This document shows, one piece after another, positions 1 to 64,000 of a DNA stretch of 64,000 nucleotides. The stretch is from Desulfovibrio aminophilus DSM 12254. Its GTDB lineage: Bacteria > Desulfobacterota > Desulfovibrionia > Desulfovibrionales > Desulfovibrionaceae. The position numbers and the translations under genes were made by a program. A model generated the notes under the pieces. It searched no databases, had not been told where the DNA came from, and worked only from the letters and a program-made list of their open reading frames with translations. Each line of letters begins with the position of its first letter. Position 1 is the stretch's first letter. Location of the stretch: NCBI RefSeq assembly GCF_000422565.1, contig NZ_AUMA01000011.1, forward strand, positions 124,001 to 188,000, written 5' to 3'.

Positions 1-8
1 CGGTTCAT
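1..8 (-). CDS. First codons of a divergent gene leaving the window
   Basis: On the minus strand an ATG at 8..6 is preceded at about 6 nt by a good ribosome binding site (GGGGAGGAA, positions 11-19). Only two full codons (Met-Asn) lie inside the window, so the product cannot be named. If real, it diverges from the TPR gene starting at 228, and the AT-rich stretch at roughly 45-95 would hold both promoters. The rest of 9-227 shows no convincing gene. Confidence 0.35.
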
Positions 9-227
9 TTTTCCTCCCCGAATGGTGGTTTGTTGCGATGGCTTATATAGAATATTCGCCTAATGCAAGCAGTCTATATTTTATTTTTTATGCACGCGTG
101 TCTGTTGTCGAGGCTTGTTTCTCGGCCTTTCCCGAGCCCCTCGGTGGGGCTTGACTTGCGGGGCGTTGCGCGAAAGACTGCGACCGTGACGGTTTCCGTC
201 GTCGGCACCAATCGGAGGCGTCGTCTC

Positions 228-893
228 ATGAAGCGTTGGCTTGCGTGCACCTTGTGCCTGATCGTCTGCGCGACCTTCGCGGCCGAGGCCCTGGCCGCGC
301 CGGTGTCCACCGTGGGCCGGAGGAATTTCGAAAGGGCCCGCCGGGCCGAGCAGCGCGGCGCGTTCGACGAGGCCCGTGCGGCCTACGCCTCGGCCGCGGA
401 CGCGCTCGGGGAGTATGTCGCGGCCATCGACGGCCATGACGGCGTCCCCTTTTCCTCGGACCTGATCATGCTCGGCATGTCGCTTTACAAGGCGGGCCGA
501 TATGAGCAGGCCGCCCGGGTCTGCGACCGCGTCGCCGAAAAGGATCCCGACGTCTTCGAGGCCTTCGTCTACGGCGGCTTGGCTTGGCTGCGGCTGGGCC
601 GGACCGGCAAGGCGCTGGACATGTGGAAGCGCTTTCCCCTGACCCGGCGGCAGATGTTCCTCACCGACGCCATGCATGCCCAGTCTCGGGCGCTGGAACA
701 GGGCGCCGGCGACGTGGCGACCGCCATCCGCGAGGTGGAGGATGCGCTGCTTCGCCAGGACGCCTGGAACCTCTCCCACGCCAAGGGCGTGAATCTTCCC
801 TGGCCGGACATGTGCAGCGGCGCGTTCTGGTGGCGCTCCTCTGATTCCCCCTGCGACGCTTCGCCGGACCCCGCGGGCGCGGCCGCGTGGTAG
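228..893 (+). CDS. Exported TPR-repeat protein of unknown role
   Basis: A 221-aa protein with a typical Sec signal peptide (MKRWLACTL, then a hydrophobic core ending near ALAAP at about residue 25). The mature part is alpha-helical with at least two tetratricopeptide-like units; one is visible at about residues 84-120 (LIMLGMSLYKAGRYEQAARV and the following segment). TPR domains mediate protein contacts; no catalytic motif is visible. The open frame continues upstream to 63, but the ATG at 228 is chosen because a GGAGG lies at 213-217 and it begins the signal peptide. The stop overlaps a possible GTG start of the amidohydrolase gene, which suggests co-translation. The specific function cannot be told from sequence. 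Confidence 0.75.
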   Translation: MKRWLACTLCLIVCATFAAEALAAPVSTVGRRNFERARRAEQRGAFDEARAAYASAADALGEYVAAIDGHDGVPFSSDLIMLGMSLYKAGRYEQAARVCDRVAEKDPDVFEAFVYGGLAWLRLGRTGKALDMWKRFPLTRRQMFLTDAMHAQSRALEQGAGDVATAIREVEDALLRQDAWNLSHAKGVNLPWPDMCSGAFWWRSSDSPCDASPDPAGAAAW

Positions 894-895
894 TC

Positions 896-2107
896 ATGCC
901 GGAACGGAAGGCCCTGCTTCGTGACGCGGCCGCTCTCGGGCTCATGCTTTCGGCCTGGCGGCGCGATCTGCACCGGCGGCCGGAATTGGGCTTGAGCTGC
1001 CCGCGCGCGGCGGCCCTGGTGGCGGGCGAACTGCGCGGCCTGGGCCTGGAGGTGCGCGAGGGGCTGGCCCACAGCGGAGTGCTCGGCATCCTGCGTGGCG
1101 GCTCCGGCCCCACGGCGGCTCTGCGCGTGGACATGGACGCCCTGCCGCTGGAGGAACAGACCGGCCTGGACTTCGCCTCGGAGATCCCTGACCGGATGCA
1201 CGCCTGCGGCCATGACGGGCACACGGCCCTGGGCCTGGGCGCGGCCCGGCTTTTGGCCGCCCGGCGCGACGCGCTTCCGGGCACACTGTTGTTCCTCTTC
1301 CAACCCGGCGAGGAGTATCCGGGCGGAGCCCGGCTCATGATCGCCGACGGCGCGTTGGACGACCCGAACCCGGACGTGATCCTCGGCTGCCACCTCTTTC
1401 CGGCGCTGGAGCGTGGCCGGGTGGGAGTCTGCTCGGGCCCGGCCACGGCGGGCAACGAGGAGTTCACCCTGATCGTCACGGGCCGGGGCGGACACGCGGC
1501 CCGGCCGCATGAATGCGCCAATCCGATCCAGGCCGCGTCCCGTCTCGTACTTGATCTTCAGGGCATCGCGGCCGGACGGGTGGACGCGCGGGAGCCCTTG
1601 GTGCTCACTGTGGCCGAATTCCAGGCCGGTTCGGGCCACAACGTCATTCCCGAGGGCGCGGTGCTCCGGGGGACGCTCCGCTTTCTGAGCGAAACGGCCC
1701 GGGAGGCTGCCATGCGCGAGGTTCGCCGCCTCATCCGGGGCGTGGAGGCCGCCTGGGGCGTGCACGTGGCCCTGGAGAGCCGGGTGGACGGGCCGCCCAT
1801 GCGCCTGCCCGAGGATCTGGCCGGACTGGTGCGCGGCTGGTGCGCCGATCTCCTGAGCCCGGAACGGGTGGAGCTGCTGACCCGGCCCTCCATGGGCGCG
1901 GAGGACTTCGCCTACTTCGCGGAGGCCCGCCCGGCGGCCTATCTGCGCCTGGGCTGCCGCGACGCGGCCCGATCCGCCGGACTGCACACGCCGTTCTTCG
2001 ATTTCGACGAAGCCCTTTTGCCCGACGCCTGCGCCACGCTGGCTTGGTGCCTGTGGCGTTTCCTGACTGACTGGCCACGTATTTCCACTTTCTCCCCCGT
2101 CCGCTGA
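896..2107 (+). CDS. M20 family metallo-amidohydrolase (hippurate/N-acyl amino acid hydrolase type)
   Basis: About 403 residues, the usual length for M20D amidohydrolases, which hydrolyse N-acyl or N-acetyl amino acids using a two-metal centre. Visible landmarks are the opening LHRRPELG, the metal-binding VDMDALP and HACGHDGHTA segments, the catalytic glutamates in QPGEEYPGGA, and the C-terminal MGAEDFAYF that supplies another ligand. A dimerisation/lid domain sits between (about 180-290). No signal peptide, so probably cytoplasmic. A GTG at 887 overlapping the upstream TPR stop is an alternative start; neither has a strong Shine-Dalgarno. Substrate is not predictable: hippurate, acetyl-diaminopimelate or IAA-conjugate hydrolases share this fold. 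Confidence 0.9.
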   Translation: MPERKALLRDAAALGLMLSAWRRDLHRRPELGLSCPRAAALVAGELRGLGLEVREGLAHSGVLGILRGGSGPTAALRVDMDALPLEEQTGLDFASEIPDRMHACGHDGHTALGLGAARLLAARRDALPGTLLFLFQPGEEYPGGARLMIADGALDDPNPDVILGCHLFPALERGRVGVCSGPATAGNEEFTLIVTGRGGHAARPHECANPIQAASRLVLDLQGIAAGRVDAREPLVLTVAEFQAGSGHNVIPEGAVLRGTLRFLSETAREAAMREVRRLIRGVEAAWGVHVALESRVDGPPMRLPEDLAGLVRGWCADLLSPERVELLTRPSMGAEDFAYFAEARPAAYLRLGCRDAARSAGLHTPFFDFDEALLPDACATLAWCLWRFLTDWPRISTFSPVR

Positions 2108-2112
2108 TACGG

Positions 2113-2156
2113 TTTTATACACCTGCATAGGCCGTGGCCTATGCAGGTGTATAAAA
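2113..2156. repeat. 44-bp inverted repeat, 21-bp perfect arms with 2-nt centre
   Basis: The arms at 2113-2133 and 2136-2156 are exact reverse complements separated by GT. The left arm starts TTTTATACACC and the right arm ends GGTGTATAAAA, so there is no U-tract after the stem on either strand, which argues against an intrinsic terminator. It begins 5 nt after the amidohydrolase stop. It could be a large operator, a cruciform-forming site or a small mobile-repeat relic. Confidence 0.9.
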
Positions 2157-2315
2157 ATCTGCACACATCCATGCTCTCCGGCCGTGGTCCTCCGTGCGGT
2201 TGCAATTCTCCGACCACATAATATCCTTATTTTATTTATTTTATAGTTCTACGATCTCGGACTGTTCCAATGCCCACCTGATTGGCACGTTTTTTCCTAT
2301 ATGCGAGCGAAACCC

Positions 2316-2332
2316 ATACCCCGTTGGGGTAT
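2316..2332. promoter_or_regulatory. ATACCCC-GTT-GGGGTAT palindrome, candidate CsoR/CstR-family operator
   Basis: A perfect 7-bp inverted repeat with a 3-nt centre lies 66 bp upstream of the cytochrome c start that opens the sulfur-redox operon. C-tract/G-tract palindromes flanked by TA (TACCCC...GGGGTA) are the kind of site bound by CsoR-family repressors, and a CsoR-family gene lies at 8690-8962 in the same island. The sequence is seen directly; the operator role and its partner are inferred. Confidence 0.55.
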
Positions 2333-2398
2333 ATTGCAAGGTAGGGCCGGAGTCGGCCCTGAACGGCACAACCCATTGGCGCACAACGAAGGAGAACG

Positions 2399-2719
2399 AT
2401 GATGACCCGCAAGCTGGCGACCCTGATCGTGATCGCGGCCCTCACCCTGGCCGCGGTGAGCATGGCCTTCGCCGAAGGCAACGCCCGGAAGGGCAAGTAT
2501 CTTTACCGCAAGAACTGTCGGAGCTGCCACGGCGTGAACGCCTCGGACCTGAGCCCCAGCTCCAAGACCCAGGCCGAGTGGAAGAAGGTCATGGGCTCCT
2601 GGCAGTCCCTGCCCTGCGTGAAGCAGTGGCCCGCCGTCACCGACGAGGACCGGACCGACATCTTCACCTACCTCCACGATTACGCCAAGGATTCCCCGAC
2701 TCCGGCCAAGTGCAGCTAG
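2399..2719 (+). CDS. Periplasmic monohaem cytochrome c
   Basis: A 106-aa protein with an N-terminal signal peptide (hydrophobic segment to about residue 25, cleaved near AFAEG) and one haem c attachment motif, CRSCH, at about 41-45. It fits a small class I-like electron-transfer cytochrome in the periplasm. It is the first gene of the molybdoenzyme operon, so it is a likely electron partner for the oxidoreductase or its quinone-reactive cytochrome b. AAGGAG at 2389-2394 supports a start at 2399 or at the adjacent ATG 2402. A strong hairpin follows the gene. The distal Met ligand could not be assigned with confidence. Confidence 0.85.
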   Translation: MMTRKLATLIVIAALTLAAVSMAFAEGNARKGKYLYRKNCRSCHGVNASDLSPSSKTQAEWKKVMGSWQSLPCVKQWPAVTDEDRTDIFTYLHDYAKDSPTPAKCS

Positions 2720-2726
2720 GTGGCCA

Positions 2727-2754
2727 GGCCCGCCCCGGATGTCCAGGGCGGGCC
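2727..2754 (+). other. Strong intercistronic hairpin between cytochrome c and molybdoenzyme genes
   Basis: GGCCCGCCC (2727-2735) is complementary to GGGCGGGCC (2746-2754) around a 10-nt loop, giving a 9-bp GC stem. Only three Ts follow, in GCGTTTCC, so it is a weak terminator at best. It could attenuate transcription or protect the upstream mRNA so that more cytochrome than oxidoreductase is made. Confidence 0.55.
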
Positions 2755-2783
2755 GCGTTTCCCCATCAGCAAAGGGAGAGATC

Positions 2784-4973
2784 ATGACGGCGGACAGGGG
2801 CAAGCAACTGAGCAGGCGCGACTTCCTGCGCGCGGCGGCGGCCACGGCGGCCACGGCCTTCGGCGCTCCGGCCCTGCTGCGGCCGGCCCGGGCGGCGGGC
2901 TCCGGGCCCAAGGCGGCCTGGGAGTCCAGGTTCTCGGCCTGCGACATGTGCTTCAACCGCTGTGGGCTCATCGCCCGGGTGGAGAACGGGACGGTGGTCA
3001 AGCTCGACCCCAACCCCAAGTTCACCAAGTCGCGGGGCATGCTCTGCGCCCGTGGCAACGCGGGCATCGCCCAACTCTACGACCCCGACCGGCTGAAGTA
3101 CCCGCTGTTGCGGGTCGGGGCGCGCGGCGAGGGCCGGTTCAAGCGCATTTCTTGGGACGAGGCCCTGGATCTGGCCGCGTCCAAGCTCAAGGAGCTGGGT
3201 GAAAAGTACACCCGCTGCGGCACGCTCTTCACGGCCGGGGCGGACCTGCAATCCCAGTTCGTGAACCGCTTCGCCGAGGCGTACGGCTCCTTCAACGTCA
3301 CCTCGCACGAGTCGCTCTGTCTGCTGAGCGGCACCCGCGCCTTCCTGGACACCTTCGGCGAGGTGCCGTTCCCGGATGTGCTCAATTCCCGCTACATCGT
3401 CATGGCCGGGGCCAATCGCCTGGAGGCGTTGGTCACGCCGGACAGCATGGACCTGGTCACGGCCATGCGGCGGGGCTGCAAGCTCGTGTACCTGGACCCG
3501 CGCTTCACCAAGACCGCGGCCCTGGCCACCGAGTGGCACGCCATCCGTCCGGGCTCGGACATGGCCTTCATGCTGGCCCTGGCCCACGTGATCATCCGGG
3601 AGAAGCTCTACGACGAGGCCTGGATTTCCGAGAAGGTGTACGGCCTGGAACAGTTGGCCGAGCATGTCCGGCCGCACACCCCGGAATGGGCCGAGGCCGA
3701 GACCGGCATCCCGGCGGCCGACATCGCCCGCATCGCCCGCGAACTGGCCGCCGCCGCGCCCGAGGCCATGGTCTACCCGGGGCGGCGCACCTCGGACTAC
3801 ACGGACTCCACCCAGATCCGCCGCAGCTTCGCCATCGTCAACGCCCTGCTGGGCAACTGGGACCGGCCGGGCGGCCTGCTGGGAGCCCGCGCGGTGGGAT
3901 TGCGGCCCGTGCCCCTGGAAGCCCCCTGGTACGACGACAATCCGTCCGAGCGCGTGGACGGCGGCATGGCCCCGATGCTCTTCGAGCACGACGGCTCCTT
4001 CGTCCTGACCCGCGAGGCCGTGCTCTCGGGCAAGCCCTATCCCATCAAGGGCTGGTTCGTGTTCAAGACCAACCCCATGGCCACGGCCCCGGATCGCGAA
4101 CGCACCCGGGCCATGATCGAGAAGCTGGATTTCATGGTCGTGGTGGACATCACCATGAGCGACACGGCCTATATGGCCGACCTCGTGCTGCCCGCGCCGA
4201 GCTACTTGGAGCGGCTCGACCCGGCCTCCGGACTGCAGGGCTCCAGCGCCTGCGCCTGCGTGGTCTGGCGCGATCCCGTGGTTCCGGCCCTCTACGAGTC
4301 CCGTCCGGTCTTCGACATCGTCAAGGGCCTGGCCGCGCGCCTGGACCTGGCCGAGCATTTCGACTTCACCATCGAGGAATACCGCAAGCGACAGCTCGGC
4401 GGACTGCCCGGCGCGGAACAGGCCCTGGTCAAGGACGGGGTCTACTACAACCCGAGCAAGGTCTACGGGCTCTATGACCGCCAGGCTCACAAGACGCTTT
4501 CGACCAAGATCGAGATATTCAACCAGCGCTACGCCCAGCTCGGCCTGGACCCGCTGCCGGTCTACACGCCGCCCAGGAATCCGCCCGCCGGGCGTTTCCG
4601 CCTGGTGGTCGGCCGCGACGCCACCGTGACCCAGAGCAGCACCCAGAACAACGCCCTGCTGCACGAGTTCACCCCCGAGAACACTCTCTGGCTGCACCCC
4701 GACGCGGCGCGGGGCCTCGGCGTCAAGAACGGCGACATGGTCCTGGTCGAGAGCGCGGTGGGCAAGGGAGAACTGCGGGCCGAGGTCACGGCCGGAATCC
4801 GGCCCGACACGGTCTACATGCTCTCCGGCTTCGGCGTGCTCTCGGACGGCCTGTCCCTGATCAAGGGCCGGGGCGCGAGCATCAACGCCCTGCTGGAGAG
4901 CGGCCACGACCGGATCACCGGCAACGCGGCCATGCATGAAACCTTCGTCACGGTCAGCAGGAGGGCCGCCTGA
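2784..4973 (+). CDS. Tat-exported molybdopterin oxidoreductase, PsrA/PhsA-like catalytic subunit
   Basis: A 729-aa catalytic subunit of a complex iron-sulfur molybdoenzyme. The N terminus has a twin-arginine signal (SRRDFLRAAAA, residues 10-20). A [4Fe-4S] motif follows at C53-x2-C56-x3-C60-x27-C88. C179 in SHESLCLLS sits where polysulfide/thiosulfate reductases place the Mo-ligating cysteine. The C-terminal molybdopterin dinucleotide-binding domain is recognisable from about 600 on. The start at 2784 follows AGGGAGAG; the open frame to 2739 lacks this. It overlaps the ferredoxin gene by one base (TGATG). With the two downstream subunits it forms an ABC-type respiratory complex. The neighbouring rhodaneses point to polysulfide, thiosulfate or another sulfane-sulfur substrate; direction (reductase or oxidase) cannot be read from sequence. 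Confidence 0.9.
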   Translation: MTADRGKQLSRRDFLRAAAATAATAFGAPALLRPARAAGSGPKAAWESRFSACDMCFNRCGLIARVENGTVVKLDPNPKFTKSRGMLCARGNAGIAQLYDPDRLKYPLLRVGARGEGRFKRISWDEALDLAASKLKELGEKYTRCGTLFTAGADLQSQFVNRFAEAYGSFNVTSHESLCLLSGTRAFLDTFGEVPFPDVLNSRYIVMAGANRLEALVTPDSMDLVTAMRRGCKLVYLDPRFTKTAALATEWHAIRPGSDMAFMLALAHVIIREKLYDEAWISEKVYGLEQLAEHVRPHTPEWAEAETGIPAADIARIARELAAAAPEAMVYPGRRTSDYTDSTQIRRSFAIVNALLGNWDRPGGLLGARAVGLRPVPLEAPWYDDNPSERVDGGMAPMLFEHDGSFVLTREAVLSGKPYPIKGWFVFKTNPMATAPDRERTRAMIEKLDFMVVVDITMSDTAYMADLVLPAPSYLERLDPASGLQGSSACACVVWRDPVVPALYESRPVFDIVKGLAARLDLAEHFDFTIEEYRKRQLGGLPGAEQALVKDGVYYNPSKVYGLYDRQAHKTLSTKIEIFNQRYAQLGLDPLPVYTPPRNPPAGRFRLVVGRDATVTQSSTQNNALLHEFTPENTLWLHPDAARGLGVKNGDMVLVESAVGKGELRAEVTAGIRPDTVYMLSGFGVLSDGLSLIKGRGASINALLESGHDRITGNAAMHETFVTVSRRAA

Positions 4974-5719
4974 TGCCCAGCCGTTTCGCCATGGTCGTGG
5001 ACTCCTCGCGCTGCATCGACTGCAAGGGCTGCATGGCCTCCTGCAAGGTGGCCAACCGCGTGCCCGACGGGCACTGGCGCAACTGGATCAAGCGCACGGT
5101 CCCGGACTTCTCCCAAGGGCCGCGCACCCGTATGCACTTTCAGCCCGGCGGCTGCATGCACTGCGACAATCCCACCTGCGTGGCCGCCTGTCCCACCGGG
5201 GCCACCTTCAAGGACAAGGCCACCGGCGAGGTGATCATCGACCGGAGCCTGTGCATTGGCTGCGGCAACTGCATCCCGGCCTGTCCCTATGGCGCGCGCT
5301 ATCGCCATCCCGAACTCAAGGTGGCCGACAAGTGCGACTTCTGCCGTGAGCGCCGGGAGCACGGCCTGGAGCCCGCCTGCGTGGACACCTGCCCGACCAA
5401 GGCCCGGGTCTTCGGCGACCTCGACGATCCGGATTCCGAGGTCTCGCGTCTGCTGCGGGAGAACCAGGGGAAGGTCGTGCGCCTGACCAGCGCGGGCACG
5501 GACACCAAGCCGAACATGTACTACCTGGGCGGCACGGCTCCCCGTGACTGGCCCGTGGAGCCCCGCGAACCGTCGTCCATGACCGCCCTGGCCTCCCTGG
5601 CCGGGCCGCTGGTCAAGGGCGCCGTGGCCCTCACCGGCCTGGGCGTATTGGCCATGCTCGGACGGCAGATCCTGATTTCGCGCGGCGCGGAATCCTCCGA
5701 AACGAAGCACAAGGAGTAG
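4973..5719 (+). CDS. Four-cluster [4Fe-4S] ferredoxin subunit of the molybdoenzyme
   Basis: A 248-aa PsrB/PhsB/NrfC/HybA-type electron-transfer subunit. Sixteen cysteines form four [4Fe-4S] sites: C14/17/20/24, C61/64/69/73, C94/97/100/104 and C121/124/136/140. There is no signal peptide of its own, so it is expected to be exported with the Tat-bearing catalytic subunit. A hydrophobic segment at about 207-232 (VKGAVALTGLGVLAMLG) would anchor the C terminus in the membrane, as in HybA-like proteins. It passes electrons between the molybdenum subunit and cytochrome b. Translationally coupled to the upstream gene by a one-base overlap, and four bases before the cytochrome b gene. Confidence 0.92.
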   Translation: MPSRFAMVVDSSRCIDCKGCMASCKVANRVPDGHWRNWIKRTVPDFSQGPRTRMHFQPGGCMHCDNPTCVAACPTGATFKDKATGEVIIDRSLCIGCGNCIPACPYGARYRHPELKVADKCDFCRERREHGLEPACVDTCPTKARVFGDLDDPDSEVSRLLRENQGKVVRLTSAGTDTKPNMYYLGGTAPRDWPVEPREPSSMTALASLAGPLVKGAVALTGLGVLAMLGRQILISRGAESSETKHKE

Positions 5720-5723
5720 CGGC

Positions 5724-6473
5724 ATGGAAACCTACAAGCGCCACGACCGCTCGGACATCGCCATCCACTGGTTCAATGCCGCCTGCTGGCTGCTGCTGTT
5801 CGTCACCGGCGTCGGCCTCCTGGACAACCCGCGCCTCAATCCCCTGGGAGCCTGGTACCCTGCCCTGTTGCGGGGGCTCTTCGGCGGCGGGGGCAATCTG
5901 CTGGCCGTCCACGTGGCCCTGGGATTCATTTGGATCGCCGGGTTCGCGGCCTATCTGCTGGTCAACCGCGCCGGGGCGCGAGCGTTCCTGGCCGAGACCT
6001 TTCGGGTGTCGCCGGAGCGTGACCTGCCCTGGATGTTCAAGAAGATGGTCCTCATGACCCTGGGCGAGAAGGGGCTCGCGCCGTTCAAGGTTTCGCCCGA
6101 ACTGCCGCCCCAGGGCTTCTACAACATGGGCCAGAAGGCCTTCGGCCAGGCTTCGGTGCTGGGCGGCGTGGTCCTGGCCGTCACCGGGGTGGTCATGTTC
6201 CTCTCGGACAAGCTCTTTTCGGCCCAGCTCACCTGGCTGGTGTCCTGGTCCGTGACCGTCCACTATCTGGCCGCCGGGCTGGTTTTCGCCGGGCTGCTGG
6301 TCCACGTCTACATGGCCGCGATCTCGCCGGAGGAGCGGCCGGGCTTCCGCTCCATGTTCACGGGCGTGGTGCCCGTCACATACGCCAAGCACCACCACCG
6401 GCTCTGGTACGAGACGGTCTCGACCGAAACCGCTGGTGCGAACGTCGACACGCGCGAAGAACGTCAACACTGA
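5724..6473 (+). CDS. Cytochrome b membrane subunit (FdnI/formate dehydrogenase gamma-like)
   Basis: A 249-aa integral membrane protein with four predicted helices (about 13-32, 58-80, 147-170, 185-208). Haem-ligand candidates are H15 (DIAIHW), H63 (LLAVHV) and the histidines in TVHYL and LLVHVYMA. This matches the di-haem b561-type gamma subunits of formate dehydrogenase-N and related molybdoenzymes, which exchange electrons with the quinone pool. It follows the ferredoxin subunit by 4 nt, completing a cytochrome c/catalytic/FeS/cytochrome b set. It differs from the NrfD-type anchor usual for polysulfide reductase, so the complex is a mixed type: Psr-like catalytic subunit with an Fdn-like anchor. 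Confidence 0.88.
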   Translation: METYKRHDRSDIAIHWFNAACWLLLFVTGVGLLDNPRLNPLGAWYPALLRGLFGGGGNLLAVHVALGFIWIAGFAAYLLVNRAGARAFLAETFRVSPERDLPWMFKKMVLMTLGEKGLAPFKVSPELPPQGFYNMGQKAFGQASVLGGVVLAVTGVVMFLSDKLFSAQLTWLVSWSVTVHYLAAGLVFAGLLVHVYMAAISPEERPGFRSMFTGVVPVTYAKHHHRLWYETVSTETAGANVDTREERQH

Positions 6474-6484
6474 GAGGTAGGGAA

Positions 6485-7579
6485 ATGAACAGGTTCAAGC
6501 GTTTCAGCTGCCTGGCCACGATCCTGGCCCTGATCCTGGTCGCGGGCTGCGCCGCCAAGCGGCCGCCCCAGGCCGACTGGGTCTACCCCAAGCAGGTGAC
6601 CATCGAGGAGATCAAGCCCCTGATCACCGTGCCCAATCCCGAAGGCGTGGTCATCATCGACTCCCGGCCCTACGAGACCAAGCACGTGCAGGGCTACATC
6701 CCGACCACCAGGAGCATTCCGGCCAGCAAGTTCGACGCCATGACGGACCAGCTGCCCAAGGACAAGAAGGCCCGCTTGATCTTCTATTGCGAGGGCTGGG
6801 AGTGCAAGCTGTCGCACCAGTCAGCGTTCAAGGCCGAGAAGCTCGGCTATCAGAACGTGCAGGTCTTCGGAGGCGGTTATCCCGAGTGGGTGGCCAAGGG
6901 TGAGATTCCGGCCATCGGCGTGGAGCGCCTCAAGGAGATGATGACCAAGGGCGAACCCTTCCTGCTCGTCGACTCGCGTCCGGCCGTGAAGTACGCCGAG
7001 GGCTCCATCCCCGGCGCGGTGAGCATCCCGGACTCGGCCTTCGACAAGTTCTCCGGCATGTTGCCCCGGGACAAGAGCGTGCCCCTGATTTTCTTCTGCG
7101 GCGGCTTCGACTGCCCGCTGTCGCACAAGTCCGCGGCCAAGGCCAAGGCCCTGGGCTACAAGAAGATCATGATCGCCGAGGCGGGCTATCCGGCCTGGGT
7201 CAAGCTCTATGGCGCGGGAGCCGCCGCTCCGGCCAAGGCCAAGGCCGACGACGGAGCCATGGACGCGGCCGCCTTCCAGAAGATCATCAAGGAGAACCCC
7301 AAGAGCATCATGCTCATCGACGTGCGCGACGAGGCCGAATTCAAGGCCGGGCACCTGCCCACGGCCGTGAACATCCCGGTGGACCAATTGGAGAAGAAGG
7401 CCGCCACGCTGCCCAAGGACAAGCCCATCGTCTTCATCTGCGCCACGGGCGCCCGCAGCGGCGAGGCCTACTACATGATGAAGGACGTTCGTCCGGACCT
7501 CAAGGACGTGCATTATCTGGAGGCCACGACCAAGTTCCGCAAGGACGGCACCTGCGACATCACGCCCAACAAGAAGTAA
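6485..7579 (+). CDS. Lipoprotein with three tandem rhodanese domains
   Basis: A 364-aa protein with a lipoprotein signal (LILVAGC, lipidated Cys22), so it is tethered on the outside of the inner membrane or sorted to the outer membrane. Three rhodanese domains follow at about 38-140, 145-240 and 258-355. The catalytic loops are CEGWEC (C102, C107), CGGFDC (C205, C210) and CATGAR (C319). The first two have an extra cysteine at loop position 6; the third is canonical. Rhodaneses carry sulfane sulfur as a Cys-persulfide. Eleven nt after the cytochrome b gene, so probably co-expressed and handing sulfur to or from the molybdoenzyme active site. An Ala/Lys-rich linker separates domains 2 and 3. 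Confidence 0.9.
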   Translation: MNRFKRFSCLATILALILVAGCAAKRPPQADWVYPKQVTIEEIKPLITVPNPEGVVIIDSRPYETKHVQGYIPTTRSIPASKFDAMTDQLPKDKKARLIFYCEGWECKLSHQSAFKAEKLGYQNVQVFGGGYPEWVAKGEIPAIGVERLKEMMTKGEPFLLVDSRPAVKYAEGSIPGAVSIPDSAFDKFSGMLPRDKSVPLIFFCGGFDCPLSHKSAAKAKALGYKKIMIAEAGYPAWVKLYGAGAAAPAKAKADDGAMDAAAFQKIIKENPKSIMLIDVRDEAEFKAGHLPTAVNIPVDQLEKKAATLPKDKPIVFICATGARSGEAYYMMKDVRPDLKDVHYLEATTKFRKDGTCDITPNKK

Positions 7580-7628
7580 GCCCGACGGGCCGGGGAGCGC
7601 GTCTTCCCGGCCCCGTCATGGAAATCGT

Positions 7629-8084
7629 ATGACCTTCCGCGTCCTTCTCCTCGTCATGTTCCTCCTCGCCGGGGCCGGAAACGCCTGGTGCGCCGAAGCG
7701 GTCCCGGCCTGGCTGGAGGAGGCCCGGGCCCAGGCCGCGCGCGAGGGGTACACCCTCATCGACCGCGCGGGAGTTCAGGCCTTGCTGGGCGGAACGTCGC
7801 GGCGGGTGATTCTGGATGTGCGGCCCGGCTACGAGTTCGAGGAGGGACACATTCCCGGCGCGGTGAACCTGGAATTCGACCTCGGCGACGAGCGCGGTCT
7901 GGCCCCGGCCAAGCGGGGCGACCTGGTGGGACGGCTCGGCCCGGATCGGAGCGTGACCGTGGTGGTCTATTGCCGCAGCCTTCAGTGCGTGCGCAGCGCC
8001 ATCGCCGCGCGTTGGGCCGCGCGTCTGGGCTATGCCGACGTGCGGCGCTACGTGGGCGGCTGGCGGGACTACTCGACGCCCTAG
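7629..8084 (+). CDS. Exported single-domain rhodanese
   Basis: A 151-aa protein with a signal peptide (FRVLLLVMFLLAGAG) and one rhodanese domain (about 40-148). ILDVRPGYEFEEGHIPGAVN is the CH2A-like signature, and the active loop is CRSLQC (C115, C120), again with two cysteines four residues apart, as in domains 1 and 2 of the upstream lipoprotein. It would act as a soluble periplasmic persulfide carrier. The gene follows the triple-rhodanese gene by 49 nt, which include a GC-rich hairpin (about 7584-7617). Its stop codon overlaps the stop of the convergent TorD-like gene (shared CTAG at 8081-8084). Confidence 0.88.
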   Translation: MTFRVLLLVMFLLAGAGNAWCAEAVPAWLEEARAQAAREGYTLIDRAGVQALLGGTSRRVILDVRPGYEFEEGHIPGAVNLEFDLGDERGLAPAKRGDLVGRLGPDRSVTVVVYCRSLQCVRSAIAARWAARLGYADVRRYVGGWRDYSTP

Positions 8085-8656
8085 TCGGCCAGGGCGTCGA
8101 GCGCGACCAGAAGCAGGTCTGCGGCCCTGGCGAAGACCGGCGGCGGATCGGCGGCGGCCAGAGCCTCCCGGAAGCGTCCCAGCCAGGGGCGCATGACCTC
8201 GGCGGCGAAGCGCCCTGCTTCGGCTTCTCGGCCTTGGGCCAGGAGTCGCCGGAGATAGTCGAGTTCCACGCAGAGGTGGTCCGGGGGTTCGCCGGAGGCG
8301 GGCTCCAGGCCCTCGGCCTGTAGGAGGCGGCGCATCTCCTGGGCCGGGGGGCCCAGCACGCGGCGCGGGCCGCCGTCGTGGCAGGAATGATGGAGCGGGG
8401 CGGGGACGCCGTCCTTGGCGCTGATGAAAAGGGCCACGTGGACGGCGGCAAGCCTGTCGGCCTCGGCCGGGGTCAGGGGCACGGGAAACGCCTCGACCAG
8501 GGCCTGGAGCGGGGAGCCCAGACGCGGATCGTCGGACGCCGCCCGGGCCAGTTCCCGGAAGCCCCGGTCCAGATCCGGCCAGCGATCCGGGGCCGGGCCC
8601 CAGAACAGGGATTGCAGGCCTCCCAGCAGAGCGTCCAGGAAGACCGGGTCCGTCAT
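8081..8656 (-). CDS. TorD/DmsD family molybdoenzyme chaperone
   Basis: A 191-aa all-helical protein. TorD-family chaperones bind Tat signal peptides and help insert the molybdopterin cofactor before export. The family hallmark is visible in GEPPDHLCVELDYLRRLL at about residues 125-142, preceded by the conserved helix with PAQEMRRLLQAEGL. It is convergent with the rhodanese gene and divergent (33 bp) from the CsoR-family regulator; its client is most likely the Tat-dependent oxidoreductase encoded at 2784-4973. The frame remains open upstream to 8998 but crosses the regulator gene, so the ATG at 8656 is taken as start; its Shine-Dalgarno (GGGGG) is weak. Confidence 0.85.
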   Translation of the reverse strand: MTDPVFLDALLGGLQSLFWGPAPDRWPDLDRGFRELARAASDDPRLGSPLQALVEAFPVPLTPAEADRLAAVHVALFISAKDGVPAPLHHSCHDGGPRRVLGPPAQEMRRLLQAEGLEPASGEPPDHLCVELDYLRRLLAQGREAEAGRFAAEVMRPWLGRFREALAAADPPPVFARAADLLLVALDALAD

Positions 8657-8689
8657 GCGCGGCCCCCGTCGGTCGAAGCGGAGGAGGAA

Positions 8690-8962
8690 ATGAGCGGCGG
8701 CGTGAACGATTGCGAAAGCCTGCGCCAGGACGTGCTGGCCCGCATGCGGCGCATCGAGGGCCAGGTCCGGGGCGTGGCGGGCATGGTCGAGCAGGGCAAA
8801 CCGTGCGCCGAGATTCTCGTCCAGATGCGCGCCGTGCGCTCGGCCTTGCGCGCGGCCAACGGCGTGATCCTGCGGCGCGCCCTGCTGGACTGCTCCGGCG
8901 CCCTGGAGGACCGGGATCCCGAAAAGCTCATGCTGCTTCTCTCCGATTTCGTGGACTACTGA
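8690..8962 (+). CDS. CsoR-family repressor, CstR-like (persulfide-sensor type residues)
   Basis: A 90-aa DUF156/CsoR-family protein: RRIEGQVRGVAGMVEQGKPC is the family signature. Copper-sensing CsoR uses Cys-His-Cys; here C39 and C68 are kept with the canonical 29-residue spacing, but the His position four residues before C68 is Ala64. FrmR/RcnR N-terminal His ligands are also absent. Two conserved cysteines without His is the pattern of CstR, which senses persulfides and polysulfides. GGAGGAGG at 8680-8687 fixes the start. Divergent from the TorD-like gene and within the molybdoenzyme/rhodanese island, whose ATACCCC palindrome (2316-2332) is a plausible target. Assignment as CstR-like is inferred from residues and context. 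Confidence 0.85.
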   Translation: MSGGVNDCESLRQDVLARMRRIEGQVRGVAGMVEQGKPCAEILVQMRAVRSALRAANGVILRRALLDCSGALEDRDPEKLMLLLSDFVDY

Positions 8963-9124
8963 ACCGCCTTTGGTCCGTTTCACTTCTCTTACCCGCATAC
9001 CCCCTTCGGCTCAAGGCTGATCGACCCCGAAAAAAGCCTTTCCGGCTTGAGGTTTCCCGGCATCCGTCGTACATGGAAACGGATTCGAAACCGCGCGACG
9101 CGGGGGGCGTCGAAGGGAGGAACG

Positions 9125-10375
9125 ATGGCGGTGACGGCGCGTCTGGCCCTCTGTCTGGCCGTGGTCCTGCTGCTCGGGGCCTGCGGCCCCGCGCGCGAGG
9201 CCGCCCCGCGTCAGAACCGGACCCCCGGGGTCACGGACACCGAGATCGTGCTCGGCTCCTCCCTGGCCCTCAAGGGTCACGCCGGATTCCTCGGCACCCA
9301 GACCCTGCGCGGGGCCCTGGCCTACCTGAACGAGGTGAACGAGCAGGGAGGGGTTTTCGGCCGCGGGATTCGGGTCATCGCCTACGACGACTCCTACGAC
9401 CCGCCCCGCTGCTTGGCCAACACCCAGAAGCTCATCATCGACGACGACGTCTTCGCCCTGTTCTGCTATGTGGGAACCCCGACCACGGTGAAGATCATCC
9501 CCTTGGTGACCGAGGCGCGCATCCCCCTGGTGGGCATGTTCACCGGCGCCAACGCCCTGCGCGAGCCCTTCAACCGCTATCTGATCAACGTGCGCGCCTC
9601 CTACTACCAGGAAACCAAGAACGCCGTGAGCCATCTGGTCAAGGGACTGGGCCTGAAGCGCATCGCGGTCTTCTACCAGTACGACGCCTTCGGCTTCGAC
9701 GGGCTCACCGGCACGGAGCTGGCCCTCAAGGAGTTCGGCCTGGAGCCCGTGGCGCGCGGCTCCTACGTGCGGGGCTCCCTGGACGTGGAGGAGGGGCTTT
9801 CCCGGATCATCAACTCCGGGGCCGAGGCCGTGGTCATGATCGGCACCTACGAGCCCTGCGCCAAGTTCATCCATCTGGCGGCCGCGCGCGGCTTCAAGAC
9901 CATCTTCTACAGCGTCTCCTTCGTGGGGGCCGAGGAGCTGGCCAGCCGTCTGGCGGGCCTCGATGACGAGATCGTGATCATGTCCCAGGTGGTGCCTCCG
10001 CCCGAGGGCGTGGCGGGCACCCGGCCCGAGGACATGTCCGAGTACGTGCGCCTGCTGCGCAAGCATTTCCCCGGCGACCGGCCGAATTTCGTCGGGCTGG
10101 AGGGCTACGCCAACGCCCGCGTCCTGGTGGAGGGACTCAAGCGCGCCGGGCCCAGGCTCACCCGCGAGGGCTTTCTGGACGCCGTCGAGTCCATCCGCGA
10201 CTACAGCCTGGGACCGGGCATGTCGGTGTCCTTCGGGCCCGGCGGGCATCAGGGCATGGAGCGGGTCTATTTCACCCGGCTGGAGAAGGGCTCCTTCGTG
10301 CTGCTCCACGACTGGAGCGCCCTGGGCAAGGCCTTTCAGGCCGCCCGCTCCGGGGCTGCGGAGAGCGCGCCATGA
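9125..10375 (+). CDS. Periplasmic substrate-binding lipoprotein (Leu/Ile/Val-binding type)
   Basis: A 416-aa type I periplasmic binding protein (Peripla_BP_6) with a lipobox LLLGACG (Cys about residue 20). Typical segments are TDTEIVLGSSLALKGHAGFL near the N terminus and a C-terminal ligand-binding lobe. These proteins bind amino acids or small amides for ABC import, but no permease or ATPase gene is nearby. Instead the gene overlaps a histidine kinase gene by 4 nt (ATGA), so it is likely a sensory co-receptor. Start at 9125 after AGGGAGGA; the open frame to 9047 has no such site. The upstream gap from 8963 contains a weak hairpin (9034-9048) but no gene. Confidence 0.88.
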   Translation: MAVTARLALCLAVVLLLGACGPAREAAPRQNRTPGVTDTEIVLGSSLALKGHAGFLGTQTLRGALAYLNEVNEQGGVFGRGIRVIAYDDSYDPPRCLANTQKLIIDDDVFALFCYVGTPTTVKIIPLVTEARIPLVGMFTGANALREPFNRYLINVRASYYQETKNAVSHLVKGLGLKRIAVFYQYDAFGFDGLTGTELALKEFGLEPVARGSYVRGSLDVEEGLSRIINSGAEAVVMIGTYEPCAKFIHLAAARGFKTIFYSVSFVGAEELASRLAGLDDEIVIMSQVVPPPEGVAGTRPEDMSEYVRLLRKHFPGDRPNFVGLEGYANARVLVEGLKRAGPRLTREGFLDAVESIRDYSLGPGMSVSFGPGGHQGMERVYFTRLEKGSFVLLHDWSALGKAFQAARSGAAESAP

Positions 10376-12366
10376 AGACCCGCTTCGCGCGCATGAGCCT
10401 GAAGAACAAGATCCGCTTCTCGATCCTGGCCGGGATCGTGGCGGTGAGCGTGGCCGTGGCCCTGCTCACGCGCTGGATTCTCGTCTCCTCGCTCACCGGC
10501 GAACTGATCCTGCGCGGCAGCGCCATCGCCCATTCCGTGGCCGAGCGCGGCGGGGCCTTCGTCCTGGACAAGGACACCCCCAAGCTTCTGAGCCTGATCT
10601 TCGACGAGGCCAAGCTCATGGAGCGCGACCGGCTGGTGGCCTACATTTTCGTCGTCGGCCAGCATGGTGACGTTCTGGCCCACACCTTCACCCGATCCTT
10701 TCCCGGGGAGCTTGAAAAGGTACGCGGGCTGACCCCGGAGGACGGCCGGATGGTGAGCGACGTCTTCCTGGACGACCGCGAGGTTTCGGACATCGCGGTG
10801 CCCATCAAGGAGGGCCTTTATCGCATCGGCACTGTGCACGTGGGCCTGTCCCAGGACCACATCGACCGGCTGGTGGCCAAGCTGCGGATCACTTTCCTGG
10901 GGTTCATCTCGCTGATCATCCTTCTCCTCTTCTTCATTTCTTCCCGCCTGTCGCGCAACATCACCAAGCCCCTGACCCGACTCACGCGCATCTCCGACGA
11001 ATTGTCCCGGGGCAACTTCGACATCACCCTGGATCTGGCGGGCCAGGAGGAGGGCTGGAATCCTTCGTCCTGCCCGGCCTATGCGAACACGGACCTGCCC
11101 TGCTGGAACCTGGACGAGACCGGAACCGCCGAGCGGCCCCAGGATCCGGAGAGCTTACACACCTGCCGCCAGTGCTCCTTCTACCGCAAGCGCGAGGGCG
11201 ACGAGGTGGTCCAACTGGCCGACTCCTTCCGCAACATGGTCTGGAGCATCAAGCTCTACCGGCGGCGGCTCTCGGAGTCCGAGGACAAATACCGCTCCCT
11301 GTTCGACGCGGGACCGGACCCGGTCTTCGTGGTGGATCTGGCCGAAGGGACGATCATCGACGCCAACCCCCGGGCCCTGGACCTGTACGGCTATCCCAAG
11401 CAGGAACTGATCGGGAAGTCCTTCCTGGATCTGGGCCCGGAGAGCAACCGCGAGTTCCTGGCCCAGTTCCGCGCCTCCGGGGCGCCCTCCGGCGGCTGCG
11501 TCTACCGGCCCAAGATGATCCACTACCGCAAGGGCTCCCAGCCCTTCTACGTCAACGTCCACGCCTGTCCCACGGCCTACCGGGGGCGCAACGCGGTGAT
11601 CCTGGCCGTCACCGACGTGACCGAGATGATGGAGAAGGACGCCCAGCTCATCCAGGCCAGCAAGATGAAGTCCCTGGGCGAGATGAGCGCGGGCATCGCC
11701 CATGAGCTGAACCAGCCCTTGAACGCCATCAAGATGGGCAGTGAATTCTTCCTGCTCATGGCCGAACGCGACCTGGAAGTCTCCCGGGAACAGTTCGCGG
11801 AGGTGGCCCGGGAGATCAGCCTCCAGGTGGACCGCGCCGCCGAAATCATCCAGACCCTGCGCTCGTTCGGCCGCAAGGCCGAGCTGGTGCGCGAACGCTT
11901 GGACCCCAACGTCCCGGTTCGGGCGGTGCTGGGACTGGTGGGCCGTCAGTTCGAGCTGGACAGCGTGCGCTTCGAACTGGACCTGGACGACGACCTGCCG
12001 CCGATCATGGCCCAGAGCAACCGGCTTCAGCAGGTCTTTTTCAACCTCGTGACCAACGCCCGGGACGCCATGAACGAGCGCGCCGCGGCTGAGGGGCCGT
12101 CCTTCCGCAAGGTTCTCCGGCTCTCCTCGCGCCTGGAGGGAAACCGCGTGGTCATCGAGGTGGAGGACAACGGCCCGGGCATCCCCGAGGACTTCCGGGA
12201 AAAGATCTTCGAGCCCTTCTTCACCACCAAGGAAGCTGGGCAGGGCATGGGACTGGGTTTGGCCATCAGCTACGGCATCGTGCGCGACTATGGGGGGGAC
12301 ATCCGCATTCAGGTCCGCCCGGGAGAGGGAACGGTCTTCAGCGTCAGCTTCCCGGCGCGGCCCTGA
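10372..12366 (+). CDS. Membrane histidine kinase with HAMP, Cys/CW insert and PAS domain
   Basis: A 664-aa sensor kinase. Order: membrane helix about 18-38, periplasmic sensor about 39-165, second helix about 175-193, HAMP, then a cysteine-rich insert with C234, C244-W245, C265 and C268, PAS domain about 305-420, HisKA with phospho-acceptor H444 in [11 protein letters not shown], and HATPase (N box [11 protein letters not shown] boxes DNGPGIP and [11 protein letters not shown]). The insert resembles the two-CW Cys motif found in Desulfovibrio sensor proteins and could bind a metal, haem or FeS centre or act as a thiol switch. The gene is coupled to the binding protein upstream and followed at 18 nt by its likely partner regulator. 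Confidence 0.92.
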
Positions 12367-12384
12367 AACAAGGACGGAAGAGGC

Positions 12385-13125
12385 ATGGACAAGGACAAGA
12401 CGGTTCTGCTCATCGACGACGAGAAACCCACGCTGCACATGTTCCGGCTCATGCTCGGAGTCTACGGCTACGGCGTGCTCACCGCCGAGGACGGCGAGGA
12501 GGGCGTGGAGATCTTCGCGGCCAACCGTCCGGCCCTGGTCATGACGGACATCAAGATGCCCGGCCTGGACGGCATCGAGGTGCTCAAGCGCATCAAGGCC
12601 CTGGACCACCGCACCGAGGTCATCGTCATCACCGGCCACGGCGACATGGACTTGGCCATCGAGGCCCTCAACCTGGACGCCACGGACTTCATCAACAAGC
12701 CGGTGCACCGGCACGCCCTGGAGCAGGCTCTGAAGCGTGCCGAGGCGCGCATCGCCCTGACCCGCAGCCGCGAACGGGAAATCATCGTGCAGGATACGGA
12801 AGAGGCCGCCGTCATTCGTTTCCAGGGTAACGTGACCTCGCACTGCGAGCCGTTTCTCCAGGAGGCCTACGCCAAGGCCACGGCCTTGGGAAGGCCGCTT
12901 CTGGTGCTGCACTTCGAGGACTCGGCTTCGATCAACGGGGCGGGCATCTCCTGTCTGACCCAGGTGGTGGGCATGGCCCGGGCCGCCGGAATACGGCTGG
13001 CCGTGTGCGGGGTGTCGGGGAATTTCCGTCAGGTGTTCGAAGCCGTGGGCATCGCCGGGCCCTCGGATTTCCACGAGGACGTGGAGGAGGCCTTGGCCGC
13101 CGCGCGTCCGGTCCCTCCGGCCTGA
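12385..13125 (+). CDS. Response regulator with receiver plus STAS output domain
   Basis: A 246-aa protein: receiver domain about 5-120 (phospho-acceptor Asp in VMTDIKMPG, Lys in INKPVHRH) joined to a STAS-like domain about 140-240 (VIRFQGNVTS, LVLHFEDSASINGAGISCL). STAS domains act in anti-anti-sigma partner switching and similar protein contacts. No DNA-binding domain is present, so output is through protein binding. The Ser/Thr position used in SpoIIAA (D-S-S/T) appears here as EDSASINGAG. Probably phosphorylated by the kinase 18 nt upstream. Its 3' end overlaps the transposase-like gene on the other strand by 97 bp. Confidence 0.88.
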   Translation: MDKDKTVLLIDDEKPTLHMFRLMLGVYGYGVLTAEDGEEGVEIFAANRPALVMTDIKMPGLDGIEVLKRIKALDHRTEVIVITGHGDMDLAIEALNLDATDFINKPVHRHALEQALKRAEARIALTRSREREIIVQDTEEAAVIRFQGNVTSHCEPFLQEAYAKATALGRPLLVLHFEDSASINGAGISCLTQVVGMARAAGIRLAVCGVSGNFRQVFEAVGIAGPSDFHEDVEEALAAARPVPPA

Positions 13126-14012
13126 GACCCGGCGGCGGGCAGGTCCGGCATGAGCGCGCAGAGGGCCTCAAGGAAGAGACGGCAGAGATCCTGGTCGCGC
13201 CGGTTGTAGCGGAATTCCAACTCCTTGAGATAGAGCGGGAAGCGCTGGGGCGAGAGCCCCTTGTAGCGCTTGATGCGCTCCTGGGCGAAGGTCCAGAAGG
13301 CGTGTTGCTCGGCGTCCACGTAGGGAATCCGGTCGTAGTTGCTGATGTAGCGCAGGGGCAGGGCTTCGTCGGCGCAGAAGACCAGGGCGTGGTAACGGCG
13401 GTAGCGGTCCGTGTAGATGATGTTGTTCATGCGGATGAGCTTGAGCTGGAAATTGGCGTGGAAGTGGAACACGGTTTCGGCCTCGATTTCCGGAACGAGG
13501 TCCACGAAGACCAGACCCCCCTCCTCGATGAGCCCGAAGACCGGCACGCGCCCCGGCGGCAGGTCGCCCGGCTGGCCCGTGAGCTTGCGGCCCTGGATGC
13601 ACTCGCCCAGGCCGGTGGCCGGGCCCAGCAGGAGCCGGGCGTCCAGGGCCTGGACCAGCAGGGCGTAGCGCAGGGCGGTCAGGGCCTTGTAGGTGGCGTT
13701 GTAGGAGGCTCCGATCTCTTTTGCGATGCCGTGGGCCGTGGCCTCGTTCGCGAACAGATCGGCCAGTCGCAGCCATTGGCGGCAGGATAGCCCTCCGTTG
13801 TTGATCCAACGTCCGGTGAACTCCTGAAAGGTGTAGCGGCAGCCGCCGCAGCGCAGGCGGCCCTCGGCCAGATGATAGACGCGGCGGTCGTTGCAGCGCG
13901 GGCAGAAAGGCACCCCGTCGGGGTGGCAGAGCCCGCGCAGCAGGGCCTCCGCCGCCTCTTCCGAGGCCGAGGCCCGCGCCACGTCGGGGGACGAGGGGAG
14001 CCGCGCCGCCAT
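13029..14012 (-). CDS. IS1595/ISXO2-like transposase homologue, probably domesticated
   Basis: A 327-aa protein. An N-terminal zinc ribbon (CPRC...CGGC, about 37-60) is followed by a DDE-like domain typical of IS1016/ISXO2 transposases, ending in the conserved FPLYLKELEFRYNRRDQ. By eye the catalytic triad is eroded: the usual DE-T/S is GEC in GECIQGRK, the second Asp is kept (YTDRYRRY), and the Glu before FW is His (HAFW). No terminal inverted repeats or target duplications were seen. The gene starts 9 nt after the fdhE stop with a GGGACGGGA site, so it appears to be cotranscribed. Its 3' end overlaps the convergent receiver-STAS gene by 97 bp. Function unknown. Confidence 0.8.
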   Translation of the reverse strand: MAARLPSSPDVARASASEEAAEALLRGLCHPDGVPFCPRCNDRRVYHLAEGRLRCGGCRYTFQEFTGRWINNGGLSCRQWLRLADLFANEATAHGIAKEIGASYNATYKALTALRYALLVQALDARLLLGPATGLGECIQGRKLTGQPGDLPPGRVPVFGLIEEGGLVFVDLVPEIEAETVFHFHANFQLKLIRMNNIIYTDRYRRYHALVFCADEALPLRYISNYDRIPYVDAEQHAFWTFAQERIKRYKGLSPQRFPLYLKELEFRYNRRDQDLCRLFLEALCALMPDLPAAGSQAGGTGRAAAKASSTSSWKSEGPAMPTASNT

Positions 14013-14021
14013 GTCCCGTCC

Positions 14022-14909
14022 CTAGAAGCCCCAGGCCGAGAGCGTGGGACGCCGGAAGCCCTGTTTCTGGGCCAGATAGTCCAGGGGCAGGGACTCCAGA
14101 TCGTCGAGCACCGGCACGGACGGACGGTCCATTTCCCGGAAATCGGCCGTCTTCATGTACGAGCGGCAGGAATCGCAGACCTCCACCCGATAACCGGGGA
14201 TTTCCTGGACCGTGAAGGAGCGTGAGCCCTGCGGGTCGGCGTGGTCGCAGAAGGGGCAGGCCAGACGCCGGACGCGGTAGGAGGTGCGGCAGAAGGAGCA
14301 GGTGACTTGGCGTCGGCCTTCCTTGCCTTCGAGATTCGAGATGAGGGGCAGGCTGCCGCAGACCGGGCAATGGCCGTGCTGCCGGGGCGTCTCCAGGTCG
14401 AGGCCCTCGGCCAGCCGGGCGGCCGCGGCCGCGAGGCCCGGAGTGAGCGCCGCCTGGACCAGGAAGTTCAGCACACGAGGGGCGTTGGGCGTGCGCTGCC
14501 CGAAGGCGGCGAACCATGCGTCGTCGCCGCTCAGGAAGGCGTCCAGGGCCTGTTCCAGGTCCAGTTCCCCGGATTCCCGGGCCGTGCGGACGACCCCGGC
14601 GGCCTCTTCCAGGTCGCCGCCCAGTTCCGTGAGCAGATTCAGGAATTCCTCGAACAGGACGCGGGCCAGATCGCGGTCGACCGGGAAGGATTCCCGGGCC
14701 AGGAGAGGCCGTCCCTGGAGGTTTTCCTCGGGCGAGGTCAGGACGGCCGGGTCCGGGACTTCGAAGCGGGCCGCGGCTTGGGCTTCGCCCTGACGGCGGG
14801 CCACCCCGCCCACCAGGCGTACCAGCTCGGGGGGAAGGTATTCGTTCTCCCGCAGTTGGCCGAGCTTTTTTTCCAACCCTGCCACGATGTCTTTCGGGTC
14901 GGTCGTCAT
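14022..14909 (-). CDS. fdhE: Formate dehydrogenase accessory protein FdhE
   Basis: A 295-aa FdhE. The family is needed for formate dehydrogenase maturation and binds iron through rubredoxin-like cysteine knuckles. Four CxxC pairs are visible: CPVC, CSFC, CPFC and CDSC between about residues 185 and 270. The start at 14909 (MTTDPKD) follows AAGGGGG by 5 nt and is preferred to an in-frame ATG at 14930. It lies between fdhD (upstream, same strand, 114 nt away) and the transposase-like gene. No formate dehydrogenase structural genes are within the window; FdhE may serve those elsewhere, or conceivably the Tat-exported molybdoenzyme at 2784-4973. Confidence 0.93.
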   Translation of the reverse strand: MTTDPKDIVAGLEKKLGQLRENEYLPPELVRLVGGVARRQGEAQAAARFEVPDPAVLTSPEENLQGRPLLARESFPVDRDLARVLFEEFLNLLTELGGDLEEAAGVVRTARESGELDLEQALDAFLSGDDAWFAAFGQRTPNAPRVLNFLVQAALTPGLAAAAARLAEGLDLETPRQHGHCPVCGSLPLISNLEGKEGRRQVTCSFCRTSYRVRRLACPFCDHADPQGSRSFTVQEIPGYRVEVCDSCRSYMKTADFREMDRPSVPVLDDLESLPLDYLAQKQGFRRPTLSAWGF

Positions 14910-15023
14910 TGTTCCCCCTTGGTAGGACATGGTCTTTCAGCTTAAGCGCAATCCGGTTCGGAAACAAATCTCCGCCTATTGCGCATGTTTTGGCACCAAA
15001 CGGAATGGGAACAAAGGAGGGCG

Positions 15024-15809
15024 CTAGAGTCCGGCGATCCGTCCGGCGGCGTTGTAGACCCAGAGCCCGTCGTCCTGAATGTTGCCCACCAGGGTGATGC
15101 CGATCTCCCGGGCCAGCTCCACGGAGAAACGGGTGGCCACGGCCGTGGAGGCCAGCACCGGGACGCCGATGCGCGCGGCCTTGAGCAGGATCTCGGAGGC
15201 CACGCGGCCGGTGGAGACGATCATCTTGTCCTGGGTGGGAATGCCCTCCAGGAAACATTGACCCACGATCATGTCGATGGCGTTGTGCCGTCCGATGTCC
15301 TCTCGAAAGATGAGCATCTCGTCCGGGGTGCAGAGGGACGAATTGTGGCAGCCGCGCGTGCGGGAGTAGAGGGTGGAACGCGCGTGCAGCTCGGCGGCCA
15401 GACGCAGGAGTTGTTCCGGGCTCACGCGCAGGGGGGCGTCGATGCGCCGTCGGGACACGGTGGCCACGTTGCGGTCGAAGTTGGTGCCCTTGCCGCAGCC
15501 GGAGGTGATGGAACGTTGGATGGTTCGGCCCTCCAGGGGGTCGTGGCGTGTCTCCACCTCGGCCAGGATGCGGTCCCCCCGGTCCTCGATGCGCACGCCT
15601 TTGAGCTGGCTCGGGTCGGTGATCAGAGCGTCGGATTTGCAGAAGCCCACGGCCAGGTATTCCGGGTGTTTCGCCGTGCAGAGCAGGGTGACCACCTCGC
15701 GGCCGTTGAGCAGGATGGTCAGAGGCGCCTCGCGGATGGCCTCGATGCGTTCGCGTCGAAAGCCGTGCGGTCCGAAGGCGTCGATCTCGTATTCGTAAGC
15801 GTCGGGCAT
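15024..15809 (-). CDS. fdhD: Formate dehydrogenase sulfurtransferase FdhD
   Basis: A 261-aa FdhD. The protein passes sulfur from a cysteine desulfurase to the Mo-bis-MGD cofactor, a step required for formate dehydrogenase activity. Conserved family stretches are seen: LLCTAKHPEYLAVGFC, SGCGKGTNFD, RGCHNSSLCTP, EDIGRHNAIDMIVGQ and STGRVASEILLKAA. The E. coli CxxC loop is represented here by a single Cys in TSGCGKG, as in many other FdhDs. The start at 15809 has GGGGAG upstream. It precedes fdhE on the same strand, and together they form the formate dehydrogenase maturation pair. Confidence 0.95.
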   Translation of the reverse strand: MPDAYEYEIDAFGPHGFRRERIEAIREAPLTILLNGREVVTLLCTAKHPEYLAVGFCKSDALITDPSQLKGVRIEDRGDRILAEVETRHDPLEGRTIQRSITSGCGKGTNFDRNVATVSRRRIDAPLRVSPEQLLRLAAELHARSTLYSRTRGCHNSSLCTPDEMLIFREDIGRHNAIDMIVGQCFLEGIPTQDKMIVSTGRVASEILLKAARIGVPVLASTAVATRFSVELAREIGITLVGNIQDDGLWVYNAAGRIAGL

Positions 15810-15875
15810 GGCGGACTCCCCTGGTGTCCCGCGAAGATAGCGGAAATGCCGCCGCGGATGCAACGCCTTCCGGGG

Positions 15876-18505
<2,630 letters not shown>

Positions 18506-18521
<16 letters not shown>

Positions 18522-18625
18522 GACCGAGGGCCTTGGGCGTTGCGGGATGCGCTCGAGGGGCCCGGAGGAGTCTCCTCCTCCCGGAGCCCGCGGAGGGCGC
18601 GGCGCATGGCGTTTCTGCTCTTCAT
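18506..18625 (-). CDS. Possible 39-aa leader ORF overlapping the hybrid kinase start
   Basis: A short Arg/Glu/Ser-rich reading frame (begins MKSRNAMRRALRGLREEE) has a plausible Shine-Dalgarno (AGAGGA) about 7 nt before its ATG at 18625. Its stop falls 14 nt past the predicted kinase ATG (18521), the arrangement expected for translational coupling. No homology is recognised. It may equally be chance in GC-rich DNA. Confidence 0.3.
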
Positions 18626-18744
18626 GGCGCAGTCCTCTGGGAGTTCCCCGGCCGCAGGGTGTTCCGGCGTCCGCTGTGTGCTGTGTAAGATATTGTTCCT
18701 GAAAAAAGAAGGCCCTCCATCCCGCAAATGCCGCCATCCGGGCC

Positions 18745-18782
18745 AAAAAAAGACGGGCCCCCGGAGCGTCCGGAAGCCCGTC
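18745..18782 (-). terminator. Rho-independent terminator after the TauE operon
   Basis: Read on the minus strand: GACGGGC (18782-18776) pairs with GCCCGTC (18758-18752), extended internally by a TTCCGGA/TCCGGGG near-pairing, followed directly by seven Ts (18751-18745). It starts 24 nt beyond the stop of the two-helix membrane protein, ending the TauE operon. Confidence 0.9.
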
Positions 18783-18806
18783 CATGGAGGCGCGTTGCAG
18801 GTACGC

Positions 18807-19532
18807 CTACACTTCTTCCTTGGCCTTGGCCTTTTTCATGGACAGGCCCACGCCGTCGAAGAGTTCGAAGATCGCGAAGCCGTACCACAGCGTGTAGACG
18901 ACATAGAAGACCAGCAGGCCGGTGAGCACGCCGGCCTTGTCCAGAACCCGCTGGGCCGGAATGCCGTAGAAGTTGAAGGCCGGTTCGATGGCCTTCCTCA
19001 TGACCAGGTCCACGCCTTGGGCTTCCTTGATCAGCTTCTGCTTCTGCAGGGGCTTGATCATGGCGTTGAGCATCTCCCACCAGGCCGTCATGGCTTCCTT
19101 TTCGTTCATGCCGCGACGGCTTTGCACGGCGGCGCCGTCGTTCTTGTACATGGAGTCGGCGTCCTCGATGGCGGCGGCCAACAGGGCCGGCAGGTCGCCC
19201 TTCACGGTCAGCTCGCCGGGGGCCTTCTCAGTCAGCGTGAGCCCGGCCTTGGCGCCCAGGGCGATCATGGCTCCGGCCAGTTCGGCCTTCTTGGGCTTGA
19301 TGGTCACGTCGACGGCCGCGCCCTGGATGGGGGCGATCTTTTCCCGAACTTCGGGGATGAAGTAGGAGGAGCCCTTGGAGAGCTTGTTGAACAGGTCGTC
19401 GGCGTAGGACAGGCCGTTTTCCGCGACGCCCCGGTCGGTCTTGAAGATGGGGGTCAGGATCAGGACGAAGACGACCGCGAAGGAGCCCAGCAGCAGGACG
19501 CCCTTCGTGAAGCTTTTCTTGTTGTGCAACAT
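18807..19532 (-). CDS. Membrane protein with two terminal helices, partner of TauE
   Basis: A 241-aa protein not assigned to a characterised family. A helix near the N terminus (about 10-27, GVLLLGSFAVVFVLILTP) and a second near 200-222 (GLLVFYVVYTLWYGFAIFEL) enclose a roughly 170-residue, probably periplasmic, soluble segment. The C terminus is Lys/Glu-rich. Its ATG lies 2 nt after the TauE stop and a strong terminator follows it, so the two are one operon and probably one membrane system. The soluble segment could bind the exported or sensed compound. Sequence alone gives no enzymatic clue. Confidence 0.8.
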   Translation of the reverse strand: MLHNKKSFTKGVLLLGSFAVVFVLILTPIFKTDRGVAENGLSYADDLFNKLSKGSSYFIPEVREKIAPIQGAAVDVTIKPKKAELAGAMIALGAKAGLTLTEKAPGELTVKGDLPALLAAAIEDADSMYKNDGAAVQSRRGMNEKEAMTAWWEMLNAMIKPLQKQKLIKEAQGVDLVMRKAIEPAFNFYGIPAQRVLDKAGVLTGLLVFYVVYTLWYGFAIFELFDGVGLSMKKAKAKEEV

Positions 19533-19534
19533 GA

Positions 19535-20791
19535 TTAGGCCTCCCCTCTGAGCTTGCCGATGTTGGCGAAGAACTTGCCGAACACCCAGATGCCGAAGAA
19601 GGCCACCACCACCCAGAAGATGATGTTGCCCACGAATTCGACGTTGGCCACGAAGGACTTGGAGAGGTCGACCATCTCCAGTTCCGTGAGCTTCTTGGGC
19701 AGCGTGGCGGCGCGGTTGATGAAGCCCGCGATGATCGAGACGGCGTAGAAGCCGCGGATGTGGACGCCCTTGACGACCTTGGTGGTCAGGGCGCCGATCT
19801 GGATGCCCAGGAGCGAGCCCAGGAGCATGCCCATGGCCAGGGTGTAGAAGACGAAGCCGTAGATCGCGTACTGGGCGATGGCCGCCAGACCCGCGGTGAA
19901 GATGATCTGGAGGATGTCGGTGCCCACCGTGGTCATGGAGGACACGCCGAAGATGTAGACGAACATGGGGAAGGTGACGAAGCCGCCGCCCACGCCCATG
20001 ATGGCCGCCAGGATGCCGACCACGGCGCCGCCGGCCGCGACGATCCAGCCGGAGATCCGGCGTCCGCCGGGAACCAGATCCTCGTCGAAGGTGATCATCG
20101 GCGGGATCTGCATGTTCTGGAGCTTCACGGCCAGGGCCGTGGTGCCGCCGCCGCCGCCGTGGGCGTCGCCGCCACCGCCGGGCTTGCGGCTGGCCTTGAG
20201 GAAGTCGAACAGGGCGTAAAAGCCGAGGAAGCCGAGCAGGATGGCGTAGATGGAGCTGATGAACAGCTCGGAGAGCAGCGGGTCTTTGTTGTACAAGCCC
20301 TTGTTGATCGCGCCGCCCACGAAGGTGCCCGCGCCCGAACCCACCAGGAAGGCGATGGCCAGCTTGGTGGAGACGTTGCCGAGCTTCTTGTGCACCGTGG
20401 TGCCCATGATGGCCTTGGCGAAGATGTGGAAGAGGTCCGTGCCAACGGCCAGGATGCCCTTGATGCCCGCGGCCATGAGCGCCGGGGTGATGATGAAGCC
20501 GCCGCCCGCGCCGATGCAGCCGGTGATCAGACCGGCCGCGAGACCGACGGCGATGGAGACGAGAAAGATCTTCGTGGAGTAGAAGGCCGGAGCGTAGGCC
20601 GTCTTGCCGCCCAGGAAGTCGCCCCCGCCGGCCATGGCCAGGCCGAAGAAGAGGCAGGGCAGCGCCAGCAGAAGCAGCAGCAGGAGCTTCTTGCGGCTTT
20701 TCAGGATGGACATGGACACCTCGAGATCCCACTTGGCGTGGGCCACCGAGGCGGCTTTCATGAATTCATAGAGTTGTCTTCCGAATCCCAT
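19535..20791 (-). CDS. TauE/SafE family membrane exporter
   Basis: A 418-aa multi-helix protein of the TauE/SafE superfamily, implicated in moving sulfite, sulfonates and related anions. The N-terminal extension has its own hydrophobic segment (LLLLLLLALPCLFFGLAMAG, about 35-54). The core then repeats the glycine-rich helices typical of the family, such as LAAGLITGCIGAGGGFIITP and VVGILAAIMGVGGGFVTFP. A Gly/His-rich loop (about 200-220, GGGGDAHGGGGG) joins the halves and might bind metal. The start at 20791 follows GGAGGAGG. A near-consensus sigma-54 promoter sits about 140 nt upstream with an NtrC-type regulator nearby. In a sulfate reducer, sulfite, thiosulfate or sulfonate are reasonable substrates, but this is inferred. 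Confidence 0.88.
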   Translation of the reverse strand: MGFGRQLYEFMKAASVAHAKWDLEVSMSILKSRKKLLLLLLLALPCLFFGLAMAGGGDFLGGKTAYAPAFYSTKIFLVSIAVGLAAGLITGCIGAGGGFIITPALMAAGIKGILAVGTDLFHIFAKAIMGTTVHKKLGNVSTKLAIAFLVGSGAGTFVGGAINKGLYNKDPLLSELFISSIYAILLGFLGFYALFDFLKASRKPGGGGDAHGGGGGTTALAVKLQNMQIPPMITFDEDLVPGGRRISGWIVAAGGAVVGILAAIMGVGGGFVTFPMFVYIFGVSSMTTVGTDILQIIFTAGLAAIAQYAIYGFVFYTLAMGMLLGSLLGIQIGALTTKVVKGVHIRGFYAVSIIAGFINRAATLPKKLTELEMVDLSKSFVANVEFVGNIIFWVVVAFFGIWVFGKFFANIGKLRGEA

Positions 20792-20931
20792 GGAATTCCT
20801 CCTCCTTGCCGAATCCGTCCAGAGTTCCGTTTTCCTCGAATGGCCTTGGCGTCTCCGCTTCCGCGCCTCGGCCCGAGCCGTTACCGATTCGGGAGCGCCC
20901 CCGCTCCCGGGATGGACCATCGTTATGAAAG

Positions 20932-20946
20932 GCAAGACGTGTGCCA
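20932..20946 (-). promoter_or_regulatory. Sigma-54 promoter upstream of tauE operon
   Basis: On the minus strand: TGGCAC, 5 nt, TTGC (followed by CT), matching the -24/-12 consensus TGGCAC-N5-TTGC exactly in its core. It predicts a 5' leader of about 130 nt before the TauE start; that leader contains a small hairpin (20891-20908, GGGAGC/GCTCCC). Confidence 0.8.
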
Positions 20947-20970
20947 GAATGCACAAGCATGTCGATTATT

Positions 20971-21426
20971 CTATTCTTCCTGGAATGATTGATCTTTTTC
21001 GTCGTCCTCGTTCGCGCCGTCCCGTCCTTCGCCGGCGGCCTCTGTCAGCATTCTTTCCACCCCGGCCTCGAAGCCGTCGGCACGGAGCAGGGTGAGCACG
21101 GCGGACAGCAGGCGCGAGGGGTCGCCGGTCTTTTCCACCAGCGCATGGGCGCAGACGATGCCCGCTTCCGGGCCGTCCCCGGGGTAGGTTTGGACCACCA
21201 CCGGGCAGGCGGGGCAGAGGTCCGTGGCCCAGCCCGGTCCCCCGGCCAGGGCTTCGGCATCGCAGATCAGGAGGGCCGGTTGTCCGCCACGGGCCAGGAG
21301 TTCCCGGGCCTGATGACGGTCGCGGGCCTGGAGCGCCCGCACGCCGAGAACCTCCAGTTCGCGGGCCAGAAAGGCTCGGACCCTGGGGTTGCGGTCCACG
21401 ATGAGCACACAGGGAGCGGCGGTCAT
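20971..21426 (-). CDS. Receiver-domain-only protein
   Basis: A 151-aa protein with a single receiver-like domain (about 5-120): acidic/metal position in LIVDRNP, candidate phospho-acceptor Asp in LLICDAEAL, and conserved Lys in LVEKTGD. The acidic pocket is reduced (one Asp in VDRNP rather than DD/ED), so phosphorylation is uncertain. The C-terminal 30 residues are Glu/Asp-rich and probably disordered. It has its own sigma-54 promoter 30 nt before the start and sits between the NtrC-type regulator and tauE on the same strand. It may act as a phosphate sink, or be a divergent single-domain regulator of the kinase encoded upstream. Confidence 0.75.
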   Translation of the reverse strand: MTAAPCVLIVDRNPRVRAFLARELEVLGVRALQARDRHQARELLARGGQPALLICDAEALAGGPGWATDLCPACPVVVQTYPGDGPEAGIVCAHALVEKTGDPSRLLSAVLTLLRADGFEAGVERMLTEAAGEGRDGANEDDEKDQSFQEE

Positions 21427-21455
21427 GAACGGCGCACCTCGCTGCCTGGGCCCAG

Positions 21456-21470
21456 GCAATGGGTGTGCCA
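21456..21470 (-). promoter_or_regulatory. Sigma-54 promoter upstream of the receiver-only gene
   Basis: On the minus strand: TGGCAC, 5 nt, TTGC (CT follows), identical in core and flank to the tauE promoter. The -12 element ends 30 nt before the ATG at 21426, leaving room for a GAGGTG ribosome site. Both copies read TGGCACAC-N3-TTGCCT. Confidence 0.8.
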
Positions 21471-21576
21471 CCAAGATGTCTGCGGCAAGATGCTGAAATT
21501 TCGAATATAAATTTGGAGTCCGCGCGGGTCGTGGGCTGCCGTCGGTGTCAGGATTCTTTACACTTCGTCAAGAACG

Positions 21577-21595
21577 AAAAACCGAACCGGTTCGG
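21577..21595 (-). terminator. Probable terminator after the NtrC-type regulator
   Basis: On the minus strand the 14-bp palindrome CCGAACCGGTTCGG (5-bp stem with CCGG loop, or longer if cruciform) is followed by five Ts. It begins 8 nt after the regulator stop. The stem is short, so termination may be partial. Confidence 0.6.
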
Positions 21596-21602
21596 GAGGC
21601 GA

Positions 21603-23027
21603 TCAGGAAACCTGGGCCCCGATGCGCAGGCCGTACTTCTCGATGCGGGCCAGCAGGGTGGGGCGGGACAGGCCCAGGAGCCTGGCCGCGCGGGTGCGGT
21701 TGCCGCCCGTGATCTCCAGGGCCTCGCGGATGACCAACCGGCCTACGTGGTCCATGAGCTGGTCGAAGGCGTTTTCGCCCGCCTTCTCGGTGAGCGTGCG
21801 GCGCACGAAGGAGGCCAGGGTTTCGCCGCCCTCGGACTCGGCGGACGCGGTCCCGGCGCACGATCCGCCCACTGCCGTGAACACGTCCTCCCGGGTGAGC
21901 GGGGCACCCCGGCTGAAGATGAGGGCCTTGTGCAGGGTGTTGCCCAATTCGCGCACGTTGCCGGGCCAGGGGTGGGAAGCCAGGGCTTCCACGGCCTCGG
22001 GGGTCAGGCCCGGGTTGGGCATGTCCATGTCCCGGCTGAAGCGGGCCAGGAAATAGTCCGCCAGGAGCGGAATGTCCTCGCGCCGTTCGCGCAGGGGCGG
22101 CAGGTTCAGGGTCACGACTTTGAGCCGGTAGTAGAGATCTTCGCGGAAGCGGCCCTCGGATACGGCGGCTTCCAGGTCGCGGTTGGTGGCCGCGATGATG
22201 CGAACGTCCACGGGGATGGGCTCGCGGCCGCCCAGGCGTTCGATCTTCTTCTCCTGGAGCAGGCGCAGGATCTTGGCCTGGATGACCAGGGGCATGTCCC
22301 CGATCTCGTCCAGGAACACGGTGCCGCGGTTGGCCTGCTCGATCTTTCCCACGCGCCGGGCGCTGGCCCCGGTGAAGGCTCCCTTTTCGTAGCCGAACAA
22401 TTCGCTTTCCAGGAGGGTTTCCGGGATGGCCACGCAGTTGATGACCAAAAACGGCCGATCCGCGCGCAGGCTGTGCTGGTACACGGCGCGGGCCACCAAC
22501 TCCTTGCCCGTGCCGGACTCGCCCCGGATGAGCACCAGGGCGTCGGTGGGCGCGGCCCTGCCGATGGCCTTGTAGACCTCGTTCATGGCCTTGCCCGTGC
22601 CCACCAGGGCCTCGCCCCGCTCGGCCTCGACCGAGGGGCCCAGGCCCACGCGGCCGCGCATGAGCGCCCCGGCCTCCAGGGCCCGGCGGATGAGATCCAG
22701 GATGTCCGGGATGTCGAAGGGCTTGAGCACGTAGTCGAAGGCCCCCATCTTGGTGGCCTCGATGGCCGTTTCGGTGGTGCCGAAGGCGGTCATGATGATG
22801 GCCTGGAGCTTGGGATCGACCTTGCGCATGGCCTGGAAGGCGGTCAGTCCGTCCATGCCCGGCATGCGCACGTCCATGACCACGAGGTCCGGGGAACGCT
22901 CCTCCACCATGCGAAGCCCGGCCTCGCCCGAGGCCGCCGCGCGCACCGTGTGCCCCTCGCCGGCGAGCAGCTTCTCGAAGCTCTGGCGCAGGTGCAGGTC
23001 GTCGTCGACGATCAGGATCTCAGCCAT
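21603..23027 (-). CDS. NtrC-family sigma-54-dependent response regulator
   Basis: A 474-aa regulator: receiver about 3-118 (LIVDDD, acceptor Asp in [13 protein letters not shown], Lys in VLKPFD), AAA+ domain about 140-375 (Walker A GESGTGKE, intact GAFTGA loop in [13 protein letters not shown], Walker [10 protein letters not shown], arginine finger region REDLYYRL) and Fis-type helix-turn-helix at about 430-465 ([21 protein letters not shown]). With all parts intact it should activate sigma-54 promoters on phosphorylation. Two such promoters lie just downstream, ahead of the receiver-only gene and tauE. The gene overlaps the kinase gene by 16 bp. Confidence 0.95.
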
Positions 23028-24517
23028 GACGTGTCCTCCTTGCAGGGCAGGGCCAGGACGAAGGTGGCGCCCTTGCCTTCCACGGAGTGCAGGTGGAGCC
23101 AGCCGCCGTGCTCCTCCAGGATGCGTTTGGCGATGGGCAGGCCCAGGCCCGTGCCTTCTTCCTTGGTGCTGAAGAAGGGCTGAAAGACCTCCTCGCGCAG
23201 TTCGGGAGCGATGCCGGGGCCGGAGTCGGTGATGCGGATGACTACGGCCCGCCCCAAGGGCGGAACGATGCCCTTCTCCTCGTTGATGACGATGTGGCCT
23301 CCGTGGCCCATGGCGTCGCAGGCGTTGAGCAGGAGGTTCACCAGGGCCTCCTTGAGCTGTTCGGGGTCAACATCCACTTCGGGCAGGGGATCTTCGCGGT
23401 TGACGTCCACGTCCACGCCGAAGGACTCCAGGCGGTGGCGGAGCAGTTGCAGGGTCATGTCCACCACGGCCGAGGGGCTGATCCGCTGGATCTTGAGCTT
23501 GGGCCGCCGCGAGAACTCCAAGAAGTTGCGGATGATGGTGTCCAGGTGCTTGATCTCGTCGGCGATGACCTCGAAGTCCTCTTTCTGGCGCGGGTCCAGT
23601 TGCAGGCCGCGTTCCAGGGAGAAGAGGCGCATCTTCACCGAGGTCAGGGGATTGCGGATGCTGTGGGCCACGCCCGCGGCCAGCTTGCCCACCAGGGCCA
23701 GCTTCTCGGTCTGGCGCAGGGTCTCCCGGCTCTCGGCCAGGAGCGTTTTGGCCTTGTTCACGTCCTCCAGCAGGGTTCCCACCCGGTCGGAGAGCGCGCC
23801 CACCTCGTTGAACAGGGCCCCGGGCGAGGGTTGGGGCGTGTCGGCGGCCAGGCGGCGGATGGGCGCGAGGATCTGGCGGAAAAGCACCCAGCAGAGGCCG
23901 AAGCCCAGGATCACGGTGAGCACGATGGCGGCCAGGGACAGGCCAGTGACCACCCTGGCGCGTTCGCGGTAGGTCGAACTGGCCTGGGTGATGCTCTCGT
24001 TGTGGATCTGCTTGTAGCGTTCGGCCAGGGCCGTGATCTGGAGAAACTGTTCACGGATGAGCCAATGTTTGGCCTCACCGTCGGTTTTGCGGCCTTCGCG
24101 GTAGAGCTGGATGACCTCGTCGCGGGCCCCGGCGTAGCGGAAGTATTCCGACTCGATGCGGTTGAGGATGCGGCGGCCCTCGTCCAGGTTCTCGGTCTCC
24201 CGGGCGCGGCCGAGCCAGTTTTCGAAGGCCCGGCGTTGCACGTCCAGCTTCTTGATCCATTCCTCGTCGCTGGTGAGCATGTAATAGGTCACGTAGCCCT
24301 TCTGCATGACGAAGGCGTTCTCCAGGGCCTGGGCGGCCAGGAGCGGGGCGACCTCGTTTTGTTCCAGCTCGGTGAAGATGGCCTGGGTGCGTTCGGCGTA
24401 GAGGAAGGTGTAGACCGCGCCGGCCGTGGTGGCCAGCATGAGGCCCACGAGCAGCGCCGCGATGCGCGCCCGCAGGCTGAACCAGCCCGGACGGGCCTTG
24501 GAATGCTGATCGGACAC
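23012..24517 (-). CDS. Membrane histidine kinase, partner of the NtrC-type regulator
   Basis: A 501-aa kinase beginning with GTG at 24517 (GGGAGG upstream at about 8 nt; no ATG fits). Helix about 15-36, periplasmic four-helix-bundle-like sensor about 40-190, helix about 195-215, HAMP, coiled coil, HisKA with VAHSIRNPLTSVKM (phospho-His) and HATPase (NLLLNACDAM, DSGPGIAPELRE, GTGLGLPIAKRIL). The HSIRNPL form is common in NtrB/ZraS-like kinases that pair with sigma-54 regulators. Overlap with the downstream regulator shows a cognate pair. A helical sensor of this type may detect small ligands or membrane state; the signal is unknown. Confidence 0.92.
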   Translation of the reverse strand: MSDQHSKARPGWFSLRARIAALLVGLMLATTAGAVYTFLYAERTQAIFTELEQNEVAPLLAAQALENAFVMQKGYVTYYMLTSDEEWIKKLDVQRRAFENWLGRARETENLDEGRRILNRIESEYFRYAGARDEVIQLYREGRKTDGEAKHWLIREQFLQITALAERYKQIHNESITQASSTYRERARVVTGLSLAAIVLTVILGFGLCWVLFRQILAPIRRLAADTPQPSPGALFNEVGALSDRVGTLLEDVNKAKTLLAESRETLRQTEKLALVGKLAAGVAHSIRNPLTSVKMRLFSLERGLQLDPRQKEDFEVIADEIKHLDTIIRNFLEFSRRPKLKIQRISPSAVVDMTLQLLRHRLESFGVDVDVNREDPLPEVDVDPEQLKEALVNLLLNACDAMGHGGHIVINEEKGIVPPLGRAVVIRITDSGPGIAPELREEVFQPFFSTKEEGTGLGLPIAKRILEEHGGWLHLHSVEGKGATFVLALPCKEDTSWLRS

Positions 24518-24573
24518 GCGAATCCTCCCGGGTCTGGCGATTGGGCTAGCGCAAATCCGGCGCGTGGGCAAGC

Positions 24574-26112
24574 TCAGGGCAGAAAGGGCGAAAGGGTGCG
24601 CCAGAATTCCCGGGCCGGGGCGGGCAGGAAGGGCGAGACCGCCGCCAGGGCCGCGCGGAAGGCCTCCGAGTCGGCCCGTTCCACGTCCCGGCGCATGTCG
24701 GCCAGTTCCCCGCCGTCGAACTTGTGTTCCATCTTGAAGTGGTTGGCTTGGGCCTGGGCCAGGGAGAGCGGGGTGCGGCGGGAGGGGTCGCCCGTGTCCT
24801 GGAGATGGACCACGGCGGCGCGGCCGTCGAAGACGACCATGCCTCCGGCCTTCCATATCTGGAGGTCGTGCTCGATGTCGTCCACCTGGGATGGCGAGAA
24901 GCGCGGGTCGAAGCCGGGAACGCCCAGGCGCTCCAGGCGTTCGCGGTGTAGAAGGTGGCAGCAGCCCATGACCGAGAGGCAGGGACGGAGATGGTCGTAC
25001 TGGCCCAGGTCGAGAACCGTGGGCGCGTTGGGCGTGAAGCGGATGCGGCCCTCGCCGGTCTCGGAGAAGAAGCGCCAGGCGTACTGGATCACCAGCGGTG
25101 AGCGCGGGTGGAGCACCTTGACCCCGGCGGCGCAGGCCCGGGGCTCGGCCTCCAGGGCGCTCAGGAGCCCGGCCAGCCAGCGACGGGGCAGAAGCACGTC
25201 GTCGTCCAGGAAGGCCACGCAGTCGGCTTCGCGCGAGGCGGGCAGGCCCAGGAGCCAGTTGCGCGCGGGCGGAGCGCCGACGTTCACCGGCAGGTGCAGC
25301 ACCTCCAGGCGGAGATTCGGGGCCGTGCGCCGGGCCAGGGCCTCCAGCTCCTTCGGTGAGATGGAGGTCGAACCGTTGTTCAGCAGCGTGACCCGGGCCG
25401 GGCCCAGTTCCGTGGCGGCCAGACTCGCCAGGGTTCGGGCCAGGGCCTCGGGCTTGTTCCAGGAGTAGAGGCAGACATGGACGCGGTGGGTTTCGACGAG
25501 GTTCGGGTCGGGCGGCGGCGCGGCCAGCTGCATGATGGCCGAGGGCTGGAAGGGCTCCAGTTCCAGGGAGGCCAGGAGATGGGCGCGGGCCTCCTCCGGA
25601 TGGTCCTCGTCCAAGGCCAGGCGGGCGCGCAGGTTGCGGGCCAGGAAGTTTTCCGGGGCATGCTCCAGGGCCCGGGCCGCCTGCTCCGGTTTCCCGGCCG
25701 CGCGCAGGCCCCAGGCCAGCAGCGGGGCGGCGGCCGCTCCTCCGGGGGAGGTGAGCAGGGCTTCGGTTTCGGCCAGGAAGGCGGAACGTCCGCCGGTCTG
25801 CCAGGCGTTCAGGGCCTGGGCGAGACTTCGCGCCGGGCCGGGATCGGCCGGGGCGCGCAGGCCGTCCAGCCAGCGGACGAAGCCCGGGGGCGGCGGCGCG
25901 GCCGGAAATATGCGTCTGGCCTGTGCCGCCAGGGCCGGGTCGAAGGGCAGGAAGACGACCGCCTGGCGCAGCAGGGCTCCGGCGGCGAACAGACGCTGGG
26001 GCTGGTCCGGTCGGGCGTCGGCCAGGAGTGCGGCGGCGGCCTCCAGGGCCTGCCCCGGGTCCAGGAATCCGGCCAGGCGCAGGCGGTGGAAGACGTCCCG
26101 AAACAGGCGCAT
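24574..26112 (-). CDS. Family 2 glycosyltransferase with helical N-terminal extension
   Basis: A 512-aa protein. The first about 215 residues are helical and TPR-like (for example RAHLLASLELEPFQPSAIMQL). The remainder is a GT-A glycosyltransferase: VHVCLYSWNKPEALARTL at the start, an LLNNGSTS nucleotide-binding segment, a DDD metal motif in CVAFLDDDVLLPRRW, and the acceptor-side DDIEHDLQIWKAGG. Family 2 enzymes transfer sugars from nucleotide-sugar donors. It starts 5 nt after the ankyrin gene and is 56 nt ahead of the kinase gene, so it may share a transcript with the two-component system. The acceptor is not predictable. Confidence 0.85.
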   Translation of the reverse strand: MRLFRDVFHRLRLAGFLDPGQALEAAAALLADARPDQPQRLFAAGALLRQAVVFLPFDPALAAQARRIFPAAPPPPGFVRWLDGLRAPADPGPARSLAQALNAWQTGGRSAFLAETEALLTSPGGAAAAPLLAWGLRAAGKPEQAARALEHAPENFLARNLRARLALDEDHPEEARAHLLASLELEPFQPSAIMQLAAPPPDPNLVETHRVHVCLYSWNKPEALARTLASLAATELGPARVTLLNNGSTSISPKELEALARRTAPNLRLEVLHLPVNVGAPPARNWLLGLPASREADCVAFLDDDVLLPRRWLAGLLSALEAEPRACAAGVKVLHPRSPLVIQYAWRFFSETGEGRIRFTPNAPTVLDLGQYDHLRPCLSVMGCCHLLHRERLERLGVPGFDPRFSPSQVDDIEHDLQIWKAGGMVVFDGRAAVVHLQDTGDPSRRTPLSLAQAQANHFKMEHKFDGGELADMRRDVERADSEAFRAALAAVSPFLPAPAREFWRTLSPFLP

Positions 26113-26117
26113 GCGGG

Positions 26118-26858
26118 TCAGCGCGCCCCGTGCGCTTCCAGGAAGCCGCGCACCTGGGGATCCTTGGCCCAACCCAGGGGGGTGGCTCCGTTGGGGCCGG
26201 AGGCGTTCACGTCCGCGCCGCGCTGGACCAGGGCCTGGACCAGGGAGATGTTGCCGGACTTGGCCGCCCAGTGCAGGGGCGTGAAGGGGGTCAGGGGACA
26301 GCCCTTGGGGTCCGCGCCCTGCTCCAGGAGATAGAGGGCGATGTCCACCTTGCCCTTGCGCACGGCCCAGGAGATGGCCGTGGCCCCGAACTGGTCCATG
26401 GCGTGCAGGTCGCAGCCGCGGGCGAGGAGTTCACGCACCAGCTCCAGGTTCCCCTTGCTGCCGCAGGCGCCGTGCAGGGGGGTCTTGCCGTAGTAGGTGC
26501 GGGCCTGGGCGTCCGCGCCGCGCTCCAGGAGGAGCATGGCCGTGCCCAAGTTGCCGAACTCGGCGGCCGAGGCCAGGGGGGTCATGTCGAGCTTGTCGCG
26601 GCCTTCGATGGAGGCCCCGGAGTCCAGGAGCCAAGCCACGATCTCGGGAGTGCCGCACTGGGCCGCCCAGGTCAGGGGCGTGGCCCCGGAGGCGTCGTCG
26701 ACGGCGTCCAGCAGGCCGCGCGGCGGGGTCATGGCCTTGACCCGGGACAGGTCGCCCTCGCCGATGGCCATGAACAGGCCGGTGAAGCGGGCGGCCTGGG
26801 CCCCGGCGGGCAGGCAGAGCAGGATCGCCAGAAGAAGGCAGAGAGTCCGTTTGCGCAT
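26118..26858 (-). CDS. Exported ankyrin-repeat protein
   Basis: A 246-aa protein with a signal peptide (MRKRTLCLLLAILLCLPAGA, cleaved after AQA) followed by about six ankyrin repeats (for example GATPLTWAAQCGTPEIVAWL and KTPLHGACGSKGNLELVREL). Bacterial periplasmic ankyrin proteins act as binding scaffolds, and some protect catalase in the periplasm, but no such neighbour is seen. The frame is open upstream to 26966; 26858 is chosen because it begins the signal peptide. It is divergent from the Yip1 gene (128-bp shared intergenic) and precedes the glycosyltransferase by 5 nt. Confidence 0.85.
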   Translation of the reverse strand: MRKRTLCLLLAILLCLPAGAQAARFTGLFMAIGEGDLSRVKAMTPPRGLLDAVDDASGATPLTWAAQCGTPEIVAWLLDSGASIEGRDKLDMTPLASAAEFGNLGTAMLLLERGADAQARTYYGKTPLHGACGSKGNLELVRELLARGCDLHAMDQFGATAISWAVRKGKVDIALYLLEQGADPKGCPLTPFTPLHWAAKSGNISLVQALVQRGADVNASGPNGATPLGWAKDPQVRGFLEAHGAR

Positions 26859-26986
26859 GGATGGAGAATACACCAGCAGGGCCCGGGCTGCCAAGAGCGA
26901 CGCGCGCGGCTGGAATTCGCCGTTGAATCCGGGCAGATGGAATGGTAGAGAAGTGAGGAGGTCCATTTTTTCAAAGGGAGCGGCGC

Positions 26987-27547
26987 ATGAGCACGGCCTT
27001 CGATTTCCAGCGGCTCTGGAGCGATTCGGAACGCATCCTGCGGGAACCGAAAAGCTTTTTCTCCTCCATGCCCGTGAGCGGGGGTTTCGCGGACCCGGTC
27101 GTCCGGGCCGCGGTGTACGGTCTGGCCGCCGGGTTGGTGAATCTCATCTGGGGCATCTTCGGCCTGGGACACGGCCGGATGATGACCTCCTTCGGCGGGC
27201 TGGGGATCGGCGGGCTGGTGGGCATGCCGCTCATGGCCCTGGCCGGGGTCTTCGTGGGTGGGGCCGTGCTCTGGCTGGCGGCCCGCCTGTGCGGCGCTCA
27301 GCCCGGATACGAGGCCGCCGCGCGGGCCTCGGCCGCCTGTCAGGTGCTCCTGCCCGTGCGCGCGGCCTTCAATCTCTTCCACGCCGCCAGCCCGAGCCTG
27401 GGTCTGGCCCTGGGCGTGGCCTTGAACCTGTTCGGAGCCTGGCTGGCCTACAACGCCCTGGCCTCCGCACTGGGAGCGGAGGAACGCAAGGCCCGCGTGG
27501 CGGGCGTGGTCCTGGCCGTGCTCTCCCTGGCCGGAATGGCCTCCTGA
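26987..27547 (+). CDS. YIP1 family membrane protein
   Basis: A 186-aa integral membrane protein with four or five helices from about residue 38. It fits the bacterial Yip1/DUF1282 family: a short soluble N terminus (FDFQRLWSDSERILREPKSFF, the usual motif in which a substrate-like helix with EPxxFF precedes helix 1), then glycine-rich helices. Family members have no settled function in bacteria. AAGGGAG lies 8 nt before the ATG. It converges with the QseF-like regulator gene, 15 bp between stops. Confidence 0.75.
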   Translation: MSTAFDFQRLWSDSERILREPKSFFSSMPVSGGFADPVVRAAVYGLAAGLVNLIWGIFGLGHGRMMTSFGGLGIGGLVGMPLMALAGVFVGGAVLWLAARLCGAQPGYEAAARASAACQVLLPVRAAFNLFHAASPSLGLALGVALNLFGAWLAYNALASALGAEERKARVAGVVLAVLSLAGMAS

Positions 27548-27562
27548 ACAGTTTGGTCCAGG

Positions 27563-28936
27563 CTATTCCTCGCGGTCCGGGATGCCGTACTTCTTGATCT
27601 TGTAGTGGATGGCGCGGCGGCTGATGCCCAACAGGTCGGCCGCCGCCTTCTTGACCCAGCCGGTCTTCTTGAGCGCCCGCAGGATGGCCTGGTGCTCGCT
27701 TTCCTCCAGGGACAGCGACTGTTCCTCGCGCGGCAGGGCGCCGGGGGAGAGGGGTTCGTCCAGGTTTTCCAGGGCCAGGTCGCCTGGCCGGAAGACGTCG
27801 TCGCGGGCGAAGACCACGCCCGCCTCGATGGCGTTCTTCAGTTCCCGCACGTTTCCCGGCCAGTGGTAGCCGGTCATGCGCTTGACCGTTTCGGCGGCCA
27901 GGGTCATGGCCGGGCGGTTCTGCGACCTGCACGCCTCGTCGAGAAAGCGTTCGGCCAGCACCGGGATGTCCTCGGTGCGTTCGCGCAGGGGCGGCACCGA
28001 GAGGGTGGCCACCTTGAGCCGGAAATAGAGATCCTCGCGGAAAGACCCCTTGCGCACCATGGCGGGCAGGTCGGCGTTGGTGGCCGCCACCACCCGGCAG
28101 GAAACCGGGATCTCCTTGGTGTCCCCGATGCGCCGGATGGTCCGTTCCTGGAGAAAACGCAGGAGCCGGGTCTGCATCTCTGGAGAGATGTTGCCGATCT
28201 CGTCCAGGAGCAGGGTGCCGCCGTCGGCCTCCTCGATGAGGCCCTTCTTGTCCTTGAGCGCGTGGGTGAAGCTGCCCTTGACGTGGCCGAAGAGTTCGCT
28301 TTCCAGCAGCGTGGCCGGGGTCGAGCCGCAGTCCACGATGACGAAGGGGCCCTTGGCCCGGGGCGAGAGCTGATGGAGAATCCGGGCCACCAGTTCCTTG
28401 CCCGTGCCGGACTCGCCGGTGACGAGCACGTTCACGTCGCCGTGGGCCACGCGTTCCAGGCGGTCCAGGAATTCGCGCATGACCGGGCTCTTGCCGCCCC
28501 AAAGCATGGCCAACGGCCCGTTCTTGGACTGGGGAGCCTTCGTGCGGGCCGGGGCGCGTCCGGCCAGGATGGAGTCGATCTTGGCCACCAACTGGCGGCC
28601 GTCGAAGGGCTTGGTCAGGTAGTCGGCCGCGCCGGTGCGGATGGAGGCCACGGCGTCCGGGATGCTGCCGTAGGCCGTGAGCAGGATGACCCGGACCTCG
28701 GACCAGTTGGTCAGCACTTCCTTGAGCAGCCCGGCCCCGCCCATGCCCGGCATCTTCACGTCCGAGACGATGCAGTCCACCGGCTCCTCGGCCAGGAAGG
28801 CCAGGGCGTCCTCGGCGCTGTCGGCGAGACGCGTCCGGTAGCCCGCGGCCACGAGGCGCGCTTCGAGAACCTGAAGGATGTTCGGGTCGTCGTCGACCGC
28901 GAGGATCGTGTACTGCTTGCGTTCGTTCTGTTCCAT
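27563..28936 (-). CDS. QseF/GlrR-like NtrC-family regulator with altered GAFTGA loop
   Basis: A 457-aa regulator with receiver (about 10-122, acceptor Asp in CIVSDVKMPG), AAA+ domain (about 150-385, Walker A GESGTGKE, Walker B LLLDEIGN) and Fis-type helix-turn-helix at the C terminus (KKAAADLLGISRRAIHYKI). The sigma-54-contacting GAFTGA loop reads GSFTHA (HVKGSFTHALKD). Loop changes often weaken or abolish sigma-54 activation, though some variants still work. Gene order kinase-lipoprotein-regulator matches qseE-qseG-qseF (glrK-qseG-glrR) of enterobacteria, where the system responds to envelope or hormone cues. The ATG at 28936 is 19 nt after the lipoprotein stop. Confidence 0.9.
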   Translation of the reverse strand: MEQNERKQYTILAVDDDPNILQVLEARLVAAGYRTRLADSAEDALAFLAEEPVDCIVSDVKMPGMGGAGLLKEVLTNWSEVRVILLTAYGSIPDAVASIRTGAADYLTKPFDGRQLVAKIDSILAGRAPARTKAPQSKNGPLAMLWGGKSPVMREFLDRLERVAHGDVNVLVTGESGTGKELVARILHQLSPRAKGPFVIVDCGSTPATLLESELFGHVKGSFTHALKDKKGLIEEADGGTLLLDEIGNISPEMQTRLLRFLQERTIRRIGDTKEIPVSCRVVAATNADLPAMVRKGSFREDLYFRLKVATLSVPPLRERTEDIPVLAERFLDEACRSQNRPAMTLAAETVKRMTGYHWPGNVRELKNAIEAGVVFARDDVFRPGDLALENLDEPLSPGALPREEQSLSLEESEHQAILRALKKTGWVKKAAADLLGISRRAIHYKIKKYGIPDREE

Positions 28937-28955
28937 GCTCGGGTCGGGAAGAGGG

Positions 28956-29519
28956 CTAGTTGATGTCCTGCTTGCGGATGGTGATTTCCTTGTGCAACTG
29001 CTCCAGGGCGTCCAGCTGGCTCTTCAACTCGTCGAGATCCTGGGATTTCTCCTTGAGCCGGGCGCGCAGCCGGGCCATCTCCTTCTCCATGGAGCGCACG
29101 GTCTCCCGCGAGTCCTCGCCGTCCGGGGTCAGGCGGGGCAAAAGCGGAGCGAGCAGCCGTGGATCCTCGATGTCCGGGTTGTCTGGGGCCAGGCTTGCCC
29201 AGCGGTTCCAGACTTCCATGGCCTCGGCCATGTCCTCCTCGGTGTCGGCCATGGCCAGCTTGGAGCAGGCCAGACCGTAGAGGGCCTTGCGCGAGAGCAC
29301 GGGATCGGAGCTGACCAGGGAGAGGGCCAGGAAGAGGTCGGCGGCCCGGTCGTAATCTCCGGCCCGGTAGGCGTCCGATGCCGAGGTCAGGGCGTTCAGC
29401 GATTCCTGGGCCTGGGCCTGGGCGTGGGGTTCGCTCTTGGGCGCCAGATGCACGGAACAGCCGCCCAGAAGCACGGTCAGGGCCAGCAACGGAAGAGCGA
29501 ACTGGAAATGACGTCGCAT
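28956..29519 (-). CDS. QseG-like lipoprotein between kinase and regulator genes
   Basis: A 187-aa lipoprotein (lipobox TVLLGGCS, Cys21). A TPR-like helical part (about 45-110, SDAYRAGDYDRAADLFLALS) leads to a C-terminal coiled coil (about 138-187, EKEMARLRARLKEKSQDLDE). Its position between a kinase and a sigma-54 regulator and its C-terminal heptads recall QseG (YfhG), an outer-membrane lipoprotein that modulates the QseE/GlrK kinase in enterobacteria. Homology was not tested here; the assignment rests on layout, size and architecture. Stop and start spacings of 9 and 19 nt support one operon. Confidence 0.75.
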   Translation of the reverse strand: MRRHFQFALPLLALTVLLGGCSVHLAPKSEPHAQAQAQESLNALTSASDAYRAGDYDRAADLFLALSLVSSDPVLSRKALYGLACSKLAMADTEEDMAEAMEVWNRWASLAPDNPDIEDPRLLAPLLPRLTPDGEDSRETVRSMEKEMARLRARLKEKSQDLDELKSQLDALEQLHKEITIRKQDIN

Positions 29520-29528
29520 GCCGTGCCT

Positions 29529-30962
29529 CTACTCCAACTCACCGGCCTTGGGAAGGGAGAAGCAGAAACAGCTGCCCTTGCCCTCCTCGCTGGTGAGCCA
29601 CATCTCGCCGCCGTGTGCGTCCACGATGCGCTTGGCGATGGACAGGCCCAGGCCCACTCCGTCCACGCTGGCCCGCACCGCGGGTTCCCGGTAGTACTTG
29701 CGGAAGACATAGGCCTGCTCGGCTTCGGGGATGCCCCGTCCTTCGTCGCGCACACAGAAGACTACCCGGTCGGCCTCTGCCTCGGCCGAAACCATGATGC
29801 GCGAGCCGGTGGGCGAGAACTTCACCGCGTTGCCCAGGAGGTTCAGGAGCACCTGCTGAACGTGTTCGAAGTCGGCCAGGGCCCGGCAGGGGGCGGGCGG
29901 CAGGCGCAGGGAGATATGGATGCTCTTGGCCGTGGCCGCGGGCTGGATGCGTTCGATGACCGAACGCACGAAGGTTTCGGCGTCCAGAGGCTCGGGTCGC
30001 AGCTTGAGATCGTTGGCCTCCATGCTGGACACGGTCATGAGCCGGGTGAGCAGGCTGGTCAGGCGCTGGATCTCCTTCTTGGATATCTCCAGGAAGTGCA
30101 GCTGGCGTTCGTTCAGATCCCCGAACACCCCGTCGGACACCAGCTCCACGGATTCCCGGATGCTCGTCAGCGGGGTGCGGATCTCGTGGGAGAGCATGGA
30201 GATGAAGTCCGAACGCATCTGCTCCTCCTGCTTGAGCCGGGTGGTCATGCTGTTGAAGGCCCGCGCCAGTTCGCCCAGTTCGTCGGAGGAGAGCACGCGC
30301 ACGGGCTTCATCTCTCCGCCCTGGGCCAGATCGCGGATGCCGCGTCGGACCTCCGACAACGAGCGGTTGAGCCAGTAGGCGATGAAGATCGAGCCCGCCA
30401 GCCCGGCGGCGATCGAGGCCATGAGCCCGAAGAATCCCATGCGCGCGGCGTCGCGTCCGGCCTGGTTCAGTTCCCGCAACTGCGTCTCGGTTTCCAATTG
30501 GTTGGCTTGGCGGGTCTCGGAAAGCAGGGTGATCCAGGCATTGACGGTCTTGTCCGGCAGGACCAGGGTCTCGGGCCCGGCGTCGGTGGAGAGAATGATC
30601 GAGAACTCCTCGGTCAGGGGCTTCCATTGCTCACGATATTCGGGGTGGCGTTCCAAAACCCGGTCCAGGGTTTCCTTGAATCCGGCCAGGTCGTTGATCA
30701 CGTATTGGATGTAGTCGTCTTTTTTGAGGATTTCATAGCGCTTGCGGTTCTCCTCCAGGGAGAGGAGGGTGCGGATCATGCGTTGAGTGGCGCTGTCGAT
30801 CTCATGATGCACCGTGGCCACCGAGCCCGAGGCGTCCACGATGTCGCGGATGCGCAGGAGCAGGAAAGTCGTGGTGGCGTAGAAGATGACGATGAGCGTC
30901 AGACACCAGAGCAGGAGCTTGGTGGTGATGGAGAGCCGTTTTGGCCAGTGGATCAAGCGCAT
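29529..30962 (-). CDS. QseE/GlrK-like membrane histidine kinase
   Basis: A 477-aa kinase: helix about 13-36, periplasmic helical sensor about 40-172, helix about 176-196, HAMP, HisKA with MLSHEIRTPLTSIRESVELV and HATPase (NLLGNAVKFSP, DEGRGIPEAEQ, GVGLGLSIAKRIVDAHGG). Same length class and domain order as QseE/GlrK. It is first in an operon with a lipoprotein and an NtrC-type regulator. The adopted ATG at 30962 begins a basic cytoplasmic stretch (MRLIHWPKRLS) before the first helix. The stimulus is unknown; envelope stress is a reasonable guess from the enterobacterial system. Confidence 0.9.
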   Translation of the reverse strand: MRLIHWPKRLSITTKLLLWCLTLIVIFYATTTFLLLRIRDIVDASGSVATVHHEIDSATQRMIRTLLSLEENRKRYEILKKDDYIQYVINDLAGFKETLDRVLERHPEYREQWKPLTEEFSIILSTDAGPETLVLPDKTVNAWITLLSETRQANQLETETQLRELNQAGRDAARMGFFGLMASIAAGLAGSIFIAYWLNRSLSEVRRGIRDLAQGGEMKPVRVLSSDELGELARAFNSMTTRLKQEEQMRSDFISMLSHEIRTPLTSIRESVELVSDGVFGDLNERQLHFLEISKKEIQRLTSLLTRLMTVSSMEANDLKLRPEPLDAETFVRSVIERIQPAATAKSIHISLRLPPAPCRALADFEHVQQVLLNLLGNAVKFSPTGSRIMVSAEAEADRVVFCVRDEGRGIPEAEQAYVFRKYYREPAVRASVDGVGLGLSIAKRIVDAHGGEMWLTSEEGKGSCFCFSLPKAGELE

Positions 30963-31059
30963 GTGGACCCCGTGTCGCGGTGACCGCGACCGGGGAGCGA
31001 GGATACAGGAGTTGCGCGCCGGGGTCCAGCGCCGACGGCGGCGGCCGGACCCCGGAACG

Positions 31060-31557
31060 TCAATGAACGGTGGAGCTGGTCTGCTCCTGGCCAGCGGTGC
31101 CCGCCTGGAGCTTGAAGATGTACTCGCGGACCTCGTCCATCTTCTTCCAGTTTTCGTACATTTCCTTCCATTCGGAGAAGCTGCGGCGTTCGGCGTCCAG
31201 GTATGCCTCGTGGCCCTTGAGCCAGAGGGAGAAGACGTACTGCTCGATTTTGAACGGTTTGCTGTCGAAGACCGTGGCGACCACTCCGTCGGCGTACTTG
31301 CTGCCGTCCAGGCTGGAGGCCATGTACGTGCAGATGTTGTCCTGGCACTTCTTGTAGGTGAGTTCCTCGTTGTTCACCGGCTCGGCCAGGGTGAACAGGG
31401 CCGGGTGTTCGCGCCGGACCTCGTCCAGCACGTCCTCTGGAATCTCCAGGAACAATTTTCCGTCGCGCTCGGTGGTGAAATAGTGACGCATCCATTGGTC
31501 GAACATGATGACCTCGATGACGTCGGCGACGGCGCGGTCGTAGCGAAGATCCTGCAT
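31060..31557 (-). CDS. Conserved-looking cytoplasmic protein of unknown function
   Basis: A 165-aa soluble, acidic, mostly helical protein without signal peptide or membrane segment. It has two nearby cysteines (KKCQDNICTYM, about 90-95) and an aromatic-rich C-terminal half (SEWKEMYENWKKMDEV). A strong ribosome site (AAGGAG) precedes the ATG, and codon use matches its neighbours, so it is very likely expressed. No family is recognised. It is monocistronic on the minus strand, between the QseE-like kinase and the small basic protein gene. Confidence 0.75.
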   Translation of the reverse strand: MQDLRYDRAVADVIEVIMFDQWMRHYFTTERDGKLFLEIPEDVLDEVRREHPALFTLAEPVNNEELTYKKCQDNICTYMASSLDGSKYADGVVATVFDSKPFKIEQYVFSLWLKGHEAYLDAERRSFSEWKEMYENWKKMDEVREYIFKLQAGTAGQEQTSSTVH

Positions 31558-31748
31558 GGCGGCTCCTTGATTGGGAATTGCTGGGGGATAATGGACACGG
31601 AAAGTCGCGGAGTCAAGGGGCCCGTGGGGTTGATTGCAATTCGGCACGGCTTCGGGTAAGGGGCTGGACAGCCGGGCCGTTCTGCGCTATCTGCACTCCC
31701 TTCCGATGAAACCAACGGCCGCGGCCGGAATCTTGCAAGGAGACACGC

Positions 31749-31868
31749 ATGTCCAAGCACAAGAAGATTGAGCGCATGAAGGAGCTGACCCGCCGCCGGA
31801 AGCGTCGCGAGGAGCGGCTCAAGGAGCGCATCAAGGTCGCCAAGGCGGCCGCCGCCAAGGAAAAGTAG
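31749..31868 (+). CDS. 39-aa Lys/Arg-rich small protein
   Basis: A very short gene. The product begins MSKHKKIERMKELTRRRKRR and ends in KVAKAAAAKEK: 39 residues, nearly all helical and strongly basic. An excellent AAGGAG lies 8 nt upstream of the ATG at 31749. The composition suits nucleic-acid or ribosome binding and resembles small basic DUF6800-like proteins, though that match is from memory only. It is followed by a hairpin (31883-31890 with 31899-31906, CTTCCGCC/GGCGGAAG) and then the zinc-ribbon gene. Confidence 0.7.
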   Translation: MSKHKKIERMKELTRRRKRREERLKERIKVAKAAAAKEK

Positions 31869-31936
31869 TTTCCGAGGCGGGGCTTCCGCCCTCTGGCGGG
31901 CGGAAGGGACTATCCGCATCTCAAGGAGGGGACACC

Positions 31937-32206
31937 ATGCCCATCTATGAATACGCTTGCCAGGAATGCAAGCAGACCTTCGAGGACTGGCAGAAAGGGT
32001 TCGAGGAGCGCGAGTTGCCTTGCCCCGTGTGCGGCGGCAAGTCCACCCGGCTCATCTCCAACTCGTCTTTCATTCTCAAGGGCGGCGGCTGGTACGTCAC
32101 CGACTATTCCGGCCGCAAGGCGTCCGCGTCCGGGGAGGACTCCCCGAAGAAGGCGGACACCTCCGGCCCGGCACAGCCGGCCGAACCGGCCGCGAAGGCC
32201 GACTAG
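31937..32206 (+). CDS. FmdB-family zinc-ribbon protein
   Basis: An 89-aa protein. The first about 45 residues are the FmdB regulatory-protein zinc ribbon: MPIYEYACQECKQTFE, then LPCPVCGGKSTRLIS (two CxxC knuckles at C8/C11 and C29/C32). The C-terminal half is a low-complexity Ser/Pro/Ala/Lys tail. FmdB was named for a gene near formamidase/amidase genes; most members are small zinc proteins of unknown role. AAGGAGG precedes the start and a strong terminator follows, so it ends its transcript just before purB. Confidence 0.88.
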   Translation: MPIYEYACQECKQTFEDWQKGFEERELPCPVCGGKSTRLISNSSFILKGGGWYVTDYSGRKASASGEDSPKKADTSGPAQPAEPAAKAD

Positions 32207-32214
32207 GCCAGAAG

Positions 32215-32241
32215 AAAAGGCAGCCCTCGGCTGCCTTTTTT
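32215..32241 (+). terminator. Rho-independent terminator after the zinc-ribbon gene
   Basis: AAAAGGCAGC (32215-32224) pairs with GCTGCCTTTT, around the loop CCTCG, and a run of six Ts ends at 32241. It lies 34 nt upstream of the purB ATG, so purB needs read-through or a promoter inside that gap. Confidence 0.92.
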
Positions 32242-32274
32242 CATCTATGAGGGCCGCCCGGCCCGGGGAACGAG

Positions 32275-33570
32275 ATGATCGAACGCTATTCGCGGCCCGA
32301 GATGGCCGCCCTGTGGACCCTGGAGAACAAATTCGCGGTCTGGCTCGAAGTGGAGCTGGCCGTGTGCCGCGCCTGGAACCGTCTGGGACAGATCCCGGAT
32401 GCCGACTTGGCCGAGATCACGACCAAGGCGGGCTTCGACGTTGAGCGCATCCTGGAGATCGAGAAGAAGACCCGCCACGACGTCATCGCCTTCCTCACCG
32501 CGGTGGAGGAGAAGGTGGGTCCATCGGCCCGCTACATCCACCTGGGCTGCACCTCCTCGGACATCGTGGACACGGCGGGCGGCGTGCTTCTGACCCGCGC
32601 CGGACGGATCATTCTGGACGGCGTGGACCGCTTGTTGGTCGTGCTCAAGGACATGGCCCGCAAGCACCAGGGGCGGCTGTGCATGGGCCGGACCCACGGT
32701 GTGCATGCCGAGCCCGTGAGCTTCGGGCTCAAGATGGCGGGCTTCTACGCCGAGTTCACGCGCCACCGTGAGCGCTTCGCCCAGGCCCTGGAAGGCATCC
32801 GGGTGGGCAAGATTTCCGGCGCCGTGGGCACCTACGCCCACCTGGACCCCCGCCTGGAGGAAATCGCCTGCGAGCTGCTCGGCCTGGCTCCGGACCCCAT
32901 CTCCACCCAGATCGTCCAGCGCGACCGCCACGCCCACTACTTCACCGCCCTGGCGCTCATGGCCGGGGGAGTGGAGCGGCTCTGCACGGAACTGCGCCAC
33001 CTCCAGCGCACCGAGGTCCTGGAGGCGGAGGAAGGCTTCGCCAAGGGCCAGAAAGGTTCCTCGGCCATGCCCCACAAGAAGAACCCCATCTCGGCCGAGA
33101 ACCTCTGCGGCCTGTCCCGTCTGGTGCGCTCCAACTCCCTGGCGGCCATGGAGAACATGGCGCTCTGGCACGAGCGCGACATCAGCCACTCCTCGGTGGA
33201 GCGCGTGATCATGCCGGACTCCACCATCCTCATGGACTACATCCTGCACCGTCTGGCCGGTCTGGTGGAGAATCTGCGCGTGATCCCGGAGAACATGGAC
33301 CGCAACCTCATGGGCTCCTGCGGCCTGTTCTATTCCCAGCGGGTGCTCATGGCCCTGCTGGAGGCCGGCTTGCCCCGGCAGAAGGCCTACGAGATGGTCC
33401 AGAAGGTGGCCATGCGCTGCTGGGAGGAACGCCTGAGCTTCCCCGACGAGGTGCGCAAGGACGGCGAGATTCTAACGCATCTTTCGGCGCAGGCGCTTGA
33501 CGCGGCCTTTGACCCCTCGTACTACCTCCGGTATGAGGAAATGATTCTGAGCCGCGTACTCGGCGGCTGA
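32275..33570 (+). CDS. purB: Adenylosuccinate lyase
   Basis: A 431-aa fumarase-superfamily enzyme that removes fumarate from SAICAR and from adenylosuccinate in purine synthesis. The N terminus MIERYSRPEMAALW is characteristic of PurB. The catalytic His region appears in RTHGVHAEPVSFGLK, and the superfamily signature GQKGSSAMPHKKNPI contains the catalytic serine loop. Length matches bacterial PurB. It is followed 18 nt later by pyrE, joining purine and pyrimidine synthesis in one transcript. Fully intact. Confidence 0.97.
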   Translation: MIERYSRPEMAALWTLENKFAVWLEVELAVCRAWNRLGQIPDADLAEITTKAGFDVERILEIEKKTRHDVIAFLTAVEEKVGPSARYIHLGCTSSDIVDTAGGVLLTRAGRIILDGVDRLLVVLKDMARKHQGRLCMGRTHGVHAEPVSFGLKMAGFYAEFTRHRERFAQALEGIRVGKISGAVGTYAHLDPRLEEIACELLGLAPDPISTQIVQRDRHAHYFTALALMAGGVERLCTELRHLQRTEVLEAEEGFAKGQKGSSAMPHKKNPISAENLCGLSRLVRSNSLAAMENMALWHERDISHSSVERVIMPDSTILMDYILHRLAGLVENLRVIPENMDRNLMGSCGLFYSQRVLMALLEAGLPRQKAYEMVQKVAMRCWEERLSFPDEVRKDGEILTHLSAQALDAAFDPSYYLRYEEMILSRVLGG

Positions 33571-33588
33571 AGGGGACGGACAATCCGC

Positions 33589-34149
33589 ATGACCGACATG
33601 AAGAAGCGCCTCGCCTCCCTGCTCCTGGAATTGTCCTATGTCGAGGGCGAGGTCACCCTCACCTCGGGCAAGAAAAGCGATTACTATTTCGACTGCAAGC
33701 AGACCGCCCTGCATCCGGAGGGCGGTTTCCTCATCGGCAGCCTGTTTCTGGAAATGCTCGCCCCGCTGCGGGTGGCCGGAGTGGGCGGCATGACCCTGGG
33801 GGCCGATCCGCTGGTCTCCGCCGTATCCGTTCTCTCGCAGGTGAACCGTTGCCCCATGCCCGGCTTCATCATCAGGAAACAGCCCAAAGGGCACGGCACC
33901 AATCAGTATCTCGAAGGCCTCAAGAACTTCCACGCCGGCGACCGGGTGGCCCTGCTGGAAGACGTGGTGACCACGGGCGGGACGCTGCTCACCTCGGTGG
34001 AGCGCGTGCGCGCCGCCGGGTTCGAGGTGGCCGCCGTGCTCTGCGTCCTGGACCGCGAAGAGGGCGGCCGGGAACGCTTGGCCGAGGCTGGACTGGAGCT
34101 GTGCTCCATCTTCACCCGCAAGGAACTGCTGGCCGCCGCCCGGGGCTGA
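33589..34149 (+). CDS. pyrE: Orotate phosphoribosyltransferase
   Basis: A 186-aa type I phosphoribosyltransferase that makes OMP from orotate and PRPP. The PRPP-binding motif is visible as VALLEDVVTTGGTLLTSVE (about 122-140), and the orotate-side loop as LTSGKKSDYYFDCKQ near residue 25. FIIRKQPKGHGTNQYLEG contains the flexible catalytic loop lysines. Eighteen nt after purB; a cell-wall operon begins 17 nt later in the same direction and may be partly co-transcribed. Confidence 0.95.
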   Translation: MTDMKKRLASLLLELSYVEGEVTLTSGKKSDYYFDCKQTALHPEGGFLIGSLFLEMLAPLRVAGVGGMTLGADPLVSAVSVLSQVNRCPMPGFIIRKQPKGHGTNQYLEGLKNFHAGDRVALLEDVVTTGGTLLTSVERVRAAGFEVAAVLCVLDREEGGRERLAEAGLELCSIFTRKELLAAARG

Positions 34150-34166
34150 TCCCGGCGGCTCAACCG

Positions 34167-35459
34167 ATGTCACGGATGATGTCAGCCTTGAAGACCGCAC
34201 GACTGTATCTGCTGGCCCTGATTCTGCTGTTGCCCGCCTCCCTCGCGCGCGCGGAGGGCTGGAAGGTCCGGCTTGACTCCTACTCCCTGAGCCCCCAACG
34301 CTTCCTGGCCATCACCAAGGATGGGCAGACGTTGTTCATGCTCGAACACCAGAGCCCGCTCAAGATGGCCAAGCAGTTCCCCTGCACCACGGGGCAGTCC
34401 GTCGGCGACAAGCGGGTGGAAGGCGACCTGAAGACGCCCGAGGGCGTGTATTTCGTGGGCGGGAAGTTGCCCGGCGGAAGCCTGGACTACGAACTCTACG
34501 GCGGCGTGGCCTATTCCCTGAACTTCCCCAATCCGGTGGACCGCATCAAGGGCAAGACCGGCTCGGGCATCTGGATCCACGGCAGGGGCAAGTCCCTGGC
34601 TCCCCGCGACACGCGGGGCTGCGTGGCCATGAACACCGACGACCTTCTGTCCCTTGACGGAGAATTGAAGCGCGGTACGCCCGTGATCATCGCCGAGGAC
34701 GTGACCTGGAGCGAGGAGCCGGGAGAGGCCGAGGGCACCGCCAAGTCCCTGGCCGAGGCCCTGCGCGGCTGGGCCCGTGACTGGGAGGGGCGGGGCGAGG
34801 CCTACTTCCGCAACTACGCCCCGGAAAAGTACGCTCTCAGCGAGGGCAAGCCGTTCTCGTCCTTCGTGACCTACAAGAAGCGCATCTTCGCGAGCAAGCC
34901 TTGGATTCAGGTCATGGTCGAGAACGTGCACGCCGTGCCTGGACCGGACTACTGGGTGACGACCTTCGATCAGTACTACCGCACCACCGGAATGGCCGAC
35001 ACCGTGGGCAAGCGCTTCTACTGGCAGCGCGACGCCTCCGGGGCCTGGCGCATCGTGGGGGAGGAGTACACCGCGCCCAGCGAGGATCTGGGGCCCAAGT
35101 ACCTGCAGGCCAAGTCCGAGGAAGCGCGCAGGCTTCTGGACGGCTGGCTGGCTGCCTGGCGCAAGGCCGACCTGAAGGGTTACCTTTCCTACTACGACGT
35201 CCGCGCCGAACAGGGCAAGACTCGTGGCCGCGAGGCCATCGGGGACTTCAAGAAGTCCATCTGGCAGTCCAAGCCCCCGGCCGAGGTCAAGGTCGATTCC
35301 GTGGAGTTCTCCCTCCACGCCCAGGGCCTGGCCGCCCGCTTCGTGCAGACCTACCGCGACGCCTCCGGGTACTCCGACAGGGGCGTGAAGACCCTGGTCC
35401 TGGCGCCCGAGGACGGCGGCTGGAAGATCGTCAGCGAAGACTGGAGAGCGCTGCAGTGA
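34167..35459 (+). CDS. YkuD-fold L,D-transpeptidase/carboxypeptidase with NTF2-like tail (Csd6/Pgp2-like)
   Basis: A 430-aa exported protein with a signal peptide to about residue 29 (LYLLALILLLPASLARA). The L,D-transpeptidase domain spans about 43-175, with catalytic H138 and C152 in IHGRGKSLAPRDTRGCVAM. The C-terminal half (about 190-430) carries SnoaL/NTF2-like repeats (WLAAWRKADLKGYLSYYD, GVKTLVLAPEDGGWKIVSE). YkuD plus NTF2 is the architecture of Helicobacter Csd6 and Campylobacter Pgp2, L,D-carboxypeptidases that trim peptidoglycan tetrapeptides and set helical shape. Neighbours support this: a membrane coiled-coil protein and an M99 carboxypeptidase follow in overlap. Three Met codons occur within the first 15 nt; the first is used. 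Confidence 0.88.
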   Translation: MSRMMSALKTARLYLLALILLLPASLARAEGWKVRLDSYSLSPQRFLAITKDGQTLFMLEHQSPLKMAKQFPCTTGQSVGDKRVEGDLKTPEGVYFVGGKLPGGSLDYELYGGVAYSLNFPNPVDRIKGKTGSGIWIHGRGKSLAPRDTRGCVAMNTDDLLSLDGELKRGTPVIIAEDVTWSEEPGEAEGTAKSLAEALRGWARDWEGRGEAYFRNYAPEKYALSEGKPFSSFVTYKKRIFASKPWIQVMVENVHAVPGPDYWVTTFDQYYRTTGMADTVGKRFYWQRDASGAWRIVGEEYTAPSEDLGPKYLQAKSEEARRLLDGWLAAWRKADLKGYLSYYDVRAEQGKTRGREAIGDFKKSIWQSKPPAEVKVDSVEFSLHAQGLAARFVQTYRDASGYSDRGVKTLVLAPEDGGWKIVSEDWRALQ

Positions 35460-36166
35460 GCCACCTGAAGTACAGCGTCCTCTTCATGCGCGACGACTCC
35501 GACGTGCGGCGCTTTCGGATCAGCCCGTTCTGGCTCAAGGCCTTCCTCTATTTTCAAGGCTTCCTGCTGCTGCTTTCCATCATCGGCATCTCCATCGGGG
35601 CCACGTTCTGGAGCTCCAACGCCTCCCTGCGCGCCGAGCGCAAGGCGCTCGAACTGCGGCTCAGCGAGGCCGAAGTCCAGTTGGAGCGTCTCACCAACAT
35701 CGAGAAGATGAAGGCCGAGGCGAGCGCCAAGGGCGCGGCCCCCGCCGAGAAGTCCGGGGCGGCCCCGGCCGAGCCCCTGGCCCCCAAGACTCCGCCCGTG
35801 AATCTGCGTGACCTCTTCGGCAAGGTCAACACGGCCCAGGTGACGGTGGAGAACTTCCAGACCAGGATCAGCGGCAATGAGGCCACGGTGAGCTTCGAGC
35901 TGACCAACGTGCAGTCCGTGAACACCCTCTCGGGGCTGGCCGAACTGTCCCTCATCCGCAACGACGGACAGATGCTGGGCGTGGAGGCCAACCGGGCCGA
36001 CCTCTCGTTCCAGATCCAGCGCTTCAAGCACATCCGCACCGCCTTCTCCCTGCCCAAGGGAGTGGACCGCCGCGACGTCTTCGGCCTGCGCCTGGAGATC
36101 AAGGGTTCCGATGGCAAGACGATCTTCAGCGACACGTTCCCGCTGCGCGATCCCGTGGCTTCTTAG
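35456..36166 (+). CDS. Bitopic membrane protein with coiled coil and beta domain, shape-operon partner
   Basis: A 236-aa protein starting at GTG that overlaps the upstream TGA (GTGA), so coupled. Cytoplasmic N terminus of about 25 residues, one helix (about 28-50, FLYFQGFLLLLSIIGISIG), a periplasmic coiled coil (about 52-90, ERKALELRLSEAEVQLERLT), an Ala/Pro linker, then a roughly 130-residue beta-rich domain of unknown family. Sandwiched between two probable peptidoglycan carboxypeptidases, it is a good candidate for a scaffold placing them at the membrane, as Csd5 or Csd2 do in Helicobacter, though no homology to those is claimed. Confidence 0.8.
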   Translation: MSHLKYSVLFMRDDSDVRRFRISPFWLKAFLYFQGFLLLLSIIGISIGATFWSSNASLRAERKALELRLSEAEVQLERLTNIEKMKAEASAKGAAPAEKSGAAPAEPLAPKTPPVNLRDLFGKVNTAQVTVENFQTRISGNEATVSFELTNVQSVNTLSGLAELSLIRNDGQMLGVEANRADLSFQIQRFKHIRTAFSLPKGVDRRDVFGLRLEIKGSDGKTIFSDTFPLRDPVAS

Positions 36167-37898
36167 CCTCTGCATCGCGCTGCTGCTTCCCTCCCGGGCG
36201 TCGGCCGCGTCCGTGTCGAGTTACACCTTTTTCCAGGGAACCCAGTATCCCCTGACCGTGGTCCGCATCCGGGGCGAGGCCCCGGGCCCGACGATCATGG
36301 TCCAGGGAGGCATCCAGGGCGACGAGATCTGCGGCGCGGTGACGGCTCAGCTGCTCACCGGCAGTCGCGTCCTCAAGGGCAACCTCATCGTGGTGCCCCG
36401 GGCCAACCTGCCGTCCATCCACCTGCAGCAGCGGCAGGTGAACGTGGACATGAACCGCCGCTTCGACCGGGACTACAACCGTTTCTATGAGGACCGCGTG
36501 GCCCGGGTCATCCGCCACCTGTTGGCCGAGTGCGACGGGTTCATCCACCTGCACGAGGGCAGCGGCTTCTACAGTCCCCGGCATGTGAACGCCCTGCGCA
36601 ACCCCAACCGCTACGGCCAGTCCATCATCGTGGACGCCGAGTCCCACGCCGGGGTGGACCTGGGCGGACTGGTGCGGGGGGTGCTGGCGGAGTTGAACCC
36701 CACGGTGAATCCCGCCGAGTACCGGTTGGAGATATTCGACACGCGCACCTTCGACCCGGACACGCGCTATCCGGAGATGCGCAAGTCATTGACCTATTAC
36801 GCCCTTTCCGTCCTGCACATCCCGGCCGTGGCCGTGGAGGTGAGCAAGAACATCCGCGACATCGGCTGGAAGGTCCGCACCCAGATGGCCGCCGCCCGGC
36901 TTCTTCTGGCGCATCTGGGCGTGGAGACGGCCCCGACGGACTTCGACGAGGCCGATGTGCTGGCCGCGGCCCAGGTGGCCACGGGGGTGCGTGTCAACGG
37001 CAGCCCGTTGGTTTCCGGCGCGCATATTCGTCTGGCCCGGGGCGCGACCATCACCGCCGAGTCCGGCGTCGGCACCGGCCGGAGCTATTCCCCGGCCCTG
37101 GCCGTGTTCGCCTCGGATCGTCCGGGGGTGAATCTGCTGAACACGCCGCGTCTGGCCCTGGAATCCTTCACCGGTCTGGAAGTCCGGGCCGACGGCAAGC
37201 CCGTGGCCCAGGTCCGCGTGGACTGGGAGGCGGGGCGTCCGGCGGTTTCCGAAAGCGACGGGCCGGTGTTCGTCTGCTGGCTCAACGGCCGCCTCGTGTA
37301 CGTCAAGAACGGGGAGACGTTGCGCGCCGTGGCCGGGGATCAGCTCGTCATCGAGGGCATCCGGGGCGGCAACCGGCGCGAGGTGCTCAACCTCAAGGGC
37401 TACACCTCCAGCCCGTGGGAGAACGACGGCCAGGATCTCGGCGTGGAGATCATCCTGGACCCCGACAACTTCATGGACAAGTACCGCCAACGCTCGGACG
37501 CTCCGGGCGTGGTCCGCTATCCCGTGGTCCGCGAGACCCCCGGGGCCGCCAGGGCGTCCTTCAACCTGGACATCGAGCCCCGTCGGGTGGAGGCCTTGCT
37601 CCTGCGCGACCACTTCGGCCGCGAGGTGGAGGTGCCGTTCAGCGCGGGAAGCGAATACCGGCTGCCTGAGGGAGAGTATGAACTGCTCAGCGCCCGGACC
37701 AACGGCGAACCCGGCAAGCTCATGGCCACGGCGGGCGGAGCGCCCGTGAGCGAAGGGCAGAAACTTTTGGTGGGCGGCGCGCCCGTGGACATCACCCTGC
37801 GCCAGGCCACCACCTTCCAGGAAATGGGCACGCTCACGCTCGCCCCGGGGCGCTGGGCCGAACTGGCCCCCATCGGAACGACCTCGGTCGTGCCCTGA
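36111..37898 (+). CDS. M99-family peptidoglycan carboxypeptidase (Csd4/Pgp1-like)
   Basis: A 595-aa exported metallocarboxypeptidase. Signal peptide to about residue 32 (WLLSLCIALLLPSRASA). Catalytic domain about 40-270: the zinc site reads Q69-G-D-E72 (GGIQGDE) with a histidine in GFIHLHEGS (H146 or H148). Gln in place of the first zinc His of classical M14 enzymes is the mark of M99, described for Helicobacter Csd4, which cuts tripeptide to dipeptide on peptidoglycan. Two C-terminal beta modules follow (about 280-400 and 500-595), as in Csd4. It overlaps the scaffold gene by 56 bp, with no later Met before the signal peptide. Confidence 0.88.
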   Translation: MARRSSATRSRCAIPWLLSLCIALLLPSRASAASVSSYTFFQGTQYPLTVVRIRGEAPGPTIMVQGGIQGDEICGAVTAQLLTGSRVLKGNLIVVPRANLPSIHLQQRQVNVDMNRRFDRDYNRFYEDRVARVIRHLLAECDGFIHLHEGSGFYSPRHVNALRNPNRYGQSIIVDAESHAGVDLGGLVRGVLAELNPTVNPAEYRLEIFDTRTFDPDTRYPEMRKSLTYYALSVLHIPAVAVEVSKNIRDIGWKVRTQMAAARLLLAHLGVETAPTDFDEADVLAAAQVATGVRVNGSPLVSGAHIRLARGATITAESGVGTGRSYSPALAVFASDRPGVNLLNTPRLALESFTGLEVRADGKPVAQVRVDWEAGRPAVSESDGPVFVCWLNGRLVYVKNGETLRAVAGDQLVIEGIRGGNRREVLNLKGYTSSPWENDGQDLGVEIILDPDNFMDKYRQRSDAPGVVRYPVVRETPGAARASFNLDIEPRRVEALLLRDHFGREVEVPFSAGSEYRLPEGEYELLSARTNGEPGKLMATAGGAPVSEGQKLLVGGAPVDITLRQATTFQEMGTLTLAPGRWAELAPIGTTSVVP

Positions 37899-37988
37899 GA
37901 CAGGCCTTTACGGCGGACCCGAAGCGCGCTATGCAGTTTTCCGGCGGCCGGACACGGCTGCCCGTTCTTTGAGTGATTCGCATCACAT

Positions 37989-38074
37989 CCGATTGGGGTG
38001 TTCCGTCCTGGCGGGCGGAACTGAGATCATACCCATGGAACCTGAAGCAGTTCGGACTGCCGGAGGGAATTCGG
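37989..38074 (+). ncRNA. TPP (thi-box) riboswitch
   Basis: The conserved thi-box elements are in order: GGGGTG near the 5' side, CTGAGA (38021-38026), ACCC, then GAACCTGA (38038-38045), and AGGGAA (38064-38069) on the 3' side, closed by CCGATT/AATTCGG as P1. It precedes the cytX-thiM-thiE-thi4 operon. A run of nine Cs (38117-38125) downstream could pair with the GGGGAG ribosome site (38137-38142) of the first gene, which suggests control of translation start. No clear terminator hairpin with U-tract was seen. Confidence 0.95.
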
Positions 38075-38147
38075 ATCGTCACCGGGAGCCGCCCGTTCCC
38101 CCCTGACGCCGGGATTCCCCCCCCCTCTGCCCGGACGGGGAGACGTC

Positions 38148-39377
38148 GTGGACGGCTCGAAATCCCTCTCCTTTCTCGGACTCTTCGCCCTTTGGTTCGG
38201 CGCGGCCGTGTCCGTGGCCGAAATCCTCACCGGCGGCCTGCTGGCCGATCTCGGCCTGGAGCGCGGCTTGTGGGCCGTGGTCCTGGGCCACCTGGCGGGC
38301 ATGCCGCCCTTCGCCCTGGCCGCCTGGGCGGGCTTCCGCGAACGGCTTCCGGCCATCGCCTGCACCCGCGTCTCCTTCGGCGCGCGCGGCTCCTGGATCG
38401 TCTCCCTGCTGAACGCCCTCCAACTGGTGGGCTGGACCGCCGTGATGATCCAGCAGGGCGGCTTGGCCGTGGACGCCCTGACGACCTCGATCTGGGGCCT
38501 GTCCGCGCCGGTCCTGGCCCCGATCCTCCTGGGCGGGCTCGTGGGCCTCTGGGTCTGTCTCCAGCCCCGTGGTCTGCACGTCCTCAATCTGGCCGCGGTG
38601 GGCCTGCTCTTCTGCCTGACCGTGGCGCTCAGCGCCGTGGTGTTCGGCTCCGCGTCGTCCTTGGCCCCGGTAGCGCCCACGGGGAGCTTCGGCCTGGGCT
38701 TCGAGCTGTCCATCATCATGCCCCTGTCTTGGCTGCCGCTGGTGGCCGACTACACGAGCCAAGCCCGCAGCCGCTCCGGGGCCCGGATCGCTCCCTGTCT
38801 GGGCTATTTCCTGGGCAGTTGCTGGATGTACGCCATCGGCCTGCTGGGGGCCCTGCGCACGGGCTCGGCCGATCCCTCGGGCATGATGCTGGCCGCCGGG
38901 CTCGGCGGCGTGGCCCTGGCCGTCATCGTCCTGGCCACCGTGACCACCACCTTCCTGGACGTCTACTCGGCTGCGGTGTCCCTGCGGAACGTCCTGCCCG
39001 GTCTGAATCGGCGGGCCGTGTCCGGGGTCGTGGCCCTGCTCGGCACGGCCCTGGCCGTGCTGGCCCCGAGCGACGCCTACATCGACTTCCTCTATCTGCT
39101 GGGCTCGGTCTTCGCCCCGGTGGCGGCCGTGTTCCTGGCGGACTACTTCCTGGTTCGCGCCGACAGCCGGGCCAGGCTCGTCGATCCCCTGGCCCTGTTC
39201 TCACTGGCCGCCGGGGTCGGCATCTACCAGTTGCTTTCCGGCCGCGACCTGCCCATCGGGCCGACCCTGGCCACCATGCTTCTCACCGCAACCCTGCACC
39301 TGGTCCTGCGGGCCGCCGAGCGCGGTCTGCGCAAGGGCCGCGAGAACGGGCAGGCCGTCACGCGAGGCGCCGCATGA
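38148..39377 (+). CDS. cytX: NCS1 permease, probable hydroxymethylpyrimidine transporter CytX
   Basis: A 409-aa membrane protein with about eleven or twelve helices of the cytosine/purine/thiamine permease family. Family motifs include [20 protein letters not shown] in helix 1 and [20 protein letters not shown]. CytX is the TPP-riboswitch-linked member thought to import the HMP moiety of thiamin. The TPP riboswitch directly upstream and thiM/thiE/thi4 downstream make HMP the likely substrate. The GTG start at 38148 has GGGGAG 5 nt upstream. It overlaps thiM by 4 nt. Confidence 0.9.
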
Positions 39378-40177
39378 GCGATCCCATCATCGTCTGGACC
39401 GACGTGGTCCGCATTCGTCGGGCCAATCCCCTGGTCCTGAACGTGACCAACAACGTGGTCACCAACATCACGGCCAACGCCCTGCTGGCCCTGGGGGCAT
39501 CCCCGGCCATGACCCACGCCGCCCAGGACGCCAAGGAGCTGGCCTGGCTGGCCCAGGCCGTGGTCCTGAACATCGGCACCCCGGCCGCTGATTACGTGGA
39601 GAGCATGTTCGCCGCCGGAGCCTCGGCCCGGGAGAAGGGCATCCCCGTGGTCTTGGACCCCGTGGCCGCCGGAGCCACGGCCTACCGCCGCCGCCTCTGC
39701 CGCGACCTGCTGGAGTCCGTCCGGCCGTCCGTGATCCGGGGCAACGCTTCGGAAATCATGGCCCTGGCCGGAGAGAACGCGGCCTCCAAGGGCGCGGACA
39801 GCATGCACGGCAGCGCCGAGGCCCTGGAAGCCGCCCGGGAGCTGGCCCGGAAGCGTTCCTGCGTGGTCTGCGTGAGCGGGGCCGTGGACTACGTGACCGA
39901 CGGCGCGGCGACCCTGGCCGTGGGCAACGGCGTGGAGCTGATGACCAAGGTCACGGGCCTGGGCTGCACGGCCACGGCCCTGATCGGGGCCTTCGCCGCG
40001 GTGAACGATGACCGCCTGACCGCCACGGCCCACGCCATGTCCGTCATGGGTCTGGCCGGGGAATTGGCGGCCCGGGGCGCGGCCGGACCCGGCACGCTTG
40101 AGCCCTGTTTCCTGGACGCCCTGTACTCCCTGGACGAGACGGCCGTGGTCGCGGGCGCCCGGCTGGAGGCCGCATGA
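39374..40177 (+). CDS. thiM: Hydroxyethylthiazole kinase ThiM
   Basis: A 267-aa salvage kinase that phosphorylates the thiazole alcohol of thiamin. Family stretches are [20 protein letters not shown] at the N terminus, [22 protein letters not shown], and the active-site [15 protein letters not shown], where the cysteine is typical of ThiM. The start overlaps the cytX stop (ATGA) and the stop overlaps the thiE start (ATGA), so the three are tightly coupled. With CytX it gives salvage of both thiamin halves. Confidence 0.96.
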
Positions 40178-40821
40178 GGCCCGTTGCGGACTATTCGCTC
40201 TATCTCGTCACCGACCGGCCCGCCTGCCTGGGACGCGACCTGCTGGACGTGGTGGGCCGGGCGGCCCGCGCCGGGGCCACGGTGGTCCAGGTGCGCGAGA
40301 AGTCCTGCCAGACCCGCGAATTCGTGGAGTTGGCCCGGGCCTTGAAGAACCTGCTCGACTCCCTGGGGCTGCCGTTGATCATCAACGACCGCGTGGACGT
40401 GGCCCTGGCCGTGGGCGCTGCCGGGGTGCACGTGGGCCAGAAGGACATGGCGGCCTCGGACGTGCGTGCCCTGCTGGGCCCGGACAGGATTCTCGGGCTG
40501 TCCGTGAACACTTTCGAGGAGGCCCGCGCGGCCGAGGCTCTGGACGTGGACTACCTGGGTGTGGGGCCGGTCTTTCCGACGGCCACCAAGGCCGACGCCG
40601 GACCGGTCTTCGGAGTGGACAACCTGGCCCGATTGCGCGCGGCCACGCGGCGTCCCCTGGTGGCCATCGGCGGCATCGGCGCGGCCAACGCCGAGGCCGT
40701 GGCCGCCGCCGGAGCCGACGGGCTGGCCGTCGTCTCGGCGATCTGTTCGGCCCCGGACCCCGGGGCCGCCTCGGCGCAACTCCTGGCCGCCATCCGGCGC
40801 GGCCGCAACCGCATGATCTGA
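40174..40821 (+). CDS. thiE: Thiamine-phosphate synthase ThiE
   Basis: A 215-aa TIM-barrel enzyme that joins HMP-PP to thiazole phosphate. Motifs visible: [38 protein letters not shown] with the pyrophosphate-site [20 protein letters not shown], and [14 protein letters not shown]. Standard length and complete. It sits between thiM and thi4 under the TPP riboswitch. No HMP kinase (thiD) is in the window, so it must lie elsewhere. Confidence 0.96.
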
Positions 40822-40831
40822 AGGAGCTCCG

Positions 40832-41629
40832 ATGACCGTGGTGAATGAGCGCTTGGTGAGCCAGGCAATCCTCGAGCGCTGGTGTGAGAAGTTCACGAAC
40901 TGCCTGGATCTGGACGTGGCCGTGGTGGGCGGCGGGCCCTCGGGCATGTTGGCGGCCTGGAAGCTGGCCGGGCGCGGCTACAAGGTGGCCCTGTTCGAGC
41001 GCAAGCTCTCCCTGGGCGGCGGCATGTGGGGCGGCGGCATGACCTACAACTTCATCGTGGTTCAGGACGCGGGCCGGCGTCTGCTGGACGAACTGGACGT
41101 CCCTACCCGACCCTATGGCGAGGGCTACCACACCGCCGACGCCGTGACCGCCACCACGACCCTGGCCTCCAAGGCCTGTCTGGCCGGAACCCAGGTCTTC
41201 AACTGCCTCTCCGTGGAGGACGTGGTCCTGCGCGAGGAGGGCGGCGTCAAGCGCGTGGCCGGTCTGGTGGTCAACTCCACGCCGGTGGAGATGACGGGCC
41301 TGCACGTGGACCCCCTGGTGGTCCACTGCCGGGCGGTCATCGAGGCCACGGGCCATGCCGTGGAGGTGCTCAAGACGCTGGTCCGCAAGAACGGCGTGAG
41401 CCTGAACACGCCCTGCGGCGGCATCGCGGGGGAGCAGTCCATGTGGGCCGACAAGGCCGAGGCGGACACCCTGGAGAACACCCGCGAGATATTCCCCGGC
41501 ATCTGGGTGACGGGCATGGCCGCCAACGCGAGCTTCGGCTCCTACCGCATGGGGCCGATCTTCGGCGGCATGCTCCTTTCCGGCGAAAAGGTGGCCGAAG
41601 ACATCGCCGCCCGCCTCGGAGCCCATTGA
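40832..41629 (+). CDS. thi4: Sulfide-dependent ADP-thiazole synthase Thi4
   Basis: A 265-aa Thi4-family flavoprotein-fold enzyme with a dinucleotide-binding VAVVGGGPSGMLAAWKLA and a GGGMWGGGM loop. In yeast Thi4 a cysteine donates the sulfur and the enzyme is used once. Here the corresponding position is histidine (EMTGLHVDPL), as in the archaeal catalytic enzymes that use free sulfide with iron. This suits a sulfide-producing cell. It makes the adenylated thiazole from NAD, glycine and sulfide and replaces the thiG pathway. AAGGAG precedes the ATG; a strong hairpin follows, closing the thiamin operon. Confidence 0.94.
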   Translation: MTVVNERLVSQAILERWCEKFTNCLDLDVAVVGGGPSGMLAAWKLAGRGYKVALFERKLSLGGGMWGGGMTYNFIVVQDAGRRLLDELDVPTRPYGEGYHTADAVTATTTLASKACLAGTQVFNCLSVEDVVLREEGGVKRVAGLVVNSTPVEMTGLHVDPLVVHCRAVIEATGHAVEVLKTLVRKNGVSLNTPCGGIAGEQSMWADKAEADTLENTREIFPGIWVTGMAANASFGSYRMGPIFGGMLLSGEKVAEDIAARLGAH

Positions 41630-41658
41630 CAGCGGACCGCTCCGGCGGCACTTAGTGA

Positions 41659-41687
41659 GGCGGGAACCCGGCGGTCGGGTTCCCGCC
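41659..41687 (+). terminator. Strong hairpin ending the thiamine operon
   Basis: GGCGGGAACCC (41659-41669) and GGGTTCCCGCC (41677-41687) are perfectly complementary across a 7-nt loop. The U-tract is poor (CGTTCCG follows), so termination may need Rho or be partial. The next gene begins 20 nt later. Confidence 0.65.
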
Positions 41688-41707
41688 CGTTCCGATGGAG
41701 GTTGTCC

Positions 41708-42019
41708 ATGCGCCGCGTCCTCGGCGTCCTGTCGCTCGTCGCCGTCCTGTTCACGCCCGTCCTTTCCGCCGCCCAGTCGGACGCACCCCTGCGGCTGGAC
41801 ATGAAGACCTACACCTGCCGGGAGTTTCTGCGCGAGCAGCAGTTGGGCATGGTTCTGACCCTGTTCTGGTTGGACGGTTACGCCAATGCCAAGACCGGGG
41901 GCGACATGGTCCTGGATTCCGCCGCGCTGGACCGTTCCGGCTCGATCATGGTCCAGCAGTGCACCAAAACGCCCGCGGCCAAGGTTCTCGATGTCTTCCG
42001 CGCCTATGTCCGGCCCTGA
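41708..42019 (+). CDS. HdeA/HdeB-like small periplasmic protein
   Basis: A 103-aa protein with a signal peptide (MRRVLGVLSLVAVLFTPVLS) and the HdeA-family layout: MKTYTCREFL near the mature N terminus and a second cysteine in IMVQQCTKTP, which would form the single disulfide. HdeA/HdeB are acid-activated periplasmic chaperones. The central helix TLFWLDGYANAKTGG is also typical. GGAGG is 7 nt upstream of the ATG. Its 3' end overlaps the truncated hydrolase frame. The role in an anaerobe is not obvious; general envelope chaperoning is possible. Confidence 0.82.
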   Translation: MRRVLGVLSLVAVLFTPVLSAAQSDAPLRLDMKTYTCREFLREQQLGMVLTLFWLDGYANAKTGGDMVLDSAALDRSGSIMVQQCTKTPAAKVLDVFRAYVRP

Positions 42020-42554
42020 TCCGGCGGTCGATCCCGCATCCCTGACCCTGCATCCGTTCATTCGCGATCTGGTGGACCGGCTGCTGGCCGCGAGCCCCCT
42101 GGCCGCCTGTCTCCTCGCCGGAGAGCGGGACGGCCCCCGGCTCGCCGGGCAGGTGCGGGCCTTCCCCTCCACGGACATGGCCTCCTTCGACACCTCGGCC
42201 CACCGCCGCTACGGCCGGGGCCTATTCCTGAGCCTTGAACTGTTGGCCTTTTTCCGGGACTGCTATCTGCCCGATCCGGCCCAGGCGCTCGACCCTCTGG
42301 TCTCGCCCCTGCGGGCCCCGAACCTCTCGCATCAGCCGCTCACCCGGCTCAGCCTGGCCGAGCACGACTTGCTCCGAGACGAGGCCCTGGCCCTGGCCCG
42401 GCGTCTGCAGGGGGCGGGAGTGCCCTGCGAGACCACGGTCCAGACCGGCATGATCCACGGCTTTTTCGGCATGCACGGCATCAGCCCGGAGGAGAACGGC
42501 CTGGCCGAGGCCGCCGCGTTCCTGCGCCGGGTTCTTCGCGTGGAGACCCCATGA
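42006..42554 (+). pseudogene. Alpha/beta hydrolase (HSL esterase family) lacking the nucleophile region
   Basis: A 182-aa open frame. Residues 1-35 resemble the N terminus of HSL-family esterases (LHPFIRDLVDRLLAAS), and residues 40-182 resemble the C-terminal half (VSPLRAPNLSHQPLTRLSLAEHDLLRDEALALARRLQGAG). The catalytic Asp (AEHDLLRD) and His (MIHGFFGMHG) are present. The oxyanion HGGG and the GDSAGG nucleophile elbow, normally about 80-150, are absent, so an in-frame deletion of roughly 100 or more residues is likely and no hydrolase activity is expected. The frame remains open and overlaps the GNAT gene by 4 nt. It could be under selection for coupling, or a recent relic. An alternative start is ATG 41991. 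Confidence 0.72.
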
Positions 42555-43048
42555 CGGACATCCGCATCGAGCCCTTCGCCCCGGAGCACCAGGACGGGGT
42601 GGTGGACGTGATCCTGACCATCCAGTGCAAGGAGTTCGGCCTGCCCATCACCCTGGAGGACCAGCCGGACCTGCTGGACATCCCGGGCGTCTACCGGCGG
42701 GGCAAGGGCAACTTCTGGGTCGCCCTGGTCGGCGACGAGGTTGTCGGAACCCTGGCGCTGCTGGACATCGGCTACCGGCAAGGGGCCCTGCGCAAGATGT
42801 TCGTGCGCGCGAACCGGCGCGGGCCGACGCCGGGACTGGCGGCGCGGCTCCTGGCCGCGCTTCTGGACTGGGGCCGGGGCAGCGGCTTTCGAGAAATTTT
42901 CCTCGGCACCACGTCCAGCTACCTGGCCGCCCATCGTTTCTATGAAAAGAACGGCTTCATCCGCCTCCCCCGCGAGGCCCTGCCGTCCGCGTTCCCGATC
43001 ATGCGGGTGGACACGATCTTCTACCGCCTGGGCCTGGAGCGGGGCTGA
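42551..43048 (+). CDS. GNAT-family N-acetyltransferase
   Basis: A 165-aa protein with the GNAT fold. VALVGDEVVGTLALLDIGYRQGALRKMFV covers strands 3-4 and the start of the acetyl-CoA site, and AAHRFYEKNGFIRL is the classic motif B end. The pyrophosphate loop motif A (usually R/QxxGxG/A) is present in modified form as NRRGPTPGLAARLL. The substrate could be a small molecule or a protein N terminus. Its start overlaps the hydrolase relic stop (ATGA). It is the last gene of this short forward cluster. Confidence 0.85.
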   Translation: MTDIRIEPFAPEHQDGVVDVILTIQCKEFGLPITLEDQPDLLDIPGVYRRGKGNFWVALVGDEVVGTLALLDIGYRQGALRKMFVRANRRGPTPGLAARLLAALLDWGRGSGFREIFLGTTSSYLAAHRFYEKNGFIRLPREALPSAFPIMRVDTIFYRLGLERG

Positions 43049-43175
43049 TGGCCGAACCGCGTTCCGGGTCCGAGGGAAGGGCCGGGGCGTCTTCCTCACT
43101 CCGGGGCCAGGATGACCGACACATGCGCGGTCCGGGAGAAATGAAAGTTTTTTTGTCGGGGGATCAAAATAGTTC

Positions 43176-43204
43176 TTGACTCCCAAAGAAGGGACACGTA
43201 GGGA
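43176..43204 (+). promoter_or_regulatory. Sigma-70-type promoter for the RNA-binding protein gene
   Basis: TTGACT (43176-43181), 17-nt spacer, TAGGGA (43199-43204). It implies a long 5' leader (about 80 nt) that contains a hairpin GAACGGC/GCCGTTC (43235-43241 with 43247-43253). Long structured leaders are common in RRM or cold-shock genes and may be autoregulated. Confidence 0.5.
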
Positions 43205-43292
43205 TACACCTTCCGCCTAGTTCGGTTGCGAACAGAACGGCACGGAGCCGTTCGGCCCGACAGGCACATTTCAGTCTTTGTTTGGGAGTCTT

Positions 43293-43556
43293 ATGAAGTC
43301 CATTTACGTCGGCAACCTGCCCTTTTCCGCCACCGAGGACCAGACCCGTGACATGTTCGCCGCCTACGGCGAGGTCACTTCCGTGAAGTTCATCATGGAC
43401 CGTGAGACCGGTCGCTTTCGCGGCTTCGGTTTCGTGGAGATGGATGACGCCGGCGCCGCCGAGGCCGTTCGCGGCCTGAACGGCACCGATTTCGGCGGTC
43501 GTACGCTGAAGGTCAACGAGGCCAAGCCTCGTGAAGAGCGCGGTCCCCGCTGGTAG
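43293..43556 (+). CDS. Single-RRM RNA-binding protein
   Basis: An 87-aa RNA recognition motif protein. RNP2 is IYVGNLPF and RNP1 is FRGFGFVEM, both intact, and the fold fills the whole protein (MKSIYVGN to TLKVNEAKP) with a short basic tail. Bacterial single-RRM proteins (Rbp family) bind RNA and are often cold-induced. The ATG at 43293 follows GGGAG; an in-frame upstream start at 43278 is less likely. It has its own predicted promoter, a structured leader, and a strong terminator, so it is monocistronic. Confidence 0.95.
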   Translation: MKSIYVGNLPFSATEDQTRDMFAAYGEVTSVKFIMDRETGRFRGFGFVEMDDAGAAEAVRGLNGTDFGGRTLKVNEAKPREERGPRW

Positions 43557-43586
43557 CAGGGTTCGCCCAATACCTGGTGGAAATGC

Positions 43587-43620
43587 AAGCCGCCCCGCCT
43601 CGCGCGGGGCGGCTTTTTTT
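43587..43620 (+). terminator. Rho-independent terminator after the RRM gene
   Basis: AAGCCGCCCCG (43587-43597) pairs with CGGGGCGGCTT (43605-43615) and is followed by a continuous T run to 43620. The T run is shared with the GGCTT arm, giving a canonical strong terminator. Confidence 0.95.
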
Positions 43621-43636
43621 CGTCCCGGCGGAGGAG

Positions 43637-44719
43637 TCAGTTCCTCGGGTTTTCGTTGTCCGGGGCGGAGCGGAACGCCTGGAAGGCCTCCCGTAGGGCT
43701 TTGGGCCCGAGATGTTCCTTGCCTGGGAGCAGGACCGTGACGATCACGGTCGGCATGTTCTGGGTCAGACGGAGGAGCTGGGCGGCCACGAGAGCTTGTT
43801 CCCGGCCCAGCCCGAACCAAGCGAAGGAGAAGACCATCGCGGCCTCGAAGAGTCACAGTCCGCCCGGCGAGGAGGGGATGAGGAAGCTCAGCGAGGTGGC
43901 GGCGTAGATGACAAGCAGGGTGCCCAGACCCGTGTTCAGACCCATGACCGTGTTTGTGTTGAAGATGAACGTGGCTGGAGTAGCACCCGTTTGGACCGGA
44001 CACCCTGGCAGCGATAGGAGATAGGTCTAGCCCTATGTCCAGACCTAGTGCTATGGGGAAACATTGGTGGAGGTGCTGACCACGGTCCACCGTCGACGGT
44101 GGACCGTGGCGGAGAAACTGGAGCTGGTCCAGGAGTCGCTGCATCCGGGCATGAACGTCTCGTACGTGGCCCGCAAGCGCGGCAGCAGCCTGCGCGCGGC
44201 CGGGAACACCAGAACTTGCGGCTCTGAGAGCCATATTCCGGCAAGGGTCAGGGCCAAAGGAAGCCAGACGAAGTGCTTGCCCGAGACGAGGTTGGCCAGG
44301 GCGGCCAGCGCCAGGATCATGTTCAGGTCCGCTAAACGTTCCCAGAAGACGAAACCGAAGCTCTCCCTTATGGGTATGGAGGTGTGCCGCTTGAGGTAGA
44401 GGACCTTGCCCAGCTCGCCGAGTCGGGCCGGGAAGATGTTGTTCAGGCCGTTGCCGAGGATGCAGGCCAGGGTGGCCTGGGTGATGGTCGCCCTGGGACC
44501 GGTGATGGCCCGGAAGCGGACGCCCTGGATCAGTGAGAGGCACAGGCCGAGGATCAGGGATAGGAACAGGGGCAGACCACGGAATGCCGCCAGGGTTTCA
44601 ACCGCGCGCTGGAGGTTCAGATCCCACAGTGCGTAGATGAGACACGCTCCGGCTAGGCAGAACCGGAGCGTGAGCGACAATAGCCATCGCGGCAGGGACG
44701 CGGCCGGGGTTTGACTCAT
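43637..44719 (-). pseudogene. Lysylphosphatidylglycerol-synthase-type flippase (UPF0104) broken by an IS remnant and a stop
   Basis: The N-terminal part (44719 to about 44184) encodes five or so helices of the LPG-synthase transmembrane family (for example LCLSLIQGVRFRAITGPRA, LGNGLNNIFPARLGELGKV). Reading then runs into IS-derived sequence. The C-terminal part resumes at about 43991 (GTLLVIYAATSLSFLIPSSP) and would end at 43637, but contains an in-frame TGA at 43855-43853, in GGL-stop-LFEAA, where the family has GGLGxFEA (GGA to TGA). Some central residues also appear lost. The start overlaps the upstream GT39 stop (ATGA), so it was coupled to that gene. Three lesions make it a pseudogene. 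Confidence 0.85.
43992..44186 (+). mobile_element. IS2-like (IS3 family) remnant: left end plus start of orfA
   Basis: From about 43992 (TGGACCGGACACCC, a plausible terminal sequence) the flippase homology is replaced. From 44067 a frame reads VEVLTTVHRRRWTVAEKLEL and continues with LHPGMNVSYVARKRG, the helix-turn-helix start of IS2/IS3-family OrfA (InsC type). Homology stops abruptly near 44186, where flippase sequence resumes. Only about 195 bp of the element remain, with no orfB and no right end. Boundaries are by eye. Confidence 0.7.
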
Positions 44720-46224
44720 GGGGCTGCGGAGGAGGGGATGGGTTTGACCCGGCACAGCCTGCGGTCGAAGATCACCTCGGCTCCGGGAGTGGCGTCCGGA
44801 GGCGCCCCGTTGGGGGTCACCAGGTAGACGTTTTCGTCTTGGGGGGTCATGGCCGCATACCGTACGTTGTCGTAATCTCGGGAGTCGCCCAGGAACATGG
44901 CGGCCACGCGATCTAGGTTGCGAGCCATGAACAGGGGAACCTGGGTGAGCTTGCGGTCCTTCTGGTTTATTCCGGTGAATATCCAGATGAACGCCTGTTC
45001 TATTGCGTTTGGTTGCCAAGCTAGGTAGCGCATGACGAATGGCCGCTTTTCGGCCAGGAGCGGGGTGAGAATTTCGGCGTCCTTGCCGATTTGGACGATG
45101 GAGTTGGTCGGGGGGATTTTCAACAGGGTGAATGCCGCGAAGGCACCGAACAGCAGCACGGTGCATACTTTTGCCGCGCGGGGCGAGCCTACCTTCAGTG
45201 AACTGAGCCAGAGCAACAGGGTGATCAGGCCGAAGGGCGCCACGGAACACCAGTAGCGGGACCCGATGGGGTGCACGATTTGGGGCCTGGAAATGCTGGA
45301 AACCATGTAGGTCATGAGGAACATGAAAATCATGTACATGATGGCCAGGGCGCGGCGGCGTTGGTCCGTGGAGCGCAATTCGGACACGCAGGCGATCAGG
45401 CTCAGAATCAGAACAGCCAGGAGGCCGCGCAGCTTGGAGTAATCCAGGATGTTCAGGAGATAATCCTTGAGGGGCAAGGTCAAGAGGGTTTCCCGGTCGT
45501 CCATGGCGTGTTTGGCCACTCCCAGCCGGCCCAGGATCGAGCCGGTGTCCAGCCAGAAATAGAGCCATTCGCAGCCGAAAAAAAAGCCAGAGGTGAGGCA
45601 GAAGGTGAGCACGCCTTTGAAGCTGCGCGAGGGCAGCCAGATGAGCAGGAGCAGGCCGGGAAAGAAGTAGATTGCCGTCTCGCGCGCGCCCCAGGCGAGA
45701 ACGAAGGCCACGCCCGCCAGAATGAGCAATGCGGGTGAACGGCGTCGTAGCCACACGAGGATGAGCCAAATAGTGACGGCCAGGAAGGCGAAGATGAAGA
45801 CGCTGGGCCAGAGCTGGCTGCCAGTCTGGGCCATCTGGGGAAAGAGAATGGTCAGGACGGCGGCCGCGATGCCCAGACGGCGGCTATGCAGTTCCTCGCC
45901 GATGAGGTAGACGAACACCGTGCCCAGGGAGGCGGTCAGGATCGGCAGCACGTAGTAGAGCATCGGGTTCGTGCCAAACAGCTTCATCAGGACCCACACG
46001 GGGACCGAGATGGTCCAGCGCATGGTCTGGTGGGTCCAGGCCGTCAGGCCGAGTCCATCGAGAACGCGATGGACCTCGATCCAACGAGTGGCGTTGTCAC
46101 CGCCGATGTCCACGTATTCGGCCGTGAGGATGCGCACCACGACGCTCGCGGCGAAGAGGATTGGAAGAAACGATAATCGTCTGTTAGTATTCCTGTTGCT
46201 GACCGTAATTGGTGCGCATTGCAT
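44716..46224 (-). CDS. GT39/ArnT-like membrane glycosyltransferase
   Basis: About 502 residues, with ten or more helices followed by a soluble C-terminal part. The first loop carries acidic EYVDIGGDNATRW, where GT39/PMT/ArnT enzymes have the catalytic Asp/Glu. Such enzymes use polyprenyl-phosphate sugars to glycosylate lipids, proteins or polysaccharides on the periplasmic face. The ATG at 46224 is chosen as 17 residues before the first helix; the frame runs open to 46359 via a TTG. No good ribosome site was found, so the start is uncertain. GC appears lower than in flanking housekeeping genes. Coupled to the flippase pseudogene by ATGA overlap. Confidence 0.82.
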   Translation of the reverse strand: MQCAPITVSNRNTNRRLSFLPILFAASVVVRILTAEYVDIGGDNATRWIEVHRVLDGLGLTAWTHQTMRWTISVPVWVLMKLFGTNPMLYYVLPILTASLGTVFVYLIGEELHSRRLGIAAAVLTILFPQMAQTGSQLWPSVFIFAFLAVTIWLILVWLRRRSPALLILAGVAFVLAWGARETAIYFFPGLLLLIWLPSRSFKGVLTFCLTSGFFFGCEWLYFWLDTGSILGRLGVAKHAMDDRETLLTLPLKDYLLNILDYSKLRGLLAVLILSLIACVSELRSTDQRRRALAIMYMIFMFLMTYMVSSISRPQIVHPIGSRYWCSVAPFGLITLLLWLSSLKVGSPRAAKVCTVLLFGAFAAFTLLKIPPTNSIVQIGKDAEILTPLLAEKRPFVMRYLAWQPNAIEQAFIWIFTGINQKDRKLTQVPLFMARNLDRVAAMFLGDSRDYDNVRYAAMTPQDENVYLVTPNGAPPDATPGAEVIFDRRLCRVKPIPSSAAP

Positions 46225-46410
46225 GGGGGACAAGGGCGACTCCAGTTTGGAGGAGAAAGGCGCTTCCTTCACAAATAATTGACCGGTAAGATAGGGCGAG
46301 GCCTGAGTTTTGTAAAGACTGAGGGGGCAGGTCAATACAATCGAGCATACAGGTCGCAACGCCCCAGCAGTTCCTCATGCCGCCCCTGGTTTTGAACCAG
46401 CTGGCACGTC

Positions 46411-47499
46411 TCAGTTCGTAAGATCTTCCAGGCTCACCACGCGAACTCTCAAGGCCGCAGCCTGCGCCCGGATCTCCTCGAGATAGTTATGATTCATGGC
46501 CACGGCCGTGGCTCCGGCAAAGCCGGCCAGCGACTCCGGAGGCAAGATGGGATGGGCGGTGTGGGCGATGTAGCGGAGCTGTTTCCGAGGATTAATGTCG
46601 ATGACCGCAGCCACCAAACCAGCACCGGGGTCCACGAGATTGAGCAGGGACGCGCCCTTGGCTCCAGCGCCCCAGAGCATCTGGCCTGGGTTCTCGCGGA
46701 AGTATGTCGCGAGGCTGGCGATCCGTTCCGGAAAGCCCGTTTCCGGGCAGAAAGCAGAGGATTTCCGAGCCCGAGGTAGGAGATCCTCCAGGCGGGCCAA
46801 GCATCCCAGGTACTGCCCCTGGAACAGGGTCTCGAAGGAACAGTCGCGCCAGAGGGCTCCCAGGCTACGGCGGGTGAAGTAGTTCACGTGCTCGTGGAAT
46901 ACGTCCCAGAAGGCCCGCTGGCGGCGGATCCAGTCGAAGCAGGGCACCTCCACGTAAATCAGGCCGCGGCCCTGGTTGGCTTGCGCGATGGTGGCCAGCA
47001 GGCCGCGGGGATCGGGCACGTGTTCTAGGGTGTGCCGAAGGACCACGAGGTCCGCAGGGGTGACCGAGCTGCCCGGACCGAAGTACTCGCGCACAACGCC
47101 CGGGTCATCGCCCTCGAAACTCGGGTCAAAGCCCGTGACGCGGTATCCGGCTTGGCGCAGCAGGCCCAAAAACAGTCCCTTGCCGCAGCCCACCTCGACC
47201 ACCGTAGCCCCGGACGGGACTCCCCGGCCCAGCAGTTCGAGGACCTGCGCTAGGTGCCGGCGGAAGGCCGGAGAATGGCCCTGCTCGTTCTGGTATTCCT
47301 GGTCATAATCCATGAGCTTCGGGGCGAAGCTGCGGTTAAACACAAACCCGCACTGCGGACAGCAGGCCAAGTCCACCCGGGCCATGGCCGCGCTGCGGGC
47401 CGCCACGGGCGTGGGATAGGTCTTATTCTGGAAAGCCGGGCATTCCAGGTTCCAGATATCCCGGGCCCCAGGCGAGTCACACAGCGGACAGACGGTCAT
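46411..47499 (-). CDS. SAM-dependent methyltransferase with N-terminal zinc knuckles (sugar C-methyltransferase-like)
   Basis: A 362-aa protein. Zinc-binding CPLC at residues 4-7 and CPQC near 47-50 are followed by a Rossmann methyltransferase domain (VVEVGCGKGLFLGLL, HTLEHVPDPRG) and a C-terminal domain with LWGAGAKGASLLNL and a VVSLEDLTN end. This three-part layout (Methyltransf_13/23/14) is that of sugar C-methyltransferases such as TylCIII and NovU, and of related proteins in polysaccharide clusters. Its 5' end overlaps the SDR gene by 23 bp. A second protein of the same family is at 49410-50669. The exact sugar position is not predictable. Confidence 0.87.
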   Translation of the reverse strand: MTVCPLCDSPGARDIWNLECPAFQNKTYPTPVAARSAAMARVDLACCPQCGFVFNRSFAPKLMDYDQEYQNEQGHSPAFRRHLAQVLELLGRGVPSGATVVEVGCGKGLFLGLLRQAGYRVTGFDPSFEGDDPGVVREYFGPGSSVTPADLVVLRHTLEHVPDPRGLLATIAQANQGRGLIYVEVPCFDWIRRQRAFWDVFHEHVNYFTRRSLGALWRDCSFETLFQGQYLGCLARLEDLLPRARKSSAFCPETGFPERIASLATYFRENPGQMLWGAGAKGASLLNLVDPGAGLVAAVIDINPRKQLRYIAHTAHPILPPESLAGFAGATAVAMNHNYLEEIRAQAAALRVRVVSLEDLTN

Positions 47500-48343
47500 A
47501 GGCGCTCAGGGCGCGTTGTAGCTTGGCGGTGTTGCCCCAGAACCGGAAGGGTTCCCAGTCCGGGTAGGGATAGACGCCAAGATTGAGGGTCAGGGCCGCC
47601 CCGCGCTCGGCCACATGGGCCTGCACCAGTTCCCGCACTGTGGCTGGCTCGCCGGAGCAGACGTTGATCACCCCGGCGACCTCATCCTGCAAGGCGACGC
47701 GCGCCAAGTATCCGGCTAGGCGTTCCACCGGAAGGAAGTCCCGGACCTGCTCGCCACCGGACATGTCGAAGGACGCCCGGCCCTCGTCTAAAGCCCGATC
47801 CAACTGGGAGAACAAGGAGTTGGGATTCTGGCCCGGGCCGTACATGTAAAACAGGCGGGCCCACTGGAGCGTGGCACCCACGGCCGCAGCGGCTGGCTCC
47901 AGCGCCCGGCGCAGAGCATCTTTGGCCCGGCCGTAGGCGTTCTCCGGCCGAGTCTCGATATCCTCGGAAAACTCGCCTTCCTGCAGGCCGTACTCGAAAC
48001 AGGTGCCAGCCACCAAGAGACGACGCAGGCCTCCCGCCAGCAGGGTTCTAAGAAAGGCCAGGGATTGCGGCAGGTTTTCCTCCAGATGATGCGCCCCGCG
48101 ATAGTCCGGCAAGCCGGACCAAGCCAAGTGGAGACAGCGGTCGGGCCGGCCCAGGGTCTGGAAGGGATCGGACGACGGCACAGCCAAGTCCAGGGGACGC
48201 CAGTCCACTCGCCCGAACCAGGGCATGGCCTCGGCCCGCTCCCGGCTGCGTGAGGCGGCGATGACTGGCACGCCCAGGTCTAGCAGGGCGGCCACCACGT
48301 AACGGCCGATGAATCCCGTGGCTCCAGTGATGAGGACCCGCAT
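47477..48343 (-). CDS. NAD-dependent epimerase/reductase (extended SDR) for a nucleotide sugar
   Basis: A 288-aa SDR: NAD(P) motif MRVLITGATGFIGRYVVAAL, catalytic Tyr-x3-Lys in NAYGRAK, and a conserved GTCFEYG upstream of it. The short length suits a 4-ketoreductase or epimerase acting on a 4-keto-6-deoxy sugar. In this cluster the likely substrate is the CDP-4-keto-6-deoxyhexose formed by the dehydratase at 52017-53072, after epimerisation and C-methylation. It overlaps the methyltransferase gene by 23 bp. Confidence 0.88.
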   Translation of the reverse strand: MRVLITGATGFIGRYVVAALLDLGVPVIAASRSRERAEAMPWFGRVDWRPLDLAVPSSDPFQTLGRPDRCLHLAWSGLPDYRGAHHLEENLPQSLAFLRTLLAGGLRRLLVAGTCFEYGLQEGEFSEDIETRPENAYGRAKDALRRALEPAAAAVGATLQWARLFYMYGPGQNPNSLFSQLDRALDEGRASFDMSGGEQVRDFLPVERLAGYLARVALQDEVAGVINVCSGEPATVRELVQAHVAERGAALTLNLGVYPYPDWEPFRFWGNTAKLQRALSAYDRLSAV

Positions 48344-48358
48344 AATTACCCCCGGGCC

Positions 48359-49390
48359 TCAGGCGGCCCGGATCAGAGCCAGCAGTTCGTCCAGGTCGGC
48401 CCGGCCCTCAGGCCCTACGAAATCCAGGGCCTGCTCAAGCAGACAGCGCCGGCTGACCCTGGCCTCGTCCCGGGCAGCGGCCCTGCGGGCCCTGGCCCGG
48501 GTCCGCAGGATGGTCTTGTCCAGCAACCGCTGCCACTCCCGGCGCAGCTTGTCCGCGCAGGTTCGCACGGGCTTGTCCTGAAGCCAGTACATGGCCAATG
48601 CCCCGTCTACGAAGACCCGGGCCTGCTCCAGGGGGATGCCCGCCCGCTCGGCTAGGTAGGCATCCACCGCCTGGCGAACGTCTTGCACCTCTCCGCCATA
48701 GCGCGGGTCCGTGGCCAGCTTGAAGGGGCTGGAATGGAACCGCGGATCGCGGTCGTTGATCGAAGGCCCGGCCTCCATAAGGGTGAAAGGTAGAGGGAGT
48801 TTGGCCAGCTTGCCGTGGATGGCGGCCATGAGCACGATATAGGTCTCGAAGAGATAGTAGTTCCTGAGGGTCTGCGGGCAGCGGCTGAAGATGTCTCGCC
48901 ACATGTCCGTGCGCTGCACCGCGTAATAGCTGGACCAGAAAAACAGAAAATTCTGGAGCAGCCTGTCCCCGGGGCGCTCGGCGTCCACGGCGAAGGGGAA
49001 CCGCTTGAACTGGGGGCAGGCCAAGCCTTCCCCGCCCTGGCCGGTCTGGAAGTCCAGGCCCATGGCCGATGAGTAGTCTGGGTGGGCCTCCAGGAACTCC
49101 AGGCAGAGACGCACGGCGCGCGGATTCGTCAGCGTATCGTCGGCGTTGAGCAGCATGTAGGGGGTGCGGACCCGCTCCAACACCGGGGCCTGCATCTTCT
49201 TGGTCAGGTTCTGGCCCGGACAGTGAACGTAATCCACGTCGGGGTGCCTAGCGGCGAAGGTGTTGGGCGCGGCGCTGGAATCGATCACCAGGATCCGGCC
49301 GCGACTGGCCAGGGCGTTGGGCAGGACGCGCCGCTCCAAAAGCCGCTGGCGCTCGTGGGTGGGGATGACGATGGTCAGTTTCTCTCGCAC
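48359..49390 (-). CDS. GT-A glycosyltransferase (TIGR00180-like)
   Basis: A 343-aa family 2-type glycosyltransferase starting at GTG (49390, AGAGG about 9 nt upstream). Opening strand MREKLTIVIPTHERQRLLER, LLNADDTLTNPRA as the metal-binding D-x-D region, and a C-terminal helical part. It probably adds one sugar of the surface polysaccharide. The reading frame extends further upstream without a sensible start. It lies between the SDR and the second methyltransferase in the same direction. Confidence 0.85.
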   Translation of the reverse strand: MREKLTIVIPTHERQRLLERRVLPNALASRGRILVIDSSAAPNTFAARHPDVDYVHCPGQNLTKKMQAPVLERVRTPYMLLNADDTLTNPRAVRLCLEFLEAHPDYSSAMGLDFQTGQGGEGLACPQFKRFPFAVDAERPGDRLLQNFLFFWSSYYAVQRTDMWRDIFSRCPQTLRNYYLFETYIVLMAAIHGKLAKLPLPFTLMEAGPSINDRDPRFHSSPFKLATDPRYGGEVQDVRQAVDAYLAERAGIPLEQARVFVDGALAMYWLQDKPVRTCADKLRREWQRLLDKTILRTRARARRAAARDEARVSRRCLLEQALDFVGPEGRADLDELLALIRAA

Positions 49391-49409
49391 GCAAGCACCT
49401 CTTGGGCCT

Positions 49410-50669
49410 TCAGCAGGTGCCCCGTCGGCCGGGACCAACAGGCGAGAGCAACTCCAGCCGAGGAATCGCCAGGGCAAAACAGCCGCCCCATTCACGCACC
49501 TCAGCCAGTTGCTCCATGATCTCGCCCTTGATGTTCCAGGGCAGGATGAGCAGCACGTCGGGTTTGCGTTCGGCAACGGCCTCCGGCGGCAGCACGGGGA
49601 TGTGACTGCCGGGCATGAACAGGCCCTGCTTGTGGGGCGAGGCGTCGGCACAAAAGGCCACTAGGTCCGTCTTGACCCCGCAGTAGTTCAGCAGGGTGTT
49701 GCCCTTGGCCGCAGCCCCATACGCCGCCACCAGCCGTCCGGCCCGCTTCTGCTCGATGAGGAACGTGAGCAGATCGGCCTTCACGGCCTCGGCGCTACGC
49801 TGGAAGCCCTCGTAGTAGGCCATGGTCCGCATGCCCCGGCCCTCCTCCACTGCCAGGAGGGCGTCCACAGCCGGGCTGGCGCTCCGCGCCGCATCCTCCG
49901 CGTGGCAGGCATAGACCCGCAGCGAGCCTCCATGGGTGGACAGTTGCTCTACGTCGAACAGCCGCAGGCCCTGGGAGGCCAAGATGGTCCGCACCGTGCC
50001 CAGGGAGAGATAGGAGAAGTGTTCGTGGTAGATGGTGTCGAACTGGTTGCCCTCCACCATGCGCATGAGGTGCGGAAATTCCAGGGTGATGATCCCGTCC
50101 GGCTTGAGCAGCAACCGCATCCCGGCCAGGAAGTCGTTGATGTCCGGCACATGAGCCAGGACATTGTTGCCCACGATGAGATCGGGCCGGCAGCCCTGGC
50201 TGCGAAGCCGTTCCGCCAGGGCCGTACTGAAGAACTCGGTTACGGACTCCACGCCCCTGCTCCGCGCCGCGTCGGCCGTGGCCGTGGAGGGCTCTATGCC
50301 CAGGCAGGGGATACCCCGCTGCACCAGGAACTGGAGCAGGTAGCCGTCGTTGGAAGCGATCTCCATGACCAAGCTATTTCCGCCGAGGCCGAAGCGCTCC
50401 ACGGCCATGTCCACATAGCGCTCGGCGTGCTCCACCCAAGAGCGGGAATAGGAGGAGAAGTAGACGTAGTCCCGGGAAAATATCTCCTGGGACTTCTTGT
50501 ATTCGTCCACCTGTACCAGGAAGCAGCAGGGGCAGGTAAACAGCTTGAGGGGATAGAATATCTCAGGCTCGTCCAACTGGGCCGCCGTGAGAAAGGCGTT
50601 GGAAGGCGGCTGGTTCACCAAGTCGATGAAGGCCTGGGACAGCAAGGTCCGGCAGTGGCGGCAGTGCAT
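49410..50669 (-). CDS. Sugar C-methyltransferase-like SAM enzyme
   Basis: A 419-aa member of the TylCIII/NovU-type family. Residues 1-60 hold the zinc-binding MHCRHCRTLL and LFTCPCCFLVQVDEY. The SAM domain shows VMEIASNDGYLLQFLVQRG and NVLAHVPDINDFL, and the C-terminal domain shows AAYGAAAKGNTLLNYCG. Full-length for the group, with the conserved HEHFSYLSL that carries the catalytic His/Glu in TcaB9/NovU-type enzymes. It would methylate C-3 (or C-5) of a 4-keto-6-deoxy nucleotide sugar. Start overlaps the sulfotransferase stop by one base. Confidence 0.9.
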   Translation of the reverse strand: MHCRHCRTLLSQAFIDLVNQPPSNAFLTAAQLDEPEIFYPLKLFTCPCCFLVQVDEYKKSQEIFSRDYVYFSSYSRSWVEHAERYVDMAVERFGLGGNSLVMEIASNDGYLLQFLVQRGIPCLGIEPSTATADAARSRGVESVTEFFSTALAERLRSQGCRPDLIVGNNVLAHVPDINDFLAGMRLLLKPDGIITLEFPHLMRMVEGNQFDTIYHEHFSYLSLGTVRTILASQGLRLFDVEQLSTHGGSLRVYACHAEDAARSASPAVDALLAVEEGRGMRTMAYYEGFQRSAEAVKADLLTFLIEQKRAGRLVAAYGAAAKGNTLLNYCGVKTDLVAFCADASPHKQGLFMPGSHIPVLPPEAVAERKPDVLLILPWNIKGEIMEQLAEVREWGGCFALAIPRLELLSPVGPGRRGTC

Positions 50670-51469
50670 CAGTTCGCTTCCCGGACCTCGACGGGGTCCA
50701 AGCCGATGCGCGAGAAATCGATGTTGGGGTAGTAGCTGGCCATCTTGAGGATGCGGCGGCGCTGCTCCTCGCTGAGTAGGGTCTTGCCGCGGCCTGTGAT
50801 CCCGACGTTGATGCCCGAGCGCACCCGGTCGCCTCCGACGGCGGCAACAGCGGCCTGGATGGCCTCGTCTCCAGCCTTGATGCCGTAGAACGCGCATACG
50901 CCACTTGCAGCGGCCGTCTTATCGGCCATCATTTCCTCATAGCTGAGCCAGTACGTGTCCAGGGCGCCGCTCTGCTGGACCTGGACCCAGGAGCTGAAGA
51001 AGGTAAAATACCAGGGCAGGCAGATGTCGATGATCATGTCCGCCTGTCGCTCCTTGAGCTGGCTATTATAGTAGTCTCCCATGTACTGGATACCGAAGAT
51101 GGGAGTGTGGGAGCAGTGGTCCACGAGGCTGGCCGTGATGTCGAAAATATTGCGCACCAGGACCACGGGCTTGAGCCCGCACATGCGCATGAGCCGGACG
51201 TTCTCGTCCTTGGCCCGCATGTGCATGCGGCTGGAGATGCCAGTGAAGGCCTTATCGATAAGAGTCGGCAGGTAGATGTCCTGCTCCTCGTTGCGCACGC
51301 CCACGCAGATCTCCTCCGTGGCGTAGCCGGTGATCTCGGCCATGACGTTGCGCAGGAAGGTGGACGCACTCTTCGGAAAACAGGCGATGATCACGCGCTC
51401 GCTGGCGTGCGGGGACAGCGTTTTGGTGAGGAAGAACAACCGCTTGAGAAGACTCTTGGTGAGATGCAT
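50669..51469 (-). CDS. PAPS-dependent sulfotransferase
   Basis: A 266-aa sulfotransferase-family protein. The 5'-phosphosulfate loop is IIACFPKSASTFLRNVM near residue 28, and the 3'-phosphate region is PVVLVRNIFDITASLVDH near 115. Such enzymes move sulfate from PAPS onto sugars or lipids. Its place among sugar-nucleotide genes suggests a sulfated surface polysaccharide. PAPS supply is in question because the nearby APS-kinase gene is frameshifted. ATG at 51469; 14 nt after the epimerase gene. Confidence 0.85.
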   Translation of the reverse strand: MHLTKSLLKRLFFLTKTLSPHASERVIIACFPKSASTFLRNVMAEITGYATEEICVGVRNEEQDIYLPTLIDKAFTGISSRMHMRAKDENVRLMRMCGLKPVVLVRNIFDITASLVDHCSHTPIFGIQYMGDYYNSQLKERQADMIIDICLPWYFTFFSSWVQVQQSGALDTYWLSYEEMMADKTAAASGVCAFYGIKAGDEAIQAAVAAVGGDRVRSGINVGITGRGKTLLSEEQRRRILKMASYYPNIDFSRIGLDPVEVREAN

Positions 51470-51483
51470 GAAAGACCTCACGA

Positions 51484-52020
51484 TTATGGTGTAGGGGCAA
51501 GCAGTGGATGATTCCTGTCCCTGTCGGAAACCTCGCCCACAGACAAAGGCCACTGGATGCCCATGGCCGGGTCGTCGTACCGGAGGCCGCCCTCGGCCCC
51601 CGGCGTGTAGAAATCGGTATGCAGATAGAGCAGTTCCGTGTTCTTCGCAAGGGTCTGGAAGCCGTGGGCGAAACCCTCGGGAAGGAGCAGGGCCCGGCCG
51701 TTGTCTGGGGTTAAGACCTCGGCGTGCCAGCGCAGGTAGGTCGGCGAATCCGGCCTGAGATCCACGGCCACGTCGAAGGCCGCCCCCACCAGGCAGCGGA
51801 CGATTTTTATCTCGGCGTACGGCGGATGCTGGAAGTGCAGGCCCCGGACGGCGCCCCGGGCGTGGGTCAGGGAATGGTTGATCTGGACCACCGGCTTGAG
51901 GCAACCCGCAGCGTGCAGTTCCCGAGCGCAAAACAACCGGGTGAAACTGCCCCGCCCGTCCCGAAAAGGCTCGGATTCCAGGAGGTAGAGTCCACCGAGC
52001 GGTAGGGCCTGGAGCTTCAC
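51484..52020 (-). CDS. dTDP-4-dehydrorhamnose 3,5-epimerase-like (RmlC/RfbC type)
   Basis: A 178-aa cupin epimerase. Family landmarks are INHSLTHARGAVRGLHFQ with the catalytic His, VDLRPDSPTYLRWHAEVL, and LLPEGFAHGFQTLA. It starts with GTG overlapping the dehydratase TGA (GTGA), so it is coupled to CDP-glucose 4,6-dehydratase. That makes a CDP-4-keto-6-deoxyglucose substrate more likely than the dTDP form. Confidence 0.92.
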   Translation of the reverse strand: MKLQALPLGGLYLLESEPFRDGRGSFTRLFCARELHAAGCLKPVVQINHSLTHARGAVRGLHFQHPPYAEIKIVRCLVGAAFDVAVDLRPDSPTYLRWHAEVLTPDNGRALLLPEGFAHGFQTLAKNTELLYLHTDFYTPGAEGGLRYDDPAMGIQWPLSVGEVSDRDRNHPLLAPTP

Positions 52021-53072
52021 GGCAAATTCTCGTAGCGTTCGATCTGCCCCAGCGTGAGCCGTCTGGGGTCCTGGCCCGAGCTTGCCGCCTTGTACCAGGC
52101 CAGGGTCCAGGCCAAGCCCTCGCGGAAAGCCAGCCGGGGAGCCCAGCCCAGTTCGCGCGCGGCCCTGGCGGGATCGAGCCGCAGGCAGCCCGCCTCGTGG
52201 GGAGCGGCCCAGGCGTCGGTCTCGCAGGCCACGTCCGGGCCCCAGCCCGCGCAGAACTGGCGAGCGACCTCGTCCACGCTGTGGACCTCGTCCTTCGCGG
52301 GGCCGAAGTTCCAACCGCCCTGCAATGCCCGGCCCTTCTCGCACAGGCCTTTGACCAGAAGCAGATAGCCGGTCAGGAGGTCGAGCACGTGCTGCCAGGG
52401 CCGCACGGCCCGGGGATTGCGGATGCGGGCCCGGGTTCCAGAGGTGGCGGCCCGCACTAAGTCCGGTATGAGCCGGTCCCTGGCGAAGTCGCCGCCGCCG
52501 ATGACATTGCCAGCGCGCACCGAAGCCACCGAGGTCCGCCCTGCGAAAAAGAAACTCCTGGTGTACGACTCGGTGGCCAGTTCGGCGCAGCCCTTGCTGG
52601 CCGAATAGGGGTCGTGGCCGCCCATTGGGTCGCTCTCCACAAAAGGCCTGCCGAGCTCGTCATTGGCGTAGCACTTGTCGCTGGTCACGATGAGCACGGC
52701 CTCGGCCCCGGGGCTTCGCCGGACGGATTCGAGCAGATGGACCGTGCCCATGATGTTGGTCTCGAAAGTCCCTGCTGGGTCCTCGTACGAAGGCCGGACA
52801 AGGGATTGGGCGGCCATGTGGATGACGATGTCCGGCGCGAACGCGGACACGGCTGCGGTCAGGGCGTGCAGGTCACGGACGTCGCCGCCCAGGCGCCGGA
52901 CATCCTGCTCCACCCCGGCCAAGACATACAGCGACGGCTCGGTCGGCGACTCTAGGGCATACCCGCCCACGACAGCACCGAGCCGGGCCAGCCACAGGGC
53001 CAGCCAAGCCCCCTTGAATCCTGTGTCCCCGGTGAGCAGGATGCGCTTGCCCTCGAAAAAGCCGTCGAACAT
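52017..53072 (-). CDS. rfbG: CDP-glucose 4,6-dehydratase
   Basis: A 351-aa extended SDR that converts CDP-glucose to CDP-4-keto-6-deoxyglucose. NAD motif ILLTGDTGFKGAWLALWLA with the GxxGxKG form typical of RfbG, MAAQSLVRPSYEDP, TSDKCYAN and catalytic YSASKGCAEL. C-terminal WNFGPAKDEVHSV is also characteristic. It sits 7 nt after the cytidylyltransferase gene and overlaps the epimerase. Confidence 0.94.
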   Translation of the reverse strand: MFDGFFEGKRILLTGDTGFKGAWLALWLARLGAVVGGYALESPTEPSLYVLAGVEQDVRRLGGDVRDLHALTAAVSAFAPDIVIHMAAQSLVRPSYEDPAGTFETNIMGTVHLLESVRRSPGAEAVLIVTSDKCYANDELGRPFVESDPMGGHDPYSASKGCAELATESYTRSFFFAGRTSVASVRAGNVIGGGDFARDRLIPDLVRAATSGTRARIRNPRAVRPWQHVLDLLTGYLLLVKGLCEKGRALQGGWNFGPAKDEVHSVDEVARQFCAGWGPDVACETDAWAAPHEAGCLRLDPARAARELGWAPRLAFREGLAWTLAWYKAASSGQDPRRLTLGQIERYENLP

Positions 53073-53079
53073 GGAGTGC

Positions 53080-53859
53080 CTACCAAATTTTCCAAGGGGC
53101 CTTGCCCGCAGTCCAGAGTTTGTTGAGGTGCTCGGTATCGCGCAGAGTGTCCATGCACTCCCAATAGCCCTCGTGGCGATAGGCCGTCAATTGACGCTCC
53201 TGCGCCAATCGCTCCAGGGGGCCGAATTCCAGGTCGCAGCTGGCCTCCGGAGTGAGGTAGTCAAAGACCTTGCGGCTGAAGACGAAGAAGCCTCCGCTGA
53301 TGAGGTCGCGGCCCGCGAAAGTGGGTTTTTCCAGGAACGAGAGCACAGTGTCGCCGTCCAGCTTGAGTTCCCCGAAGCGCTGGGCTGGATTGACGCCGGT
53401 GACCGTGGCGATCTTGCCGTGGGAGTGATGGAAATCGAGGAGCGCCCGGATGTCGATGTTGGCCAATCCGTCGCCGTAAGTCAGCATGAACGTGTCTCCT
53501 GTGATGTACTTTTCCATCCGTTTGATACGGCCACCCTTGAGCGTCTGCTGCCCGGTGTCAGCCATGGTGATGCGCCAGTCGGCCTCGTCATGGCAGCCAT
53601 GTATGCAGAGGCGCTCGGGGTGCCCGAGCTCCACGGTGACGTCGTTGTTCATCCACTGGTAGTTGACGAAATAGTCCCGGATGATCTCGCCCTTGTAGCC
53701 CAGGGGCAGGACGAAATCGGTATACCCGTAGTGGGCGTAAATTTTCATGATGTGCCAGAGGATGGGCCGGGTGCCGATGTTGACCATGGGCTTAGGCCGG
53801 AATTCGGTCTCTTCTCGGAGCCGCGTTCCCAGCCCGCCGCAGAGGATGATTGTTTCCAT
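53080..53859 (-). CDS. rfbF: Glucose-1-phosphate cytidylyltransferase
   Basis: A 259-aa nucleotidyltransferase making CDP-glucose from CTP and glucose-1-phosphate. The nucleotide-binding start is METIILCGGLGTRLREETE, with the activating Lys in RPKPMVNIG, LPLGYKGEIIRDYF and LTYGDGLANID. Length matches RfbF. It is the first step of the CDP-deoxysugar branch and is followed at 7 nt by rfbG. It starts 49 nt downstream of the ABC transporter stop. Confidence 0.95.
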   Translation of the reverse strand: METIILCGGLGTRLREETEFRPKPMVNIGTRPILWHIMKIYAHYGYTDFVLPLGYKGEIIRDYFVNYQWMNNDVTVELGHPERLCIHGCHDEADWRITMADTGQQTLKGGRIKRMEKYITGDTFMLTYGDGLANIDIRALLDFHHSHGKIATVTGVNPAQRFGELKLDGDTVLSFLEKPTFAGRDLISGGFFVFSRKVFDYLTPEASCDLEFGPLERLAQERQLTAYRHEGYWECMDTLRDTEHLNKLWTAGKAPWKIW

Positions 53860-53908
53860 AGCTTCTCACCTGCCTCATATCAAGGGTGCGAGGATTTCCG
53901 GGTCGCGT

Positions 53909-55708
53909 TCACTGAACGGCTTCCACTGGGGAGTCCTGGGCCGCGCCCTCGGCGAACTGCATCTGGTAAAGTCGCGCATAGAGGCCGCAGGATTCCAACA
54001 GTTCCCCGTGGCGGCCCTGGGCCAGAATACGCCCGTTCTCCATGACCACAATGCTATCCGCCGTGAGCACCGTAGACAGACGGTGCGCGATGACGATGCT
54101 CGTGCGGTTGCGCATGAGGTTTTCCAGGGCCAGCTGCACGATGCGCTCGCTCTCGGTGTCCAGGGCGCTGGTGGCCTCGTCCAGGATGAGCAGGGGCGGG
54201 TTCTTTAGGATGGCCCGGGCGATGGTTAGGCGCTGCTTCTGGCCGCCGGAGAGCTTGACCCCCCGCTCGCCCACCAGAGTCGCGTAGCCCTCGGGCAGCT
54301 CGCTGACGAACTCGTGGGCATAGGCGGCCTTGGCCGCCTCCTCGATCTCTTCGCAGCTGTACTGGCGGCTCTCGCCGTAGGCGATGTTGCCGCTCACCGT
54401 GTCGTTGAACAGGAAGGCATCCTGGGAAACGATACCCAGGGAGCGGCGCAAGCTTTTCAGGGTATAGTTCTGAAGTGGGCGGCCATTGATCAGGATGCGG
54501 CCCTCCTGGGGGTCGAAGAAGCGGGGCACGAGGTTTACCAGGGTGGTCTTGCCCGATCCACTGGGGCCCACGATGGCCACGCGCTCCCCGGCCCGTACCG
54601 CCAAGCTGACCCCGTCCAAGGCCGGCCGCGAGGCTCCGGGATAGGTGAAGCGCAGATCCTCGAAGCGCAGTTCCCGGAAGGGCTCGGCCACTTCCAACTC
54701 GCCGCCGGACTCGGCCACCAAGTGCGGGGCGTCCAAGATCTCGAAAACCCGCTCGGCTCCGGCCATGGCGGCCTGGATGTCCATGTTGGCGCTATTCATA
54801 CGCTTGATGGGCTCATAGAGCATGGCCAGAGCGGTGAGAAAGGAGAGCAGCGCCCCGGGGGTCAGATCCTCGCCGATGACCCGCATCCCGCCGTACCAAA
54901 GCACCAGCGCGGCGGCCACAGATCCAACGATCTCCATAACCCGGGAGGATTGTTCGCTGACGCGGATCTGCTTGATCGCACTCGTAAGGAACTTGGAGTT
55001 CTCCCTCTTGAACTTGTCCACCTCCAGGGACTCGGAGGCGAAGGCCTTGATGACCCGGATGCCGGAGAAGCCCTCCTGCATGACCACGCTCACGTCCGCG
55101 ACATTAACCTGGGTTTTGCGGCTGATCTTGCGCAGCTTGCGGCTGAAGGATCTGAAGACCCAGACCACCAGGGGCATGACGATGAGCCCCCAGAAGGCCA
55201 GCGCCCGGTCCAGATAGATGACGTAGGCGACGAGTCCTAGGACGGTGAAGAATTCGCGGGTGCACATGACGATGGACGGCAGGCTCTGACGGATTAGGGC
55301 CACATCGTTGAGCATCCGGGACATAAGCATGCCCACCTGGGTCTCGTTGAAGAACCGCAGGGGCAGATAGACTATGCGCGCGTAGAGGTCGTTGCGCAGG
55401 GCCTCAACAACCATGAACCCTGTGGAGTTCATGTAGTAGGTCTGCATGAAGCGGAATACGCCCTTGAGGGACATGAGCACGAAGATGGCCAGGGTCACCA
55501 ACTGGAGCGCCGCAATGTCCTTGCGGATGAGCACGTCGTCCACGGCCAGCTTGACGAGCCAAGCGGTGAGGGCCCCGCAGGGCGCCACCGCGAGCATGCC
55601 GATGACGGCCAGGACGAGCCGTTTCTTGAAGACCAGGAAATAGCTCAGGCTGCGTTTGAGCAGGTGTCGGGAATCCTGATAGAAAAATTTTCTTTTGCCG
55701 TCGGACAA
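53909..55708 (-). CDS. MsbA-type ABC exporter (fused permease and ATPase)
   Basis: A 599-aa half-transporter: six helices (about 25-315), then an ATPase with Walker A VGPSGSGKTTLVNLV, Q-loop SQDAFLFND, signature LSGGQKQRL, Walker B LLILDEATSALD and H-loop IAHRLSTV. It resembles lipid A/oligosaccharide-lipid flippases of the MsbA/PglK group, so it may flip a lipid-linked glycan made by this cluster. The start is TTG at 55708, with AAAGGA about 9 nt upstream; no ATG lies near and the upstream frame has no family similarity. 49 nt ahead of rfbF. Confidence 0.9.
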   Translation of the reverse strand: MSDGKRKFFYQDSRHLLKRSLSYFLVFKKRLVLAVIGMLAVAPCGALTAWLVKLAVDDVLIRKDIAALQLVTLAIFVLMSLKGVFRFMQTYYMNSTGFMVVEALRNDLYARIVYLPLRFFNETQVGMLMSRMLNDVALIRQSLPSIVMCTREFFTVLGLVAYVIYLDRALAFWGLIVMPLVVWVFRSFSRKLRKISRKTQVNVADVSVVMQEGFSGIRVIKAFASESLEVDKFKRENSKFLTSAIKQIRVSEQSSRVMEIVGSVAAALVLWYGGMRVIGEDLTPGALLSFLTALAMLYEPIKRMNSANMDIQAAMAGAERVFEILDAPHLVAESGGELEVAEPFRELRFEDLRFTYPGASRPALDGVSLAVRAGERVAIVGPSGSGKTTLVNLVPRFFDPQEGRILINGRPLQNYTLKSLRRSLGIVSQDAFLFNDTVSGNIAYGESRQYSCEEIEEAAKAAYAHEFVSELPEGYATLVGERGVKLSGGQKQRLTIARAILKNPPLLILDEATSALDTESERIVQLALENLMRNRTSIVIAHRLSTVLTADSIVVMENGRILAQGRHGELLESCGLYARLYQMQFAEGAAQDSPVEAVQ

Positions 55709-55814
55709 GAAGTGTTCCTTTGCGGAGGATTGGGAAGACGTTCGGTGCAGCCGCCCTGTGGCGCCATATACCCCAGATCCTGCGGACAAGACAAGGGCCT
55801 CGCCCGCCTTGGGG

Positions 55815-56415
55815 CTATGCAGGAGAGAGGGCCGTCCGGGTGATCTGGAGGTGCCGCGCCACATAATCCGCCAGCACGTCGAGACGGGCTTCGATCCCCA
55901 TATTTTCCGTGTCCACGACCACCTCCGGGGAGCCGGCCGAGTCATAGGGGAAGGGCGCCTGTGAATTCGGCGAGTTGGCCCTGCTGTGCCCTACGGTAAA
56001 GCCTCTTGGGATCCCGCTGCTCACAGGTCGGCAGACTGACCTTGATATAGACCACGTGGAATTCACCGGGGGCCATGAGTGCGCGAAGGCCACACGATCG
56101 CGCAGAAACGGAGAGATGGTGGTCGTGATGCAGAACAGGCCCAGCCCGGACAACAGCTTGACCACGTGAGCCAAGCAGCGCAGGCTCTTGGAGCAATCCG
56201 CTGCGAAGAAACCCAGGGCGGAACTGATCCCCTTGCGCATGAGGCCGCCGTCCAACACGACCACGGCATAGCCCCGCTGGAACAGGAGGCGTTCCAGATT
56301 CTCGGAGAGCGTGGTCTTTCCGAAGCCGCTCAGGCTGGCGAACCAGAGGATGCCGCCTGAATGCCTGTGGCGGGCATGGCGTTCCTCCGGCAGGATGCAC
56401 TGGGGCTAAGGACAT
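55815..56415 (-). pseudogene. Adenylylsulfate (APS) kinase relic with compensating frameshifts
   Basis: Fragments in different frames rebuild an APS kinase. One frame gives GGILWFASLSGFGKTTLSEN (P-loop), then VVVLDGGLMRKGISSALGFF and TTTISPFLRDRVAFA. A one-base loss near 56074 moves homology to another frame (LMAPGEFHVVYIKVSLPTC, then RDPKRLYRRAQQGQLAEFTG). A further shift near 55940 restores the first frame (PYDSAGSPEVVVDT). The nearest ATG (56415) is out of frame with the P-loop part. Key residues are also off: GLSGSGKST appears as SLSGFGKTT, LDGD as LDGG, and the DRxxNxRR helix as DCSKSLRC. It is thus unlikely to supply PAPS. Sequencing error could explain single shifts but not the residue changes. 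Confidence 0.8.
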
Positions 56416-56716
56416 GAGCTGCAGACCTCGGGTATTCGCGTTCAAATAACAATCTCTGTTGATTGCGATGAAAAATCGCCTGCGGCGGAGGCCAATCCCC
56501 ACCGGCTGGCGAGACCTATAGCCCAAACCGGGAAGCCAAGGCAAGATGTCCCGTCGGCGCTCCCTTCCGCCAGTGCCGGAGCCGAGCTGGCCTCCGGCAT
56601 TTTGACAGGTCTGCCCAAAGCGGATAGTTACCGGGCGGGACGCGTTTCCGCCCTCTTCCGAGGCAGACCGGCATTCCGTCCGCATCCCATTGCTTCGAGG
56701 AGGTTGTATTTCCAAA

Positions 56717-58051
56717 ATGCTCTGCGCTATTCCCATCGAAATTGCCACTCGGGAATTGGACGGCATCCTTTATCTTGCCCTGCATTTAGCCGCGCGCGGC
56801 CTGCCGACCCTGTTCGGCGAGCGCATGGTCAACCAGTACGTGCTCTCCTCCAGCAACCCGGTAATCTACTTTGACAGCGACCAGGACGTCTCGGTCAATG
56901 AAGCCGTGTTGGCAGCGGGCGGCCGGGTCATCAACCTCAACCCTGAGGGGTTGAACCAGTGGGATGCGCCGGAATACCTGGACAACTTTCTGCGCATCCT
57001 GCCCTGTGTCTCACGTATCTGCGCCTGGGGTGACAAGCAGGCGGCTATGCTGCGGAGCCGCCTGCCGCCGGACAAGGCCAATCTTGTGGCGGTCACCGGG
57101 TATCCCTCCTTCGACTTGGCCAGCAAAAAATTCCTGCCCTATTTTCGCGACGAATCCTTGGGCCGCCGATACGGCGAAGATTATCTGCTCATCAACACTA
57201 GCTTCACCTGCAATCACAGCATGGGCTTTGACTACTATTTCGAGATGCTCAGCCGGATGAAGGAATGGCGTATCTACAAGGACAAGAAGTTCATGGCCTT
57301 CATGAGGCGCAATGCGGAATACCAGCGGGGGCTGCTGGAGCCCTTTGTGGCCCTGACGCGCCACTTGGCCCTGCGCTTCCCGAAACGGCAGGTGATCATC
57401 CGCCCCCATCCTGCGGAAAACATGGACTTCTACCGCAGCAGGATCGCTGATCTGCCCAACGTGCATGTGCTCCGCACCGGTTCCGTGCGCAAGTGGATCG
57501 CCACGGCCGGAGCGGTGATCCATCATGACTGCACCACCGGCCTGGAGGCGCTACTCATGGGCAAACCGCTCATTCAATACCGTCCGCACTTCGATCCGGA
57601 GTTGGCTGCGGCCATCGTCTCCGAGCTTGGCCACCCCGCGGAGACCCCGGAGGCCGTCGCCGACCTTGTGGTCGCCACGTCTAAGGGCTGTGGTCCGGCC
57701 CCTTCAGCCCACGACCTGACTTCTTATGTCGCCAATCTGCGCCAGAAGGCTTGCGAGGTCATCGCCGACATGGCCGCCGGCTTTGCGGCAGGCGGTCCCG
57801 CCGCCTGGAAACCTCGGCCGCCGGGCGTCTGGGGCTCTGTCAAATGCTGGAGAAAATATCTCAGCAAGTTGCTCCGGGCCAAACAGCCGGGGAGAAACGG
57901 CCGCAAGGTCCGATATGCGTTGAGTAAGTTTCCATACATGACGGAACAAGATATCCGCGACCGGCTGGATAAACTCTGGGCAATTGAGCCAGAACTGCCC
58001 CGAGCGAGGGTGGAGCGTCTGACTGTGAACACGTTCCTGCTGACCCAGTGA
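56717..58051 (+). CDS. Surface carbohydrate biosynthesis protein (glycosyltransferase/CDP-glycerol-transferase-like)
   Basis: A 444-aa cytosolic protein resembling the surface-carbohydrate-biosynthesis family found in O-antigen and capsule clusters. The N-terminal half has MLCAIPIEIATRELDGILYL and GYPSFDLASKKFLPYF. The C-terminal half has the GT-B-like features RQVIIRPHPAENMDFY and AVIHHDCTTGLEALLMGKPL, close to poly-glycerophosphate transferases and Kdo-type enzymes. It may transfer a sugar or phosphosugar. The ATG at 56717 is about 14 nt after GAGGAGG, longer than normal, so translation may be weak or begin at a nearby non-ATG codon. It opens the forward polysaccharide operon. Confidence 0.8.
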   Translation: MLCAIPIEIATRELDGILYLALHLAARGLPTLFGERMVNQYVLSSSNPVIYFDSDQDVSVNEAVLAAGGRVINLNPEGLNQWDAPEYLDNFLRILPCVSRICAWGDKQAAMLRSRLPPDKANLVAVTGYPSFDLASKKFLPYFRDESLGRRYGEDYLLINTSFTCNHSMGFDYYFEMLSRMKEWRIYKDKKFMAFMRRNAEYQRGLLEPFVALTRHLALRFPKRQVIIRPHPAENMDFYRSRIADLPNVHVLRTGSVRKWIATAGAVIHHDCTTGLEALLMGKPLIQYRPHFDPELAAAIVSELGHPAETPEAVADLVVATSKGCGPAPSAHDLTSYVANLRQKACEVIADMAAGFAAGGPAAWKPRPPGVWGSVKCWRKYLSKLLRAKQPGRNGRKVRYALSKFPYMTEQDIRDRLDKLWAIEPELPRARVERLTVNTFLLTQ

Positions 58052-58216
58052 GCTTGCCAATGTGCTCTGCCGAGACCACCATCCGCGAGATGCCGCCAGA
58101 CCGGAGGCGGGAAGAGATTGTCTTCGAACACGCCGCCCGCGCGTGCGCCAAAAAAGCAGAGGAACGATGCTCAAAGCGTTCCGGGAATGCACGCCGGACC
58201 AAAAAGTGAGAACCAC

Positions 58217-59806
58217 ATGACTCCCTCAATCATCAATGGATTCCTTCAGAATGCCAAACAAGCGCCGTCCGCCCCGGCCCTGTTCGTCCAGGATGCATTT
58301 TACTCCTACGCGGACTTGGCCGCAGCCGGCGCCTCAATCCGCGAGGCCCTGGTGGCCCAGGCCGCGACCGAAGAATTGATCGGCGTCTTCGCCTACAGGT
58401 CCCTGCCCATGTTCATCGGTATCCTCGGCACACTCATGGCCGGGAAGTGCTACGTCCCGCTCAACCCGACCTTTCCCGCCAAGCGCCTCAAGAGCGTGGT
58501 CCTGCGCTCCGGCATGCGTTTGGTCCTGACCGAAGAGAAGTATTTGGACCAGATCCTGGAGGTGCTCCAGGCCTGCGAAGGCACATACGTCCTCCTGGTG
58601 GTTGATGCCCTTGCTGCAGGGTCCTTTGCTGCGGGCAACGTCGTGGTCCACAACCAGCAACACACGGAGGCCCGGGCACTGGAGCCCCAGGCCCTACGCC
58701 CGGTGGAGGTGCAAGACAACGGCTTCGCCTACCTGCTGTTTACCTCCGGGAGCACTGGGGATCCCAAGGGCGTGGGCATCACCCACGCCAACGTGAACTT
58801 CTTCGTCAACGCGGTGCAACGGAAATACCGTTTCGCTGCCAGCGACAGGTTCTCACAACTGTTCGACTTCACCTTCGACCTCTCGGCCTTTGACATGTTT
58901 GTGGCCTGGAGCGCCGGAGCAGCCGTGTATTGCCCGCCAAAGGAGGAATGCCTCGCCCCGGTGAAATTCGTGAAGAAGCACGAGTTGACCGTATGGTTCT
59001 CCGTGCCCTCCACGGGTGTGCTGATGGCACGCTTCGATTTCCTCAAACCCGGCAACCTCCCGTCCTTGCGCTTTGCTCTATTCTGCGGGGAGGCCCTACT
59101 CTGCGACACGGCCCGGCAGTTCCTGGCCGCCGCGCCGCAGGCCCTGGTGGAGAACCTCTACGGCCCCACCGAGGCGACCATCGCCTTCACCGCTTATCCA
59201 TGCACCCAAGCATCCCTGGACGAGAAGTGCCGCAACGGCGTCGTGCCCATCGGCAAGCCCTTCGAGGGCCTGGTGGCCGCCGTGGTGGACGAGAACCTGC
59301 GGCCGCTGCCCAGGGGCGAGGTCGGGGAACTCTGCCTCGGCGGGGCCCAGATCGCTCCAGGATACTGGGAGGGCGAGGCCCTGACCCGCGCCAAATTCCT
59401 CTCACTACCCCATGCGGGCGCGCCGGAGATCCCGTGGTACCGCACAGGCGACTTGGCCTACTGCGACGCCGACGGAGACCTGTTCTTCTTAGGCCGCAAG
59501 GACGACCAGATCCAGATCGCCGGGTACCGGGTGGAGCTGGGCGAAATCGAGCACGTCCTGCGCCAAGCCACGGGAATCAGCCACGTGGCGGCCATCGGCT
59601 GGCGGCAAGCCCCCAATCACCCGCTGTGCGTCGTGGCCTTCGTGGCGGGCCGAATCGTCGATTCCGCCGCGATCATCGAACGCTGCGCCGAGAGCCTGCC
59701 CAATTACATGGTGCCGCACAAAATCTGCAGTATTGTGAGCATGCCGCTCAACTCCAACGGCAAGATCGACCGCAACACCTTGGCCCAGATGGTCACGGGG
59801 GCATGA
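58217..59806 (+). CDS. AMP-forming adenylation enzyme (free-standing A domain, DltA-like)
   Basis: A 529-aa ANL-superfamily enzyme. Phosphate loop LLFTSGSTGDPKGVGITHAN, VENLYGPTEATIAFTAYP (A5), YRTGDLAYCDADGDLFFLGR (A7-A8) with DDQIQIAGYRVELGEIEHVL, and catalytic Lys in NSNGKIDRN (A10). It activates an acid as acyl-AMP and loads it on a carrier. No thiolation domain is fused; the next gene begins with one, in 4-nt overlap (ATGA), so that is its likely partner. Substrate residues were not decoded; an amino acid is likely given the resemblance to DltA and NRPS A domains. The ATG at 58217 has only a weak ribosome site; the frame opens at 58118. Confidence 0.92.
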   Translation: MTPSIINGFLQNAKQAPSAPALFVQDAFYSYADLAAAGASIREALVAQAATEELIGVFAYRSLPMFIGILGTLMAGKCYVPLNPTFPAKRLKSVVLRSGMRLVLTEEKYLDQILEVLQACEGTYVLLVVDALAAGSFAAGNVVVHNQQHTEARALEPQALRPVEVQDNGFAYLLFTSGSTGDPKGVGITHANVNFFVNAVQRKYRFAASDRFSQLFDFTFDLSAFDMFVAWSAGAAVYCPPKEECLAPVKFVKKHELTVWFSVPSTGVLMARFDFLKPGNLPSLRFALFCGEALLCDTARQFLAAAPQALVENLYGPTEATIAFTAYPCTQASLDEKCRNGVVPIGKPFEGLVAAVVDENLRPLPRGEVGELCLGGAQIAPGYWEGEALTRAKFLSLPHAGAPEIPWYRTGDLAYCDADGDLFFLGRKDDQIQIAGYRVELGEIEHVLRQATGISHVAAIGWRQAPNHPLCVVAFVAGRIVDSAAIIERCAESLPNYMVPHKICSIVSMPLNSNGKIDRNTLAQMVTGA

Positions 59807-60822
59807 TGAGCAGCACGGTCCTGTGGAGCGACTTCCTCCAGCACGTCTTCGTTCTGTACGAACAAAAGTTTTTGCAGCGCGGGATCGCCGTTCCGGACAG
59901 CCTCGCGCCCGAATTCGACCTGATCCGGAACACCATCGTCGATTCCCTGGAATACTTCTCCCTGGTGGGCAGTCTGGAGGAACGCTTCGGCGCCCTGGAC
60001 ATGGAGTTGGTGAGTGAGCACGGTTTTGGCGCCCTAGGCTCCCTATACCAGGGCCTCACCGGCGCGGCCCCGGGCAAGCAGGCCGGGATCACCCGGGCGG
60101 ACATGGCCGAGGCCCTGGCCGGTCTGAGCCTGGAACCCGACGGTGTGTTTGTCATCCATTCGGGCCTCCAGCACCTCGGCCCCATCCAGGGCCATGCCGA
60201 GGCGCTCCACGCGGCGCTCCAGGACGTGGCTGGACGCGGCATAACGGTCATGGTGCCTGCGGCCAACATTCCGCAGTTCAAGGCCCACGCCTTTGACGCC
60301 CGCACCACGCCCGCCGACGCCTCGCTCGGGGTCTTTTCCGAGTACATCCGGTCCCGGCCCGGAGCCCTGCGCAGCGAGAACCCCCTGGATTCCGCAGCGG
60401 CCATCGGGCCCCAGGCCATCGCCCTGATCCGCCCCTACGAACTGGCCTACGGCGAGGGCTCGCCCTGGCGGCAGGCCCTGGACCTGAACGCCACGGCCCT
60501 GTTCGTGGGCGTGGGGCTGGAATACGCCTCGGCCGTGCACATGGCCGAGTTGGACTGCCGGGTACCATACCGGGCCATGAAGGACTTCCGCTACCGGACC
60601 ATGGGCGATTCCGGCCCCCAGGAGAGCTGCTACCGGCTCTTCGCCCGACAGCCGGAGACACTCTACGATTTCGCCAGGATCCACGCCGTGGCGGGCTTCG
60701 ACGCCGCCTGCACTTGGCAGAAGCTCGGCTACGGCGTTTTGACGAAGGTCCGAATGCGCGCTATCTATGCTTCTGCCGTTCGTGTGCTGAACGAAAATCC
60801 TCGTTTTTTCCTGGAGGGATAA
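59803..60822 (+). CDS. Carrier-protein domain fused to AAC(3)-type acyltransferase
   Basis: A 339-aa two-domain protein. Residues about 8-75 look like an acyl/peptidyl carrier: FDLIRNTIVDSLEYFSLVGS carries S48 in a D-S-L phosphopantetheine motif, followed by LEERFG. Residues about 85-339 match the aminoglycoside 3-N-acetyltransferase (AAC(3)/YokD) family: GVFVIHSGLQHLGPIQG, VMVPAANI, ENPLDSAAAIGP and VGVGLEYASAVHMAE, in which one His is probably catalytic. AAC(3) enzymes N-acylate amino sugars from acyl-CoA. Here the acyl group would come from the fused carrier loaded by the adenylation enzyme upstream. In O-antigen clusters such a pair could put an amino-acyl group on an amino sugar. The carrier call rests on a short motif. 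Confidence 0.85.
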   Translation: MMSSTVLWSDFLQHVFVLYEQKFLQRGIAVPDSLAPEFDLIRNTIVDSLEYFSLVGSLEERFGALDMELVSEHGFGALGSLYQGLTGAAPGKQAGITRADMAEALAGLSLEPDGVFVIHSGLQHLGPIQGHAEALHAALQDVAGRGITVMVPAANIPQFKAHAFDARTTPADASLGVFSEYIRSRPGALRSENPLDSAAAIGPQAIALIRPYELAYGEGSPWRQALDLNATALFVGVGLEYASAVHMAELDCRVPYRAMKDFRYRTMGDSGPQESCYRLFARQPETLYDFARIHAVAGFDAACTWQKLGYGVLTKVRMRAIYASAVRVLNENPRFFLEG

Positions 60823-61482
60823 ATGGCTTGGGACGAATGCTGGGAAAAGATATTCTCGGAGCGCGAATGGGGCAAGTATCCCTCGGAAAGCGTCATCCGG
60901 TTCATGGCCAAATACTTCTATAAGGCCCCGGACCGGCGCGCGGTCAAGGTTCTGGACCTGGGTTGTGGCACGGGCACGGTCTCCTGGTACTGCGCTCGTG
61001 AGGGCTTCACGGTCTTCGGCATCGACGGCTCGGCCACCGGAGTGCGCCGAGCCCAGGAGCGCTTCGCCCACGAAGGCCTCAACGGCGAGTTCCGGGTGGG
61101 CGACATCACGAAGCTGCCCTACGCCGACAGATCCTTTGACGCGGTCATCGACGGCTTCGCCATGGCCGCCAACGACCGCGAGTCCCACGCCGTGATCCTC
61201 AAGGAGGTGCGTCGCGTGCTCAAGCCCGAGGGCCTGTTCTACTCCATCTTCCCGGACGTGGACACTATGGGCTACGGCTCGGGTATCACCTTGGACCGCT
61301 ACGTGCAGAAAAACCTGACTACGGGCCCGTTCGCCCAGGAAGGCACTATCTACTTCTTCGACGAGGACGAGATCAAACGGCAATTCCAAGGCTTTACGGT
61401 AGAATCCCTGGAGATGCTCCGGCGCACCTTCGACAACCGCCAGAGCCACTGCACTGAATGGGTCTTTGTCGGCAGGCCCTAA
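60823..61482 (+). CDS. Class I SAM-dependent methyltransferase
   Basis: A 219-aa methyltransferase: motif I VKVLDLGCGTGTVSWYCA, acidic motif II FGIDGSATGV, and motif III region LPYADRSFDAVIDGFAMAAN. It belongs to the Methyltransf_11/25 type (small molecules). It begins at the base after the carrier-AAC(3) stop (TAAATG, GGAGG upstream), so one operon. It could methylate the acyl group or amino sugar made by the preceding genes. Substrate unknown. Confidence 0.9.
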   Translation: MAWDECWEKIFSEREWGKYPSESVIRFMAKYFYKAPDRRAVKVLDLGCGTGTVSWYCAREGFTVFGIDGSATGVRRAQERFAHEGLNGEFRVGDITKLPYADRSFDAVIDGFAMAANDRESHAVILKEVRRVLKPEGLFYSIFPDVDTMGYGSGITLDRYVQKNLTTGPFAQEGTIYFFDEDEIKRQFQGFTVESLEMLRRTFDNRQSHCTEWVFVGRP

Positions 61483-61522
61483 GGCCGCTCCGCAGGACAA
61501 CCAACCGGTGGAAGCCAGCGCA

Positions 61523-62863
61523 ATGCCGAACCCGCACGCAACCGTCTACGTAGTCCACTGCATCGACACGGAAGGCCCGTTGCACGAGTCCCTGGAGGCC
61601 ACGTTCGAACGGCTCCGGTACGTCTTCGGCGTCACCCTGGAACCCACCAGGGAGAACCTGAGGCGGCTCCAGGACGGCGAGATCGATCTCGACGGCAACG
61701 AGGCTGCAGTGCGCCAGATGGTCGCCCCGGAACTGCTCCGCTACAACGACACCTGGGACGCCGTGGACCGGATGCTGGAGAACGCGCTGAACCCGTCGTT
61801 CCGCGACAGCTTCACGGATTCTTTCGGCGGCCACTGGATCTACAACTGGTTCTGCGTGGACCATGTGGGATACGAGGGCAATCCGCGGCACCGGGACATG
61901 GGCTACGGCAACGTCTTCGACCACTATTTCCGGTACGTCCGAGCCCAAGGCATGAGGGACGGGTTCCAGTTCCACTACCACCCCATGCCGTTCAGCCGGC
62001 AGGCGCACCACTGCGCCACCCACTACTTCGCCCACGCCGACACCCTGTTCCGCAGCCTGGCTTGGCGGATCATCGAGCGCGGCTGGTTTCCCAGCTGCTA
62101 CCGCCCCGGGTTTCACACCATCCGGCCGGACAGTCACTGGTTCCTGGAGCAATTCCTGCCCTTCGACTTCTCCAACCAGGCCACGGACGAGACCTCTGAG
62201 CAAAAGGATATGGCCAGCGGCCGCTTCGGCGACTGGCGGCGGGCCCCGGACACCTGGGTCCCGTACCGCCCGGACCACGACGACTACCAGCGGCCCGGCA
62301 ACTGCCGTCGCCACACCATGCGCTGCCTGAACGTCGGCACCCGCACGCGCTGCCTGAGGCAGTCCGACGTGGACCAGGCCTTTGTGGAGGCCAGCCGGAG
62401 CTTGCCCGTGATCTTGGCCTTCGCCGACCACGATTTCCGCGACATCCGCCCGGACGTGCGCACGGTGGCGGCCATGCTGGCGGATGCGGCCAGGCGCCAC
62501 CCCGGTGTGGGCTACCGCTTCTGTGAGGCACGTGAGGCCGCCCGCTTCGCCCTAGGCCTGGAGGCCGCAAAGCCCCCCCTCACGCTCAAGGCCACTTGGC
62601 AGGACGACACCCTGCTCCTAGAGGCGGACCGGCCCATTTTCGGACCCCAACCGTTCCTGGCCCTCAAGACCCGCACCGGTCAGTACCTTCACGACAACTT
62701 CGACATCCAGACCCCGTTCCGCGCCTGGAGCTACGTGCTGGACGCCCAGACCGTGCCCGCCGGCACGGTAGAGACCATCGGCGCGGGCGCCTGCGACGCC
62801 GCAGGCAACGTGACGGTGGTCCGCTCCATACCCGGCGGCCCAGCCGAGTCCTTCCACTGGTAG
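61523..62863 (+). CDS. Polysaccharide-deacetylase-like protein
   Basis: A 446-aa protein without signal peptide. The N terminus ATVYVVHCIDTEGPLHES holds the D-x-E pattern seen at the start of NodB-type polysaccharide deacetylases. Histidine clusters FHYHPMPFSRQAHHCATHYF supply further metal-ligand candidates, and RPGFHTIRPDSHWFLE fits the later catalytic region. NodB enzymes remove N-acetyl groups, which here would free the amine acylated by the carrier-AAC(3) protein. The first about 320 residues are conserved-looking; the rest is a beta module. The ATG at 61523 is used; GTG 61508 and a TTG at 61466 are alternatives. Deacetylase function is inferred. Confidence 0.72.
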   Translation: MPNPHATVYVVHCIDTEGPLHESLEATFERLRYVFGVTLEPTRENLRRLQDGEIDLDGNEAAVRQMVAPELLRYNDTWDAVDRMLENALNPSFRDSFTDSFGGHWIYNWFCVDHVGYEGNPRHRDMGYGNVFDHYFRYVRAQGMRDGFQFHYHPMPFSRQAHHCATHYFAHADTLFRSLAWRIIERGWFPSCYRPGFHTIRPDSHWFLEQFLPFDFSNQATDETSEQKDMASGRFGDWRRAPDTWVPYRPDHDDYQRPGNCRRHTMRCLNVGTRTRCLRQSDVDQAFVEASRSLPVILAFADHDFRDIRPDVRTVAAMLADAARRHPGVGYRFCEAREAARFALGLEAAKPPLTLKATWQDDTLLLEADRPIFGPQPFLALKTRTGQYLHDNFDIQTPFRAWSYVLDAQTVPAGTVETIGAGACDAAGNVTVVRSIPGGPAESFHW

Positions 62864-62932
62864 CCCCCGCCGCCCCATTCTTTGCCTTTTGGCCCCGCCG
62901 ATGCTACACAGACGCCCAGAACGGAGCGCGAC

Positions 62933-63943
62933 ATGAAACTTACGGGCAAGCGAATTCTCGTCACCGGGGCGGACGGATTCATCGGTTCGCACCTGACTGA
63001 GCACTTGGTGCGCCTGGGGTTCCGGGTGCGGGCCTTCGTGCTCTACAATTCCTTCAACTCCTGGGGCTGGCTGGACGAATCGCCTGAGGAGGTCAAGGCC
63101 GAACTGGACGTTTTCGCTGGCGACATCCGCGATCCCAACGGGGTGCGCCAGGCGATGCGAGGTTGCGACGTGGTCCTCAACCTGGCCGCGCTCATCGCCA
63201 TCCCCTATTCCTATCACTCCCCGGACACTTACGTAGACACCAACGTCAAGGGCGCGCTGAACGTGGTCCAGGCGGCCCGCGACCTGGGCGTGGAGCGCGT
63301 GATCCAGACCTCCACCAGCGAGGTCTACGGCACGGCGCGGTTTGTGCCCATCACCGAGGAGCACCCCCTCCAGCCCCAGTCGCCCTATTCGGCCTCCAAG
63401 ATCGGCGCGGACCAGATCGCGCTCTCGTTCCACCACGCCTTCGGCACGCCGGTGTCGGTGATCCGGCCCTTCAACACCTATGGCCCCCGGCAGTCCGCCC
63501 GGGCCGTGATCCCCACCGTGATCACCCAGATCGCCACCGGCGTCCGCCATGTGCGGCTCGGGGCCCAGCACCCCACGCGGGACTTCAGCTTCGTGGAGGA
63601 CATCGTGCGCGGCTTCGTGGCGGTGGCCCGGGCCGACGCCTGCCTGGGGCAGGTCACCAACATCGGCAGCGGATTCGAGATATCCATCGGCGACACGGCC
63701 CGGACCATCGCCGAGGTCATGGGCGCGGACATCGAGATCGTCTGCGACCAGGAGCGTTTGCGGCCGGAGAACAGCGAGGTGGAACGCCTCTTCGCGGGCA
63801 TCGAGCGGGCCGCCGAGCGCTGTGGCTGGCAGCCCGAATACGCCGGAATCGACGGCTTCCGGCGCGGACTCGCGCGCACCGTGGAATGGTTCCGGACCCC
63901 TGACAACCTCCGGCGCTACAAGGCCGGCCGCTACAACATCTGA
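62933..63943 (+). CDS. legB: UDP-GlcNAc 4,6-dehydratase LegB-like (legionaminic acid pathway)
   Basis: A 336-aa extended SDR with GKRILVTGADGFIGSHLTEH, catalytic TSTSEVYG and YSASKIGADQIALSF. It ends NLRRYKAGRYNI, a C terminus typical of LegB-type enzymes. LegB carries out the first committed step (4,6-dehydration) of the legionaminic acid and related nonulosonate routes. The following gene (63964) looks like the nucleotidyltransferase that often accompanies it. The ATG at 62933 has GGAG 8 nt upstream. Closely related dehydratases (GDP-mannose or dTDP-glucose types) are the alternative, but the N-terminal VLYNSFNSWGWLDE favours LegB. Confidence 0.85.
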   Translation: MKLTGKRILVTGADGFIGSHLTEHLVRLGFRVRAFVLYNSFNSWGWLDESPEEVKAELDVFAGDIRDPNGVRQAMRGCDVVLNLAALIAIPYSYHSPDTYVDTNVKGALNVVQAARDLGVERVIQTSTSEVYGTARFVPITEEHPLQPQSPYSASKIGADQIALSFHHAFGTPVSVIRPFNTYGPRQSARAVIPTVITQIATGVRHVRLGAQHPTRDFSFVEDIVRGFVAVARADACLGQVTNIGSGFEISIGDTARTIAEVMGADIEIVCDQERLRPENSEVERLFAGIERAAERCGWQPEYAGIDGFRRGLARTVEWFRTPDNLRRYKAGRYNI

Positions 63944-63963
63944 CCGCCGGAGCGGACCCGCAT

Positions 63964-64000
63964 ATGAAGGATTGGAAAAAGGCCCTGGTACGCGTCACCG
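63964..64000 (+). CDS. Partial gene, probable PtmE-like nucleotidyltransferase
   Basis: Only the first twelve codons are present (MKDWKKALVRVT). The start lies 20 nt after the dehydratase stop with CGGAGC upstream. An MKDWKK opening is common in CBS-domain sugar-phosphate nucleotidyltransferases (PtmE-like) of legionaminic acid clusters, which would fit the neighbour. The window ends here, so the assignment is tentative. Confidence 0.5.
   Translation, partial: MKDWKKALVRVT

Follow-up and report, generated by a model that had tools for sequence, protein, structure and literature searches.

The window analyzed here (the whole stretch of 64,000 nucleotides) contains two overlapping genes, one for a free-standing adenylation (A) domain and one for a protein in which a carrier domain is fused to an AAC(3)-type acyltransferase; the start of the fusion gene overlaps the stop of the A-domain gene by ATGA (Table 1). 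The original prediction had placed an A domain overlapping a DSL-carrier/AAC(3) fusion with S48 at exactly these coordinates, and the domains were confirmed. Genes for surface carbohydrate biosynthesis and tailoring proteins flank the pair, followed by the first gene of a legionaminic-acid (Leg) pathway. CDP-sugar genes are also present on the minus strand, at 52-54 kb of the window.

Table 1. Genes and domains of the carrier-AAC(3) locus, in window coordinates.
Feature	Position	Strand	Basis or remark
TIGR04396 surface carbohydrate biosynthesis protein (possible sugar transferase)	56690..58051	+	TIGR04396 model
NRPS-type A domain, free-standing, 529 aa (P0001)	58217..59806	+	ATG 58217, TGA 59806
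Carrier-AAC(3) fusion protein, 339 aa (P0002)	59803..60822	+	
Carrier domain, about residues 8-88; S48 codon 59944-59946	59824..60066	+	Profile matches
AAC(3)-type acyltransferase domain, residues 96-339; H246 (60538-60540) and E249 conserved	60088..60819	+	
SAM-dependent methyltransferase	60823..61482	+	Family match
Deacetylase-like protein, no named family	61523..62863	+	Motifs
LegB, NAD-dependent 4,6-dehydratase; first legionaminic-acid pathway gene	62933..63943	+	TIGR04180

The A domain scored 349.5 bits with TIGR01733, the curated model for amino-acid adenylation domains (cut-off 317.4), and it also matched PF00501 (1e-69) and PF13193. At the positions that we take to follow PheA numbering, its pocket reads DLFFLCLIAK; D221 and K516 (zero-based 221/516) are presumably the equivalents of Asp235 and Lys517 for an alpha-amino acid. 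This pocket is near-constant in seven of nine aligned A domains, the one of the window included, and no acid can be named from it. Plain DltA-like D-alanylation was rejected because the A domain (257 and 265 bits) falls below both DltA cut-offs (560 and 476).

The N-terminal region of the fusion, in which S48 is located within IVDSLEYF, gave no match to Pfam PP-binding (PF00550), even at E 10, and, compared directly, it resembles the G027 carrier only weakly (27% over 66 residues). Both observations would suit a degenerate or structural helical domain next to an unrelated A domain. However, the whole fusion protein matched the peptidyl carrier 2my5 at residues 29-88 by phmmer (E 0.0022), and this PCP was the top PDB match of a two-sequence profile built from both known fused N-termini (1.4e-4). 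Profile-profile alignment with 11 stand-alone carriers using hhalign gave 94.6% (E 7e-8). Moreover, D47-S48 is invariant in all 13 carriers chosen, among them the second fusion, where it is kept though the carrier region is only 24% identical; in a second set of 11 carriers, overlapping the first, Ser occurs in all 11 and Asp in at least 90%. As a control, shuffled ORFs yielded no carrier matches at 1e-3, versus 17 for real ORFs with a 3-sequence profile and 34 with a 17-sequence profile, the seeds of which were picked by E-value and not by position. A single-sequence structure model of the fusion (mean pLDDT 41) was too poor to judge a four-helix carrier fold. Taken together, the profile matches support the assignment of the N-terminus as a carrier, in line with what had been predicted for residues 8-75, and a non-working domain at this place is highly improbable.

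PF02522 (Antibiotic_NAT) covered residues 118-329 of the fusion (2.9e-32; 112.5 bits versus a gathering score of 25), and the closest solved structures by sequence are FrbF and AAC(3)-IVa. The window domain shares the fold family and the catalytic His with AAC(3) aminoglycoside N-acetyltransferases and FrbF. This residue (H246) is present in 24 of 25 aligned AAC(3) domains and the following Glu (E249) in all 25, an alignment too diverse to serve as scan query; the AAC(3) of G027 is devoid of the catalytic His. At the position aligned with H246, chains 6mn3 and 6mn4 differ (His or Ala). Unlike AAC(3) enzymes and FrbF, the window protein has a fused carrier and a sugar-cluster context, and it stays far below the cut-offs of the five matching NCBIfam AAC(3) models (89 versus 270 bits for the best, and 74 versus 420, 67 versus 480, 48 versus 675 and 41 versus 560). 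Because of these scores, an aminoglycoside-resistance gene was ruled out. In addition, Asn193 occupies the position at which FrbF and AAC(3)-IVa have the His of RSxHP, a replacement common to the fusions of the window and of G687.

The search for other carrier-AAC(3) fusions that had been suggested revealed one more, in G687, which belongs to another genus (36% identical over 333 aa). It keeps S48, H246 and E249, and an A domain 45% identical to that of the window lies directly upstream. No genome beyond these two was found to have the fusion (2 of the 297 genomes of the order sample; 1 of the 36 from the genus of G687). Two pattern scans of named GTDB r220 genomes, insensitive to diverged copies, did not find it, and a viral pattern scan did not find any relative. 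A plasmid search gave matches in 3294 records, of which none spanned more than 80% of the query; the 20 matches listed were all on genes annotated AAC(3), and the neighborhoods of two of them contained no carrier or ligase annotation. Linkage to an A domain, also predicted for homologues, extended beyond G687: in G027 and G548 the A domain is encoded upstream of separate, neighboring carrier and AAC(3) genes, and in G544 a ligase, a weak carrier-like stretch and an AAC(3) form a single 863-aa protein, the sole one of this kind among 288 family genomes. The carrier-like stretch of G544 was detected with a home-made profile (i-E 0.19) and missed by Pfam PP-binding, and the ligase part looks like an acyl-CoA ligase and not like an amino-acid A domain.

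With the home-made profile, a carrier was located within 2.5 kb of 26 of the 43 AAC(3) domains surveyed (within 600 bp for 13), a count that leaves out three PF02522 matches (G355 and G287, of 21, and G573, of 29) and in which domains of the same genus are not independent, ten loci being from genus g8 (L045, L047-L051, L053, L056, L057 and L060). Among the 26 positives, four g8 loci (L047, L049, L051 and L053) scored weakly for the carrier (8e-5 to 8e-4); without them the count is 22 of 43. The carrier was on the same strand as the AAC(3) in 23 cases and on the opposite one in three; the other 17 domains, that of G544 among them, had no carrier within 2.5 kb by profile, and the stretches of L038 and L035 end at contig ends. 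In the same loci, 26 carriers were found in the 228 kb around AAC(3) domains versus 7 in the other 487 kb. Fusions of AAC(3) to the peptidase-like DUF4910 also occurred in the survey; in Campylobacter jejuni, Cj1296/7 and Cj1295 presumably belong to the AAC(3) and DUF4910 families, respectively. A carrier-fed AAC(3) had been put forward as a new variant: the fusion stands, but the pairing of AAC(3) with a carrier is not limited to this gene and recurs in the family and phylum of the window.

LegB scored 511.8 bits with TIGR04180 (cut-off 475), and the pathway continues past the window with LegC, LegI, LegG, a CMP-transferase and a nucleotidyltransferase (G000:C7, up to about 197780). LegC, LegI (NeuB) and LegG (NeuC) were above the cut-offs of TIGR04181, TIGR03569 and TIGR03568, respectively. 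Also present were genes for a CBS-nucleotidyltransferase, a cytidylyltransferase (PF02348) and an SDR, the last two staying under the cut-offs of the PseF and PtmA models, respectively. The same five tailoring genes flank a Leg pathway in the genome of the window and in G687. The cluster resembles the C. jejuni pathway LegB-C-H-G-I-F, where LegH is Cj1298, an N-acetyltransferase according to Table 1 of PMC3438082, in having LegB, LegC, LegG and LegI models above cut-off. It differs in that no PglD-type LegH was found (BLAST, run for PglD/hexapeptide types, detected no homologue in L002), the A domain and the carrier-AAC(3) fusion being present instead. The only match in the genome above the NeuD/PglD cut-off is on contig C9, and this PglD-like gene could serve as LegH. 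Five loci combined an AAC(3) with a Leg gene sharing 46% identity or more with its window counterpart over most of the latter's length, and in four of them (L002, L052, L088 and L089) BLAST detected no PglD/hexapeptide homologue. Such a homologue does occur in L091, which has Leg genes but lacks an AAC(3). The argument for a replacement of LegH is weakened by L053 (AAC(3), LegC at 52%), which holds a hexapeptide ORF cut off by the end of the stretch, and by four loci with weaker NeuB/LegI matches (L039, L045, L047 and L048), which also hold hexapeptide genes.

These data could also be explained if the AAC(3) domain used acetyl-CoA and were itself the LegH of the pathway, the A domain and carrier serving another step (e.g., ester or amide formation by a different enzyme) and the fusion reflecting co-localization. 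As a family, AAC(3)-fold enzymes depend on CoA, the classical ones using acetyl-CoA; H246 and E249 are intact, and an N-acetyltransferase would fill the place of the PglD-type LegH that was not found in the cluster. However, carrier and AAC(3) are covalently joined in two genera, G544 has a protein combining a ligase, a carrier-like stretch and an AAC(3), both fusions have Asn for the RSxHP His, and the ORF lists of the cluster show no other obvious acyltransferase able to use the carrier. This makes an acetyl-CoA-dependent LegH quite unlikely.

Regarding the flanking tailoring genes, a TIGR04396 homologue directly follows the fusion in G687, and a methyltransferase homologue (51%) is found in the same cluster. 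The methyltransferase expected after the fusion gene was borne out in the window by its family match. For the deacetylase-like gene downstream the prediction held in part: the gene and motif-like residues are present, with conserved HCxDTEGP, HxHP, RPGxH and HD motifs that we take to be deacetylase-like, but the protein gave no family match in the libraries. A PDB profile search returned five unrelated matches (best 0.0089), so its identity rests on the motifs, and a single-sequence model (mean pLDDT 34) was too poor for a fold search.

Such an enzyme might expose an amine for a late acylation. The acceptor would then be CMP-legionaminic acid, at N5 or at a hydroxyl, or else a different sugar, for instance the one made by the minus-strand CDP-sugar genes. 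In the G687, G674 and G599 clusters, the module or its relatives come with deacetylase-like homologues, and LegH could come from elsewhere in the genome (the C9 gene). Furthermore, C. botulinum flagellin reportedly carries Leg5GluNMe7Ac, with an N-methylated amino acid on N5, a structure that fits the set of A domain, acyltransferase, methyltransferase and deacetylase. A late acceptor nevertheless depends on a deacetylase called from motifs, and it would leave C4 acetylation unexplained if no other LegH acts; we consider it unlikely.

From the genes, domains, conserved residues and linkage observed, we infer the chemical steps of a route by which a legionaminic-type sugar probably receives an unusual acyl or amino-acid group through the A domain and the fusion. 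The two genes would constitute a minimal NRPS-like aminoacylation (or acylation) module, ending in an AAC(3)-fold acyltransferase rather than in a condensation domain. A phosphopantetheinyl transferase (the genome has one PF01648 gene) would arm S48, and the A domain, judging from its family and adjacency, would adenylate an alpha-amino acid and load it on S48. The tethered AAC(3) domain, given its family and fusion, would then pass the acyl group from the carrier arm to the amine of a sugar, H246 acting as base. Linkage in two genera, together with the LegH not found, suggests as acceptor an intermediate or product of the adjoining Leg pathway, likelier than the generic surface amino sugar of the original prediction. 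The most likely candidate is the C4 amine made by LegC, leading to N7-acyl legionaminic acid; alternatively, the acceptor would be the amine at N5, once deacetylated by the product of the downstream gene, N7 being favored about two to one. Finally, capping of the acyl group could fall to the methyltransferase, and transfer of the completed sugar to the TIGR04396 protein. We give a probability of roughly 0.57 to the reading that an amino acid is loaded on the carrier by the A domain and moved by the AAC(3) domain to an amine of the Leg pathway, perhaps in the place of LegH. The predicted carrier-fed sugar N-acylation is thus supported overall, acyl transfer itself being deduced: residues 8-75 resembled a carrier, S48 was kept in the one other fusion, and A-domain linkage recurred, so that none of the three contrary results named beforehand was found.

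Transfer of an acyl group from a carrier to a sugar amine has a proposed precedent in Flavobacterium psychrophilum, where, as predicted in PMC6519341, UDP-Qui2NAc4N would be acylated at its C4 amine by WfpG, with WfpD as the dedicated carrier of the acyl group. That system has a PglD homologue (WfpG), a fatty-acid-like acyl route and a separate carrier; the window has an AAC(3) fold, an A domain and a fused carrier. Carrier-fed sugar N-acylation had therefore already been proposed with another fold, and the novelty here would be the AAC(3)-fold version. In C. jejuni, a pseudaminic acid with di-O-methylglyceric acid is associated with Cj1295, listed as an aminopeptidase and numbered beside Cj1296/7, listed as an N-acetyltransferase; there, too, a bulky acyl group sits on a nonulosonic acid, as proposed for the window, the mechanism not being shown in the portion of PMC3068675 used. 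The C. difficile type B flagellin glycan, Fuc3N-Gly-Ala-taurine, for which ligase and acyltransferase genes were proposed, likewise has an amide bond between an amino acid and an amino sugar, with another sugar, other genes and, in the section of PMC5207245 considered, no carrier-AAC(3) fusion described. Searches of the open-access literature found no paper joining AAC(3) to a carrier protein in an O-antigen context, none on Antibiotic_NAT and a carrier protein (a weak search), and none on a carrier-linked N-acyltransferase for legionaminic acid.

Matches to PF02522 should be taken with caution and not be read as resistance genes. We tentatively propose, at somewhat less than even odds, that a sizeable branch of the AAC(3) superfamily is carrier-dependent and acts as the terminal amide-forming enzyme of mini-NRPS or acyl modules, writing variable N-acyl groups on nonulosonic acids and related amino sugars, and being exchanged as tailoring cassettes beside conserved sugar pathways. 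If so, a group of genes annotated as aminoglycoside acetyltransferases would have a different job, a compact A-carrier-transferase tool would be at hand to put chosen acyl groups on sugars, and there would be a route by which amino acids and odd acyl groups reach bacterial sialic-acid-like sugars.

The original prediction's central observation, an A domain gene overlapping one for a carrier-AAC(3) fusion, was confirmed by coordinates and by matches to TIGR01733, PF02522 (Antibiotic_NAT, the AAC(3) domain) and a carrier profile (Table). The stop of the A domain and the start of the fusion share the sequence ATGA. TIGR01733 scored 349.5 bits against a cut-off of 317.4, and PF02522 matched residues 118-329 of the fusion protein at 2.9e-32. 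By sequence, the nearest solved structures to its AAC(3) domain were FrbF and AAC(3)-IVa. The catalytic His corresponds to H246, which aligns with a His in chain 6mn3 and an Ala in 6mn4; in an alignment of 25 AAC(3) domains this His was present in 24 and the next Glu in all 25. The RSxHP His of FrbF and AAC(3)-IVa is replaced by Asn in both known fusions (the window's and that of G687, a genome of another genus in the same family), and Asn, Asp or Glu occupies this position in 8 of the 25 domains.

Table. Location of the A domain, AAC(3) fusions and cysteine-rich proteins (L###, fetched loci with their own coordinates)
Feature	Location	Strand	Length	Domain matches
Free-standing A domain	window 58217-59806	+	529 aa	TIGR01733, PF00501, PF13193
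Carrier-AAC(3) fusion	window 59803-60822	+	339 aa	PF02522 in C-terminal part
Ligase/carrier-like/AAC(3) protein (G544)	L064:7882-10473		863 aa	
AAC(3)-DUF2172/DUF4910 fusion	L026:9876-11822			Pfam
AAC(3)-DUF2172/DUF4910 fusion	L028:15038-17227			Pfam
AAC(3)-DUF2172/DUF4910 fusion	L034:8389-10173			Pfam
AAC(3)-DUF2172/DUF4910 fusion	L057:8284-10383			Pfam
Cysteine-rich protein	L025:18083-18808			
Cysteine-rich protein	L088:13835-14563			
Cysteine-rich protein	L090:8316-9140			
Cysteine-rich protein	L091:10665-11381			

The fusion N-terminus had no match to Pfam PP-binding, even at E 10. A phmmer search with the whole fusion protein matched the peptidyl carrier 2my5 at residues 29-88 (0.0022), a profile built from the N-termini of both known fusions matched the same carrier at 1.4e-4, and hhalign aligned these N-termini with 11 stand-alone carriers (94.6%, E 7e-8). 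D47-S48, containing the predicted phosphopantetheine site, was invariant in one set of 13 chosen carriers; in another set of 11 the Ser was invariant and the Asp present in at least 90%. An AlphaFold model of the fusion built without an alignment was too poor for use (mean pLDDT 41). Judged from sequence, the N-terminus is probably a divergent carrier. The window's genome contains a single PF01648 phosphopantetheinyl transferase match; this enzyme would have to arm the fusion carrier as well.

The search for other carrier-AAC(3) fusions retrieved the one in G687, 36% identical across 333 aa, carrier region included, and directly preceded by an A domain that shares 45% identity with that of the window. 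True fusion is rare (2/297 genomes in the order sample; 1/36 in the genus of G687), and two pattern scans, which diverged copies would escape, found none in the named GTDB r220 genomes. Among 288 family genomes, one (G544) encodes a single protein with an AMP-ligase of acyl-CoA-ligase rather than amino-acid type (residues 23-504), a carrier-like stretch containing WDSLAHVSLML (539-595) and an AAC(3) domain (608-855). This stretch had no Pfam match and only a weak one to a home-made carrier profile (i-E 0.19); single comparisons with the separately encoded carriers from two further AAC(3) loci gave 8e-8 and 2e-8. In G027, an A domain 41% identical to the window's neighbours a carrier, a cysteine-cluster protein and an AAC(3) domain without the catalytic His; in G548, a nearly identical A domain and carrier precede an AAC(3) gene. 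A second fusion type joins AAC(3) to a C-terminal DUF2172/DUF4910 peptidase-like domain (four proteins Pfam-tested), and in L034 and L057 a WDSL-type carrier gene directly adjoins it.

PF02522 was present in 18/395 genomes of the phylum sample and 27/199 of the family sample. Three of the 46 distinct matches had no fetched locus, leaving 43 domains for survey. A carrier lay within 2.5 kb of 26 of these (23 on the same strand; 13 within 600 bp), and removal of the four weakest carriers still left 22/43. The 228 kb around AAC(3) domains held 26 carriers versus 7 in the other 487 kb (binomial 4e-8, an optimistic value because genomes of one genus recur).

The module belongs to a one-direction gene run that starts at 56690 and extends past the window end, in the order TIGR04396 surface-carbohydrate protein, A domain, fusion, methyltransferase, deacetylase-like gene and LegB (TIGR04180, 511.8 bits; cut-off 475). 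LegC (TIGR04181), NeuB (TIGR03569) and NeuC (TIGR03568) also scored above cut-off, and PseF and PtmA models matched below it. The remaining pathway genes are those for a cytidylyltransferase, a CBS-nucleotidyltransferase, a Gfo/Idh oxidoreductase and an SDR. Two minus-strand genes, heptosyltransferase-like and glycosyltransferase-like, lie between SDR and LegC. The set reads as a legionaminic-acid (Leg) one, in part PtmB/E/F/A-like. The proposal of a carrier-fed N-acylation module is supported by genomics, and gene linkage sharpens its predicted target from surface amino sugars in general to legionaminic acid. G+C is 0.61-0.64 at window 50000-62000, the surface-sugar region, and 0.65-0.71 in most of the window, with other dips at 30-32 and 44-48 kb; third-codon G+C is 0.75-0.82 at 56.7-59.8 kb. 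Horizontal gain of this region is possible. Minus-strand ORFs at window 51500-54000 read as glucose-1-phosphate cytidylyltransferase, CDP-glucose 4,6-dehydratase and a dTDP-4-dehydrorhamnose 3,5-epimerase-like protein, and would make up a second deoxysugar route nearby.

The Leg pathway of G687 is 46-74% identical, gene by gene, to that of the window's genome. Behind it come the A domain and the fusion, together with counterparts of the remaining three tailoring genes (45%, 37% and 51%). G674, of the same genus as G687, has the same pathway and a different cassette: an A-domain fragment, a lone carrier, a full A domain, deacetylase-like, TIGR04396-like (30% identical) and cysteine-cluster genes, AAC(3), KAS III and a carrier. 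In both genomes the same neighbours, which appear feoAB-like, follow the pathway. Since the pathway is constant and the cassettes differ, the tailoring genes appear to form an exchangeable cassette next to it. At L088:7643-10614, an A-domain fragment whose start matches the G687 A domain precedes a lone carrier and then another A domain, this one complete, a sign of cassette exchange there. KAS III and carrier genes lie near AAC(3) in L036, L052 and L088 (KAS III Pfam-tested in L088 alone), which suggests acyl chains built by condensation; no A domain was found in the L036 and L052 stretches, and L088 has one. Another recurrent neighbour of carrier, AAC(3) or KAS III genes is a cysteine-rich protein (CWx[T/S]C...CC); the three tested (L025, L088, L091) had no Pfam match, and it might modify the carrier-bound acyl group.

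Pocket residues of the A domains, at what we take to be the PheA-numbered positions, are DLFFLCLIAK in the window, DLFFLCLVYK in G687 and G674, and DLHFLCLIAK in G027, G548, G509 and G466; two more distant A domains in this alignment gave DLFCTCQCAK and DTLLVYMVLK. Both residues that hold an amino acid, Asp and Lys, are in place and the pocket hardly varies, so these seven A domains probably share one substrate class.

In the known pathway, LegC makes the C4 amine, which LegH acetylates (PMC3438082, Table 1; PMC6137143). PglD-type LegH candidates were searched with the PglD-type protein of the window's genome, a hexapeptide protein and the PglD-like protein of L091. Five loci combined AAC(3) with one or more Leg genes that share at least 46% identity with their counterparts in the window's genome across most of the gene; no PglD/hexapeptide homologue was found in four of them, namely L002 (the window's locus), L052, L088 and L089, and the fifth, L053 (LegC 52%), has a hexapeptide ORF broken off at the stretch end. 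A PglD-like gene is present in L091, which has Leg genes and lacks AAC(3). Against AAC(3) acting as LegH, AAC(3) and hexapeptide genes occur together in L039, L045, L047 and L048 (weaker NeuB/LegI matches), and a different contig of the window's genome carries a PglD-like gene, in our reading adjoining bacillosamine-type genes. Within this PglD-type search, an AAC(3) domain in the place of LegH, giving an N7-acyl product, is favoured by about two to one over acylation of the N5 amine.

Glycan amines that bear amino acids are known from chemistry; Leg5GluNMe7Ac of C. botulinum is reportedly one case, and Fuc3N-Gly-Ala-taurine of C. difficile is another (PMC5207245). Flagellin glycosylation islands of enterobacteria have been described as containing acyl-carrier and ligase genes (PMC4875605). 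For WfpG/WfpD of F. psychrophilum, a carrier has been proposed to supply the acyl group for N-acylation of a nucleotide amino sugar (PMC6519341). Given that proposal and the known amino acids on glycan amines, carrier-fed sugar N-acylation is not new as a kind of reaction. WfpG is, however, a PglD-type enzyme, whereas the window's module combines an AAC(3) fold, a fused carrier and an amino-acid A domain. Literature searches for AAC(3)/Antibiotic_NAT with a carrier protein, and for legionaminic acid with a carrier and an N-acyltransferase, found none. Within the literature searched, the AAC(3) fold as a putative carrier-fed enzyme, its covalent fusion to the carrier and an amino-acid A domain that would feed a Leg pathway appear to be new.
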